64,000 nucleotides of DNA, from assembly GCA_027923505.1 (NCBI GenBank), contig BROI01000034.1:184868-248867 (forward strand), written 5' to 3'. Shown here piece after piece: positions 1 through 64,000 of this stretch (positions within the stretch are counted from its first letter, which is position 1; each line of letters starts with the position of its first letter). The position numbers and the translations under genes are program-made. Under the pieces are notes generated by a model that saw only the letters and a program-made list of their open reading frames with translations, was not told the DNA's origin and did not search any database. This DNA comes from Mayamaea pseudoterrestris (lineage: Eukaryota > Bacillariophyta > Bacillariophyceae > Sellaphorales > Sellaphoraceae).

Positions 1-3000
1 GGCATCTGCGGGCTGAGACTGGTGACAAGTTGTCACCAAATACATTGCCATCCCCTGAGACACCAGCCAAGCCTACCATCTTGTAGCGCAGCCTGAATAA
101 TGATGTTGGCACCATTCTGGTGTATTTTGGGCACCTACAGGCCTTGCTGTAGGGGCGTTTGAATGTCACAGCATCTGCGGGATGAGACTGGTGACAAGTT
201 GTCACCAAATACATTGCCCCCTGAGACACCAGTCCAAGCCTACCATCTTGTAGCGCAGCCTGAATAATGATGTTGGCACCATTCTTGAGACTGGTGACAA
301 GTTGTCACCAAATACATTGCCATCCCCTGAGACACCAGCCAAGCCTACCATCTTGTAGCGCAGCCTGAATAATGATGTTGGCACCATTCTGGTGTATTTT
401 GGGCACCTACAGGGCTTGCTGTAGGGGCGTTTGAATGTCACGGCATCTGTGGGTTGAGACTGGTGACAAGTTGTCACCAAATACATTGCCATCCCCTGAG
501 ACACCAGCCAAGCCTACCATCTTGTAGCGCAGCCTGAATAATGATGTTGGCACCATTCTGGTGTATTCTGGGCACCTACAGGGCTTGCTGTAGGGGCGTT
601 TGAATGTCACGGCATCTGCGGGATGAGACTGGTGACAAGTTGTCACTAAATACATTGCCATCCCCTGAGACACCAGCCAAGCCTACCATCTTGTAGTGTA
701 GCCTGAATAATGATGTTGGCACCATTCTGGTGTATTTTGGGCACCTACAGGGCTTGCTGTAGGGGCATTTGAATGTCACGGCATCTGCGGGCTGAGACTG
801 GTGACAAGTTGTCACCATATGCATTGCCATCCCCTGAGACACCCGCCAAGCCTACCATCTTGTAGCGCAGCCTGAATAATGATGTTGGCACCATTCTGGT
901 GTATTTTGGGCACCTACAGGGCTTGCTGTAGGGGCGTTTGAATGTCACGGCATCTGCGGGCTGAGACTGGTGACAAGTTGTCACCAAATACATTGCGATC
1001 CCCTGAGACACCAGCCAAGCCTACCATCTTGTAGCTCAGCCTAAATAATGATGTTGGCACCATTCTGGTGTATTTTGGGCACCTACAGGGCTTGCTGTAG
1101 GGGCGTTTGAATGTCACGGCATCTGCGGGCTGAGACTGGTGACAAGTTGTCACCAAATACATTGCCATCCCCTGAGACACCAGCCAAGCCTACCATCTTG
1201 TCGCGCAGCCTGAATAATGATGTCGGCACCATTCTGGTGTATTTTGGGCACCTACAGGGCTTGCTGTAGGGGCGTTTGAATGTCACAGCAACTGCGGGAT
1301 GAGACTGGTGACAAGTTGTCACCAAATACATTGCCATCCCCTGAGACACCAGCCAAGCCTACCATCTTGTAGCGCAGCCTGAATAATGATGTTGGCACCA
1401 TTCTGGTGTATTTTGGGCACCTACAGGGCTTGCTGTAGGGGCGTTTGAATGTCACGGCATCTGCAGGATGAGACTGGTGACAAGTTGTCACCAAATACAT
1501 TTCCATCCCCTGAGACACCAGCCAAGCCTACCATCTTGTAGCGCAGCCTGAATAATGATGTTGGCACCATTCTGGTGTATTTTGGGCACCTGCAGGGCTT
1601 GCTGTAGGGGCATTTGAATGTCACGGCGTCTGCGGGATGAGACTGGTGACAAGTTGTCACCAAATACATTGCCATCCCCTGAGACACCAGCCAAGCCTAC
1701 CATCTTGTAGCGCAGCCTGAATAATGATGTTGGCACCATTCTGGTGTATTTTGGGCACCTACAGGGCTTGCTGTAGGGGCGTTTGAATGTCACAGCAACT
1801 GCGGGCTGAGACTGGTGACAAGTTGTCACCAAATACATTGCCATCCCCTGAGACACCAGCCAAGCCTACCATCTTGTAGCGCAGCCTAAATAATGATGTT
1901 GGCACCATTCTGGTGTATTTTGGGCACCTACAGGGCTTGCTGTAGGGGCATTTGAATGTCACGGCAACTGCGGGCTGAGACTGGTGACAAGTTGTCACCA
2001 AATACATTGCCATCCCCTGAGACACCAGCCAAGCCTACCATCTTGTAGCGCAGCCTGAATAATGATGTTGGCACCATTCTGGTGTATTTTGGGCACCTAC
2101 AGGGCTTGCTGTAGGGGCGTTTGAATGTCACGGCATCTGCGGGCTGAGACTGGTGACAAGTTGTCACCAAATACATTGCCATCCCCTGAGACACCAGCCA
2201 AGCCTACCATCTTGTAGCGCAGCCTAAATAATGATGTTGGCACCATTCTGGTGTATTTTGGGCACCTACAGGGCTTGCTGTAGGGGCATTTGAATGTCAC
2301 GGCAACTGCGGGCTGAGACTGGTGACAAGTTGTCACCAAATACATTGCCATCCCCTGAGACACCAGCCAAGCCTACCTTCTTGTAGCGCAGCCTGAATAA
2401 TGATGTTGGCACCATTCTGGTGTATTTTGGGCACCTACAGGGCTTGCTGTAGGGGCGTTTGAATGTCACGGCATCTGCGGGCTGAGACTGGTGACAAGTT
2501 GTCACCAAATACATTGCGATCCCCTGAGACACCAGCCAAGCCTACCATCTTGTAGCGCAGCCTGAATAATGATGTTGGCACCATTCTGGTGTATTTTGGG
2601 CACCTACAGGGCTTGCTGTAGGGGCGTTTGAATGTCACGGCATCTGCAGGATGAGACTGGTGACAAGTTGTCCCCAAATACATTGCCATCCCCTGAGACA
2701 CAGCCAAGCCTACCATCTTGTAGCGCAGCCTGAATAATGATGTTGGCACCATTCTGGTGTATTTTGGGCACCTACAGGGCTTGCTGTAGGGGCGTTTGAA
2801 TGTCACGGCATCTGTGGGCTGAGACTGGTGACAAGTTGTCACCAAATACATTGCCATCCCCTGAGACACCAGCCAAGCCTACCATCTTCTAGCGCAGCCT
2901 GAATTATGATGTTGGCACCATTCTGGTGTATTTTGGGCACCTACAGGGCTTGCTGTAGGGACGTTTGAATGTCACGGCATCTGCGGGCTGAGACTAGTGA

Positions 3001-6000
3001 CAAGTTGTCACCAAATATGTTGCCATCCCCTGAGACACCAGCCAAGCCTACCATCTTGTAGCGCAGCCTGAATAATGATGTTGGCACCATTCTGGTGTAT
3101 TTTGGGCACCTACAGGGCTTGCTGTAGGGGCGTTTGAATGTCACGGCAACTGCGGGCTGAGACTGGTGACAAGTTGTCACCAAATACATTGCCATCCCCT
3201 GAGACACCAGCCAAGCCTACCATCTTGTAGCGCAGCCTGATTAATGATGTTGGCACCATTCTGGTGTATTTTGGGCACCTACAGGGCTTGCTGTAGGGGC
3301 ATTTGAATGTCACGGCATCTGCGGGATGAGACTGGTGACAAGTTGTCACCAAATACATTGCCATCCCCTGAGACACCAGCCAAGCCTACCTTCTTGTAGC
3401 GCAGCCTGAATAATGATGTTGGCACCATTCTGGTGTATTTTGGGCACCTACAGGGCTTGCTGTAGGGGCGTTTGAATGTCACGGCATCTGCGGGATGAGA
3501 CTGGTGACAAGTTGTCACCAAATACATTGCCATCCCCTGAGACACCAGCCAAGCCTACCATCTTGTAGCGCAGCCTGAATAATGATGTTGGCACCATTCT
3601 GGTGTATTTTGGGCACCTACAGGGCTTGCTGTGGTGGCGTTTGAATGTCACGGCATCTGCGGGATGAGACTGGTGACAAGTTGTCACCAAATACATTGCC
3701 ATCCCCTGAGACACCAGCCAAGCCTACCATCTTGTAGCGCAGCCTGAATAATGATGTTGGCACCATTCTGGTGTATTTTGGGCACCTACAGGGCTTGCTG
3801 TAGGGGCGTTTGAATGTCACGGCATCTGCGGGCTGAGACTGGTGACAAGTTGTCACCAAATACATTGCCATCCCCTGAGACACCAGCCAAGCCTACCATC
3901 TTGTAGCGCAGCCTGAATAATGATGTTGGCACCATTCTGGTGTATTTTGGGCACCTACAGGGCTTGCTGTAGGGCGTTTGAATGTTACGGCATCTGCGGG
4001 CTGAGACTGGTGACAAGTTGTCACCAAATACATTGCCATCCCCTGAGACACCAGCCAAGCCTACCATCTTGTAGCGCAGCCTGAATAATGATGTTGGCAC
4101 CATTCTGGTGTATTTTGGGCACCTACAGGGCTTGCTGTAGGGGCATTTGAATGTCACGGCATCTGCGGGATGAGACTGGTGACAAGTTGTCACCAAATAC
4201 ATTGCCATCCCCTGAGACACCAGCCAAGCCTACCATCTTGTAGCGCAGCCTAAATAATGATGTTGGCACCATTCTGGTGTATTTTGGGCACCTACAGGGC
4301 TTGCTGTAGGGGCGTTTGAATGTCACGGCATCTGCGGGATGAGACTGGTGACAAGTTGTCACCAAATACATTGCCATCCCCTGAGACACCAGCCAAGCCT
4401 ACCATCTTGTAGCGCAGCCTGAATAATGATGTTGGCACCATTCTGGTGTATTTTGGGCACCTACAGGGCTTGCTGTAGGGGCGTTTGAATGTCACGGCAT
4501 CTGCGGGCTGAGACTGGTGACAAGTTGTCACCAAATACATTGCCATCCCCTGAGACACCAGCCAAGCCTACCATCTTGTAGCGCAGCCTGAATAATGATG
4601 TTGGCACCATTCTGGTGTATTTTGGGCACCTACAGGGCTTGCTGTAGGGGCGTTTGAATGTCACGGCATCTGCGGGCTGAGACTGGTGACAAGTTGTCAC
4701 CAAATACATTGCCATCCCCTGAGACACCAGCCAAGCCTACCATCTTGTAGCGCAGCCTGAATAATGATGTTGGCACCATTCTGGTGTATTTTGGGCACCT
4801 ACAGGCCTTGCTGTAGGGGCGTTTGAATGTCACAGCATCTGCGGGATGAGACTGGTGACAAGTTGTCACCAAATACATTGCCCCCTGAGACACCAGTCCA
4901 AGCCTACCATCTTGTAGCGCAGCCTGAATAATGATGTTGGCACCATTCTTGTATTTGGGCACCTACAGGGCTTGCTGTAGGGGCGTTTGAATGTCACAGC
5001 ATCTGCAGGCTGAGACTGGTGACAAATTGTCACCAAATACATTGCCATTCGAGACACCAGCCAAGCCTTTTTAAGCAGCCTGAAAAATGATCTTGGCACC
5101 ATTCTGGTGTAATTTGCAGGCACCTACAGGGCTTGCTGTAGGGCGTTTGAATGTCATGGCATCTGGGCTGAGACTGAGTGACAGTTGTCACCAAAATGCA
5201 TTGTGCCATCCTCTGAGACACCAGCCAAGCCTACCATGTTGTAGCGCAGCCTGAATAATGATGTTGGCACATTTCTGGTGTATTTTGGGCTACGGGCTTG
5301 CTGGAGGGGCGTTTGAATGTGCACGGCATCTGCGGGCTGAGACTGGTGACAAGTTGTCACCAAATACATTGCCATCCCCTGAGACACCAGTCAAGCCTTC
5401 CATGTTGGCAGCGCAGGCATAATGATGTTGGCATTCTGGTAAGTGTATTTGGGCCCCCCTAAGGGCTTGCTGTAGGGGCGTTTGAATCACATCACGGCAT
5501 TCGGCGGGGGCGGACTGAGTGACAAGTTGTCACCAAATCGTCATCTGCCGACACCAAAGCCTACCATTTTGGGTAGCAGGCGGGATATTGTGTGTCCATT
5601 CTGGTGTAATTTACGTGCTGTAGGGGCGTTTGAATGTCACGGCATTCGCGGGCTGAGACTGGTGACAAGTTGTCACCAAATGCATTGCCATTGAGACACC
5701 AGCCAAGCCTACCATCTTGTAGCGCAGCCGGAACACTTTATTTTGGCTACAGGGCTTGCTGGGGGGGCGTTTGATGTCATGGCATATGAGGGCTGAGACT
5801 GGTGACAAGTTGTCACCAAATACATTGCCATCCCCTGAGACACCAGCCAAGCCTACCATGTTGTAGTGCAGCCTCAAAAATGATGTTGGCACCATTCTGG
5901 TGTAATTTTGGCACCTACAGGGCTTGCTGTAGGGGCGTTTGAATGTCATGGCATCTGCGTGCTGAGACTGGTGACAAGTTGTCACCAAATACATTGCCAT

Positions 6001-7890
6001 CCCCGGAGACACCCGCCAAGCCTACCATCTTGTAGCGCAGCTGGAATAACGATGTTGGCACCATTCTGGTGTAATTTGGGCACCTACAGGGCTTGCTGTA
6101 GGGGCGTTTATATGTCATGGCATCTGCGTGCTGAGACTGGTGACAAGTTGTCACCAAATTACTCCATCCACTGATACACCAGCCAAGCCTACCATCTTGT
6201 AGCGCAGCAGGAATAATGATGTTGGCACCATTCTGGTGTAATTTAGGCACCTACAGGGCTTGCTGTAGGGTGTTTTAATGTCACGGCATCTTCGGGCTGA
6301 GATTGGTGACAAGTTGTCACCAAATACGTGCCATCCACCTGAGACACCAGCCAAGCCACCGTCTTAGCGCAGCCTCGAACAATGATGTTGGCACCATTCT
6401 GGTGTATTTTGGGCACCACTACGGGGGCTTGCTGTAGGGGCGTTTGAATGTCATGGCATCTGCGTGCTGAGACTGGTGACGAGTTGTCACCAAATACATT
6501 GCCATCCCCTGAGACACCAGCCAAGCCTACCATCTTGTAGTGCAGCCTGCATAATGATGTTGGCACCATTCTTGTGTATTTTTGGCACCTACAGGGCTTG
6601 CTGTAGGGGCTTTTGAATGTCATGGCATCTGTGTGCTGAGACTGGTGACAAGTTGTCACCAAATACATTGCCATCCCCTGAGAGACCCGCCAAGCCTACC
6701 ATCTTGTAGCGCAGCCGGAATAATGATGTTGGCACCATTCTGGTGTAATTTGGGCACCTACAGGGCTTGCTGTAGGGGCGTTTGAATGTCATGGCATCTG
6801 CGGGCTGAGACTGGTGACAAGTTGTCACCAAATACATTGCCATCCCCTGATACACCAGCCAAGCCTACCATCTTGTAGTGCAGCTGGAATAACAATGTTG
6901 GCACCATTCTGGTGTAATTTGGGCACCTACAGGGCTTGCTGTAGGGGTGTTTGAATGTCATGGCATCTGCGGGCTGAGACTGGTGACAAGTTGTCACCAA
7001 ATACCCTGCACGCCCCTGAGACAACAGCCAAGCCTACCATCTTGTAGCGCAGCCTGAATTATGATGTTGGCACCATTCTGGGTGTCTGGTCAGACACCTA
7101 CAGGGCTTGCTGTAGGGGCGTTTGGATGGCATCTGCTGTGACAAGTTGTCACCAAATACATTTCCATCCCCTGAGACACCCGCCAAGCCAACCATCTTGT
7201 TATGCAGCCCGAAAAATGATGTTGGCCCTTGGTATTAGCACTACAGGGCTTGCTGTAGGGGCGTTTGAATGTCATGGCATCTGCGGGCTGAGACTGGTGA
7301 CAAGTAGTCACCAAATACATTGCCATCCCCTGAGACACCAGCCAAGCCTACCATCTTGTAGCGCAGCTGGAATAATGATGTTGGCATGATTCTGATGTAA
7401 TTTGGCCACCTACAGGGCCTGATGTAGGGGCGTTTGAATGTCATGGCATCTGCGGGCTGAGACTGGTGACAAGATGTCACCAAATACATTGCCATCCCCT
7501 GAGACACCAGCCAAGCCTACCATCTTGTAGCGCAGCTGGAATAATGATGTTGGCACCATTCTGGTTTAATTTGGGCACCTACAGGGATTGCTGTAGGGGC
7601 GTTTAATATGTAATGGCATCTGCGGGCTGAGACTGGTGACAAGATGTCACCAAATACATTGCCATCCCCTGAGACACCAGCCAAGCCTACCATCTTGGCT
7701 TGGCCTGACGATGTTGTCATTCTGGGTGTAATTTGGGCACCTCTACAGGGCCTGATGAAAGGCGTTTGAATGTCTGTGGCATCTGCGGGCTGAGACTGGT
7801 GACAGTTGTCGCAAATACATTCTGCCATCCCTGAGACACCATTGACTACCATCTGCTGTGGGGGGTGTTTGAATGTCACGGCATCCATGG
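1..7890 (+). repeat. 169-bp satellite array, subfamily A, direct orientation
   Basis: Head-to-tail monomers recur every 169 bases. Diagnostic words of subfamily A are CACCAGCCAAGCCTACC and CAAATACATTGCC. From 1 to about 4,940 the monomers are near-identical; after that they carry many small indels. Each monomer contains two inverted repeats: GGTGACAA-G-TTGTCACC, and CCTACAG/CTGTAGG around a 6-nt spacer. The many 88-residue open frames on the minus strand are a by-product of the repeat and are not genes. A role as centromeric or other heterochromatic satellite is inference from size, homogeneity and retroelement company. Confidence 0.95.
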
Positions 7891-9700
7891 CTAGAACTGG
7901 TGACAGTTGTCACCAATATATTACCGTCCCCTGAGACGCACTAGCCAGGCATACCATCTTGTAGCGCAGCCTGAATAATGATGTTGGCACCATTCTGGTG
8001 TCATTGGGAAATACATGCCTGCTGTAGGGAGGCGTTTTGAATGTCACGGCATCTGCAGGCTGAGAGTGGTGACAAGTTGTCACCATCGTCCGTCCCCTGA
8101 GACACTAGCCAGGCATACTATCTTGTAGCGCAGCCTGAATAATGATGTTGGCACCATTCTGTGTGTTTGGAGTCATGGCCTGTCGGGGGGCGTTTGAATA
8201 TCACGGCATCCATGGGCTGAGACTGGTGACAAGTTGTCACCAATATATTTTGCAATCCCCTGAGACACTAGCCAGGCATACCATCTTGTAGCGCAGCCTG
8301 GGCGTGATGTTGGCACCATTCTGTGTCATTTGGGTATAGTCATGGCCTGCTGTAGGGGCGTTTGAATGATGTCCGGCATCTGCGGGCTGAGACTGGTGAC
8401 AGGGTGTCACCAATATTTACCGTCCCTGAGACACTGTAGCTTACCATCTTGTAGCGCAGCCTGAATAATGATGTTAGCACCATTCTGGTGTCATTTGGAA
8501 GTATACATGGCCTGCCGAAGGGGCGTTTGAATGTCACGGCATCTGCATGCTGAGACTGGTGACAAGTTGTCACCAATATCTTATCCCCTGAGACACCAGC
8601 CAGGCATACCATCTTGTAACGGCCTGTAGCAATCAAGGCACCATTCTGGTGTCATTTGGAGTGTATACATAGCCTGCTGTAGGGTTGTTTGAATGTCACA
8701 GCATCTGCGAATGAGACTGGTGACAAGTTGTCACCAATCATCGTGCCTCCCCTGAGACACTAGCCAGGCATACCCATCTTGTAGCGCAGCCTGAATAATG
8801 ATGTTGGCACCATTCTGGTGTCATTTTGGGAGTAACATTGGCCTGCTGTAAGGGTGTTTGAATGTCACGGCATCTGCAGGCTGAGAGTGGTGACAAGTTG
8901 TCACCAAACTCATTGCCATCCCCTGAGACACTAGCCAGGCCTACATCTTGTATTCTTGGCGCAGCCTGAATAATGATGTTGGCACCATTTGGTTCATTTG
9001 GGTGTGTATGCATTCTGTCGAGGGGGCGTTTGAATGTCATGGCATCCGCGGGCTGAGACTGGTGACAAGTTGTCACCAATATCATTGCCGTCCCCTGAGA
9101 CACTATCCAGGCTTACCATCTTGTAGCGCAGCCTGAATGATAGATGTTGGCACCATTCTGGCGTCATTTGGGTATAGTCATGGCCTGCTGTAGGGGCGCT
9201 TTGCAATGTCACGGCATGTCTGGGTGGCTGAGACTGGTGACAGAAGTTGTCACCAATATATCATTGTTCCCTGAGACACTATCCAGGGGCTTACCATCTT
9301 GTAGAGCAGCCTGAATAATGATGTTTTACCATTCATCCCGGTGTCATTTGAAGGAAGTACATGGCCTGCCGGGCAAGTTTGAATCACGGCATCTGCACAA
9401 GAGACTGGTGACAAGTTGTCCCAATATCATTGCCGTCCCCTGAGACACTAGCCAGGCATACCATCTTGTAGCGCAGCCTGAATAATGATGTTAGCACCCT
9501 CCTGGTGTCATTTGGGTATAGTCATGGCCTGCTTTGCAAGGGTGTTTGAATGTCACTCATCCGCTGGAAGCTGAGACTGGTGACTAAGTGTCCCAATATT
9601 GTGCCGTCCCCTGAGACACTACCAGCATACCATCTTGTAGCGCAGCCTGAACAATGATGTTGGCACCATTCTGGTGTCATTTGGGTGTATACATGGCCTG
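4940..9700 (+). repeat. Decayed satellite junction between subfamilies A and B
   Basis: Monomers are still recognisable by the GGTGACAA/TTGTCACC dyad and the CATCTTGTAGCGCAGCC word, but they carry deletions and insertions of 1 to 30 bases, so the 169-base phase is lost repeatedly. The change from A words (CCAGCCAAGCC) to B words (CTAGCCAGGCATACC) happens near 7,890. Poorly homogenised sequence between two clean arrays is what is expected of an old array edge. Residual sequencing error cannot be excluded from the sequence alone. Confidence 0.8.
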
Positions 9701-12700
9701 CTGTAGGGGCGTTTGAATGTCACGGCATCCGGGCTGAGACTCGTGACAAGTTGTCACCAATATCATTGCTGTCCCTTGAGACACTAGCCAGGCATACCAT
9801 CTTGTAGCGCAGCCTGAATGATGATGTTGGCACCATTCTGGTGTCATTTGGGAGTATACATGGCCTGCTGTAGGGGTGTTTGAATGTCACGGTGTCTGCA
9901 GGCTGAGACTGGTGACAAGTTGTCACCAATATCATTGCAGTCCCCTGAGACACTAGCCAGGCATACCATCTTGTAGCGCAGCCTGAATAATGATGTTAGC
10001 ACCATTCTGGTGTCATTTGGGTATAGTCATGGCCTGCTGTAGGGGTGTTTGAATGTCACAGCATCCGCGGGCTGAGACTGGTGACAAGTTGTCACCAATA
10101 TCATTGCCGTCCCCTGAGACACTAGCCAGGCATACCATCTTGTAGCGCAGCCTGAACAATGATGCTGGCACCATTCTGGTGTCATTTGGGTGTATACATG
10201 GCCTGCCAAAGGGGTGTTTGAATGTCACGGCATCTGCAGGCTGAGACTAGTGACAAGTTGTCACCAATACCATTGCCGTCCCCTGAGACACTATCCAGGC
10301 ATACCATCTTGTAGCGCAGCCTGATAAATGATGTTGGCACCATTCTGGTGTCATTTGGGTGTATACATGGCCTGCTGTGGGTTGTTTGAATGTCACGGCA
10401 TCTGCAGGCTGAAACTGGTGACAAGTTGTCACCAATATGATTGCCGTCCCCTGAGACACTAGCCAGGAATACCATCTTGTAGCGCAGCCTGAATAATGAT
10501 GTTGGCACCATTCTGGTGTCATTTGGGAGTATACATGGCCTGCTGTAGGGGCGTTTGAATGTCACGGCATCTGCAGGCTGAGAGTGGTGACAAGTTGTCA
10601 CCAATCACATTGCCGTACCCTGAGACACTATCCAGGCATATCATCTTGTAGCGCAGCCTGCATAATGATGTTGGCACCATTCTGGTGTCATTTGGGTGTA
10701 TACATAGCCTGCTGTAGGGTTGTTTGAATGTCACAGCATCTGCAGGCTGAGACTGGTGACAAGTTGTCACCAATATCATTGCCGTCCCCTGAGACACTAG
10801 CCAGGCATATAATCTTGTAGCGCAGCCTGAATAATGATGTTGGCACCATTCTGGTGTCATTTGGGTGTATACATGGCCTGCTGTAAGGGTGTTTGAATGT
10901 CACGGCATCTGCAGGCTGAGACTGAGTGACAAGTTGTCACCAATATCATTGCCATCCCCTGAGACACTAACCAGGCATACCATCTTGTAGCGCAGCCTGA
11001 CTAATGGCAAGTTGGCATGGTCTGGTGTCATTTGGGTGTATACATGGCCTGCTGTAGGGTTGTTTGAATGTCACGGCATCTGCAGGCTGAGACTGGTGAC
11101 AAGTTGTCACCAATATCATTGCCGTCCCCTGAGACACTAGCCAGGCATACTATCTTGTAGCGCAGCCTGAATAATGATGTTGGCACCATTCTGGTGTCAT
11201 TTGGGTGTATACATAGCCTGCTGTAGGGGTGTTTGAATGTCACAGCATCCGCGGGCTGAGACTGGTGACAAGTTGTCACCAATATCATTGCTGTCCCTTG
11301 AGACACTATCCAGGCATACCAGCTTGTAGCGCAGCCTGAATACTAATGTTGGCACCATTCTGGTGTCATTTGGGTGTATACATGGCCTGCTGTAGGGGCG
11401 TTTCAATGTCACGACATATGCAGGCTGAGACTGGTGACAAGTTGTCACCATTATCATTGCCGTCCCCTGAGACACTAGCCAGGCATAACATCTTGTGGCG
11501 CAGCCTGAATAATGATGTTGGCACCATTCTGGTGTCATTTGGGTATAGTCATGGCCTGCTGTAGGGGTGTTTAAATGTCACGGCATCCGCGGGCTGAAAC
11601 TGGTGACAAGTTGTCACCAATATCATTGCCGTCCCCTGAGACACTAGCCAGGCATACCATCTTGTAGCGCAGCCTGAATAATGATATTGGCACCATTCTG
11701 GTGTCATTTGGGAGTATACATGGCCTGCTGTAGGGGCGTCGAATGTCACAGCATCTGCAGGCTGAGAGTGGTGACAAGTTGTCACCAAAATCATTGCCAT
11801 CCCCTGAGACACTTGCCAGGCATACCATCTTGTAGCGCAGCCTGAATAATGATGTTGGCACCATTCTTGTGTTATTTGGGTGTATACATAGCCTGCTGTA
11901 GGGGCGTTTGAATGTCACGGCATCTGCGGGCTGAGACTGGTGACAAGTTGTCACCAATATCATTGCTGTCCCTTGAGACACTATCCAGGCATACCATCTT
12001 GTAGCGCAGCCTGAATAATGATGTTGGCACCATTCTGGTGTCATTTGGGAGTATACATGGCCTGCCGAAGGGGCGTTTGAATGTCACGGCATCTGCAGGC
12101 TGAGACTGGTGACAAGTTGTCACCAATATCATTGCCGTCCCCTGAGACACTAGCCAGGCATACCATCTTGTAGCGCAGCCTGAATAATGATGTTAGCACC
12201 CTCCTGGTGTCATTTGGGTATAGTCATGGTCTGCTGTAGGGGTGTTTGAATGTCACTGCATCCGCGGGCTGAGACTGGTGACAAGTTGTCACCAATATTA
12301 TTGCCGTCCCCTGAGACACTAGCCAGGCATACCATCTTGTAGCGCAGCCTGAACAATGATGTTGGCACCATTCTGGTGTCATTTGGGTGTATACATGGCC
12401 TGTGGAGAGGGGCGTTTGAATGTCACGGCATCTGCAGGCTGAGACTGGTGACAAGTTGTCACCAATATCATTGCCGTCCCCTGAGACACTAGCCAGGCAT
12501 ACCATCTTGTAGCGCAGCCTGAATGATGATGTTGGCACCATTCTGGTGTCATTTGGGTATAGTCATGGCCTGCTGTAGGGCTGTTTGAATGTCACGGCAT
12601 CTGCGGGCTGAGACTGGTGACAAGTTGTCACCAATATCATTGCCGTCCCCTGAGACACTAGCCAGGCATACCATCTTGTAGCGCAGCCTGAATATTGATG

Positions 12701-15070
12701 TTGGCACCATTCTGGTGTCATTTGGGTGTATACATGGCCTGCTGTAGGGGCGTTTGAATGTCACGGCATCTGTAGGCTGAGACTGGTGACAAGTTATCAC
12801 CAATATCATTGCAGTCCCCTGAGACACTAGCCAGGCATACCATCTTGTAGCGCAGCCTGAATAATGATGTTGGCACAATTCTGGTGTCATTTGGGTGTAT
12901 ACATGGCCTGCTGTAGGGTTGTTTGAATGTCACAGCATCTGCAGGCTGAGACTGGTGACAAGTTGTCACCAATATCATTGCCGTCCCCTGAGACACTAGA
13001 CAGGCATACTATCTTGTAGCGCAGCCTGAATAATGATGTTGGCACCATTCTAGTGTCATTTGGGTGTATACATAGCCTGCTGTAGGGGCGTTTGAATGTC
13101 ACGGCATCTGCGGGCTGAGACTGGTGACAAGTTGTCACCAATATCATTGCTGTCCCTTGAGACACTATCCAGGCATACCATCTTGTAGCGCAGCCTGAAT
13201 AATGATGTTGGCACAATTCTGGTGTCATTTGGGTGTATACATGGCCTGCTGTAGGGTTGTTTGAATGTCACAGCATCTGCAGGCTGGGACTGGTGACAAG
13301 TTGTCACCAATATCATTGCCGTCCCCTGAGACACTAGCCAGGCATACTATCTTGTAGCGCAGCCTGAATAATGATGTTGGCACCATTCTGGTGTCATTTG
13401 GGTTTATACATAGCCTGCTGTAGGGGCGTTTGAATGTCACGGCATCTGCGGGCTGAGACTGGTGACAAGTTGTCACCAATATCATTGCTGTCCCTTGAGA
13501 CACTATCCAGCATACCATCTTGTAGCGCAGCCTGAATAATGATGTTGGCACCATTCTGGTGTCATTTGGGAGTATACATGGCCTGCCGAAGGGGCGTTTG
13601 AATGTCACGGCATCTGCAGGCTGAGACTGGTGACAAGTTGTCACCAATATCATTGCCGTCCCCTGAGACACTAGCCAGGCATACCATCTTGTAGCGCAGC
13701 CTGAATAATGATGTTAGCACCATTCTGGTGTCATTTGGGTATAGTCATGGCCTGCTGTAGGGGTGTTTGAATGTCACGGCATCCGCGGGCTGAGACTGGT
13801 GACAAGTTGTCACCAATATCATTGCCATCCCCTGAGACACTAGCCAGGCATACCATCTTGTAGCGCAGCCTGAACAATGATGTTGGCACCATTCTGGTGT
13901 CATTTGGGTGTATACATGGCCTGCCAAAGGGGTGTTTGAATGTCACGGCATCTGCAGGCTGAGACTAGTGACAAGTTGTCACCAATACCATTGCCGTCCC
14001 CTGAGACACTATCCAGGCATACCATCTTGTAGCGCAGCCTGAATAATGATGTTGGCACCATTCTGGTGTCATTTGGGTGTATACATGGCCTGCTGTAGGG
14101 TTGTTTGAATGTCACGGCATCTGCAGGCTGAGACTGGTGACAAGTTGTCACCAATATCATTGCCGTCCCCTGAGACACTAGCCAGGCATACCATCTTGTA
14201 GCGCAGCCTGAAAAATGATGTTGGCACCATTCTGGTGTCATTTGGGTGTATACATAGCCTGCTGTAGGGTTGTTTGAATGTCACGGCATCTGCAGGCTGA
14301 GACTGGTGACAAGTTGTCACCAATCACATTGCCGTACCCTGAGACACTATCCAGGCATATCATCTTGTAGCGCAGCCTGAATAATGATGTTGGCACCATT
14401 CTGGTGTCATTTGGGTGTGCTGTAGGTGTGTTTGAATGTTAGGGCATCTGCAGGCTGAGACTGGTGACAAGTTGTCACCAATCACATTGCCGTCCCCTGA
14501 GACACTAGCCAGGCATACCATCTTGTAGCGCAGCCTGAATAATGATGTTGGCACCATTCTGGTGTCATTTGGGTGTATACATGGCCTGCTGTAGGAGTGT
14601 TTGAATGTCACGGCATCTGCAGGCTGAGACTGGTGACAAGTTGTCACCAATATCATTGCCGTCCCCTGAGACACTAGCCAGGCATACCATCTTGTAGCGC
14701 AGCCTGAATAATGATGTTGGCACAATTCTGGTGTCATTTGGGTGTATACATAGCCTGCTATAGGGGCATTTGAATGTCACGGCATCCGCGGGCTGAGACT
14801 GGTGACAAGTTGTCACCAATATCATTGCTGTCTCCTGAGACACTAGCCAGGCATACCATCTTGTATCGCAGCCCGGAAAATTATGTTAGCACCATTCTGG
14901 TGTCATTTGGGTATATGCTTGGCCTGCTGTAGGTGTGTTTGAATGTCACGGCATCTGCAGGCTGAGACTGGTGACAAGTTGTCACCAATATCATTGCCGT
15001 CCCCTGAGACACTAGCCAGGCATAGCCGTTGCTTGCCACCTGCTGTGGGTGTGTTTGAATGTCCACCGGC
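7891..15070 (+). repeat. 169-bp satellite array, subfamily B, direct orientation
   Basis: The 169-base period is the same as in subfamily A, with subfamily-specific words CACTAGCCAGGCATACC, CAATATCATTGCCGTCCCC and GTGTCATTTGGGTGTATACATGGCC. It is clean from about 9,700 to 14,900 and ends in a truncated monomer near 15,070, just before the LTR of element 1. Several monomers carry private variants that recur at multiples of 169 (for example CTGCCAAAGGGGTG at about 10,203 and 13,921, 3,718 bases or 22 monomers apart). This shows block duplication inside the array. Confidence 0.95.
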
Positions 15071-15099
15071 ATCTGGGATCACCATTCGTGCCGATCCCG

Positions 15100-15412
15100 T
15101 TGCAGGATGCGAACGAAAACAGCGAAAATCGGGCAAGTCACACCGAATGTCCGATAGGGTGACACAGCGGCACTCGCGGCTCACCACAGCCTCACGATCG
15201 CGTGATGCGTGGCAGCGACGGCTTCGAAGCGATTCAACGAGCATATTGCTGAAACTAGTGCGATATAGAGTAGAAACAAGCAGACTTACTAAGCTTGAAG
15301 AGTTAAGAAAGCGATTTATTCGTCTCTCGTATTGTAGCAACTGCAAGCTTGGATTGGCCATCCAAGGACAGCTACAAGCGAAAGGTGCAACAATTTGATT
15401 TACAAGTTACAA
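15100..15412 (+). repeat. Element 1, 5' LTR (313 bp)
   Basis: It begins TTGCAGGATGCG and ends AAGTTACAA, and is repeated at 21356-21668. It keeps three CpG sites that are TpG or CpA in the 3' copy. It is followed at 15413 by GATTAACACTG, the probable primer-binding site. Confidence 0.93.
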
Positions 15413-15424
15413 GATTAACACTGT
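15413..15424 (+). other. Element 1 primer-binding site (probable)
   Basis: GATTAACACTGT starts at the base after the LTR. Its first 8 bases also follow the LTRs of element M and element 3. The reverse complement, TGTTAATC, matches the anticodon loop and adjoining base of eukaryotic tRNA-Asn(GUU), so priming by an internal tRNA-Asn fragment is inferred, by analogy with the half-tRNA priming of Drosophila copia. Confidence 0.5.
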
Positions 15425-15561
15425 CTTGAGACTCATTGCCTCGGCATAGAGACTTTATCGACGAAGAGTACTATTGATTTACGAAGTAACGTGGATGCAC
15501 GTTGGTTCTTGGCCCGGAAAGTTCCGCAGGTGATAGCAAGAACATTGTCACGACGACAACG

Positions 15562-17003
15562 ATGGCGGAAACTCGCGCGCAGAAAGACGCGGCTTTTGCG
15601 CATGTTTACGAAGAGAACGTAGGCATTTTCCAAGATCCTCAGTTCAAGGAGTTATTCGACGAACTCGGAGTAGAATCGCTTACGCAATTGATCGAGATGG
15701 AGTACGACGATTTCGCGACGAAGTGGAACGTCACGACGACGACAACGACGACGACTGACGATGGCGACAATGTCACGCAGGAAATGAGCGAACATTCGCT
15801 AACGAAGATGAAACAACGCACGATCACGAACGCGATCGAATGGTATTTGGCGCAAGAGTCGCCGGACATCAAGACTTGGTCGCAACTGACCACCGAAACG
15901 CTGGCGACGTCCGTCACAGCAGCGAACGAGTCCAAGCGCGCAACATTGCGGCGTGGGCAGCGGAAGCCGGAGCGGAAACCTCCAGCGAAGGAAAGCGAAA
16001 CGGAATCCAGAAGGACGAATCCAAGGACTCCACGCTAACGAACGAAGCGCGAGTAGCCGACTCGCCCGACAAGGTGCCACCGACGCGTGGGCGTGGCGGA
16101 AAGCAGTCACCGACATCCGTACTGGACCTCGGCGACGACGAAGACGACGAGAAGTATTCAGACCAATTTACGAAGTCTATCAAGTTCTCGGCGAAGGATT
16201 GTAAAGAAATGAAGCTGGATTCCTCGTGGAAACAGTGGATTTCCGAGTTGAAAGTCATCGCTACATTGCACGACTTCCACGAAGTCTTTGACGACGATTA
16301 TGACCCGAAAGAAAAGGGACCGAAGGAACAGAAGGCGTATGCAAAGAAGAATGTGTTTGTATACAGGATCTTCCTCACGCACTGTCGAACTCCGTCTGCA
16401 TCACTCGCAGTACAGCAGTTCAAGAAGACGATTGACGGACGCGAAGTCTACCAACGATTGTGAACGCGATACGAAGAAGGCGCTACTGCTCACATCGAGA
16501 AGGAACGCGCGCGAACGGAACTGCAGGGAATGCGGCTGACCGAGAAGTGGTCACGGCCGACGATCGAATTTCTCGCACTGTTCTACAAGAAAGTCATCTG
16601 GCTGCTCGAAATGGACGCAGAAGCTCTGACAGGTTTACAACGATACGACATGCTACGCGATGCTTTCTCCGAGCACACTGGATTCAGCGCATCGCTAGCA
16701 GGTTTTGACGGAATGATTGCCATCAAGAAACACATGGGGCAACACGATTCGGAAGACAATTTCGCGCAGTTGTACGCGCACTTAGAAGAGTGCTGCATCA
16801 AGTATGACAAGAAACACCCATCGACGACGAAGACTAAGCGCACAATCAATCAAGCGCAGTCTAGTGGAACGAAAGGAGGCGGCGGCGGCAATGGCGGCGC
16901 GACTCCAAGCGGCTTATCGGCGGAACGATTTGCAGCGATCATGAAGAAACCTCACGCAAGCGTGAAGGATGAAGTCTGGTTGGAGATGAAGTTCGATCAG
17001 TGA
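15562..17003 (+). pseudogene. gag: Element 1 gag, frameshifted with one internal stop
   Basis: The first ATG of the long frame is at 15562. The frame runs about 130 codons, then the coding sense moves to the next frame near 15,940 (a one-base indel). It continues through a TGA at 16461-16463 to a second TGA at 17001-17003, after which the same frame enters protease. It is recognised as gag by position and by similarity to the minus-strand gag of element M (shared VYxxL...ELQ pattern). I see no CCHC zinc knuckle; the C-terminal part instead has a glycine-rich stretch (GGGGGNGGATPSG). In retroelements gag forms the virus-like particle. Both TGA codons fit CGA decay. The protein as encoded cannot be full length. 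Confidence 0.8.
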
Positions 17004-19634
17004 AAGCAGTTGAAGGACAAGCGTGCGACGGCGCCCAAGACACCCGAAAATGGATGGCGACCGCGCAACCAACGAGGCACGGCTACGACGCAAACGCAAG
17101 TCAACGCGGCGCATCAAGAGCGTCACGCGACGGAATCTGTAGCGAACGATCACGCAAGCGTTCCTGGCACGATTAATATTCAGCCAGGCAATAGTGGAAT
17201 GTCAGTCCAAACGGCTGCACGATCGGTTCTGCAAGCGAATAATGCGAGTACTACAACTCAGCAAGTGACAGGATCGTTGACGACTGATAACACCGGACGA
17301 GGTACATTCAGCTTCAACATGCATCGTCGTATGCGCGTCAATCGCGCACACTACGAGCGGATCAACGAAGGCGCGCTCATCGACAGCGGCGCGAACGGAG
17401 GCTTATGCGGAGGAGACATGCTCGTCGTTTCGGAAACAAACGCCGAGGTGGATGTGACTGGTATTGACGATCATATTGTCCCAGCTCTCAAGATTGGCAC
17501 TGCAGCTGGACTGACAAAGACCCTTAGTGGCGAAACCATTCTGCTTTTGTGTCACCAGTATGCTTTAAAGCGAGACGGACCAACGATTCATTGCCCGAAT
17601 CAATTGCGCGCAATGGGACATCGTGTCGATGATATTCCGACCATGTTTGGCGGAACGCAACAAATTACGACGAACATTGGAGGCTACGTTTTGCCATTGG
17701 CGATTCGCGATGGCCTGGTGTACTTGGACGTGACGAAACCCACGTTCGATGATTTGGATAAGTATCCGACTGTCATCATGACGTCGGACGTGCCGTGGGA
17801 CCCAACTGTTTACGATGTCGAGCACGCGCACGACGATTTCGACGAACGCGATCACGATTATGGATCTTTCGACGAACGATTCGACGATGACGGTATCACG
17901 CACCGCAATCGTCACACGCCGACACGCACTGGCGACGAACTTGACGTACTGATCAATCGGTGCGTGCGACACGCTCAGTTTTCACGCGTTAATTTGCGGA
18001 AGCTACGAAGCAAGGAACCGGACTATAATGCTCTTCGGCCATACCTCGGATGGGTCCCGACTGAGCGAGTTCAACAGACTTTACGTCACACGGAAGCATG
18101 GTATCATCTCAGCGAACATCCGCGATTACCATTTCGACACCTCACGAAATCACGATTTCCGGCCGCGAACGTTCAGCGGTTGCGCGAACTATTCGCCACG
18201 GACACGATACACTCTGACACGCCAGCTTTGGATGATGGAATTCTAGGGCATGGGGGAGCTACTAAGATGCAGCTCTTTGTTGGACGAGAAAGTTTTTACA
18301 CGCGCGGCTACCCGATGAAGTCGGAGAGCGAAATGTCAAACGCGTTAGAGGATTTTATCCGCGAAGTGGGTGCTCCTAACGGACTGCTCAGCGACAATGC
18401 CAAGTCGGAGACTGGCAAGGCTGTGAGGGATCTCTGTCGGATGTACAATATTCCTCAAGTGACCACAGAACCGGGTCATCCAGAACAAAATCCATGCGAA
18501 CGTCACACGTCGCACATTAAGCCAATGATGGAGAACCTCCAGCGAGATTCGGGTTCGCCAGGCCATTGCTGGGTTTTGCTGATTAAATTCGTAATCATGA
18601 TTCTGAACGTCCTCGCAACGAAATCGCTGGGATGGCGCACTCCAACGGAAGTTGCGTTCGGAAATTTGCCGGATATTTCGCCTTTGTTACATTTCAAGTG
18701 GTGGGAACCGGTCACGTTTGAGGCGCAGGGGAGTTTTCCCTCGGCGGTACGATCTGGCAACGGCCGATTCGTGGGCATAGCAGAGAATAGCGGTCCGCAC
18801 ATGACTTTTCTCGTTCTAACGGACGACACGCTTCAGGCGATTCCGCGCTCCAACGTGGTCTCGCGCAGCTACTTGTTACCACGAGAGTTGCCTTCCTTCC
18901 CTGAGTCTGGAGGGGAGATTTCTGAAGAAGCTACACGCGCAAGCGAGCGAAATTTTGAAACTCCAGATCTTGCGACAGGACGCTACCATAGCACGAATGC
19001 GACAGAAAGTAGTCACGACAACTACGAAGGAAACGACGACGAAACGATTCCGATGGCGAACCACGCCAACGTACCAGCAAAGTTCTTCAGAAGGGCTGAG
19101 CAAGAATCAGGGAATAAATGCCCTCTGTTCTCTCCAAGCGAACTCATCGGACGCACGTTCGTAAGGGAACACGAAAACGGTCAGAAAATGCGAGCGACTG
19201 TATGCGAATATATCGAAGTACGCGATAACGAGCTACTCGAAACGACGAAAGGTTTCTTGATCCAGATGGGAGAGGAGCCAGCGAAAGACTTAATAAGTTA
19301 CAACGAACTGTCGGATTTAATCGAACGACAGATGGACGAAGATATACGAAACGATCCGGCGACTCAGTGGGTATTCACGAAGGTAATCGGACACGAGCTT
19401 AATTTGAAACCGAACGATCCGACATACAAAGGAAGTTCAAGTAACGTTCTCGTCGAATGGACTGACGGAACGACGACGTGGGAGCCTCTCGCGATCATGA
19501 AGAAGGACGATCCGATAACGATCGCAGAGTATGGACTCAAGCACGGCTTACTCGACAAGCCAGGATGGAAGCAGCTGGAACATTACACTCGGAAGCGAAA
19601 GAAGTTTCAACAGATGGTGACAGCAGCGAAATGA
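17004..19634 (+). pseudogene. pol: Element 1 protease, integrase and chromodomain-like module
   Basis: An open stretch of about 876 codons lies between two TGA codons, in the same frame as the end of gag. It contains, in order: an aspartic protease active-site word IDSGA (Asp codon at 17382); an integrase with the DD-E signature (Asp in HSDTPALDD, Asp in LLSDNAKSE, Glu in PEQNPCERH); then, near 19,440-19,560, a chromodomain-like block (VLVEWTDGTTTWEPL followed by a short helix and LLDKPGW). Integrase inserts the cDNA and protease cuts the polyprotein. Chromodomains usually bind methylated histone tails and are typical of Ty3/gypsy chromoviruses, so this placement in a copia element is notable. 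The frame starts after a stop, so it would be translated only by readthrough. Confidence 0.88.
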
Positions 19635-21338
19635 AAATCGAAAGCAAACGGCGTACGCTACAAATTCGGCGTAAGGTTGCCGCGCAATTATAAAGATGCG
19701 AAAGCTCTCGACGAGATCAACGGCAACACGCTGTGGACGGATGCGATTCGAACGGAATTAAATCAGATAAATGATTACGACACGTTCGCAGATCAAGGAG
19801 TCGGTAAGGTTATGCCGGCGCCATGGAAACGAATAAACGTGCACATGATATTCGATGTCAAGCACGATTTGCGACGGAAAGCACGACTCGTCGCAGGAGG
19901 ACATATGACAGAGCCGCCGAAGGATTCAGTTTACTCGGGCGTTGTGTCATTGCGAAGTCTACGAATGGTAGCGATGTTAGCGGAACTCAACGGTCTGGAA
20001 CTGTGGGCAGCTGACGTCGGCAACGCATACTTGGAAGCGAAAACGAAAGAGAAGGTTTATATCGTGGCAGGTCCGGAGTTCGGGGAGCTCGAGGGTCACA
20101 CGCTCATGATCGTGAAGGCATTATACGGTCTTCGCACGTCAGGCGCACGCTGGCACGAACACTTTGCAGACACGCTCCGCGACATTGGCTTCACGCCGTG
20201 TATCGCAGAACCGGACGTGTGGATGCGCGATAAAGGCACGCACTACGAATACGTTTGTGTGTATGTCGACGATTTAGCGATAGCGATGAAGAATCCGAAG
20301 GAACTAACGGATCTTTTAATTGAGAACTACAACTACAAGTTGAAGGGTGTCGGTCCATTGGCATATCATTTGGGCGCAGACGTTTGGCGAGACGACGACG
20401 GCGTACTCTGCTTCGGAGCGAAGAAGTACGTCACAAGACTATTAGCGAATTACAAAGAAATGTTCGGCGAGGAACCGCGACCGCAGACAAGTCCACTACG
20501 CGACGGCGATCATCCGGAACTCGACGAAACGAAAGAACTTGACGACGACGGAATTGCGAAGTATCAATCGATCATTGGTGCGTTGCAATGGGCAGTAAGT
20601 TTATGTCGATTCGACATTCACTGCGCTGTCATGACTATGGGGAGATTCCGAGCTGCGCCACGAGCGGGGCACTTGGAACGGTTGAAGCATATTTGCGGAT
20701 ACTTACGACGATACCCGGATGGAGCGATTCGATTCAACGTTTCGATTCCAACGGACGAGCGATACGCGACAGTTGACAAGATGGATTGGGATTACAGTGT
20801 GTACGGCAAGATCTGCGAAGAGCTTCCGTGGAACATGCCCACGCCGCGTGGCAAGGCGGTGCGAATGTCAACGTTTGAAGATGCAAACCTGTACCACGAT
20901 TACACGACGGGACGGGCAGCGATGGGCATGCTACACATGTTGAATGGGACAGTCGTCGATTGGTTTTCGAAACGCCAAGCGACGGTCGAGACGGCGACGT
21001 ACGGCTCGGAGTTTGTAGCAGCAAGAGTGAGCACGGAGCAGATCATGGATCTCCGCTTCACGCTACGCATGTTGGGAGTTCCGCTCGACGGACCTTCATG
21101 GATGTTTGGAGACAACAAGTCGGTAACGCAAAGCAGCAACTTACCGCACTCTAGTCTGACGAAGCGACACAATGCACTGGCATTTCACCGTGTACGCGAG
21201 GCGATTGCGGCGGGAATTATTAATTTCAACCACATCATGGGAACGACAAACCCAGCGGATGTACTTACCAAATTTCTTCCGCGGGCTACGGCAAGCAAGC
21301 ACTTAAAGAACCTGCTCTTCAAGGAATCGAACTATTAG
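19635..21338 (+). pseudogene. pol: Element 1 reverse transcriptase and RNase H
   Basis: It continues the frame of the integrase segment after TGA 19632-19634. RT motifs are clear: KARLVAGGH, then ADVGNAYLEA (first catalytic Asp), ALYGLRTSGARWHE, and the YVDD box in VCVYVDDLAIAM near 20,260. RNase H follows (STFEDAN, ETATYGSEF, MFGDNKS, NPADVLTKFL), and the frame ends at TAG 21336-21338, 17 bases before the 3' LTR. A polypurine run (TTGAGGGGAG) lies directly before the LTR and would prime plus-strand DNA. This part is undamaged, and the element's defect lies upstream. Confidence 0.93.
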
Positions 21339-21355
21339 GTATGACTTGAGGGGAG

Positions 21356-21668
21356 TTGCAGGATGCGAACGAAAACAGCGAAAATCGGGCAAGTCACACC
21401 GAATGTCCGATAGGGTGACACAGCGGCACTCGCGGCTCACCACAGCCTCACGATCGCGTGATGCGTGGCAGCGACGGCTTCAAAGCGATTCAACGAGCAT
21501 ATTGCTGAAACTAGTGCAATATAGAGTAGAAACAAGCAGACTTACTAAGCTTGAAGAGTTAAGAAAGCGATTTATTTGTCTCTCGTATTGTAGCAACTGC
21601 AAGCTTGGATTGGCCATCCAAGGACAGCTACAAGCGAAAGGTGCAACAATTTGATTTACAAGTTACAA
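21356..21668 (+). repeat. Element 1, 3' LTR (313 bp)
   Basis: It has the same length as the 5' LTR, with three differences. All three are CpG in the 5' copy and TpG or CpA here (contexts CTTCAAAGC, GTGCAATAT, TTATTTGTC). It directly abuts the truncated gag of element M at 21669. Confidence 0.93.
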
Positions 21669-23260
21669 AGTGGCTGTCGTCGGGGCGATCGAGACAGCGT
21701 CATTCTGATAGAAGATTGTACCAGGCACCGAGGCAGCTGCTTGTGACTGCTGGGTATTCGCGCGGTTTCCGTTGTTCGCGCGTCTTGTTGTTGCAGGTCT
21801 TGGGACGGCTTCACGTCGAGCCATGAGCTGAGCGTATTCGTCCTCGTTAAGTCGGCCGAGTCGTTCGTACATCATGTACGACCAGGGGGCCTGCAACAAC
21901 TGTTCAAAGTTCAGATAATCACCAGGGAATTGTTCCCAATGCGCTTGCGTACCCGCTGCTGGTAGTGGCGCGGAAGAGCCTCATCCTCCGGAACCGCGGC
22001 CCGCTTGGGTGCCACGTCCACCGTCTCGTCCAGCACCGCGTCCGCCTTGGCCGCCGCATCCGCCTTGGCCGCCGCGTCCTCTGCCATGGCCGGAACCGCG
22101 TCCATTACCACGTGGCTGTTGGCGTTCTTCTTGCCCTTGTTCAACTTGGCGTTCTTGTTGTCGACGCGCAGAGCCTGCTGCAACAACATATCGAAAAGAT
22201 AGTCATAATCTTCCGTTACGACGGTGTCTGGGTCACCGTTTGCACTAATGATGCATCGTCGTTCAAATGTCAAGTGCTGGTCGAATTTTGTGCACGTGGG
22301 GCCGAATTCTTTGTCACCTTCCACTGCAGCTCGGAGCCAGTAGTACTTCTTCTTGTCATCCGTCACTCCAGGACGGAACTCTTCAAGATTCTTCATGAGC
22401 TGTTCAATGTAGTTGAGGAACTTGTAGTGCCCCTTTGTCCAGGTCGAATCTAGGCAAATCGTCGCAAGCTTGGCTTGTAGTTCGTTCGCTTGGATGGTAG
22501 CTAACTCGCCGGAACCAAACTTGGTCGCGAGATCGCGGTAGACGCTCTGAGCGTCAGACTTGTCAGTGTACTTCATTAGGAGCGATTGGTATCCAGGTAC
22601 TTTGAGACAGTTGCGAAACGCAGTGTACATGAAGATTTGCTGCTCCTTAAACTCTTCCTTCTCTTCTTCCGTGACTGGTGCGTACTTGCTGTCGAGCACG
22701 TTAGAACAGCCATGGAGCTTGGCGATTGCCTTGGTAGACGCGCTCCAACTCAACCACCCGTGGGGATGTTGGAACATTTTGTAGTCCTTGTAATCTCGCT
22801 TCGTCTTGATGTTCGAGAATCGTCCCTTGGCATCTGCTTCCTTTTCGGCCTTCTCAGCCTTCATATTCTCATTTTCGAGTTGCTTGGCAAGTAACTCGCT
22901 TGCGTCCTCTTGGACTCGAGGATGTAATAACCTTCATCACGCTTTCGACCGGTTTTTTGTTCGGTGAGTCTTTCTTGGAATCGCTCAAGCTTGCCTAAAT
23001 CAAGCGTATACCACGCTTTGGTGTTCGGGGCTCCATCTTGCATGTTAAACCATTCGCATGCATCGAGGATAAGGTTCACGTAGACTGGTGCTAGTTTCAT
23101 TTCATATCGTACTGGGGCGGCGGCTGCTTGTTCTTCGGCCGGTTTGTCGGCCGGTTCTCGTCTGGGTGCGCGCCGGTCAGGTTGGCCACGCTCAGGGGGT
23201 GGGGATGGCAGTTCTTTCGACCCAGTAGGGGGCTTCAAGTTGCTCCTTGGTCAATCTCAA
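21669..23260 (-). pseudogene. gag: Element M gag, frameshifted and 3'-truncated
   Basis: Several minus-strand frames join to one gag-like sequence. It starts near an ATG at about 23,260 (MLRLTKEQLEAPYW), shifts frame before a Pro/Arg-rich tract, and continues with KLAPVYVNLILDACEWF. It shifts again near 22,895 and then has a 300-residue stretch with the gag pattern SVYRDLATKFGSGE...ANELQAKL. Alanine/aspartate repeats (AAAKADAAAKADA) follow near 22,050. A last open piece ends at the LTR of element 1. At least three breaks make it non-functional. The 300-residue middle part is the best-preserved region. Confidence 0.75.
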
Positions 23261-23568
23261 CATCTGGGTAGTGGTGGTTACATTCCAAAACAAGAACGCT
23301 TCCTGGATGTCTCGCCAAAAAACGTTCACGCAGAGCGCTTGCAGAGCTTCCGCAGTAACCAAAACCATGATAGTGAATACCTCGCTTTCCGCAAGTCCTT
23401 ACTCAAACAACAACCGCTCTCAATGCAGTCGAGCCTTATACGATCCTTTTCTACGCGCTCGTGCCAAGTATTCGGATTGACGACGTCGCAAGGAATCTGC
23501 TCTTTCTCTCTCAATTTCTCGATTCTTTCACTCTCTCTCTTTCGCACAGCTCTCTCAGGTCAAGACAA

Positions 23569-23587
23569 GCTAGCAAGACTGTTAATC
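23569..23587 (-). other. Element M primer-binding site
   Basis: On the minus strand, GATTAACAGTCTTGC starts at the base after the LTR. Its reverse complement contains CAAGA-CTGTTAA-TCTTG overlaps that would form a tRNA anticodon arm with the loop CTGTTAA of tRNA-Asn(GUU). This is the longest match among the three elements. Confidence 0.5.
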
Positions 23588-23914
23588 TGACACGATATCA
23601 TCAGACGAACCTTTATTCCAGCAACTACAATGGACTAGGAGCAATCAACCTCTTCGTCCAGCGTAAAGCAAACAAACAAACTAAATTGCTAGAATAGTGC
23701 ATGTTACTTGCTACTCTACTCGTGCGCTTCTTTCGTTCTCACTGGGTTCACGGTCGAGGTTCACGCCTCGATTGTCAGCGATTTCACTCATGTATGTGAG
23801 GATTCGGTCACAAGTGTGACTCAACCCTGCACAGGATTAAATGCATACAAAACACAGGTAGCTAACCGTCTTGTCATGAGACGCAGGTCAACTCAACTCA
23901 ATAATATTGTGTCA
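23588..23914 (-). repeat. Element M 5' LTR
   Basis: On the minus strand it begins TGACACAATATT and ends ATATCGTGTCA, giving perfect 6-bp inverted termini TGACAC/GTGTCA. At 23915 the reverse-orientation satellite A begins (CTACAAGATGG). No second copy of this LTR is in the window. Confidence 0.75.
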
Positions 23915-25029
23915 CTACAAGATGGTAGGCTTGGCTGGTGTCTCAGGGGATGGCAATGTATCTGGTGACAACTTGTCACCAGTCTCAGCCCGCAGATGCC
24001 GTGACATTCAAACGCACCTACAGCAAGATCTCTAGGTGACCAAAATACACCAGAATGGTGCCAACATCATTATTCTGCCTGCGGTACAAGATGGTAGGCT
24101 TGGCTGGTATCTCAGGGGATGGCAATGTATTTGGTGACAACTTGTCACCAGTCTTAGCCTGCAGATGCCGTGACATTCAAATGCCCCTACAGCAAGCCCT
24201 GTAGGGGCCCGAAATACTCCAGAATGGTGCCAACATCCTTATTCAGGCTGCGCTACAGTATGGTAATCTTGGATGGTGTCTCAGGGGATGGCAATGTATT
24301 TGGTGACACTTTGTCACCAGTCTCAGCCCACAGATGCTGTGACATTCAAACAACCCTACAGCAGGCCTGGTAGATGCCCAAATTACACCAAAACAGTGCC
24401 AACATCATTAGTTAGGCTGCGCTACAAGATGGTAATCTTGGCTGGTGTCTCAGGGGATGGCAATGTATTTGGTGACAACTTGTCACCAGTCTCAGCCCAC
24501 AGATGCTGTGACATTCAAACACCCCTACAGCAAGCCCTGTAGGTGCCCAAAATACACCAAATTGGTGTCAACATCATTGATCAGGCTGCGCTACAAGATG
24601 GTAGGCTTGGCTGGTGTCTCAGGGGATGGCAATGTATTTGGTGACAACTTGTCACCAGTCTTAGCCCGCAGATGCCGTGACATTCAAACGCCCCTACAGC
24701 AAGTCCTGTAGGTGCCCAAAATACACCAAAATGGTGCCACCATAATTATTCAGGCTGCGCTACAAGATGGTAGTCTTGGCTGGTGTCTCAGGGGATGGCA
24801 ATGTATTTGTTGACAACTTGTCACCAGTCTCAGCCCGCAGATGCCGTGACATTCAAACACCCCACCAAATTGGTGTCAACATCATTCGCCCCTACAGCAA
24901 GCCCTGTAGGTGCCCAAAATACTCCAGAATGTTGCCAACATCATAATTCAGGCCGCGTTACAAATTGGTAGTCTTGGCTAGTGTCTCAGGGGATGGCAAT
25001 GTATTTGGTGACAACTTGTCACCAGTCTC
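23915..25029 (-). repeat. Satellite A array in reverse orientation (about 6.5 monomers)
   Basis: Monomers read as the reverse complement of the first array (CTACAAGATGGTAGGCTTGG, TGTCTCAGGGGATGGCAATG, GGTGACAACTTGTCACC). The first monomers share private variants, such as CACCTACAGCAAGATCTCTAGGTG and GCAGGCCTGGTAGATGCC, with the array at 38.7-39.2 kb. One monomer near 24,850-24,900 has an internal rearrangement. Confidence 0.93.
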
Positions 25030-25426
25030 ATAATTTAGGGTGTTGGCCACCCCCATCCTGCAGACCATTCCATGGTGTAGGCCTCCAGGCAGTCCATTTT
25101 GCACCATGGCAAACCATCCTCATGTCAATGGCACACCCTGGACATGTTTTGCTTGACTCATGGGTTTGTTGGGTGATCAGGGCAGGGGCATTGTAGTGGT
25201 ATGATTCCATAATTTGGGGTGTTGGCCACACCCATCTTGCAGACCATTCTGTAGTGTAGGCCTCCCGGCAGTCCGTTTTGCACCATTTCAGACCATCCTC
25301 ATGTCAATGGCACACCCTGGACATGTTTTGCCGGACTCATTGGGTTGTTGGGTGGCCAGGGCATGGGGCATTGTAGTGGTATGATTCCATAATTTGGGGT
25401 GTTGGCCACACCCATCTTGCAGACCA
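25030..25426 (+). repeat. Satellite C (about 180 bp), two monomers
   Basis: A different tandem repeat with words TTTGGGGTGTTGGCCACACCC, GTAGGCCTCC(C/A)GGCAGTCCGTTTTG and GACTCATTGGGTTGTTGGGTGG. It is interrupted at 25,427 by the 5' LTR of element 2 and resumes at 36,047. Confidence 0.9.
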
Positions 25427-25938
25427 TGCTGAAGCCTCGTTTGTGGCGGCCTTCACTTCAGGTTTGAGAAGCCTAGCTGACGAACAACCTGACATCATCA
25501 CAACCCTAACACATGACGTGAAAGGAGATTGACCCGAAAGATACTATGACCCTGATTCAGACCCGGAGGAGACCCCGGATGTTAGAGGTCGCATTTTACC
25601 AGAAATAAGGAGAACAAACTTACGGCCTGATTCGATAAGGAGAATGCCCGGAAGAACGGAGATTCGAACCGTAGCCGAGTACCAGGCATCTACAGCGAGG
25701 GAACAACCAGGAACCTCCATCTGCCGAGATGCAGCTATGAAAGGCCTGATGTACACGAGCTCTCCCGAACATTCGGTTCCGACAATCAGACGGAACTAAT
25801 TACGCACGACTAGATTTTAACATTCGAGCAAACAAGCTCACTCTCCGAAATAACAAAGCTGTTACACCGTAGCATCTTTAGAGGGTCGCAAAGCATTTTA
25901 GTCAACACGGATCCGTCAACGAGATCTGAGTCCAAGCA
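25427..25938 (+). repeat. Element 2, 5' LTR (512 bp)
   Basis: It begins TGCTGAAGCCTCG and ends GAGTCCAAGCA. It is the copy of 35535-36046. Here the duplicated pol C-terminus carries a TGA at 25530-25532, where the 3' copy has CGA. Confidence 0.96.
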
Positions 25939-25950
25939 AAGTCGCGACTT
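25939..25950 (+). other. Perfect 12-bp palindrome at the primer-binding position
   Basis: AAGTCGCGACTT starts at the base after the 5' LTR of element 2, where a primer-binding site is expected. It differs from the GATTAACA word of the other elements. It could be the binding site of another tRNA or an RNA dimerisation site; the sequence does not decide. Confidence 0.4.
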
Positions 25951-26257
25951 GCCGTTGGACCAGAGCAAGTAAGTACCGATCGTCGAACGAACGAATTGAA
26001 CGAATCGCCGAGTGAGTGTCCGGACGCGGAATCAACCACCTGTGATTAAAGAGAACGAAAGATCAGAACGGAAAAGAGAGGCAAGAAAACGAGCCCTTTT
26101 CATCTTAAACAGGCAATCAAACGAACGAGCAAACGAACGTACACGAACGAGTAAGTGAATCGCCGCGCGAGTAACGAACGAGAATCCAAAACGAGAACGA
26201 GAACGAATTTCATTGCAAGTGTTGAAAGAGAGCGAATAGCGTTGTGAGACAACCCTT

Positions 26258-27517
26258 TTGCTTATATTTGACACAGATACACCAACCGACAAAAGTACCG
26301 TCATCCTTGCCTGCCGCATATCTGCCGCCGCAAGAGCATCAACGAAGCGACCGTCAACGCCGTCGCCCAACGAATCCATCATTACCATCACCGAAAGATC
26401 CAACGAAGCCATTCCGGCTGCTTACACGTCAGCAGCTATCGATCAACCTTCTCGATCAACAGAAGGAGCCAATCAAGTGAGAATCGCAAACGTCCATCAA
26501 GAACAAGTGACGAGCGATCCATCCTACTTTCTACCCGACACGCCATTCGTCACTCGACAGAATCGAGTCCAGTCACACACTTGCCCTTGTCTTGTCTGCG
26601 AAAGCAACAGACGAGTTCCAAGACCTCCAGTGGCACGCCCCGACCCAGTCGCATCTGCTCCGATAGACGACTCAAGAGAAGTTCAACAAGAGTTAGACGA
26701 GCTTTTCCACCAAGTTTCACCGACACGAACAGTTGTTTCGCATTCCTTACCAAGCGATTCAAACTCCTGGACTGACGAGCATCTTCAGCAAGTCCTTGAC
26801 GGCTTAGACGACAACTGGCAGCCTTGCGCCACTGATCGTCGACGCATACTCGATCCGTTCTACCGATCCGAGTACATCGAACCAACACCAACAACGAGAC
26901 GCATTGACGACGAAGATTTGCAGCGAAACGATCGCTTCCGTCAACAGCAGCAGCATCAGTATCGCCGAGCACAAGAGCAACGCCGTCAAGCTCATCAACG
27001 AATCGACCAAGCTCGAAGAATCCAACGAACGCAACAAGTTGAGCAAGTACATCGTCGAGCAACGCAACAAGTCCACGCTCCACGAAGAACTTACGCTCAA
27101 GTAGCAAGAAACAACAACCGACGCCAACAAATCAACGAAGCACGACCACAAGTTCCATATCAACATCGCCTGGAACGCTTGCAAAGAGAAGTACGCAGTC
27201 TTCAATTGCAAGTCAATCGTCAACAGCAACAACAGCACCAACAAACGTACCGACGAGCTCAACAAGTGAGCGAGCAACGAAACAATCAAAACCGTCAAAA
27301 CCCGCGTCAACGACACGTTCGTCCACGCTCAACGAGGTTCGCTACAGTCAACAGATCGTTAGCTAACCAACATCACGAGACACGTCATCAACGTCTGACC
27401 GCCAACCGTCAAGTTAGCTATCAGAACCGAGATTACCGCCAACAGAACAACGAAAGTCGACAAGTCCCTCCACGCCGACACTCATCTACAGGAACAACAG
27501 TCGGATACTTCCTTTAG
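26258..27517 (+). other. 419-codon open frame without Met in the element 2 leader
   Basis: The frame is open from 26,258 to TAG 27515-27517 and contains no ATG at all. Its product would be rich in Gln and Arg, with a CPCLVC word near residue 109, a basic QQ/RR-rich middle, and a probable coiled coil (LERLQREVRSLQLQV near residue 307). It ends 77 nt before the gag ATG. It could be a former coding region (such as a gag N-terminus) whose initiation codons were purged, a protein started at a non-AUG codon (the first candidate is TTG 26258), or an accident of T-poor composition. I do not recognise a family and do not assign a function. Confidence 0.5.
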
Positions 27518-27594
27518 ACAAAGAACAAACAACATCTATCAAGACATAACAACGCCGACACTTATCTACCCGAAGAATACAAAACAAATTCAAC

Positions 27595-30500
27595 ATGATG
27601 ACCGTAGAGACCCTTTGTCTCAAGACACCCAAGCATCCAAACACCGCCGAAGGTCATTCATCCTGGTTCAACGTTTTAGTAGCAATTGCTGAAGCCGGAG
27701 GATGTGTTAGACCGATTACAAGTACGAGAGATCCTCATCTACCAGTTACCGAAAGAGAGGAAGATTTGCCAGTTGTTTTAGACGTAAATGACGGCAATGT
27801 CAATCAACAAGAAGCAGACGCCTCGGTTGCGGCACGCGCCGAAGCTGAAGCTGCAAGAACACACAACAGCAAGCTGATGAAGTTCCTTACCATCGCCCTG
27901 TCAACTAACGAGCTGAGCGGCATCATCAACAACGCCAAGACCGCCGGCTACCCAAGAGGAGAAGCACATCTAGTCCTTGCCATACTTGAACGACGTTTCC
28001 AACCGAATCGAGTAATCGCCAATACCTTGTTCCTCCAACAACTTGGAAGCCTCTCTATGGCTAGACCCAACGAAAACCCAAGAACGTTTCTAGATCAAAT
28101 GTTTGCAGCATCATCACAGTTTGGCCAAGAACTTACCGGACCGATCCTTTTCAGCAACATTATGAACAAGGCCCCGTCACCATATCGCGTTGCATTAATG
28201 ACTCTCCAAGAGCGGACGCCCGACAATCCTTTAACAGTGGAACAAATCGAACGACAAATGGCGTCCACCTACATCACATCTTTCGCAACCAAAAATGCCT
28301 TGGATAGAGATGAAGACCATCGCGAAATGGGATTATATGCAGACAACAACAATCGTCCTCCAAGAAACTATCAAGACCGAGACCGACCGCGAGACCAAAA
28401 CCGCGGCCAGTATCGAGGCAACAACGGAGGCAACAACGGATATCAACAAGGACGACAAGGCCAATACTACCAACAGCAACCGCAATTCGAATCAAGACAC
28501 TTCAATGGCCACTGCAACTGCTGTCGCAAGTGGGGCCATAGAGAATGCAACTGTTGGGAGCGCGAAGAAAACGCCGACGCAAGACCGTCGAATTGGGTTT
28601 CTTGTTTGACAAGTGAGGAACACCAAGCCATTCGAGACCGAGACAATCGTTATCGACTCGACCGATCGCCAGAGCGACCAAGGGAGTCGTATCCAAGACG
28701 TCAAGAGCCAGAGCAACGACGTGGAAATGATCGCCAAGGAAACGACCGAAACGATCGCAATGATTCACGTCGACCTGAACGACAACGCGAGACCACAAGA
28801 CGTGACGACCGCCGCCGCGACCAAGGCAGTGAAAGACGAAGCCAACAACAAGACACTCGAAGAAGAGATGATAGAGATCGCAATCGTCGAAGCGATAGAG
28901 ACCGTCGAGATCGAGGCGATCGTCAACGTCAAGGAGGAAGGGAGCAAGCAATGCCCGCCGTTCGAGAAGGATTTCTCCGTCCAGGCGGACGCATACCAGA
29001 CCGACTGCCGCAAACACAAGAGCGCGCAAGACCGAACGAAGAAGCTTCATTGTCAACCATTGGAACGGGTGAATATCTGTTATCAAGCATTCGCGTTCGT
29101 CATAGCGTGAGTCGAGCAGCATCAAACGGAGCATACACGTTAACTGACAGCGATCATCTACAAGACGACGACACATCACCCGCACCTCAAGCGACACGGC
29201 TCAATCGTCCACGTAAAACAAAATCCAAGCAAGTATCCAACAACAAAATATCATGGACACCTGGAATGCCTTGGAGCTTGTGTGAATCTGACACGGAAGA
29301 CGAAGATGAATCAGACAACGAATGCAGCACTATCACCGCAGTAGCAAACAATTACAGCTGCACTTTCGGCAAAGAGCCCATTGTTCCACCACATCTTCGA
29401 TCCTTCGTAGCATACCCTGCTCTCACAAGCTTTGACAATGACCAAGAGACCGTCAATATCCCAGCATCAAGCATGGCAACGACTGAAGATGACACTGAAG
29501 AACCAAGTGACGCGCCAAAGGAAATTGACTGTCCACCGCATGAACCAACAGAAGATCCAACCGAAGAGCCAACTGACGATCCTACCGAGGAGCATACAGA
29601 AGCATCCTACCCTGACCATAACGCACTAGAAGAAGAATGGTTAGCGGCTGGTTATGTGCAATGGCGAGGAAGTTGGATACCTCGAGAAGACTTGACGCCA
29701 AGCGCTATGGAACGCCTCGCTCAGCACTTGCCGTCCTTTGCTCCTCCACAACTAAACATACCGACACCGCTGGTCTACACGTTTCCACCAGACGAGGAAC
29801 CGCCACACCATTTCATACAAAGCATTTTAAATGTTGAGCCACTTCTGTACACCATGTCGCAAGCAGTTGTCAGCACACTGGAAGAACTCGAAGAACACTT
29901 CGGCACTTGTGTCGACAGTGGGTTCACACATCAAGAAGCCATCGAATCAACTTGCGGATTGTACCACTTCTTCACCGGTTTGCGAGTATGGGATACAGAA
30001 CGAGTAGAAGTCTCGTACGCACAGTCAGACGAAGCTTTACTCCCCACAACAACGTCGGATGAAGCTTTCTTGCCCACGACTGCAACAACAGAAGCGATGA
30101 CTAAAACTCAGTATGATTCGGACGATCCGGACGCCATTGTTGAGTATACCAATTCAAGCGACTCAAGCGCCAGCAGTTTCAACAGCAACGACACGTTATA
30201 CTTTCACGCGCGGATTCCTCGACCACCATGGGATCACCTTTATCCATCACCAGAATATGGCGATGACAACGAAATCCCTCAAGAAGAATACGATGCAAAC
30301 ATCCAACAAGTACGCGAAGACGAAGCGAACCTTGATGACCCTGAAGCAAGACAAAGACTGTTAGTGATCGAGCGCGCCAGCACGGCACGTTTCATGGAAG
30401 AAATGGAACATTGGTTTGCTCAAGCCATTCAGCGTCAAGGTCACCCAATTTCAATGGAACAATTTGACGAAGCCATCAACTTTGGCATAGAACAAGAAGT

Positions 30501-33500
30501 CGCACGTCGCGTCTGCGAAGGCACAACAAGAACCACATACAGCATCGCGCAAATCCTTCGTGAAATCGTCGTTGGATATGTAATGGACTTGTCCATGCGC
30601 CGTCTTTGCAAATCGACATGCCGTGGGTACTTTCCCTTCAAGAACAACCGCAACCCAGACGACAGCGATGATGAAGACCATGTCAATGACACCTCAATGT
30701 CTGCCCAACTTGCACGAACGCAGTCCTACATTGCGAATGCGTTAGACCGTCGAGACGAGGAAGCAGCCGCAGCAGCTGCAGCCAACAACTCTTCAGGGAA
30801 CTCCAACACGAACAACGCATCAATTTCAAGGACCGACAGCACGCTCGCCCTCACAACCACCTTTAATGACTTTGCATTGAGCGCCGTCGTGCGGTCCCTC
30901 GGTGTTCCAAATAATATCGACCTTCTATCACACCCTGAAATCTTCATTGGCGACACCGGAGCCACTATTGATACGACACCATACCCCGACGGACTCTTCG
31001 ACACATCTACCATGCACAACGAATCCATAACCATGGGTAACCAGACCGTCGCGGATATTCAAGCCATTGGAAAGCTCCGAGTCGTAGTCTGCAATCACAC
31101 TGGCAAGACCCTTTACCCGGCTGTTCTACAGCACGTCGCATACGCCCCTGATTGTGGATACAATTTGTTCAGCATCACTCAACGAATGAAACATGGATGG
31201 AGTCTTCACGGCGACGCCGGTCGCATGGCACTAACCAAGCCAGGCAATCAACCAATCGTTTTCGACATTGTCATCAACACGCGCAAAGGACAGCTCTACT
31301 GCATCCTTTTCAAACGTATCTTTACACCGCCAAAAGAGACTCCCAAACCACGCATTGAATACGCCTTTGCCAATCCGGCGACTCGACAACTCCCACCACG
31401 TCGCCTTTCCTACATGCAAGCACATCAGCTTCTCGGCCATCAAGGGCCACGCACCACACTAGCAATTGCTGAGCACCTCAAATGGGAAATCACCGGCTCT
31501 GCCAAGGATAAATGCACACCATGTACGATCGGCAAGGCCAAGCGCCGTTCGTTTCCGCAGGTATCGTCTCGCGAGCGCGCCACAGTCCCCGGCAAACATT
31601 TGTTCCTTGACCAAACTTCTTTCCGTGTTACCAAGATTGATCCGAAACTACAACAAGGCCTCCGTCGCCAATGGACATTAATAGTCGACGAGAAGACTGG
31701 CTTCAAGCACTCGTTGTTTCATCGCACCAAAGACGCCATGGCCGAGCACGTCTGTGAATTGTTCGCTCAATGGTTCCACCAAGGAAAACCGATTAAGTAT
31801 CTCCGAATGGACAACGCCGGTGAAAACAAGTTGCTTGCCAAACGCATGTTCAGTTCTGACTGGCAATTCAACATCAACATCGAATGGACTTCCGTCGACT
31901 CGCCGCAACAAAACGCCCCAGTCGAAGTCAGCTTTCCAACGTTGACCAACCGCACTCGAGCCAACATGTACAGCGCCAACATACCGCCTCTTCATCGCTT
32001 GTATATTGGACCCGAAGCATTCGACTATGCCACCAAGCTTGACGCCCTTGCCATGATAGACGTTAACGGCGTCCTTGCCACTCGACACGAGCACTTTCAC
32101 GGCGTTGCTTCGCCGATTATTGGAAACCTTCAAACATTTGGAGAGGCTGTCACTGTTGTACTTCCCGGTATTCGCACGCATCTATCCGATAAAGGTTTTC
32201 AAGGCATCTTTGTCAACTACAGCAGCAACCATCCGAAAGACTGCTATCGAGTTTACAACCCGGAAACCAAGCGCACACACGACGTTAAGCACATCACTTT
32301 CTTGAAACGTCCCTACTTTCAACGCCGCACACGTCGTGAAATCGTCCCACCAGCTATCGTTGATGTTACATCTGAAAGCTCCGACTCCAGCAGCATGATA
32401 ATTGAAGTCATTCAAGCCGACGCACCTCACCCACTTACGTGTTCCACCACCGCAACACCGATATCCAATCCGCCTGCCCCAGCGGACGTCCAAGCTGGGG
32501 AGGTACTAGATCCGAACGCCGAAACTGACGAATTTCCAAACGCGGATGACGAGCTTGAACTTCCCGCTGCGCCAGACGCCCCTGCAGACCAAGGCAATCC
32601 GCAAGAATCAACAGCAGCGTCTGATGCGCCGACCGATCCAATCAACAACAGTGCACAACCGTCAGCCGCACCAGCAGGAAATAGGGCCACCGAAGCAGCA
32701 CGACGCCACATCAGAAGGGTCAGAGACGAAGCTGAACGTCGACGACGAGGACATGTCCAGTACACAAGATCAGGACGACCGTCAAGACCACCGACAAGAT
32801 ATGGCCAAGACGAAGATCAAACCCAGTACACAAGATCTGGAAGACCGATACATCCACCTGCACGTTATGGTCAAATCGCTGCTGACATTGATCCACTCGA
32901 AGCTGATGAATACGATTATGAGTCTGAAAACGAGTCCGACGCCGATCGCGAGTCCTACTCAAGTTCATCGACGGCATCAACTTATTCGCGTACAACAAGT
33001 AAATCAGCCGACGAACGCAACAGTTACGGCACATGCAGATACATGAATTACTCTGAATCATCGACGAGTCGATCAATCGTTAGCGAACGAAGCATTCGAA
33101 GCATAAGCGAGTCATTCAATTCAACTGACAGTGACTGCAACAGCGACGACAGCTCAAGCGACGACAACGCTTTGCTTCATTTGACCAACGATGAGTTCCA
33201 GCAATTAACTCTGGAAGAACAAGACGAAGTTATAGCATACTATTCGAGCAGTGAAAACGATGGAAGAATCCAAATGCCATCATGGTTGACGACAGCCCAC
33301 ACAAACGACGACGAATTCGACAGCCAGTACGACATTGAAAGCGCATCATCTGCCCAACGAAGCGCACCTCTCTCGTCAATCGACGTCGAAACTGTTACAA
33401 CCACCCGAGCATCGAATGTTGATAGCAGCAAAGCTCCAAGCCAAGAACTCGGGAAGGGTACGACCGACACAGAAGAGTCATCCATTGAAATAATAGCAAC

Positions 33501-34137
33501 ATGCCCAGAACCGAGTGGAGCAGAAGATCAAGCCGAAAATAAATCGCACCTCGACAGTCATCTTGAAATCGACAACGGATACAACCAGAACGAACTCGAA
33601 CAACCAAACCGGTCCGCTCAATCTAAGCACAAGGAATTTATGCTCGACCATGAGGACCCAGCATTACTACGCAACCTCATCTTCAACGATGTACCAACAA
33701 GTATTCGAGTCATAATCGACGAACGCAGTGTTCCTCCATGCCTACCGACCGATTCAAACTTCGAGTACGCATTTCCAGCATACCAAGCAACACCCACCGC
33801 AACAACTCCGACCGACGCCTTCGACAAACACATAGAAGACATCTTCAGCGACGAAACACCTGATACTGTTGAATATGCTTTCGTAGGAGCAGGCATTGGC
33901 GGAGGATTTGTCACCACCGACGAACTACACGCAGTAAAATTCAAAGACGCCGTCAATGGTCCGGAGCGCGAACACTGGTTCAAAGCGATAGAAAAAGAGC
34001 GCAAGAATTTGGAAAGCCGAGAAGTCGCTATCGCTGTTCCGCGCAGCCAAGTACCAAGAGACGCCGCACTATTGACAAGCAAGTGGGTATTGCGAAAGAA
34101 ATCCGACGGAACCTACAAAGCAAGAATAACAGCATGA
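27595..34137 (+). pseudogene. gag-pol: Element 2 gag-protease-integrase and RT N-terminus, ends at in-frame TGA
   Basis: The frame starts at ATG 27595, the first ATG of the transcript, and has 2,180 codons. Gag occupies the first ~300 residues. A CCHC knuckle is perfect (Cys307, Cys310, His315, Cys320 in CNCCRKWGHRECNC). Then comes an Arg/Asp-rich tract (about 345-455), a long acidic, Pro/Thr-rich region, and the protease word GDTGA (Asp codon at 30952). Next are a GAG-pre-integrase zinc site (HQLLGH ... CTPC) and an integrase core with Asp1339, Asp1406 (RMDNAGEN) and Glu1444 (QQNAPVEV). A second acidic region precedes the start of RT. The frame ends at TGA 34135 exactly where copia RTs have the Arg of KARxxARGF. 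The remaining RT follows in the same frame. Confidence 0.93.
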
Positions 34138-35907
34138 GGATTCCAACAACGCGACGGCGAGCATTACGACAGTCAATCAATTTCGTCGCCAGTCGCTTCA
34201 CCAACCACAATAAAGCTCATCACAACAATCTCAGTAATGACAGGATGCGTTCCGCATATAGTCGACATCAGTGGAGCCTTTCTATACGGCACATTTGACG
34301 ACGACCATCACGTTTACATGGAGATTCCAGAAGGCTTTCGCGAGCACTACCCGCCCGGACATGTTTGGAGACTTGTCCGCACACTATATGGAACGAAACA
34401 AGCCGCAAGAGCGTTCTGGGACAAGCTGTTGTCAGCACTCCGCAAGATGGGATACGCAAGAAGCGTTGCCGACCCGTGCCTATATTTCAAGTGGGTCAAA
34501 GGGCAACTAATCCTAATCGTGTCATGGATCGACGACTTATACATCAGCGGACCAGACGACCTCATCAAAGCCACGAAGATAGAACTGAAAGACCATTTCG
34601 CATGTGAAGATTGCGGACCGATCAAGGAGTACATTGGCTGCAAAGTCGAAATAGGCGACAACTACCAACGATGGACACAACCAGTCCTACTTCAAAGCTT
34701 GAAAGACGAATTTGACATACCGACAAAAGGAAAAGAACCAAGACTGCCTGCACTACCTGGCAGCATCCTACCAAAACTCGACGAAGACGAAGAACTAAGT
34801 AACAGACAGCAAACGATCTTCCGTTCAGCAAACGGCAAGCTTCTATACCTCGGACGATGGTCAAGACCCAAGGCCCAGTACGCCATTAATGCCAACTGCC
34901 GCTACATGAAACAAGCAGGCAAGACACACATGGCAGAAACAAAACGCACAATGAGATACCTACTATCAACACCAAATAGAGGAAGACTATTCCTACCGAC
35001 ACGAAAGTACCAAGGTCCCAACCATCTATTCCGCATTCGAGGAATGAGTGATTCGGATTACGCAAAAGACCCCGAGAAGCGCCGCAGCCAAACAGGAGGC
35101 ATCACCTTTGTAGAAGACGTCCCTGTCTCCGAGATATGCCATCTTCAAAAGCTCATATCGCTCTCCGTAACGGAAGCCGAAATGGCCGCAGGAACTGAGA
35201 CCGCTCAAGACATGCTTCACGTCAAGAACCTACTTGAATCAATTGGCTTACAAGTGGAGCTACCAATGATTCTGGAGATCGACAATAGCGGAGCAGTTGA
35301 TATCGCCAACACTTGGAAGACAGGCGGAAGAACAAGACACCCAGACGTACGCCACAACTTCATCCGAGAGCTTAAGGAAGCAGGCATCATACGAGTGAAT
35401 TGGATTGAAACCAACTTAAACACAGCAGACATTTTCACCAAGAACCTGGACCAAGTTACCTTCAACCGCCACGCACGAGTACTGGTTGGAGAGGACGAAT
35501 ACATGCCTGAGTCCATCCTCCCCAACGGGAAGGGTGCTGAAGCCTCGTTTGTGGCCGCCTTCACTTCAGGTTTGAGAAGCCTAGCTGACGAACAACCTGA
35601 CATCATCACAACCCTAACACATGACGTGAAAGGAGATCGACCCGAAAGATACTATGACCCTGATTCAGACCCGGAGGAGACCCCGGATGTTAGAGGTCGC
35701 ATTTTACCAGAAATAAGGAGAACAAACTTACGGCCTGATTCGATAAGGAGAATGCCCGAAAGAACGGAGATTCGAACCGTAGCCGAGTACCAGGCATCTA
35801 CAGCGAGGGAACAACCAGGAACCTCCATCTGCCGAGATGCAGCTATGAAAGGCCTGATGTACACGAGCTCTCCCGAACATTCGGTTCCGACAATCAGACG
35901 GAACTAA
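34138..35907 (+). pseudogene. pol: Element 2 reverse transcriptase and RNase H
   Basis: Same frame as the upstream polyprotein, resuming with GFQQRDGEHYD. RT motifs present are HIVDISGAFLYG (catalytic Asp), RTLYGTKQAARAFWDK, and WIDD in place of the usual YVDD near 34,525. RNase H has MSDSDYA, SVTEAEMAAG, LEIDNSGAV and NTADIFTKNL. The frame runs past the start of the 3' LTR (35535) and ends at TAA 35905-35907, so its last 123 codons lie inside the LTR. A purine-rich run (ACGGGAAGGG) lies just before the LTR. Apart from the upstream TGA the frame is undamaged. Confidence 0.95.
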
Positions 35908-36046
35908 TTACGCACGACTAGATTTTAACATTCGAGCAAACAAGCTCACTCTCCGAAATAACAAAGCTGTTACACCGTAGCATCTTTAGAGGGTCGCAAA
36001 GCATTTTAGTCAACACGGATCCGTCAACGAGATCTGAGTCCAAGCA
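35535..36046 (+). repeat. Element 2, 3' LTR (512 bp), overlapping pol
   Basis: It has the same boundaries as the 5' LTR (TG...CA) and is followed by the GACCA target duplication. The first 373 bases are also the coding end of pol. Differences from the 5' copy are GTGGCC versus GTGGCG, GATCGA versus GATTGA, and CCCGAA versus CCCGGA. Confidence 0.96.
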
Positions 36047-37480
36047 GACCATTCCATGGTGTAGGCCTCCCGGCAGTCCGTTTTGCTCCATGCTAGACCA
36101 TCCTCATGTCAATGGCACACCCTGGACATTTTTTGCCTGACTCATTGGGTTGTTGGGTGGCCAGGGCATGGGGCATTGTAGTGGTATAATTCCATAATTT
36201 GGGGTGTTGGCCACACCCAGCCTGCAGACTATTCCGTGGTGTAGGCCTCCCAGCAGTCAGTTTTGCACCATGTCAGACCATCCACATGTCAATGGCACAC
36301 CCTGGACATGATTTGCCTGACTCATTGGGTTGTTGGGTGGCCAGGGCAGGGGGCATTGTAGTGGTATGATTCCATAATTTGGGTGTTGGCCACACCCATC
36401 TTGCAGACCATTCCATGGTGTAGGCCTCCAGGCAGTCCGTTTTGCTCGATGCTAGACCATCCTTTTGTCAACGGCACACCTTCGACATGTTTTGCCTGAC
36501 TCATTGGGTTGTTGGGTGGCCAGGGCATGGGGCATTGTAGTGGTATGATTCCATAATTTGGGGTGTTGGCCACACCCATTTTGCAGATGGTGTAGGCCTC
36601 CAGGCAGTCCGTTTTGCACCATTTCAGCCCATCCTCATGTCAATGGCACACCCTGGACATGTTTTGCCTGACTCATTGGGTTGTTGGGTGGCCAGGGCAT
36701 GGGGCATTGTAGTGGTATGATTCCATAATTTGGGGTGTTGGCCACACCCATTTTGCAGATGGTGTAGGCCTCCAGGCAGTCCGTTTTGCACCATTTCAGC
36801 CCATCCTCATGTCAATGGCACACCCTGGACATGTTCTGCCGGACTCATTGGGTTGTTGGGTGGCCAGGGCATGGGGCATTGTAGTGGCATGATTCCATAA
36901 TTTGGGGTGTTGGCCACACCCAGCCTGCAGACCATTCCATGGTGTAGGCCTCCCGGCAGTCCGTTTTGCTCCATGCTAGACCATCCTCATGTCAATGGCA
37001 CACCCTGGACATTTTTTGCCTGACTCATTGGGTTGTTGGGTGGCCAGGGCATGGGGCATTGTAGTGGTATAATTCCATAATTTGGGGTGTTGGCCACACC
37101 CATCTTGCAGACCATTCCATGGTGTAGGCCTCCCGGCAGTCCGTTTTGCTCCATGCTAGACCATCCTCTTGTCAACGGCACACTTTCGACATGTTTTGCC
37201 TGACTCATTGGGTTGTTGGGTGGCCAGGGCATGGGGCATTGTAGTGGCATGATTCCATAATTTGGGGTGTTGGCCACACCCAGCCTGCAGACCATTCCAT
37301 GGTGTAGGCCTCCAGGCAGTCCGTTTTGCATCATGTCAGACCATCCTCATGTCAATGGCACACCCTGGACATGTTTGCCTGACTCATTGGGTTGTTGGGT
37401 GGCCAGGGCACGGGGCATTGTAGTGGTATGATTCCATAATTTGGGTGTCGGCCACCCCCATCTTGCAGACCATTCCATGG
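36047..37480 (+). repeat. Satellite C array (about 8 monomers of ~180 bp)
   Basis: It continues the satellite C that element 2 interrupts. Monomer starts (GACCATTCC or GACTATTCC) lie at 36047, 36227, 36406 and so on, 179-180 bases apart. Two near-identical shortened monomers (TTGCAGATGGTGTAGG) lie near 36,590 and 36,755. The array stops at a gag fragment at 37,481. Confidence 0.93.
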
Positions 37481-38084
37481 TAGCTGGAGCAGGAGGGGCG
37501 GGCGGTAGGTGCGGGCATCCCATCGCGTATGGTGGCCATTGCCTGCTGCAACTGGCGACAGAGGCGAGTTAATTCGGTGGTTTGCGCGAGGTTGGCGTGA
37601 TCCTGGTAGCAAGCTTGGCCAGCCGTGCAATGCTCCAAGCGCTTGTCGTTGGCCTTGTTGAAGCGGACCTGGAGATTCTCCATGGTGCGATCCACCTCAT
37701 TGACATCGCGGTCGTAGACAGCGAGATCGGCGGCAAACACGCCACTGTTGATGAGGACGAGGAGCGTGTCGTGGATCTGTTGTTCCGGTGGAATGGGCGT
37801 GCCGGCATCGTCGGCAAAGTCGTTGATGTCGGTGATGCAACTCCCAATGCGCTCAATGGGAACGTTGGGATTTCATGGCGTGAGGAGACGAAGAACGTTG
37901 TCTTTGCGCTCTTGGTTGGAAACGCGTCTGTAGGTAGCTGTGAGATGTGTGACATCTGTAGAATGGTGATGTTGGCATAGAGGGAATGACGGTTCTGGAG
38001 GACGGAATAGTAGTCTTCGTCAAGCGCGACAAGTAAGCAAGCCTTGAGTGCAGTGTGGGCAACGAGCATGGGAAGAATCTGCAA
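37481..38084 (-). pseudogene. Decayed gag-like fragment of another retroelement
   Basis: On the minus strand two open frames join across one frameshift near 37,865. The first reads LKACLLVALDEDYYSVLQNRHSLYAN and so on. The second reads VPIERIGSCITDINDFADDAG, then YDRDVNEVDRTMENLQVRF and a C/H-containing stretch (EHCTAGQACYQDHANL). The helical composition and the setting between satellites suggest a retroelement gag, but I cannot name the family. Both edges join satellite C directly, with no LTR visible. Confidence 0.5.
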
Positions 38085-38605
38085 CTTGTGGTGTTGGCCA
38101 TACCCACAGTGGAGGCCGTACCCATGGTGTCAGCCTCCAGGCAGTCCTTTTTGCACCATTTGAGACTATGCACCTGTCAATGGCATACCCTGGACATGTT
38201 TTGCCTGACTCGTTGGGTATTTGGGTGGCCAGGGCATGGGGCGTTTGACAGGTCAGAATCCACAACTTGTGGTGTTGGCCATACCCACAGTGGAGGCCGT
38301 ACCCATGGTGTCAGCCTCCAGGCAGTCCTTTTTGCACCATTGAGACTCTGCACCTGTCAATGGCATACCCTGGACATTGTTTTATCTGACTTATTGGGTA
38401 TTTGGGTGGCCAGGGCATGGGGCGTTTGACAGGTCAGAATCTACAACTTGTGGTGTTGGCCATACCCACAGTGGAGGCCGTACCCATGGTGTCAGCCTCC
38501 AGGCAGTCCTTTTTGCACCATTTGAGACTCTGCACCTGTCAATGGCAAATGATTGGTCATGTTTTGCCTGCCTCATTGGGTATATGGGTGGCCAGGGCAT
38601 GGGGC
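38085..38605 (+). repeat. Satellite C variant (C'), three monomers of 181 bp
   Basis: Monomers start at about 38083, 38264 and 38445 (AACTTGTGGTGTTGGCCATACCC). They keep the core words of satellite C (CCTCCAGGCAGTCC, TGTCAATGGCA, GGGTGGCCAGGGCATGGGGC) but differ throughout. This forms a separate subfamily joined to reverse satellite A at 38,606. Confidence 0.9.
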
Positions 38606-40796
38606 GGTGACAACTTATCACCAGTCTCAGCCCAAAGATGCCGGGACATTCAAACGCCCCTACAGCAAGCCCTGTAGGTGCCCAAAATACACCAGAGTGG
38701 TGCCAACATCATTATTTAGGCTGAGCTACAAGATGGTAGGCTTGGCTGGTGTCTCAGGGGATGGCAATGTATCTGGTGACAACTTGTCACCAGTCTCAGC
38801 CCGCAGATGCCGTGACATTCAAACGCACCTACAGCAAGATCTCTAGGTGACCAAAATAAACCAGAATGGTGCCAACATCATTATTCTGCCTGCGGTACAA
38901 GATGGTAGGCTTGGCTGGTATCTCAGGGGATGGCAATGTATTTGGTGACAACTTGTCACCAGTCTTAGCCTGCAGATGCCGTGACATTCAAATGCCCCTA
39001 CAGCAAGCCCTGTAGGTGCCCGAAATACTCCAGAATGGTGCCAACATCCTTATTCATGCAGCGCTACAAGATGGTAGGCTTGGCTGGTGTCTCAGGAGAT
39101 GGCAATGTATTTGGTGACAACTTGTCACCAGTCTCAGCCCGCAGATGCCGTGACATTCAAACACCCCAACAGCAGGCCTGGTAGATGCCCAAATTACACC
39201 AAAACGGTGCCAACATCATTAGTTAGGCTGCGCTACAAAATGATAGTCTTGGCTGGTGTCTCAGGTGATGGCAATGTATTTGGTGACAACTTGTCACCAG
39301 TCTCAGCCCGCAGATGCCGTGACATTCAAACACCCCTACAGCAAGCCCTGTAGGTGCCCAAAATACACTAGAATGGTGCCAACATCATTGTTCAGGCCGA
39401 GCTACAAGATGGTAGGCTTGGCTGGTGTCTCAGGGGATGGCAATGTATTTGGTGACAACTTGTCACCAGTCTCAGCCCGCAGATGCCGTGACATTCAAAC
39501 GCCCCTACAGCAAGCCCTGTAGGTGCCCAAAATACACCAGAATGGTGCCAACATCATTATTCAGGCTGCGCTACAAGATGATAGGCATGGCTGGTGTCTC
39601 AGGGGATGGCAATGTATGTGGTGACAACTTGTCACCAGTCTCAGCCGGCGGATGCTGTGACATTTAAATGCACCTACAGCAAGCTCTGTAGGTGCCCAAA
39701 AAACACCAGAATGGCGCCAACATCATTATTCAGGCTACGCTACAAGATGGTAGGGTTGGCTGGTGTCTCAGGGGATGGCAATGTATTTGGTGACAACTTG
39801 TCACCAGTCTCAGCCCGCAGATGCCGTGACATTCAAACGCCCCTACAGCAAGCCCTGTTGGTGCCCAAACTACACCAGAATGGTGCCAACATCATTATTC
39901 AGGCTGCGCTACAAGATGGTAGGCTTGGCTGGTGTCTCAGGGGATGGCAATGTATTTGGTGACAACTTGTCACCAGTCTCAGCCCGCAGATGCCGGGACA
40001 TTCAAATGCCCCTACAGTAAGCCCAATAGGTGCCCAAAATACACCAAAACAGTGCCAACATCATAAGTTAGGCTGCGCTACAAGATGGTAGGCTTGGCTG
40101 GTGTCTCAGGGGATGGCAATGTATTTGGTGACAACTTGTCACCAGTCTCAGCCCGCAGATGCCGTGACATTCAAACGCCCCTACAGCAAGCCCTGTTGGT
40201 GCCCAAACTACACCAGAATGGTGCCAACATCATTATTCAGGCTGCGCTACAAGATGGTAGGCTTGGCTGGTGTCTCAGGGGATGGCAATGTATTTGGTGA
40301 CAACTTGTCACCAGTCTCAGCCCGCAGATGCCGGGACATTCAAACGCCCCTACAGTAAGCCCAATAGGTGCCCAAAATACACCAAAACAGTGCCAACATC
40401 ATTAGTTAGGCTGCGCTACAAGATGGTAGGCTTGGCTGGTGTCTCAGGGGATGGCAATGTATTTGGTGACAACTTGTCACCAGTCTCAGCCCGCAGATGC
40501 CGTGACATTCAAACGCCCCAATAGCAAGCCCTGTAGGTGTCCAAAATACACCAGAATGGTGCCAACATCATTGATCAGGCTGCGCTACAAGATGGTAGGC
40601 TTGGCTGGTGTCTCAGGGGATGGCAATGTATTTGGTGACATCTTGTCACCAGTCTCAATCCGCAGATGCCGGGACATTCAAACGCCCCTACAGCAAGCCC
40701 TGTAGGTGCCCAAAATACACCAGAATGGTGCCAACATCATTATTCAGGCTGCGCTACAAGATGGTAGGCTTGGCTGGTGTCTCAGGGGATGGCAAT
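38606..40796 (-). repeat. Satellite A array in reverse orientation (about 13 monomers)
   Basis: 169-bp monomers run in the orientation opposite to the first 15 kb. Monomers at 38.72-39.23 kb match 23.92-24.42 kb base for base at private variants, with an offset of 14,811. A two-monomer block (about 39,850-40,060) is repeated 300 bases further on, another local duplication. Confidence 0.93.
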
Positions 40797-41735
40797 GAGG
40801 CTACCAACATTTCAACCATGAGGCTACCAACACCAAACCCTGAGGGTATAATTTCAACCATGAGGCTATTATGAGGCTACTAGCCCTTTGAACCATGAGG
40901 CTACTCACACCAAACCATGAGGCTGCCATTTCACCCATGAGGCTACCATGAGGCTACCAATATTTCAACCATGAATCTACCAACACCAAACCATGAGATT
41001 ACCATTTCTACCATTTCTACCATTTCAACCAAGAGGCTACCATGAGGCTAACATAGGGCTACCAACCTTTCAACCATGAGGCTGACATTTTAACCATAAG
41101 GCTACCATGAGAGCCCCATGGTACCCTCATGGTTTGGTGTTGGTAGCGTCATAGTTGAAATGTTGGTAGCCTCATGGTAGCCTCATGGTTGAAATGGCAG
41201 CCTCACGGTTTGGTGTTGATAGCCTCATGGTAGCCTTATGGTACCCTCATGGTAGCCTCATGGTGGATGTTGTAGCGTCAAATACCCATGGTACCCTCAT
41301 GGTAGCCTCATGGTAGCATCATGGTAGCCTCATGGTAGCCTCATGGTTTGGTGTTGGTAGCGTCATAGTTGAAATGTGGGTAGCCTCATGGTAGCCTCAT
41401 GGTTGAAATGACAGCCTCACGGTTTGGTGTTGGTAGCCTCATGGTAGCCTCATGGTACCCTCATGGTACCCTCATGGTACCCTCATGGTTTGGTGTTGGT
41501 AGCGTCATAGTTGAAATGTTGGTAGCCTAATGGTAGCCTCATGATAGCCTCATGGTTGAAATGGCAGCCTCACGGTTTGGTGTTGGTAGCCTCATTTAGC
41601 CTCATGGTAGCCTCATGGTAGCCTCATGGTAGCCTCATGGTAGCCTCATGGTACCCTCATGATACCCCCATGGTTTGGTGTTGGTAGCATCATAGTTGAA
41701 ATGTTGGTAGCCTCATGGTAGCCTCATGGTAGCCT
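40797..41735. repeat. Short-period repeat (satellite D) with strand switch
   Basis: It is built from words of 11-20 bases: TGGTAGCCTCA, TGGTTTGGTGTTGGTAGC, ATAGTTGAAATG. Up to about 41,110 the words appear as ATGAGGCTACCA and AACCATGAGG. From about 41,118 they appear as the reverse complement. The two halves could fold back on each other. Confidence 0.9.
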
Positions 41736-42800
41736 GCACCAACCAGACTATCAAGGAATGGAACTTAAGTGCTGGTGTCCAAAGCGCCTCATTTCAATGA
41801 CGGTTGACGTTGTCAGCAGCTCCAAAGGGCCAGTGTGACCCAGTGTCGTGTTGCTGATGCAGGTGATTCGGTACGAAGTCATTTAAATGTTGCTTAAACT
41901 CTGTCCGCTTTGGCAATTAGATAATTTGCGTCTGTATAAAGTATATAGAGCAAAGAATGGAATGAGGAAGTCATCTCAATGTTTTGCATAAAATGTGAGG
42001 TCTCCGTTCATGGGCTACTTTACTTTAAATACGCATCAAAACTCAACCAAACATGGCAAATCAATCCATTACACTATAGAGCAAGTGTATGCATAGTATC
42101 AGTGTCAAAAAGGACCCATGGTGCGATAGCAAGAATGGATTGGGGGGGGCAACAAAAAAAGAACGTATTTTTTCAGAAACGGAGCTGCGGCAGGACCAGT
42201 ACGCCTTGGACGACAAAACCGACTGCACACTTGAATCTGTCGTGACTTACTTAGTAGATCAAGTGTTTTAAATCTATAGTTACTTCCTTCTGTGTGCTAT
42301 AAACTGGAATGACGGATGCTGCTGCAAATGGTGGATGGTTGGTCGATCCGCGGCGTCGTGAAAACCTGAAAAATTTACTTGAAACAAAACGGCAATATTG
42401 AAATATACATTTTGGGCTGGTGTGCAAGAAGGGATGTGGAATATAGCAAGAACAATGGCTAGGACCATCATTTTATGGTTCGTATAACAATGAATTGGAG
42501 ACTATACCGTGCCATGGAGCCCTTCCACTACCATGGCTGGATAGCATTGGCCTGTTTGACTGATCATTGATGCATTGATGCCTCCTTCATCAAGTGGTTG
42601 GAGCCTGGTTGGTGTTTGGCTGTCAACTGGTGCAGTTGTTTCCACACATTCGCTGGAGCATTGGCCAGAGTGTGGCCAGAGCATGGTGCTTGTAAATCCG
42701 ATGAAATATTGGGGAGGGTTTTGTCATGGGTCAAGGGTTTGGCCATGCAGGTGCTCATAGGATGCTCCACTGGTGCACCAGTGTTACCTTCTAAGCAGTG
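41736..42800. other. Unique sequence without recognisable gene
   Basis: Short open frames are present (the longest is about 88 codons at 41,979-42,245), but none shows a family motif, good codon structure or a convincing start. It is AT-richer than the flanks. I see no LTR, tRNA or known domain here. Confidence 0.6.
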
Positions 42801-42968
42801 GTTTTGTTGGCAGCCTCAAAGTTTTGTTGGCAGCCTCATGGGTTTGTTGGCATTCTCAAGGTTCTGTTGGCAGCCTCATGGCTTGATTAGCAGCCTCAAG
42901 GTTTTGTTGGCAGCTTCATGATCTTGTTGGCAGCCTTATGGATTTGTTGACAGCATCAAGACTTTGTT
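42801..42968 (+). repeat. 20-bp minisatellite, about 8.5 copies
   Basis: The exact 20-base period has consensus GTTTTGTTGGCAGCCTCAAG. Copies alternate between CTCAAG and CTCATG ends. The last copy is cut by the 5' LTR of element 3 after TTTGTTGGC. Confidence 0.93.
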
Positions 42969-43393
42969 GGCTACGACGAGCAGCGTACCCGAGGGGAGTG
43001 ACAAGTCGCAGAGCGGCGAAGTCAAGAGCCCAAACCCTAATTAGCTTGTGTCAAGTCCGCAGCTGTCGTACGTGACATGTGAATGAAGAAAGTGCGCAAC
43101 CGTCATGTGGATGCGTTGTATGAATGGAATGACTGATTACGACTGATGTAATGTGATTGAAAGAAACGGATTGATCGGATGATCTTCCGAGTGGTCGATG
43201 TAGCGATGTAGCGATAAGCTCACAATATAGAACTACAAGTTTGCGACGAGAGTGCAGTTGTATTTGTGTAGTGGCGAGCGCAAGACTATTCGACGAGCCA
43301 TCTCCATCAAATGCTGTACAGACCGTGGCCAAGGAACCTGTATTGGAGCTTTTTGGAGGTAAGACATTGACTGCGAAATCGTCAACGGTGTTA
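42969..43393 (+). repeat. Element 3, 5' LTR (425 bp)
   Basis: The match to the 3' copy begins GGCTACGACGAGC and ends GTCAACGGTGTTA. The true first bases are probably TGxGGC, as in the 3' copy; here they merge with the minisatellite. It is followed at 43394 by GATTAACATTTC. Confidence 0.9.
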
Positions 43394-43405
43394 GATTAAC
43401 ATTTC
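43394..43405 (+). other. Element 3 primer-binding site (probable)
   Basis: GATTAACATTTC follows the LTR directly. The first 8 bases equal those of elements 1 and M and match the complement of the tRNA-Asn(GUU) anticodon loop. Confidence 0.5.
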
Positions 43406-43490
43406 AGTGCTTTGAGAGCAAGAACGAGCGAGGGAGCTATTGTGACACATTCGTCTGCAGCGAGTCCGATTCCTCTGATCAACCTCCACC

Positions 43491-44060
43491 ATGGCGACGA
43501 TTGATGTAACGACCTACAAGTGTGCCGTCGGTAAAGTCTTCGACATTCCGTGGCTCGCAGCGTCCGCAACTTGGGATCCAAACGACCCTACCGCAGTGTG
43601 TTTTGAGCAAGAGGAACTCACGACTGCGGAGGCGATGGCCGAGTTGTCAGAACAAGATGTGACGAACATTAAGACCCAGTACCATTGGCCAACGATACGA
43701 ACAAGCCGATTGCGCAAGCTCATGAGTTGGATTCACAAGCAACGTCGGACGACTGCGCAATGGCAAGACCTGGAGAAAGACCACATTACGAGCCGAGACC
43801 TACCAGTAGCACCGGGGTCACCGACCGCAGGCAACCGCAGTTTTGGAGACTTCAGCGTTATCGGAGGCAACAACACCACGACGAAGCGACACGACATCAA
43901 GTTGGATCTGAAGACCATGCTGGAGCTCAAGAACGATCGCAAGTTCTGCTCCTACTGGCGGGCCTTCAAGAACCGCATGCGAAGCGAGCGACTTGGCTAC
44001 TTTTGGGACGACGAGTTCAAGGCACCAGCTGCACTCAAGCCTGAATTCGCCGAGTATTAG
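43491..44060 (+). pseudogene. gag: Element 3 gag, N-terminal part
   Basis: The ATG at 43491 has strong context (CCACCATGG) and lies 97 nt after the LTR. The frame gives 189 residues, with a helix-rich profile and an ITGGNNTTT-like linker, and stops at TAG 44058-44060. Coding sense continues at once in another frame (VFEAFSGTRVYLQDIV), so a small indel near 44,055 broke gag. Assignment as gag rests on position and on the continuous pol downstream. Confidence 0.8.
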
Positions 44061-45813
44061 TATCAGTGTTCGAAGCTTTTAGCGGCACTCGAGTATACCT
44101 GCAAGACATTGTCCGCAAGCACATCGACAGCGCGAATGCCTCAGCATGCATTGCAGAGTTGGAGGCGACATTCCTCAATGGGATGGCGCGCAAGTTGGAT
44201 CTACGTTCGGCTGAAGACGAATGGCGCAATTTCACCCTTGACGCGGGTTACGCCAAGTCTCTTGTCAATTGGCTTATCCAGTGGTCCAGCAAGGAAGAGA
44301 ACTACAATGACTACGCCAAGGAAACCGAACTACTTACAGCAAGCACGAAGCGTCAGATTTTGGAGCGCGCAGTTTTCCGCCATGCGGATATGGCAGCGGC
44401 GGTGAACATGGCGCTGATTGAAGAGTCCAAGACCAGCAATCCGATGGCGTACACCCAGTTTTGGAACCTCCTGAACGACGTCGCACGTCAATCTGACAAT
44501 CGTCGTGGCATCAAGGAGACCGAGAAGCGTCAGGCGAACCAATCTGAGCAGACCAAGAAAGAGAAGGAGAAGACAAAGAAGGCAAGCGTGAACAATTCCC
44601 AATCTACGCCAAGTAGCAGCAACAATCGGCAATCCAATCAGGGGGGTGGTGGTCGCGGCGACTTGAGCACGGGACGAGGCGGCGGCGGTGGCCGCGGTCG
44701 GGGAGATACTCGTTCGTATGTTCGCAGCTATGCCGACACAAAGACGATCAAAGTTCCCAGTGACGTGAATGCGATGATTCCACCAAACACATGGCAACTC
44801 CTTACCCGCGATCAGCAACAAGAAGTGTTTGAACGCTGCGGTACGAGTCGAGCGGCCAGTGCTGCAGGTGGTTCGACATCAGCAACACAGGCAGGCACCA
44901 CGCAGACGACGAGTACAACACGCAACGCAAATGTCGCAGCCACTTCATCAGCGGCAATGACGGCGAGTGCGGCGACTGAACGTGTGAACAACACCAGCCG
45001 TGGCTCAGCGATGCAAAGTTTCTTCGGTCCAGACCAGCCCACGACTACGACTCGGGGAGCAAATATTGCTCAGAGTCGCAAGTACAAAGTCGCGAGCATT
45101 GACTTGGATAAGCATTCAGCGTCGACTGTCAATCACGGCGCGAGTGGCGGAGTATGGGGAGCGGACGGCCGCATCCTTACCGAGGACAAGTTCCACAAGA
45201 TTGAAGTCACTGGAGTCGGTGGTCTCAAACTTCCGGACCTGTCTACCGTCACAGCAGTCGCCAAGCTTAAGAGCACCAAGGGTTGGGTCATCGGTGAGTT
45301 CCATAATTACGCATATTCTGGAACCGGCAAGACGATCCATTCGAGTATGCAGATGGAAGCCTTCGGACTTCACGTCAACGACAAGCATTACAACTTTGGT
45401 GGCAAGTTACGAATTGAAACGCCAGACGGATACAAGTTTATGCTCGGAATGGAAAGTGGCATGGCGACCCTGCCAATGTTTCCAGTATCGGCGCATGAGC
45501 TTCACACCTTACCTCGGGTCATGATGACCTTCGATGGGCCTTGGGATCCAAATGAGTTTGACGTCGAGCCAACCGAGGACGACGACTATGACTCTTCGGA
45601 TGACGATGACGACGAGGACGACGTACCGGACTTGTTGTCACGTGACGAAGACGACGAAGACAGTGACGACGAAGAGGGCTTCACGCGTGTGACACGTTCG
45701 CGTACGCAGAATCGCACCCATTGTCAGAGCGTGGCATATACGAATCTCGGACATGACAATCAACCTGTTTACACTGAGAAGGAGCTAAATGTTTGTGCCG
45801 TCGTACAGAAAAT
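44061..45813 (+). pseudogene. gag-pol: Element 3 gag C-terminus and degenerate protease
   Basis: The frame after the gag break is open to about 45,877, but the coding sense leaves it near 45,805, where AAAA in CAGAAAATGCGG marks the shift. Gag ends with a Gly/Arg-rich RGG-type stretch (GGGGRGDLSTGRGGGGGRGRGD, here as two short blocks near 44,640-44,705) and no CCHC knuckle. The protease region aligns with that of element 1. However, the active-site word IDSGA is VNHGA here, with AAT (Asn) at 45131-45133 in place of the catalytic Asp. A very acidic tract (DDDDDEDD) follows near 45,600. Confidence 0.8.
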
Positions 45814-47742
45814 GCGGATCTCGTCTATCAGCCCTACAAGTCTATCCTGCCAAAGAAACCTGATATTGACGCATTGATGCCGAACTTTGCATGGTACCCG
45901 GCGCAGATGATCAAGGATACTTTGCGCCATAGCACGCAGTTCAACATGCACGAGCACCGATACCCCCCACGGATGCATCGAAAGAGCCGATTCCTGAACG
46001 TCTACCGTCTAGATGATCGAGTGGCCCATGACACCATGTTCTTCGACGAACCAGCCATGGATGATCAAATCGACGGACATGCAGGGTGCACATGCGTGCA
46101 GCTATTTTATGGTTGTCGCAGTCAGATCATTGTCATGTATCCCATGCGGACGAAAGGTGACGTACCAAAACGATTCCGTGATTTCATCCGCGAGTTTGGA
46201 GCTCCGTTGGAAGTCTTCTCGGATAATGCAAAAGAAGCGATGAGTGCCGAGTTTGACGAAGTAATGCGCAAGTTTATGATTCGCCGTCGACATACATCGG
46301 AGCCGTACTATCAGAATCAAAACCCAGCCGAGCGCATCATCGGGCACGTCAAGGAAAGTCATGAACGACTTATGGACCGAACGGGCACTCCAGCATGCTT
46401 CTGGCTACGCGCTTTACTCTTTCAGACTGAGATGTACCATCATTTGTCGCATCCAGCGTTGGACGGCAAGTCTCCCATTGAGTTTATCACTGGGCAAGTC
46501 CCCGACTTGTCAAAGTATTTGCATTTTTGTTGGTTTGAAATTGTCAACTACTTTGTCAAGGATGTCGAGGCCCTGGGTACCCGCCAGCGTGGGGCATACT
46601 GGCTTGGTCCCAACACGACGTGTGGAGACAACCTGACGTACTTCATCTGCGATTGCGAGACCCACGAGATCATGACGCGATTGGTTTGCTTACCCCGAAA
46701 TGACCCAAAACTTTTGAACCTTTGCGTACCGGCACCTGCTTCCCCAGTCATAAAAGAAGGGGAGCCGCTTCTCTATACCGTACCTGGTCTAGGTGGCGAG
46801 ATCCTTATGCCGGAAATGATCAAGAAGATTACCGAAGCCGAAGGCAGAGATGATGATTCTTTCATTCCTGACAAAGATGATACCCCTTTGGTTGAGACGG
46901 TGGAATACCCGGAAGACGACGATATGACCGACGGGGAGGAAGATCCTAATCCTGCCAATGACGACGACGACAAGCCGAAGAAGAAGAACATCAATCCGTG
47001 GCGCAAACTTCCAAAGTATGCACCCGATGAACTTATCGGCAAGTCGTTTCTCATGAAGACGGACGACGGGCAAGAAGTTCGAGCGACCATCATGAGCAAG
47101 CTGAACAATCGCGACGCCCAGAACCATCAGAACATTAAAATGATGCTGAAGCTTGGTAACGGCAAAGCGGACGAAGTCATGTCCTATGTCGAGGTTTCCG
47201 ATCTCTACGAGAATGAAGTGAACCAAGACATGGTGAATCCTGAGCGTAAATGGTTCTTCAAGGAGATTCTAGACCATCAGGGTCCGCTGACGAGCAAGTC
47301 AAAGAACTGGAAGCACTCCAAGTGGAACGTCCTTGTACAATGGGACGATGGATCCAAGACTTGGGAGCCTCTCAACGCGATGATCAAAAGCGAAAAAGTA
47401 TCAGTGGCAGCCTACGCGCAAAAGCATAATCTTCTCGACAAGGATGGATGGGCATCGTTGAATCGATGGGCCCAGAACGCCAAGAAGGTTGTGCGCAAGG
47501 TGGCGACCGCCCGAATGGAGCAGCAGAAGAACGGACCACGCTACAAATTTGGAGTCCAAGTACCCCGAGATTGGAAGGAAGCGCGACGTTTGCAGGAAGC
47601 TGCAGGGCACACGAAGTGGACGGATGTGGAAGGCGTGGAGCTTGCGAACCTGGATGAGTACGAGACGTTTCAAGATCTTGGTCCGAGTTCCACCACAGCA
47701 CCACCAACTGGTTACCAAAAGATCCGAGTCCATTTTGTGTAC
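45814..47742 (+). pseudogene. pol: Element 3 integrase, chromodomain-like module and RT start
   Basis: An open frame carries an integrase with the DD-E set (Asp in MFFDEPAMDD, Asp in VFSDNAKEA, Glu in NQNPAERIIG). Then comes an acidic linker. A chromodomain-like block lies at about 47,329-47,460 (VLVQWDDGSKTWEPL, then LLDKDGW). The N-terminal RT region ends in KIRVHFVY. At that point coding is cut by the 413-bp insertion, and the chance TAG at 47758 lies within that insertion. After removal of the insertion plus one GTAC the frame would be continuous, since 417 is a multiple of 3. Confidence 0.88.
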
Positions 47743-48155
47743 CGTCCGTTTGCAATGTAGGTAACAGAGCCGGTGAGACATTTCTGTATTATGCCATTTT
47801 ACACCATGAGTCATACAATCATCATTTGTTTAAGCCTCTTGAAATCAATTGGTGAAAAGAGACGAAAGCGGAAGGCCACTGTGGGTCCCGCAGAGCATTT
47901 CGAAACGCACGTAGGCTTGGTAGGATTTGTACGGGACGGCTGGCGCGCCAGAATTGCTGCTCACCAACCATCGAAGTTCCGGAACAATTCCTGCGGGATC
48001 TCGAGCAGAACTTTTGATTATACGCATACACTGCATTAACTAGAGAGTAAAGATTGCGGTGGTATAATTTGTTTTCTTGTGGGGCATCTGTAGCTCCCAG
48101 GATATGTTCCAAGAACTGGCTCGTTAGTGAAAATCGTGTTCTTTGCAATCAGACG
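47743..48155. mobile_element. 413-bp MITE-like insertion in the RT of element 3
   Basis: The ends form imperfect inverted repeats: CGTCCGTTTGCAATG on the left and CGTCTGATTGCAAAG on the right (reverse complement), 12 of 15 matching. GTAC flanks both sides (47739-47742 and 48156-48159) as a 4-bp target duplication. There is no coding capacity of note inside. These are the marks of a non-autonomous cut-and-paste DNA transposon. The superfamily is not assigned. Confidence 0.75.
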
Positions 48156-48159
48156 GTAC

Positions 48160-49749
48160 GATGTCAAGCACGATTTGCGATACAAGGCACGTCTCGTTGC
48201 AGGCGGCCACCTGACGAAAGACAACGACAATGCCTACTCCAGTGTTATCTCATTGAAGGCAATGCGTCTAGCTCTCGTCATTGGAGAAGCGAACGGCAAG
48301 AAGTGCATGGTCGGTGACATTGGGAATGCTTATCTTGAAGTGTTCACCAAAGAGAAGGTATACTTCGTTGGAGGCCCCGAGTTTGGGGAGCGCGAAGGAC
48401 ACATCCTAGTCATCATCAAGGCTTTGTATGGATTGCGAACGAGCGGAGCACGATTTCATGAACGCTTAGCCGACGCCCTACTTGCGGAAGGGTGGAAGCC
48501 GTCCTATTGCGATTCCGATCTGTGGATCAAGGACGCTGGCGACAGCTACGACTACCTCTGTGTATGGGTTGACGATCTGTTGAATATTTCAGACGATCCA
48601 GCAGCGTTCTTCAAGATGCTAGAGGAGAAGTACAAGTTTAAGCTCAAAGGTGTTGGACATCCCGAGTATCATCTCGGCGGTGACTTCGGACAAGACCCTG
48701 ACGGAACTCTTTACTGGTCGGCCAAGACCTACGTTGCGAAACTCTTGGCGCAGTACGAGCGTTTGTTTGAAGGTCCTCCGAAGAAGTATTCATCACCAAT
48801 CGACAAAGACAACCATCCCAAACTTGACCAAAGCGAGCTACTGAACGACCAAGAGAAGAAGATTTACCAGTCTCTAGTCGGAGCACTTCAGTGGGCGATT
48901 ACTTTGGGATGATTTGACATTGCCGTAGCAGTTGTGAGTCTGTCGCAATTCCATGTGGAGCCGCGCAAGGGACACCTGCAGCGGGTGAAGCGAGTCTGTG
49001 GATATTTGCGAGAGTTACCGGATGCAGCAATCCGTTTCTGTACGAAGTGGCCAGCCAACGAGGAGCACTTCGGTACCATGGAGGAACAAGATTGGGAGCG
49101 CAGCGTTTACGGGAAGGACGGAGTTGATGAGATGTTGGACGTCTACCCACCACCAAAGGGTGTGACTGTGCGAACATCAACTTTCGAGGATGCGTGTCTC
49201 ATGCATTGCATGGTGACAGGCAAGTCATTGGAAGGAGTTTTGTCATTTGTCAACCAGACGCCTGTCGACTGGCATTGCAAACTTCAGGCTACAGTCGAGA
49301 CTGCGACCTTCAGATCGGAATTTGGCGTAGCAAAGAGTGGAACGGATATCAGCATTTCTCTACGTGCGTCGCTCATGGCTATGGGCGTACCATTGGAGAA
49401 GTCTGCCTGGATGTACGGAGACAACCAAGCAGTGATTACGCAATCTACAATCCCAAGTTCAACATTGTCCAAGCGACACAATCCGTTGGCCTACCATCGT
49501 GTTCGTTGGGCAGTTGCTGCGGGGATTATCAAGTTTGTGAAGATTGACGGAAAGGAGAACATTGCGGACGTACTTACCAAGTACCTGCCGTACTGTGATG
49601 CGATGCCATTGCTCAAGCCAGTATTGTTTTGGTGCGGCGATACATCGTATGCGATTGTGAAGGACAAGAATGCGGCTACGACGAGCAGCGTACCCGAGGG
49701 GAGTGACAAGTCGCAGAGCAGCGAAGTCAAGAGCCCGAACCCTAATTAG
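48160..49749 (+). pseudogene. pol: Element 3 reverse transcriptase and RNase H
   Basis: It resumes with DVKHDLRYKARLVAGGH and continues with GDIGNAYLEV (catalytic Asp), ALYGLRTSGARFHE, and WVDD in LCVWVDDLLNIS near 48,565. It is interrupted by TGA at 48910-48912, in the word LG*FDIAV, where element 1 has LCRFDI; the lost residue is therefore Arg (CGA). RNase H follows (STFEDAC, ETATFRSEF, MYGDNQAV, NIADVLTKYL). The frame ends at TAG 49747-49749, about 76 nt inside the 3' LTR. A purine-rich run (GAAGGACAAGAA) lies before the LTR. Confidence 0.92.
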
Positions 49750-50098
49750 CTTGTGTCGAGTCCGCAGCTGTCGTATGTGACATGTGAATGAAGAAAGTGC
49801 ACAACCGTCATGTGGATGCGTTGTATGAATGGAACGACTGATTACGACTGATGTAATGTGATTGAAAGAAACGGATTGATCAGATGATCTTCCGAGTGGT
49901 CGATGTAGCAATGTAGCGATAAGCTCACAATATAGAACTACAAGTTTGCGACGAGAGTGCAGTCGTATTCGTGTAGTGGCGAGCGCCAAGACTATTCGAT
50001 GAGCTATCTCCATCAAGAGCTGTACAGACCGTGGCCAAGGACCCTGTATTGGAGCTTTTGGAGGTAAGACATTGACTGCGAAATCGTCAACGGTGTTA
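49674..50098 (+). repeat. Element 3, 3' LTR (425 bp)
   Basis: Copy of 42969-43393; the likely true start is TGCGGC at 49671. Of 15 substitutions relative to the 5' copy, 11 are transitions at CpG sites, lost in one copy or the other. Confidence 0.9.
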
Positions 50099-51346
50099 TC
50101 GCGTGACGCCTGTGTGGGCAATAGACGGATAGCTACCCAACCGCAGTCTCTTACGAACAGTACGAAGTCTCGTGCGAACAGGTCCCGCACTAGCTGTTAG
50201 CTACGGCAGTGATGTGCAGGCTAGTCTACCCGACCGCTGTCTTGCGAACTGTACAACATGACTGCCAATCCATTGCAACCGCCCACCGACAGACCAACCT
50301 GCCATTCAACTCCAGAGGCTGGGTCAGTGCCAACGGCGGCAGCCGACCTTGTTCTATTGTAAAGGGACTATTGGCATTCCAGACATTTTTCACTGCCCAT
50401 AATCACCTAGGGTGGCATGCCACCTTTGAGGGGCAGATAGCCATTGGATGGGCAGCAGTGCAGGATAATTTCCATTACTCCAATGCAAAACTGTATCTTA
50501 ATGGAGGCACTGTCTGTCTTGAATCATCCTCAATATATCTAAAACATTTTGGGACATGTGGTCGCAGCCCAACAACACCATCCATCAACAGGAGAGCAGT
50601 ATCCAAGTCTGCCCAGCTGTGACTCCTCAGCTGCCTTGGAAAATGTGTATCCAACAGCTTCCACCAACACAAATCAAAGCCAGGTTCCATCTGGTCTGCA
50701 AAGAGCATGAGCCAAACATGGCTAGGCGACCTCCAACTGCATGCCCACAACCAAAACCCACTATATGTTATCTGTTCCAGTGTTATTTTATGTCCAGCCA
50801 GGTACTGATATGTGTAATGGTCCTTGTAACAAGTATGGCATTGGATATCACTCTGGCATCTTCCAACTCAACCTGTACTACTCCATTACTATCTGAAATC
50901 CTATGTCTGTGATCCCAGATGGTACAATACATTTGTTGCGTAGATTCATCTGTACTGATAAAAGGAGTAAATCATTGAGTTGTTATTATTGCTTGGCTGG
51001 TGTCTCATTTTGCTGCAATGTCATTGGCTTGGAGTCATACCCCTAAGATTTCTCAAGCCCTGGCAACTCAACAACACAATGAGTCATGTAAAACCTGTTT
51101 TAAGGCTGTGCCACCGACAATTTGTCGTAGGGAGAAAGGTCATGGGGAGAACTCCTACAGGGTTGCCAAAGTCACATACAGTACTTGCTTATATTGATGC
51201 TAAAATAATTATTACAAGCCAGTCTAAAGATTTTTCAACATGCAACATGACCGCATCAGGCATTCGTCCAACTTTAAAGCATGTCACACCTCAAAAGCCG
51301 CTCGTCGCACCCCTAACACCCACAGGCAGCTGCACTCACACAGGCA
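50099..51346. other. Unique sequence with diverged satellite relics
   Basis: An open frame at 50,209-50,622 (137 codons) has no recognised domain. At about 50,993-51,030 the sequence GCTTGGCTGGTGTCTCA followed by GCAATGT matches reverse satellite A. At about 51,055-51,115 the words CCCTGGCAACTCAACAACACAATGAGTCA and GTAAAACCTG match reverse satellite C with many substitutions. These look like single ancient satellite monomers stranded at the edge of gene territory. Confidence 0.6.
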
Positions 51347-52772
51347 CTACTTGAACACTTTGCTGTCCTGAATTGGCTTGTCTTCGAGGGTTTCCTCACT
51401 GCACCAGTAATCCTGAACAATCTGCTTGTGTTCTTCATTCGTTGGGTCAAGCTTAGTCCAGTCGTACCAGTTGGCATCGTCGTTCGCCGCCAGCAAATAT
51501 TCCACCGTCTGTCCGCGCAGTAACCAAACACCCTTGATTTCGAGCGTAGTGTCTTCCGTTCCAAGCACATCCATGACACCAAATGCCCACTTGCGAACTT
51601 CATCGCTGCGCTGTTGAAAGCCTCCAACGGCATTACTTGTCATGAAGACCATCTTGTTTTCTTCATTGTACTTGTAGTTTTGCAACCACAGGGAATAGCC
51701 ATTGGCGTCAAAATTTTCCCAAAACCACTTCATCGACTCCTCGTAAGTAGGTGCGTTGGAATACTGCTTCTTCCAAGCGTCCATGATGAATGGCGAGGGT
51801 GTCTCACGGTCCATAATCTTATAGGGGTGCTCCTCCTTCTTAACAGGCGCAACTTCCGAATCGACTTCGGCAGCTGCTTCGTTCTTGTCCTCCTTCTTCT
51901 TGGCGTCCTTCTTAGGAGCCGCCGCTCCTCCGGCGGACTGTCCCTTAGCTAACAACTCCTTTTTGCATAACGTCACCTTGCCGACGACTTGGACAAATTC
52001 AGGCTGATTGACGCAGGTATTGAACCAACGCATGACATTTCCAAATGGCTTGATAAAGTTCTTGTCGCAAACCAATTTGAATGGATACAACAAAGTCGAA
52101 GCAACGACAATGTCAGCAAGCGTCACCTGATTACTAACCAAGTACGTCTTGTCGAGCAAATATCCGTCAAGGACAGTCAATGCGGCAGCAAGGTCCGTCT
52201 TGGCCTTGATGTAGCTAAAGAAATAGGAAAGAATTGATTGCCGAAAATGTCAGTAAATTCTGTATAGTAAATTACCGACGAAGCGTGACAAGTCGTTACT
52301 CATCAAGGATTGACAACTCGCCATTTCACTTTGCTTGACACGAACAAAGCACGCAACCCTGTGATCACGACATCTAGCATGTCCATTCTCCGATCGCATT
52401 ATGAACTTACGCATTTTCTTGAAAGGGAATGTATCCCGCTGCCGGATAAAACCAAACGCAGGCTGGAAGCTCAACATCATGTGAAGCCCAATCCATCCAA
52501 GCGTCAATCGCCGCCGTTTCCTGCGAAGTTTCGCCAAGCAATCCAGTATCGCGTCTCAAGCCAGCGACATACTTGGCCATGGCATGACTACTGAAGATGG
52601 TAGATCCATCAGGCAACTGCAGCAAGGGAAGCTTGCCGACGGGGCTCTTGGAGGCATGCTTCAAGTCAGTATCTACATTGATCGAAACGCCATTGTATTC
52701 GGCAGCAATTAGAACCGAAAAGGCACGAAAGGAAGCCTCTGGAGCATAGAGGGTATACGAAGGAGCAGGCAT
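51347..52772 (-). CDS. eEF1G: Elongation factor 1-gamma (eEF1B-gamma), two exons
   Basis: Exon 1 is 52772-52411 (ATG at 52772) and exon 2 is 52214-51347 (stop TAG). They are separated by a 196-nt GT-AG intron (donor GTAAGT, acceptor TTTCTTTAG). Splicing joins AAT-GC to C-TAC and gives 409 residues, the usual size of the family. The N-terminus is a GST-like fold (MPAPSYTLYAPEASFRA; SSHAMAKYVA), then GST-C, a Lys/Glu/Ala-rich linker, and the conserved C-terminal EF1G domain (PSPFIMDAWKKQYSN, WFWENFDANGYS, ending SKVFK). The protein is the structural subunit of the eEF1B exchange complex that reloads eEF1A with GTP during translation elongation. It is intact and is the first normal gene to the right of the repeats. 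The divergent neighbour COQ4 starts 354 bp away. Confidence 0.96.
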
Positions 52773-53126
52773 GCTTACGTGCTACGGTTTAGGTATGCTC
52801 GTATTCGACAGTGGATGGAACTTGTGGCGAGTCGAAGGATGAGGCGCGGCGACGAACGAATCTCGCGTTCGAATAATGGACGGCGGTGATGATGCAACGT
52901 CTGGCCAGCGTTCTACTGTACAAGGAGTGTACGCCATAAACTTTGAATCAAACTTATTGGTAGTATAGAACAAAGTGTACCAAGCAACATCGTAGCGGTT
53001 ATCATTCTGGATCCCGACTATCGTTTCGCACTCGCCCATCGCCATGGGAAATTGACGCATGTTCCTACCATTGTCAAGCAAATACAATAGTCATTCGTTC
53101 CCTACTGATACTTTTATCACTGGAAG
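52773..53126. other. Intergenic region between divergent eEF1G and COQ4
   Basis: 354 bp contain the starts of both genes and presumably both promoters. I see no clear TATA box. The 101-codon minus-strand frame here has no domain and looks incidental. Confidence 0.5.
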
Positions 53127-53933
53127 ATGCGGTTAACAATTCACAATGTCAAAATCCCCTCTAGACGTGCGCTTGGGCAACGAACTCGACCATTTGCTAG
53201 CGACGGCATTCCATTCTATGGGTGCCCTCGATCGCAGTCGCAAACGCAATCGCCATCCAATATGATTACACTTGTGCAAAATGCAATGGCGGCAGTTTTA
53301 GATCCTACAAGAGCTGATGCAGTGGCTGTCGTAGGTGAATTGACTGGTCATTTGGCATTGCAGAAACTGCACGACGTCATGCTCAACGACAAACAAGGAA
53401 GACTTATAATGCTGGAACGTCCCATCGTTTCCAAGGAAAACATACCATATGAGCGTCTTTTGCAAAGCAGTGAATCTATTCACGCGACGCCTTCCGACAG
53501 AATTACCTTTGGACAAGCCTACGGCGGCTTTCTTCACAAGCATGGATTTGATCCCGACGATCGAGACGAAATCAAGCACATTTGCGACCCCAATTTGGCG
53601 TATGTCATGCTTCGGTATCGACAGTCTCATGATTTTTTTCATACGCTAACAAACTTGCCACCGACGGTCTTGGGCGAGCTTGGTTTAAAGTGGTTGGAAC
53701 TTTTTCAAACGGGCTTGCCACTTGCTGCGTTGAGCGGAACGGTTGGATCCTTGCGACTGGATGCGCAGCAGCACTCGATACTTTGGAAGTTATACTTGCC
53801 ATGGGCCAAGAGAGTTTCGCAGCAGATGGAATTTGGAGCTTTGATGACGGTTTATTACGAACGCGAATGGGAAACACCACTAGTGGATTTGCGGAAGCGA
53901 CTTGGAATAGAACCTGCACCGAAAATCAAGTGA
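53127..53933 (+). CDS. COQ4: Ubiquinone biosynthesis protein COQ4
   Basis: A single exon of 268 residues from ATG 53127. The family signature HDxxHx11E is complete: His168, Asp169, His172 and Glu184 in SHDFFHTLTNLPPTVLGELG. This metal-binding motif marks COQ4 of the mitochondrial CoQ synthesis complex, where the protein organises the complex and takes part in C1 decarboxylation/hydroxylation of the quinone ring. The C-terminal pattern YYEREWETPLVDLRKRLGI is also typical. The first ~45 residues are basic and Ser/Arg-rich, fitting a mitochondrial presequence. No damage is seen, and it ends in TGA, so TGA is a genuine stop in this genome. Confidence 0.95.
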   Translation: MRLTIHNVKIPSRRALGQRTRPFASDGIPFYGCPRSQSQTQSPSNMITLVQNAMAAVLDPTRADAVAVVGELTGHLALQKLHDVMLNDKQGRLIMLERPIVSKENIPYERLLQSSESIHATPSDRITFGQAYGGFLHKHGFDPDDRDEIKHICDPNLAYVMLRYRQSHDFFHTLTNLPPTVLGELGLKWLELFQTGLPLAALSGTVGSLRLDAQQHSILWKLYLPWAKRVSQQMEFGALMTVYYEREWETPLVDLRKRLGIEPAPKIK

Positions 53934-54364
53934 ACAGTGTAACGGCGAACAAAGTCTGAAAGTCTGACGCTAGTCATTGATATACTTGCTTGTGCGACCA
54001 CTCTCCTTTCTTATCAAGTGTTGCAATGAAACGTTTGCGCAGATATCATTGATTCGTCTTTGGGCGCATCAAGCGCCATGCCTGTGTACAGTAACAACTT
54101 TGGGAGACTGCGTTTTAGTATCCTACATTCGTTATTAACTTTTTGTTGTACAAGTAAAACGTAAAGGAAGAAGGCGCAGATCAAAGGAGAAAGGGACTAC
54201 CGGCATTGGTATAATATAATATACTGCAGTACGGAGCATTGATTTGTCGCAGCTGTAACCGCTACGACAGACGTTCATGGCGCGCCGCACCGCATCGCCA
54301 TTATTATTTTCGCCCCGTTTGCTGCCATTCCTTCACGTATCTAAAGTCTACTGTACGTAGCGTC
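53934..54364. other. Intergenic region COQ4 to MBD-like gene
   Basis: No domain-bearing frame is seen. It contains the probable 3' end of COQ4 and the upstream region of the next gene. An AT-rich stretch (TATAATATAATATA) lies at about 54,208. Confidence 0.4.
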
Positions 54365-55075
54365 ATGTCCGAGTCAGAGGAAAAGGACCATGAAAAAGCG
54401 TTGCGGGAAGACGCCGACGATCTGGCGTGTCTCAAGGATGATGACGTTGAAGATGAGGCGGAGGACGTTTACGCTGCTCATCCGCACAATCAACAACCGG
54501 AAACACCTCGAACGGTCAAATACAAGCAGGAACTTTTGGATGCAGCGGCCAATAGCGTTGAAAACAATCAAGTTGATTTTACGCATGCGATTGAGGTCTT
54601 GTCGGATGAAGTTGTAGCTGATGTTCTTTCCAAAAAGCACGGACGATCAAATTCTCCCAATCAAACGCACGCCGTCCAAGTAGCAGCAGCAGCTGCGGCA
54701 GCGGCAGCAGCTATTAGTACTACTACTACAAGTCAAGAAGAAAGTCGAGCGCATGCAGCAGAAGAAGTCGCGGCCGAGGATTCCGGCATGCAGCAACCAT
54801 TGGCGGGTGGCTTGATGCTCGTACACGACGGTCCACCCGTCGAACCGCTTTCGTTGGTGTACGGCGGAGCATGGCCTGACGGATGGCGACAGCGGGTCGT
54901 GTTGCGCAAGACTGGAGGCCGAAAAGGACCGAGACGCGACAATTACTTTTATACGCCAAAGAAGGGATATGAATTGCTCGGAGTCAAAAAGGCTAAACTA
55001 TTCTTGACCAAGCTGAAGGAGTGTGACGGCGATGAAGACAAGGCGCTTGAATGTATGGCGGCGCCCATTGTATGA
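54365..55075 (+). CDS. MBD-like (methyl-CpG-binding-like) domain protein
   Basis: The start chosen is ATG 54365 (MSESEEKDHEKALRED), giving 236 residues; the frame is open further upstream, but only with non-ATG starts. The N-terminal half is acidic. A run of 11 alanines encoded by GCA/GCG repeats lies near residue 105. The C-terminal ~55 residues read WPDGWRQRVVLRK ... DNYFYTPKKGYELLG, then KKAKLFLTKL. This follows the MBD pattern (PxGWxxxxxxR, DxYYxSPxGKKxRS, xxxxYL), although the RS after the second Lys is missing. If real, it would be a nuclear chromatin protein, relevant beside CpG-decayed retroelements. An unrelated small DNA-binding fold is possible. Ends in TGA. Confidence 0.55.
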   Translation: MSESEEKDHEKALREDADDLACLKDDDVEDEAEDVYAAHPHNQQPETPRTVKYKQELLDAAANSVENNQVDFTHAIEVLSDEVVADVLSKKHGRSNSPNQTHAVQVAAAAAAAAAAISTTTTSQEESRAHAAEEVAAEDSGMQQPLAGGLMLVHDGPPVEPLSLVYGGAWPDGWRQRVVLRKTGGRKGPRRDNYFYTPKKGYELLGVKKAKLFLTKLKECDGDEDKALECMAAPIV

Positions 55076-55445
55076 GTAACAATTGCACGAGTATGTGGCG
55101 CAATAGATGGTCGTTTACATTATACGCAACTGTTAGTCTGTTTGTAGAACCATACGCTTCGAGTGCTGCCAGTACGATGAGTGAATCGGGCCATCCACAA
55201 CCGTCGCCTTTTTATCATGTAGTGATTGTCAATCACTCGATGAAATAATCACGCAATGAATGCAAAGGCAATACTTGATACATGATCATGCATGATACAC
55301 TTGCTATTAATGATTGTATCATTGTATTTCCTACTGGTAAGCAACTGTTCATCGACTCGCACACCACTCACAGTGAAGTAACGCTTGCATCAAACTCCTC
55401 GTTACACTTCCACGCCGACGAGTCGCAAACCCAATCCAGCCCGCC
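55076..55445. other. Intergenic, convergent gene ends
   Basis: It lies between the ends of the MBD-like gene (+) and the TM9SF gene (-). It is AT-rich, with no recognisable gene. Confidence 0.4.
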
Positions 55446-57553
55446 TTAATCCACCTTGACGTTTTGGAAAATCGCTCGGACAAATCGACTAGCCGCTCCA
55501 TGCCCAAGAGTGCCACACAAGAGACCCAGATTGATCGCAATCAACGACATATATCCAAAGTAGTACGTCGTCTGTAGCAACCCGTGCATTTGCGTCTTGA
55601 ACAAGAAATAGTAAATCAAAAACATATGCCGCCGTTGACGCTCCACTACCAAACGCCGTCCATTGCCACAGGTAATTCTCCGCATTGAGGCAAAAAGTAA
55701 GCGACAATGATCGATGTCATACCCCGACAATGGTCAAGATTGAGTAAACGCCAAGCGAAATCCATACACATGGTAAAACTTGCGGTTCAAAGACTCGTCA
55801 AGACGTAGTAAAGCTCAATGAAGATGCTTCCAAATGACAACAAAACAGCCAATAGAATCAAACCCCTTGGCCGACCGTACCATGGTCATCCTCTGGGATT
55901 GGTCGAGGAATCGCATTAACTCCCCGGAAAATGATCCGCGGCGACGGCGTTGATCCTTGGCTGCCAACAGCGTGACCCCGAGTATCGTACCAACGACGTC
56001 AAGTGGAACCGACACAAAGACCCAAATCAAAAAGAGCTTCATCATCACCATGAATGGGATTGTGTTGATCTTGCCGTAAAACAGCGAAACTGATTGAGCA
56101 GCGTCAGCACAACAGCTGATACTGTCGGCAGCAAAAGCACTGTCAACCCCACCAGCTGCCGAAGGGTGGTTTCGGTCCCACTAGTTTGGCGACGCGCGCT
56201 CGACGTGGTTGGGTAGTACATTTTGAAGAATTGGCCCCGACGAATAACCGGAAATTTGCTCGGGGCGTAGCAAACAATCACCGTGCAAAACTTCACCTCG
56301 TTGCTCATGCACTTGTCCATGGAGCGGTCCAAGGGCGGCCAAGAGAATCACTCAAGCGTGGGTACCCCGTTGCCAGCCCGTTCCAATCAAAGCGGCAAAC
56401 AAGGGCGGCATGGAGGGCGCTCGAAAAACATCCTGCCTGCTTCCATCCACGTCCTCGCTGGACTTTCGTCGGTCTTGCCTTCGTCGTCCACTCTCCGTCG
56501 CCCGCTTCCGTGTCCCGCAATTCCATATCGCGCGTGTCCTTCTTGGCGTTCGTAGCAAAAATAGTGCGACCAATCCCGGAAACAATACCTCATGAATGGT
56601 TGAAAACGCTAAACCAGTGGATGGGTGCTGAAAAGTCGTGATCAAGGTAGCGTTCAAAAGCGCGAGTGAAAGAGATCCGTCGACTTGTTCCACTTGACAT
56701 GCATGGTAAATTTGAGAATGACGCCCTCCTCCACCTTGACCAAACTAGCCGGATCGCTCGTCAAATCGACTTGTACAATGTTATCGCCATTGTAGGTAAC
56801 GACAAGGTTTCGTGTCGTGTAAACGAATGGGTGCAGATCTCCAATGTCTTCGACCTCCGAAACATGGTCCAGTCGATCCTTGTCGTCCTTGTCTTTCACT
56901 CTCAAACGCCTTGCTTCTGAGCTTGGAAGCAGCTCTCCAACCCATTCCCCCAGCGGCAGGTCATCCAAGTACATTTGGTAGAACCATCGACGTTGAATGG
57001 CATTTGCAAAGGCTTGCGCTTGTTCCTTGGTGAGAGGCTTGGTTGAGCATTCTTCCGTCTTTTGCGAGTCTTCGCTATACAATATGTCATGACTAGAGTG
57101 CCGAAGCGAATGTCCCCGGGATACTCGCCGATACTTTGAAGCAATTCGTTAAACTGCCCTTCATTGTCGGGGTGGGTGCTTGGTTTCTGGAGCGCAATAC
57201 GGAGTGTGTGTCTCTGCTTCCTGCGGATTGGCGTATGGACCGACCTGTAGGATTTCATGGAAAGAGAGTGAGTGAATCATGGGTTCAAATAACAGTGATG
57301 ATCCATGAATCTCTAGTACTAGATATAATCTGCAAAGTAGCATTGCTACGGACTCGATGGCCCTCGTAATCGATTTCAAAGGCTGCTCAAAATGGCGGTT
57401 GATCTTTCTAGCAGCAGAGAGTATGTTGATTCGCACCTTATTCACCCAAAGCTCAACATGATCTCCTTTTTTGTAGTTATGATCCGAAGTTCCTGCTAGG
57501 ACATGTGCCACTAGCAGTGAAAAAACAAGAGCGCATCCTCCGCCAATCCTCAT
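55446..57553 (-). pseudogene. TM9SF (nonaspanin / EMP70) gene with many frameshifts
   Basis: Exon 1 (57553-57437) encodes a signal peptide and KKGDHVELWVNK. A 192-nt GT-AG intron (57436-57245) follows, then VGPYANPQE, the family's N-terminal signature. Further pieces in different frames are: PYCAPETKHPP; LTKEQAQAFANAIQRRWFYQMYLDDLPLGEWVGE; VVTYNGDNIVQVDLTSDP; DVFRAP...LFAALIGTGWQ; KLFLIWVFVSVPLDVVG; FGSIFIELYYVLTSL; and the C-terminus GLLQTTYYFGYM...LCGTLGH...FVRAIFQNVKVD. These are in correct order and cover the whole protein, but at least six one- or two-base shifts separate them. TM9SF proteins are nine-pass Golgi/endosome membrane proteins. Either this is a young pseudogene or this stretch has uncorrected sequencing indels; neighbouring genes are clean. 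Confidence 0.85.
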
Positions 57554-57714
57554 GGTGGTTGCGTTTTGTGCGGGCCGTCAGTCATCGGACGTGACCCGAT
57601 TAATGTCGCACAAAGAATGGCGTTCTGCGTCTGCGTCGGACTGGTAATCATGACATTATTGCAGCCGTCGATTTCACGCGCACGAAGAATCGCGACAGAT
57701 TCACATGCAGTCGA

Positions 57715-57721
57715 TATAAAT
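57715..57721 (+). promoter_or_regulatory. TATA-like element upstream of arsM
   Basis: TATAAAT lies 72 nt before the ATG of the arsenite methyltransferase, in the 239-bp space between divergent genes. Spacing fits a core promoter only if the 5' UTR is short. Confidence 0.3.
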
Positions 57722-57792
57722 CAGAGTTGTACAATTTGAAAAAACGCGACTGTACCATACTGATTCAGATAGTCTGACGAAACAGTCATTGA

Positions 57793-57855
57793 ATGATTGA
57801 GCGAGCGCTACTTTTGGCACTTTGCTTTTCTCGCATCGCGTTCGCCTGGATTAGT

Positions 57856-57892
<37 letters not shown>

Positions 57893-59143
57893 CTAGAATC
57901 TCTGGCAATCTGTTCAGCATGGTTTCTTCGTCGTCTACAAGTGCAGTTGAAATCAGTGACGCTTCCTCGACGCGTCAAGCCGTTTCAAAATACTATGGTG
58001 AGACGCTCAAAACGTCGGCCGATCTTCAAACCAACGCCTGCTGCACTGGAGCCTCGCCGCCAACGCACATTCGCGACTTGCTTAAGAATATAGCCGACGA
58101 AACGAAAGCAAAGTACTATGGCTGCGGCTTGTGTCTACCAAACTACAATTTGGAAGGAGCAAGAGTCTTGGATTTGGGATGTGGAGCTGGCCGAGACGTT
58201 TACTTGGCGAGTCAACTCGTCGGTGCGTCTGGAAGCGTTGCAGGTGTCGACATGACGCACGAACAGCTGCAGTCTGCCAAGGACTTTCAAGACTTTCATG
58301 CCGACAAGTTTGGATACAAGAATACGGAATTCTACCAGGGCTACTTGGAGACACTTCTTGATATTCCAGAGCTAGAACCAAACACGTTTGATGTCATTAT
58401 CAGCAATTGCGTCATCAACCTTTGCACCGACAAGCCGGCCGTGTTGAAGGCTTGCTACGAACTTTTGAAACCAGGTGGCGAATTGTACTTTTCTGACGTA
58501 TATACCAATCGTCGAGTGCCAATGGCTTTGCAAAAGAATGCTCTACTGTGGGGAGAGTGCTTGTCGGGCGCCCTTTATTGGAACGACTTTGAGGCGTTGG
58601 CCAAGCAGGCTGGCTTTAATGATCCACGTTTGGTCGAAGATTCACCCATTACCATTCAGAATAAAAATGTTGCTGCCTTGGTAGATCAAGAGGGGCATGG
58701 TGGTTTGGATTTTTACTCGGCCACGTACCGACTCTTTAAATTGCCCGAGCTAGAACCGGCGTGTGAAGGTACGTTTTTGAAAGCTAATCGTGGATGCCAA
58801 ATTTAAGGCGCTTGTCTAATAAATCATGCGTCTCTCTTCCAATTTCGTATTTGTAGACTACGGGCAAGCGGTTATTTATAAAGGAACGATACCTCGATTC
58901 AATTCGTCTTGGACACTCGACAAGCATCACACGATGGAGACGGGGCGCGTGTTTGCTGTTTGCGGCAACACATATACAATGCTACGTGAGAATCCTCGAC
59001 TTGCACCCCATTTTGACTTTATTGGAACTTGGGATCGACATTACGGCCTATTTGAAGGATGTGGAGGTGGACTGCCATTTGACAAGAGCACAAGCAATAG
59101 AGGTGGAAAGGGAGATGTGGCTGCTGCGGCAAGTTGCTGTTGA
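57793..59143 (+). CDS. arsM: Arsenite methyltransferase, two exons, probably plastid-targeted
   Basis: Exon 1 is 57793-58768 and exon 2 is 58857-59143, joined across an 88-nt intron (GTACGT ... TTTGTAG). The product has 420 residues. An apparent stop at 58,806 lies inside the intron. The SAM-binding loop LDLGCGAGRD is at 127-136. Cysteines typical of the family are Cys83/84, Cys111, Cys114, Cys206 (SNCVINL) and Cys256 (GECLSGAL). Exon 2 supplies the ArsM C-terminal domain (DYGQAVIYKGTIP, DKHH, VCGNTYTML, HYGLFEGCG, final SCC). It transfers methyl groups from SAM to trivalent arsenic for detoxification. The N-terminus MIERALLLALCFSRIAFAW looks like a signal peptide with Phe at +1 (RIA/FAW), followed by a Ser-rich stretch, as in diatom plastid precursors. 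Confidence 0.95.
57856..57894 (+). repeat. AGC trinucleotide microsatellite in the arsM coding sequence
   Basis: About 12 AGC/AGT units encode a run of 13 serines just after the predicted signal cleavage site. Length changes would stay in frame and alter only the transit-peptide-like region. Confidence 0.9.
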
Positions 59144-59614
59144 GCGCTACAATTATTGTCGACGGTTTATAAACTAGATATGGTTATACGCCATGCCCAT
59201 AGCTCGGTTTCTCTCGTCTGACCGAGCTACTGTATGATATCACATAATCTACGGAGTACTTCACAGCAGCCGCCAATGCGGCGCTATATGCACGTTTGGG
59301 ACATTTCACGAGCAGAATGACAGGCATGAGGATTCGACGACCAATTAGATGTAGTCGTCGATGTCAATCGTTGCTGACGGGGGTTGTCCCTGATGATAGG
59401 ACTCAAAATTGGGTCATTTAGCTTATGTTTTCTATCACTTTGGTCACAGACATGGACACTGGACATTCTCTGACGAAAGTCATGCAAGGCAATAATGTTC
59501 ATTATATAAGCCTCGGCGAATTCTACGATCAGGGGCGATTGACTACCCTGACCATTTCGGTGCACATTATTCTCATTCGCAAAACGATTGAGTTGTCCAT
59601 TCGTCTCAACAACG
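59144..59614. other. Intergenic region arsM to HSF-like gene
   Basis: No domain-bearing frame is seen; the short frames on both strands look incidental. It probably holds the promoter of the HSF-like gene. Confidence 0.4.
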
Positions 59615-60949
59615 ATGCTTGCTACGAGCATCATGTATAACGACGAAGTCAATCACCATGACAATGTCCTCGAAGAAGGAGAAACGAACCCCTTTGTTGG
59701 TCTGGGAATGGGTGCTACGCTTCCTCCAGGATGTAAGTGACAAAGAATTTGAACGATGTGAAGTCAACTCGTTTGATGTCACTTACTGAGATAGAGCTCT
59801 GTTTGTCGCTCGCTCCTTGCAGACACAAGCCTGCAAAGTCAACAGAGTAATACGATTCAGCTCATGCGACAGCCGATTCTTGGAGGAGAAATTATGGGAT
59901 CTCCTCCTCGATGGCATCAGCAAATAATGAATGCCTCCACTCCGCATGCCGGTGTGCAGCACTTCCCAATCACAATGAACCAGCAGATGCATACGACTTC
60001 TTCCCAAAACATGAATATGAATCAAATGAAAAACAACTCGTTAGCATATCAGCAGCTTCAGCAGCAAAGTTACGGAATGGATCTTCAGACACATCTTTTG
60101 CAGCAACGCCAACAGCAACTGCTGCAGCAGCAGTTACAACAAGAAAGTGCATTCATGCCAATGGCTTCGTTTTACCAACCAGCGCAACAGCAGCAGACTG
60201 CGTCGCTTCTTCTTTCGCAGTCCACGTACAACGATGGCTCATCTCATTTGCAAAATCCGATGCCATTTTCGGCAAGTGGCGCGACGATTGCAAGCAAATG
60301 GAATCCTTCTATGGCCATGCCCGATCCACATCCGGCGCCTACCCCTTCATTCTATTCAATCCATCAGCCAATGCAACAGCAGGATACGCCGCAGACGCAG
60401 CAAGCTATCGCGCTTCAAAAGGCAGCTCTCCAGCAACAAATGCAGTTCGCCTACAACGAGGCTCAGCAATTTGAGCAGCAACTTGCCTTGAGACATCAAC
60501 CAAGGACAGCCCAGCCATTCATGACACAGGAGCAACAGTGGCAGCAACGCGGCGCCAGACAGTCGCTTCGGCGCACCTTGCGGTCTCCGCTTATCCTTCA
60601 TTGCGGCCAGCGGTCTCATGAAACACAAAAAGCGCAAGGCGCAAACCTTTCCGGAAAAATTCGTGGACGCGCTCATGCGCTCACGGTATCAACGAGAACA
60701 TTGTCGCATGGTTGCCCGACGGCACGTCGTTTGTTTTTGTTCGACCCCAAGCTGTTTGTTAAAATCGTTCTTGGACCGGTTTTCAAGCATACCAAATGTG
60801 CATCCTTCGTAAAGCCTCTCCTGGGGGTTTCAGCGCGTGACGTGGTTCGGGAACAGAATGCTTCTATCATCCCCTCTTTTCCCATCCGCCCGCGACCGGG
60901 CCCTCGGGAGATCAAGTTCAGCTTTCGCCATGCTTCGCGGGAGGGATGA
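59615..60949 (+). pseudogene. HSF-type DNA-binding protein gene, frameshifted
   Basis: Exon 1 is 59615-59732 (MLATSIMYNDEVNHHDN; alternative ATG at 59633). A 90-nt GT-AG intron (59733-59822, donor GTAAGT) joins in frame to exon 2 (TSLQSQQSNTIQLMRQPILGG). A Gln-rich activation-type region follows. Then, in three successive frames, come the parts of a heat-shock-factor DNA-binding domain: TFPEKFVDALM, NENIVAWLPDGTSFVFV, KLFVKIVLGPVFKHTKCASF, and GFQRVTWFGN. The KHTK(x)ASFVRKLxRWGFxRV type is common in the expanded HSF families of diatoms. At least four shifts fall within 400 bases. HSFs are nuclear transcription factors. Decay and sequencing error cannot be told apart here; the true C-terminus is uncertain. 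Confidence 0.75.
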
Positions 60950-63900
60950 TGATGGTTGTCATCAAAGGGCTTCCCGATTTTTTGTCAATAAATCCTCCGC
61001 CGAGCCTGGCCGGCGTGGATAAATTAGCTCCAATCATGCAATATCCAGGCGAAGGTGCAATCTCCGGGGCGGGCTCGCGGCTTCAAGTTCGCTTGTCTGC
61101 CGCATCGGTGTTTGGTCAGGACTTGGGCTCGGGGGCGTTGAGGACATTCAAGATCATTAGTAAGTGATCCACGATTGCCATTGGACGTTTTTTTTCCGGT
61201 CGACATAGCCATGGCCTTCAAGCATTAGTGCCGCCATACGAAAACTGCTGTTGCGGACAAGCCGAGATGACGGGGGACGATGCCGCATCGTCATCGACAG
61301 TGACTGGGGTGAGTTGAACGGCCCAAATCGCGCGCCGCTCGGACCTTTTCCCTCCGCTTCGGCTGTATGGCTTTCGCGGTCGAATCGGAACAAGGGTGTT
61401 TTGGTTGCTAAATCCAATGAAGCCCCCAGTTTGTTGTCGGTGCGGTCATCGTCTGTCGGGCGTGAGTGCCAACGTGAAAGCAGATGCAGATCCAACTTCA
61501 TTTGACTTTTTTAATGTGGGCTGTAATGCGGAATGATATTTGCCTTATGTTGTCGCTATACATCGAACTTTGAGTAGTAGGCGAACGATGCAATAGAACG
61601 CTTATCGTACTGCAAATATTAGTGGCTTCGGCTAGTGATCGTCAATCGTAAACTCATCAATCGCATATCTGGTTGGCATCTACTTGGCGCTTGTAACAAC
61701 CCTAATACTAACATGCCGACAAATGCCGAGGTGCATAAGCTTCCCACATTATACCATCCCTTTACTGCGGCCGGACAAGTACAGATAATTTCAAAAGAGG
61801 GTCCATAGGATCCTCGCAGCGTTCTTGGGTAGCCCCTATGCTCCTGGGCCAGCATTGCTTTGGAAAATGCCATGGGACTTGTCCTGAAGCCAGTCCCAGT
61901 TCGAATCGACCACGGCGAACACGACAACAATTGGACTGCGGCGATATGCAGCAGCCTTTTAGACAACCAAGCAAGAGTAAAATCTAGACTTTGGTCTTGC
62001 TGCTTTGGCTCTCGTTTTGCAGCGCCATCTTGGTCGTCTGTCCAATGGGCGCTAGACGTATGTTGACGAAGTGAAACGAGGAAACGCGTGAACTTGTATT
62101 AGCGGGTATAGATTCCATTTTATAGTGATCTACTCAACGCTGTGGTCGTGCTAAACCTGTTAAGATATTGATGCAGCCGTGTCGTCGCTGCCATCTTCTG
62201 AAACCATGGGGCCGGCCCTGCTTCACTCCTCGTCAACTCCCAGTCGCCGCTTGCCCATTGACCATATACACTGGCAGCCTTCCAAAAGCCCATCCTCTGA
62301 CCGTTCCTTGTAGATGGTGTGGTCGTCGACAGTTCACGCCCAGCCGTATTTGTTCCGCGACTAATCGACGAAACTGAGAAGGCGGCAGTCAGGTTCCAGT
62401 CTTGTTGCTTGGTGCCCCGGCCGTTTTCGTCTTCTGTACGTTAGTAATGACATGTTTCTTGGTCTTCTTGTCGTTGCCAAAAGAGTTCATTAGAATTGAT
62501 AAGGTCCTTCCTGTCAAGTAGTCGTATTCAACGTATTAAGCTTGAGTCTTCTTGCTGCTGCGAATTCTGCGGATCAAAGAGCAGACGCTGTCATGGGTCG
62601 AGCACTCGGGAGATGCATAGATCCGTCGTTGTGGAATCCATGCCGAAATGGAGCAGCAACGAGTCAAAGCAGAGGGCGATGTAGCGTGGTGGCGCGTAAG
62701 CGAAGGTCAAATTCGGTTGTTCCAGTCAAATTTAGCGAGATGAATGGGACTTTTTTAAATGATATCAAAAATGATTAACATAAAACTCAAGAGTTGAAAC
62801 GACGCGTCCACAATGGACAAGCTCGGCAATGGCGATTGTTTCCCATCGTCAGTCGAGCGAGATTGAAGATCACGCGCGACGGCGCGCCACACGATCACGT
62901 GTCGCTGCGGTTCTACACGCTGTTAGCTAGCGCTTCACTGTCAATGTTTGTCACGGGCATGATGTTGCATTCCGCCATCAGCAAATACCAGGTATGAGTT
63001 AAAGTAGGGTTGTTATGTACGTTTGAAGCCAAAGGTGAAAAACATGAGTGTATCCTCAAAGATGCTACTATGCAAAGTATAACAGTGTGGCATTGTGCCA
63101 TCATTATAAGTTTGTCCGTTCCGTCGCTTTGAATTCTTCGAGTCACCATCTTCGCAGTAAACTCCATGGCCAATTTCGGCGCATTGTAGCTCGACTCGCT
63201 GCGGAGTGAACTACTGACAGTTACCGTGATGAGCTCGTACGCCAAATAAAGGCCGAAGAAGTGGATCTTGCTCCTCGTCGTCATACGGCACGAAAGCAGT
63301 AATTGATGCTGCAACGCCGAAGCTTGTGCATCCACCTCACATCTCGCCTTGCTGACACTTTAAAGCTGCGGCAAAAGCAGAACAAGGCTGGAAAGATGGC
63401 TACCGTTCCCATGTGCGGGATGCACCTGGATTATTTGCACTCGAAAGCGCGTCAATGAAGGAAGCTCCACAAGCGCGGCAGTAGCAGCTACAAAGACAGT
63501 GCCGAAGTAAACGGCAAAATAGCGGCCGATCGTTTGGTTTGCATGTATCACAGCAGCGGACCGCGCCTTTAAAGGCGACTGCATCAAGTCGCTCGACTTA
63601 CAACACTTTCGAAGCCGCTAGAAAGTATGCCGTCTCGCCGCCGCCAGAGCAGTAACAACAATTGTCTTGGTAGGCGACACCTTTCCTGGGACCAAAGCGC
63701 CAATAATCGGCGCAGGCAAGACGGAAACGAAAAAGTATTGTTTGTCATATTGGGCGGAGCTTTCGCTCAATCAGCTCGGTGCTACTCATCGTTCTCGAAA
63801 CTAGTCCTGCCTAACCGATAACTGGTTACCAACTCCAATAGCTCTGGCAGCTTCAGTGATTTTGTTTCCTGTAGCGACAAAAGAGTCCGCCACAGCTGCT

Positions 63901-64000
63901 GCCAATAGCGAATGAGTGGACAAAAGGTAAATCTCCGTCACCGTTACGAATTTTGGCGTGTTCATCGTATCAAGTAACACTGGAACCAGTAAGAAAAGGA
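60950..64000. other. About 3 kb without recognisable gene
   Basis: Open frames of 60-140 codons occur on both strands (for example minus 61,619-61,966 with a hydrophobic stretch VGSLCTSAFVGMLVLGLL, minus 62,913-63,335, minus 63,360-63,587, and a 54-codon minus frame at 63,801-63,965). None carries a motif I recognise and none continues into a larger gene by simple splicing. Given the frameshifted genes just upstream, coding sequence broken by indels may be hidden here. Confidence 0.5.

Follow-up and report, generated by a model that had tools for sequence, protein, structure and literature searches.

In murine leukaemia virus, glycoGag begins at a non-AUG codon 5' of the gag AUG and forms an in-frame extension of gag. 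The rice LTR elements Retrosat2, RIRE3, and RIRE8 belong to the Ty3/gypsy type and not to copia. A fast-evolving ORF0 of unknown function lies 5' of their gag-pol ORF, and the words "ATG" and "start codon" are absent from the accessible main text on it (PMC3485330). In the CoDi elements, the Ty1/copia elements of diatoms, a further ORF (ORF1) was sought 5' of the polyprotein ORF; neither "leader" nor "start codon" is used in the main text on them (PMC2806351). Rice tungro bacilliform virus (RTBV; Caulimoviridae) is described, in the part of the source available to us, as using leaky scanning at ORFs I and II over about 900 nt, the AUU start of the first frame being used by about 10% of the ribosomes while the others scan on (PMC5902531). 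Here we describe a Ty1/copia element whose long leader lacks ATG entirely and carries a long open frame without methionine codons.

A copia element within a satellite array

The window, i.e., the whole stretch of 64 kb that was analyzed, lies on contig C34 of a genome of 30.6 Mb in 41 contigs. Its plus strand contains a Ty1/copia LTR retrotransposon (family A) with a 5' LTR at 25427 to 25938 and a 3' LTR at 35535 to 36046, each of 512 bp with TG...CA ends and with 3 differences between the two copies. A 5-bp target site duplication, GACCA, directly flanks these ends at 25422 to 25426 and at 36047 to 36051. The gag-pol frame (27595 to 34137) begins with ATG 27595, which has A at -3, and contains in gag the motif CNCCRKWGHRECNC (28513 to 28554), which we take to be CCHC zinc-knuckle-like. 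The domain order Pol_BBD, SH3_retrovirus, and then RVT_2 is that of copia, the integrase-side domains preceding a copia-type reverse transcriptase (RT). The frame ends at an in-frame TGA (34135 to 34137) just 5' of the RT domain, and the remainder of pol (34138 to 35907), with the reverse transcriptase (PF07727), continues into the 3' LTR. Since a copy on contig C6 has a 1011-codon frame spanning the region that matches this TGA, the window copy is unlikely to be autonomous. The pol frame enters the 3' LTR for about 120 codons (35535 to 35907; 5' LTR equivalent, 25427 to 25799), and that of a related family, B, likewise continues into its 3' LTR; much of U3 is part of the open pol frame in both families.

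Large arrays of tandem satellites, spaced at 169 and about 172 to 180 bp, occupy 1 to 15073, 23795 to 25426, and 36047 to 41746 of the window, and the element is inserted in an array of the latter spacing. Directly after the LTR stands a perfect 12-nt palindrome, AAGTCGCGACTT (25939 to 25950), and family B has AAGTAATTACTT at the corresponding position (locus L051, reverse strand, 1022 to 1033). The arms, AAGT...ACTT, are identical in the two families, and the centers differ (A, CGCG; B, AATT); the palindrome could be an RNA dimerization or primer element.

The leader is free of ATG

The initial annotation had reported that no ATG occurs on the plus strand from 25753 to 27594, that CAT occurs about 30 times there, and that the gag ATG at 27595 is the first after the LTR. 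All of this was confirmed: the stretch from 25752 to 27594 contains 0 ATG in 1,843 nt, and CAT occurs 32 times. The ATG-to-ATG distance from 25749, the last ATG before the gap and within the 5' LTR, to 27595 is 1,846 nt; the next longest in the window is 369 nt on the plus strand, and the longest on the minus strand is 363 nt. Comparison with shuffled controls, which had been proposed as a check, placed the absence beyond chance, as dinucleotide shuffles contained a mean of 11.7 ATG and none of 2,000 reached zero. Synonymous-codon shuffles of the open frame that kept the protein contained a mean of 8.45 ATG, again with 0 of 2,000 at zero; out-of-frame ATGs are therefore missing even given a protein without methionine. 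ATG had the lowest observed/expected ratio of all 64 trinucleotides. CAT, which is ATG on the opposite strand, was near expectation (32 versus 27.0 in A and 29 versus 32.7 in B), as was ATG in the gag-pol of the A element (100 versus 95.0), and no depletion of CTG, GTG, TTG, or ACG was found in the leader of either family.

The leader is rich in A and C and poor in G and T. A lack of structure was considered as the sole reason for the absence of ATG and rejected, because the A leader and the A gag-pol are structured to nearly the same degree (mean minimum free energy per 100 nt, -16.3 versus -17.4), though the B leader reaches -13.4.

The pol frame has its stop at 35905 in the 3' LTR, equivalent to 25797 in the 5' LTR, and in both families the ATG-free stretch starts within about 50 nt of the end of the pol frame in the LTR. 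In family B, TATACATA is found about 30 nt 5' of the last ATG. An AUG-free path would matter only where ribosomes scan. In three other copia families that were read, the first ATG follows 73, 24, and 39 nt past the LTR, where direct repeats of 305, 88, and 373 bp were taken to mark the LTRs. A fourth (C11, L065), whose LTR was not located, has a longest ATG gap of 224 nt. In family D (C27), whose gag is 39% identical to that of A, the ATG gap 5' of gag measures 670 nt and contains no long frame. Of the copia families read, only A and B thus possess the long leader. A frame adjoining another copia element (L059) resembles a plastid-targeted protein, from which we would guess at a photosynthetic, diatom-like alga as the host.

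A Met-less frame, ORF0, precedes gag

Between the LTR and gag, a segment with a weak three-base composition pattern (25939 to 26239) is followed by an open frame without methionine codons, here called ORF0. The 419 codons given for it initially are counted from TTG 26258; from stop to stop (26240 to 27517) it comprises 425 codons plus the TAG at 27515 to 27517. All of the stops in the other two frames miss it, as 18 of 18 stops within the span of the A frame and 30 of 30 within that of the B frame lie in those frames; the arithmetic probability that all would miss one frame is about 0.001 or less per frame.

ORF0 of family A has a pI of 10.6 as translated, with a first part (residues 1 to 220; pI 5.1) that contains a CxCxxC motif inside TCPCLVCESN (26582 to 26599) and a C-terminal part with a pI of 11.9. 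The Gln/Arg-rich content that had been claimed was borne out for residues 224 to 406 (26909 to 27457), most of which are predicted to form long helices in a weak single-sequence structure model (mean pLDDT, 54.8; about 90 in the best helices). Two ATC codons among codons 1 to 150 of the A frame have a purine at -3 and G at +4; codons 1 to 345 of the B frame contain no near-cognate codon with both, and no start codon common to A and B was found. In a test of synonymous usage, another frame scored higher in B.

A search of Pfam gave no match for A ORF0 at an E value of ≤0.01 or at ≤1, and a single match for B ORF0 at ≤1, which is below the cutoff of the family (E = 0.41). The search of PDB with B ORF0 likewise gave a single match (E = 0.21). 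Of the candidates in a protein collection, 7,788 for A and 7,995 for B, none was a relative at an E value of ≤0.01, nor did scans of IMG/VR with B ORF0 and with an alignment of the A and B RTs yield a relative.

Other copies of the leader

It had been proposed that other copies be compared for the absence of ATG and for the open frame. Both features recur in family B and not in family A, where the lone other leader-bearing copy is broken. Family B thus withstands the refutation set out initially, namely scattered ATGs and stops in further copies. The family A leader query gave 7 matches in the genome, including the window itself and its 3' LTR. One on contig C4 (219711 to 220919, L008) covers the LTR plus the leader to 26974 at about 95 to 96% identity and is the only other leader-bearing A copy; its leader contains two ATGs, and its frames are broken. 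Three were LTR matches, on C6, C7 (31 nt past the LTR), and C10 (partial), and the seventh, also on C7, covers 86 nt of a diverged remnant. The C6 copy extends from the LTR back into pol to 32971. The C7 copy (18323 to 18539, L009) matches the LTR plus the leader to 25969 and is then followed by satellite-like DNA; its match ends at the first base of a GTAAGT site, which is either a coincidence or a processed end. The C4 copy was left out of the dN/dS analysis because its 1,204 aligned nt contain 18 substitutions and 26 runs of indels, although all 512 positions of its LTR agree with the 3' LTR of the window; it may be decayed or poorly assembled, assembly errors being possible.

The RT of family B, in the same genome, is 64% identical to that of family A. 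The B leader query gave at least 15 pieces, grouped into at least 11 loci among the matches listed, and the DNA was read at seven of these (two on C32, called C32a and C32b, and one each on C13, C15, C2, C3, and C23), those on C22, C20, C27, and C1 being left out. In all four copies read with an intact frame, "intact" referring to the Met-less frame and not necessarily to the whole element, 2,285 to 2,288 nt are free of ATG and a Met-less frame stands just 5' of the gag ATG. The frame has 667 (C32a), 667 (C32b), 668 (C13), and 667 (C15) codons, and the ATG-to-ATG distances are 2,288, 2,288, 2,291, and 2,288 nt, respectively. C32a and C32b differ by one base, so that the intact copies represent three independent lineages at most. 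The stretch of C32a contains 0 ATG in 2,285 nt; dinucleotide shuffles had a mean of 8.4, with 1 of 2,000 at zero, and synonymous-codon shuffles of the B frame that kept the protein had a mean of 10.94, with 0 of 2,000 at zero. None of the three broken copies read is ATG-free: C2 has two in-frame TAG codons, 2 ATG, and a 12-nt gap; C3 has a 547-nt deletion, a stop, and 1 ATG; and C23 has 15 gap runs, stops, and 6 ATG plus one at the end. The C23 leader was found away from the stretch first taken as the 5' end of that copy. Three more candidate B 5' ends (L053, L054, and L056) had no such leader, and two of these copies, which also lack a leader match among the matches listed, may be 5' truncated. 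On contig C32 (19150 to 41500), the two B elements form a head-to-tail pair with a distance of 11,242 bp, and their sequences agree at 99.97% of the 2,923 nt that were compared.

The A and B frames both stand just 5' of gag and, by arithmetic, have an identical frame offset to it. Both contain the motif TCxCxVCxxN (TCACSVCIAN in B), starting 312 (A) and 292 (B) residues before the end, and B ORF0 likewise combines a first part of lower pI (residues 1 to 375; pI 6.7) with a Gln/Arg-rich C-terminal part of pI 11.9. The two proteins can be aligned collinearly from residue 95 of A and 340 of B almost to the end; this alignment scored 152, which was matched by 10 of 500 local shuffles in 20-residue blocks, 7 of 500 in 50-residue blocks, and 0 of 500 shuffles of the whole; reversed A ORF0 against B scored 105. 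The N-terminal parts alone showed no significant similarity (151 of 500 shuffles), and BLASTP of A against B ORF0 gave an E value of 0.001 as a single comparison. The two ORF0 proteins are weakly similar and, in our judgment, likely homologous.

The family B frame shows signs of purifying selection

A dN/dS below 1 in the Met-less frame, put forward initially as a check, was found among the intact family B copies, with NG86 values of 0.50 (C32a-C13), 0.32 (C32a-C15), and 0.31 (C13-C15); pairs with a broken copy gave 0.36 to 0.70. In a mutation-matched null, in which the same base changes were placed randomly within the frame, the 51 distinct changes of C13 and C15 versus C32a included 23 synonymous changes versus 15.4 expected (P = 0.014), 0 stops versus 3.2 (P = 0.042), and 0 new ATG versus 2.2, the last not significant alone (P = 0.11); the joint probability of neither stop nor ATG was 0.005. 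With C2 and C3 added (96 changes), there were 39 synonymous changes versus 27.6 (P = 0.007), 3 stops versus 6.2 (P = 0.12), and 3 ATG versus 4.1 (P = 0.40). The broken copy C23 alone, counted site by site, had 54 synonymous changes versus 41.7 (P = 0.016) and 1 stop versus 6.9 (P = 0.006), and its new ATGs were at the null level (6 versus 5.8). When single pairs were counted codon-wise, the synonymous excess was significant only in C15 (P = 0.028; C13, 0.40; C2, 0.53; C3, 0.44; C23, 0.57). Length changes preserve the frame, C13 having one extra codon and C2 a 12-nt gap. With a cut chosen post hoc, codons 140 to 666 of C13 and C15 had 19 synonymous changes versus 10.9 (P = 0.004) and codons 1 to 139 had no excess (4 versus 4.4), so that the 5' part of the open frame may be noncoding and the start may lie well inside it.

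A proposed translation strategy and its alternatives

We consider it probable that ORF0 is a real extra gene with a non-AUG start, that its leader is kept AUG-free by selection, and that gag is reached by leaky scanning. Given an AUG-free path and, in it, a frame under constraint with no AUG at which to start, non-AUG initiation of ORF0 plus leaky scanning is the simplest account. The genomic RNA of this copia lineage would be bicistronic: a fraction of the scanning ribosomes would initiate ORF0 at a non-AUG codon, and the remainder would traverse the leader of 1.7 to 2.2 kb and initiate at the gag AUG with its A at -3. Ribosomes would be intercepted by any AUG on the way, whether out of frame or a Met codon of ORF0 itself, and selection would thereby keep the leader AUG-free and ORF0 Met-less. 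ORF0 would yield a protein of its own, in which a CxCxxC motif is combined with a C-terminal half that is strongly basic, rich in Gln and Arg, and helical in part; this protein may serve gag as an RNA-binding cofactor. We infer the transcript start, the non-AUG initiation, the leaky scanning, and the role of the protein from the sequences. The initial annotation had read the locus as purged of ATG by selection on scanning, with a frame of coding origin or non-AUG translation; the purged leader and open frame of a related family, the dN/dS below 1, and the ATGs in broken copies agree with this, and the splicing that it had added as an option is not supported.

The leader might instead be AUG-free only for access to gag, the frame being a relic or a by-product of A/C-rich sequence from which no protein is made. 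The A/C-rich, G/T-poor composition and the gap before gag in family D, which is 670 nt long and has no long frame, fit such a reading, but we think it unlikely in view of the dN/dS below 1 and the synonymous excess of the intact B copies, the frame-keeping length changes, the similar placement of CxCxxC in the two families, and the 18 and 30 stops that all miss one frame (about 0.001 or less per frame). As for chance or base composition of a single copy, the ATGs of the broken A copy on C4 and of three broken B copies would lend it some backing; it is hardly credible, being disfavored by the shuffles and by a second family that is ATG-free in 4 of 4 intact frames read.

Splicing would permit ORF0 to be translated with an AUG from an upstream exon, the AUG-free leader serving gag on the unspliced RNA. 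The two GTAAGT sites listed initially, at 25969 and 26151, are indeed present in family A and speak for this. They are absent from the four intact B leaders, however, no ATG within 25752 to 27594 could supply a start, and each of the 7 ATGs in the LTR opens a frame that has closed by 25797, 5' of the donors, so we rejected splicing and regard such a spliced RNA as quite improbable. Gag might also be reached by internal entry, shunting, reinitiation, or an internal promoter, the absence of AUG having another cause. A linear scan of 1.7 to 2.2 kb would indeed be well above the 900 nt described for RTBV in the accessible part of the source (PMC5902531), but such routes need no AUG-free path, and the RTBV-type shunt, as described there, uses a short AUG-started uORF, which is impossible in this leader; we find these routes very doubtful. 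Frameshifting or readthrough into gag was rejected, the gag frame having a TAA at 27547 and the two frames being different.

Comparison with known systems

Unlike glycoGag, ORF0 lies in another frame than gag; it stops at 27515, the gag-frame TAA at 27547 intervenes, and the gag frame opens at 27550. The likeness to the ORF0 of the Retrosat2 type, as described in the accessible text, is one of position only (PMC3485330), and that to the CoDi elements, with the same restriction, is that both are copia elements of genomes that are algal or, in the present case, presumably so (PMC2806351). The initial statement that no equivalent had been described holds for LTR retrotransposons, none being apparent by title or start of abstract among the matches listed from the open-licence literature; it does not hold more widely, as the RTBV strategy, as far as the source was accessible, is closely similar (PMC5902531).

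Whether this lineage has a full-size gene that lacks both in-frame Met and any-frame AUG over 1.3 to 2 kb, one RNA yielding ORF0 from a non-AUG start and gag-pol via the longest AUG-free scanning path known to us, is in our judgment evenly balanced. If so, evolution can produce a long gene in which methionine codons are prohibited, and the leader would be a natural test of ribosome scanning distance. ATG-based gene calling would miss such genes, and scanning leaders for AUG-free runs could uncover more.

RTBV and the present elements are alike in that the frames 5' of the main polyprotein frame are long and lack internal AUG (PMC5902531), here in all three frames. RTBV differs in its shunt past an AUG-started uORF and a stem-loop leader and in the AUG of its ORF II (PMC5902531); no AUG-uORF of this shunt type exists within 25752 to 27594, an earlier transcript start in the LTR being possible. 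In contrast to RTBV, the elements described here are Ty1/copia, with one long Met-less frame, a putative non-AUG start, and an AUG-free path of 1.8 to 2.3 kb. If our reading is correct, AUG-free leaky scanning, as described for a plant pararetrovirus, extends to Ty1/copia elements at about twice the length.
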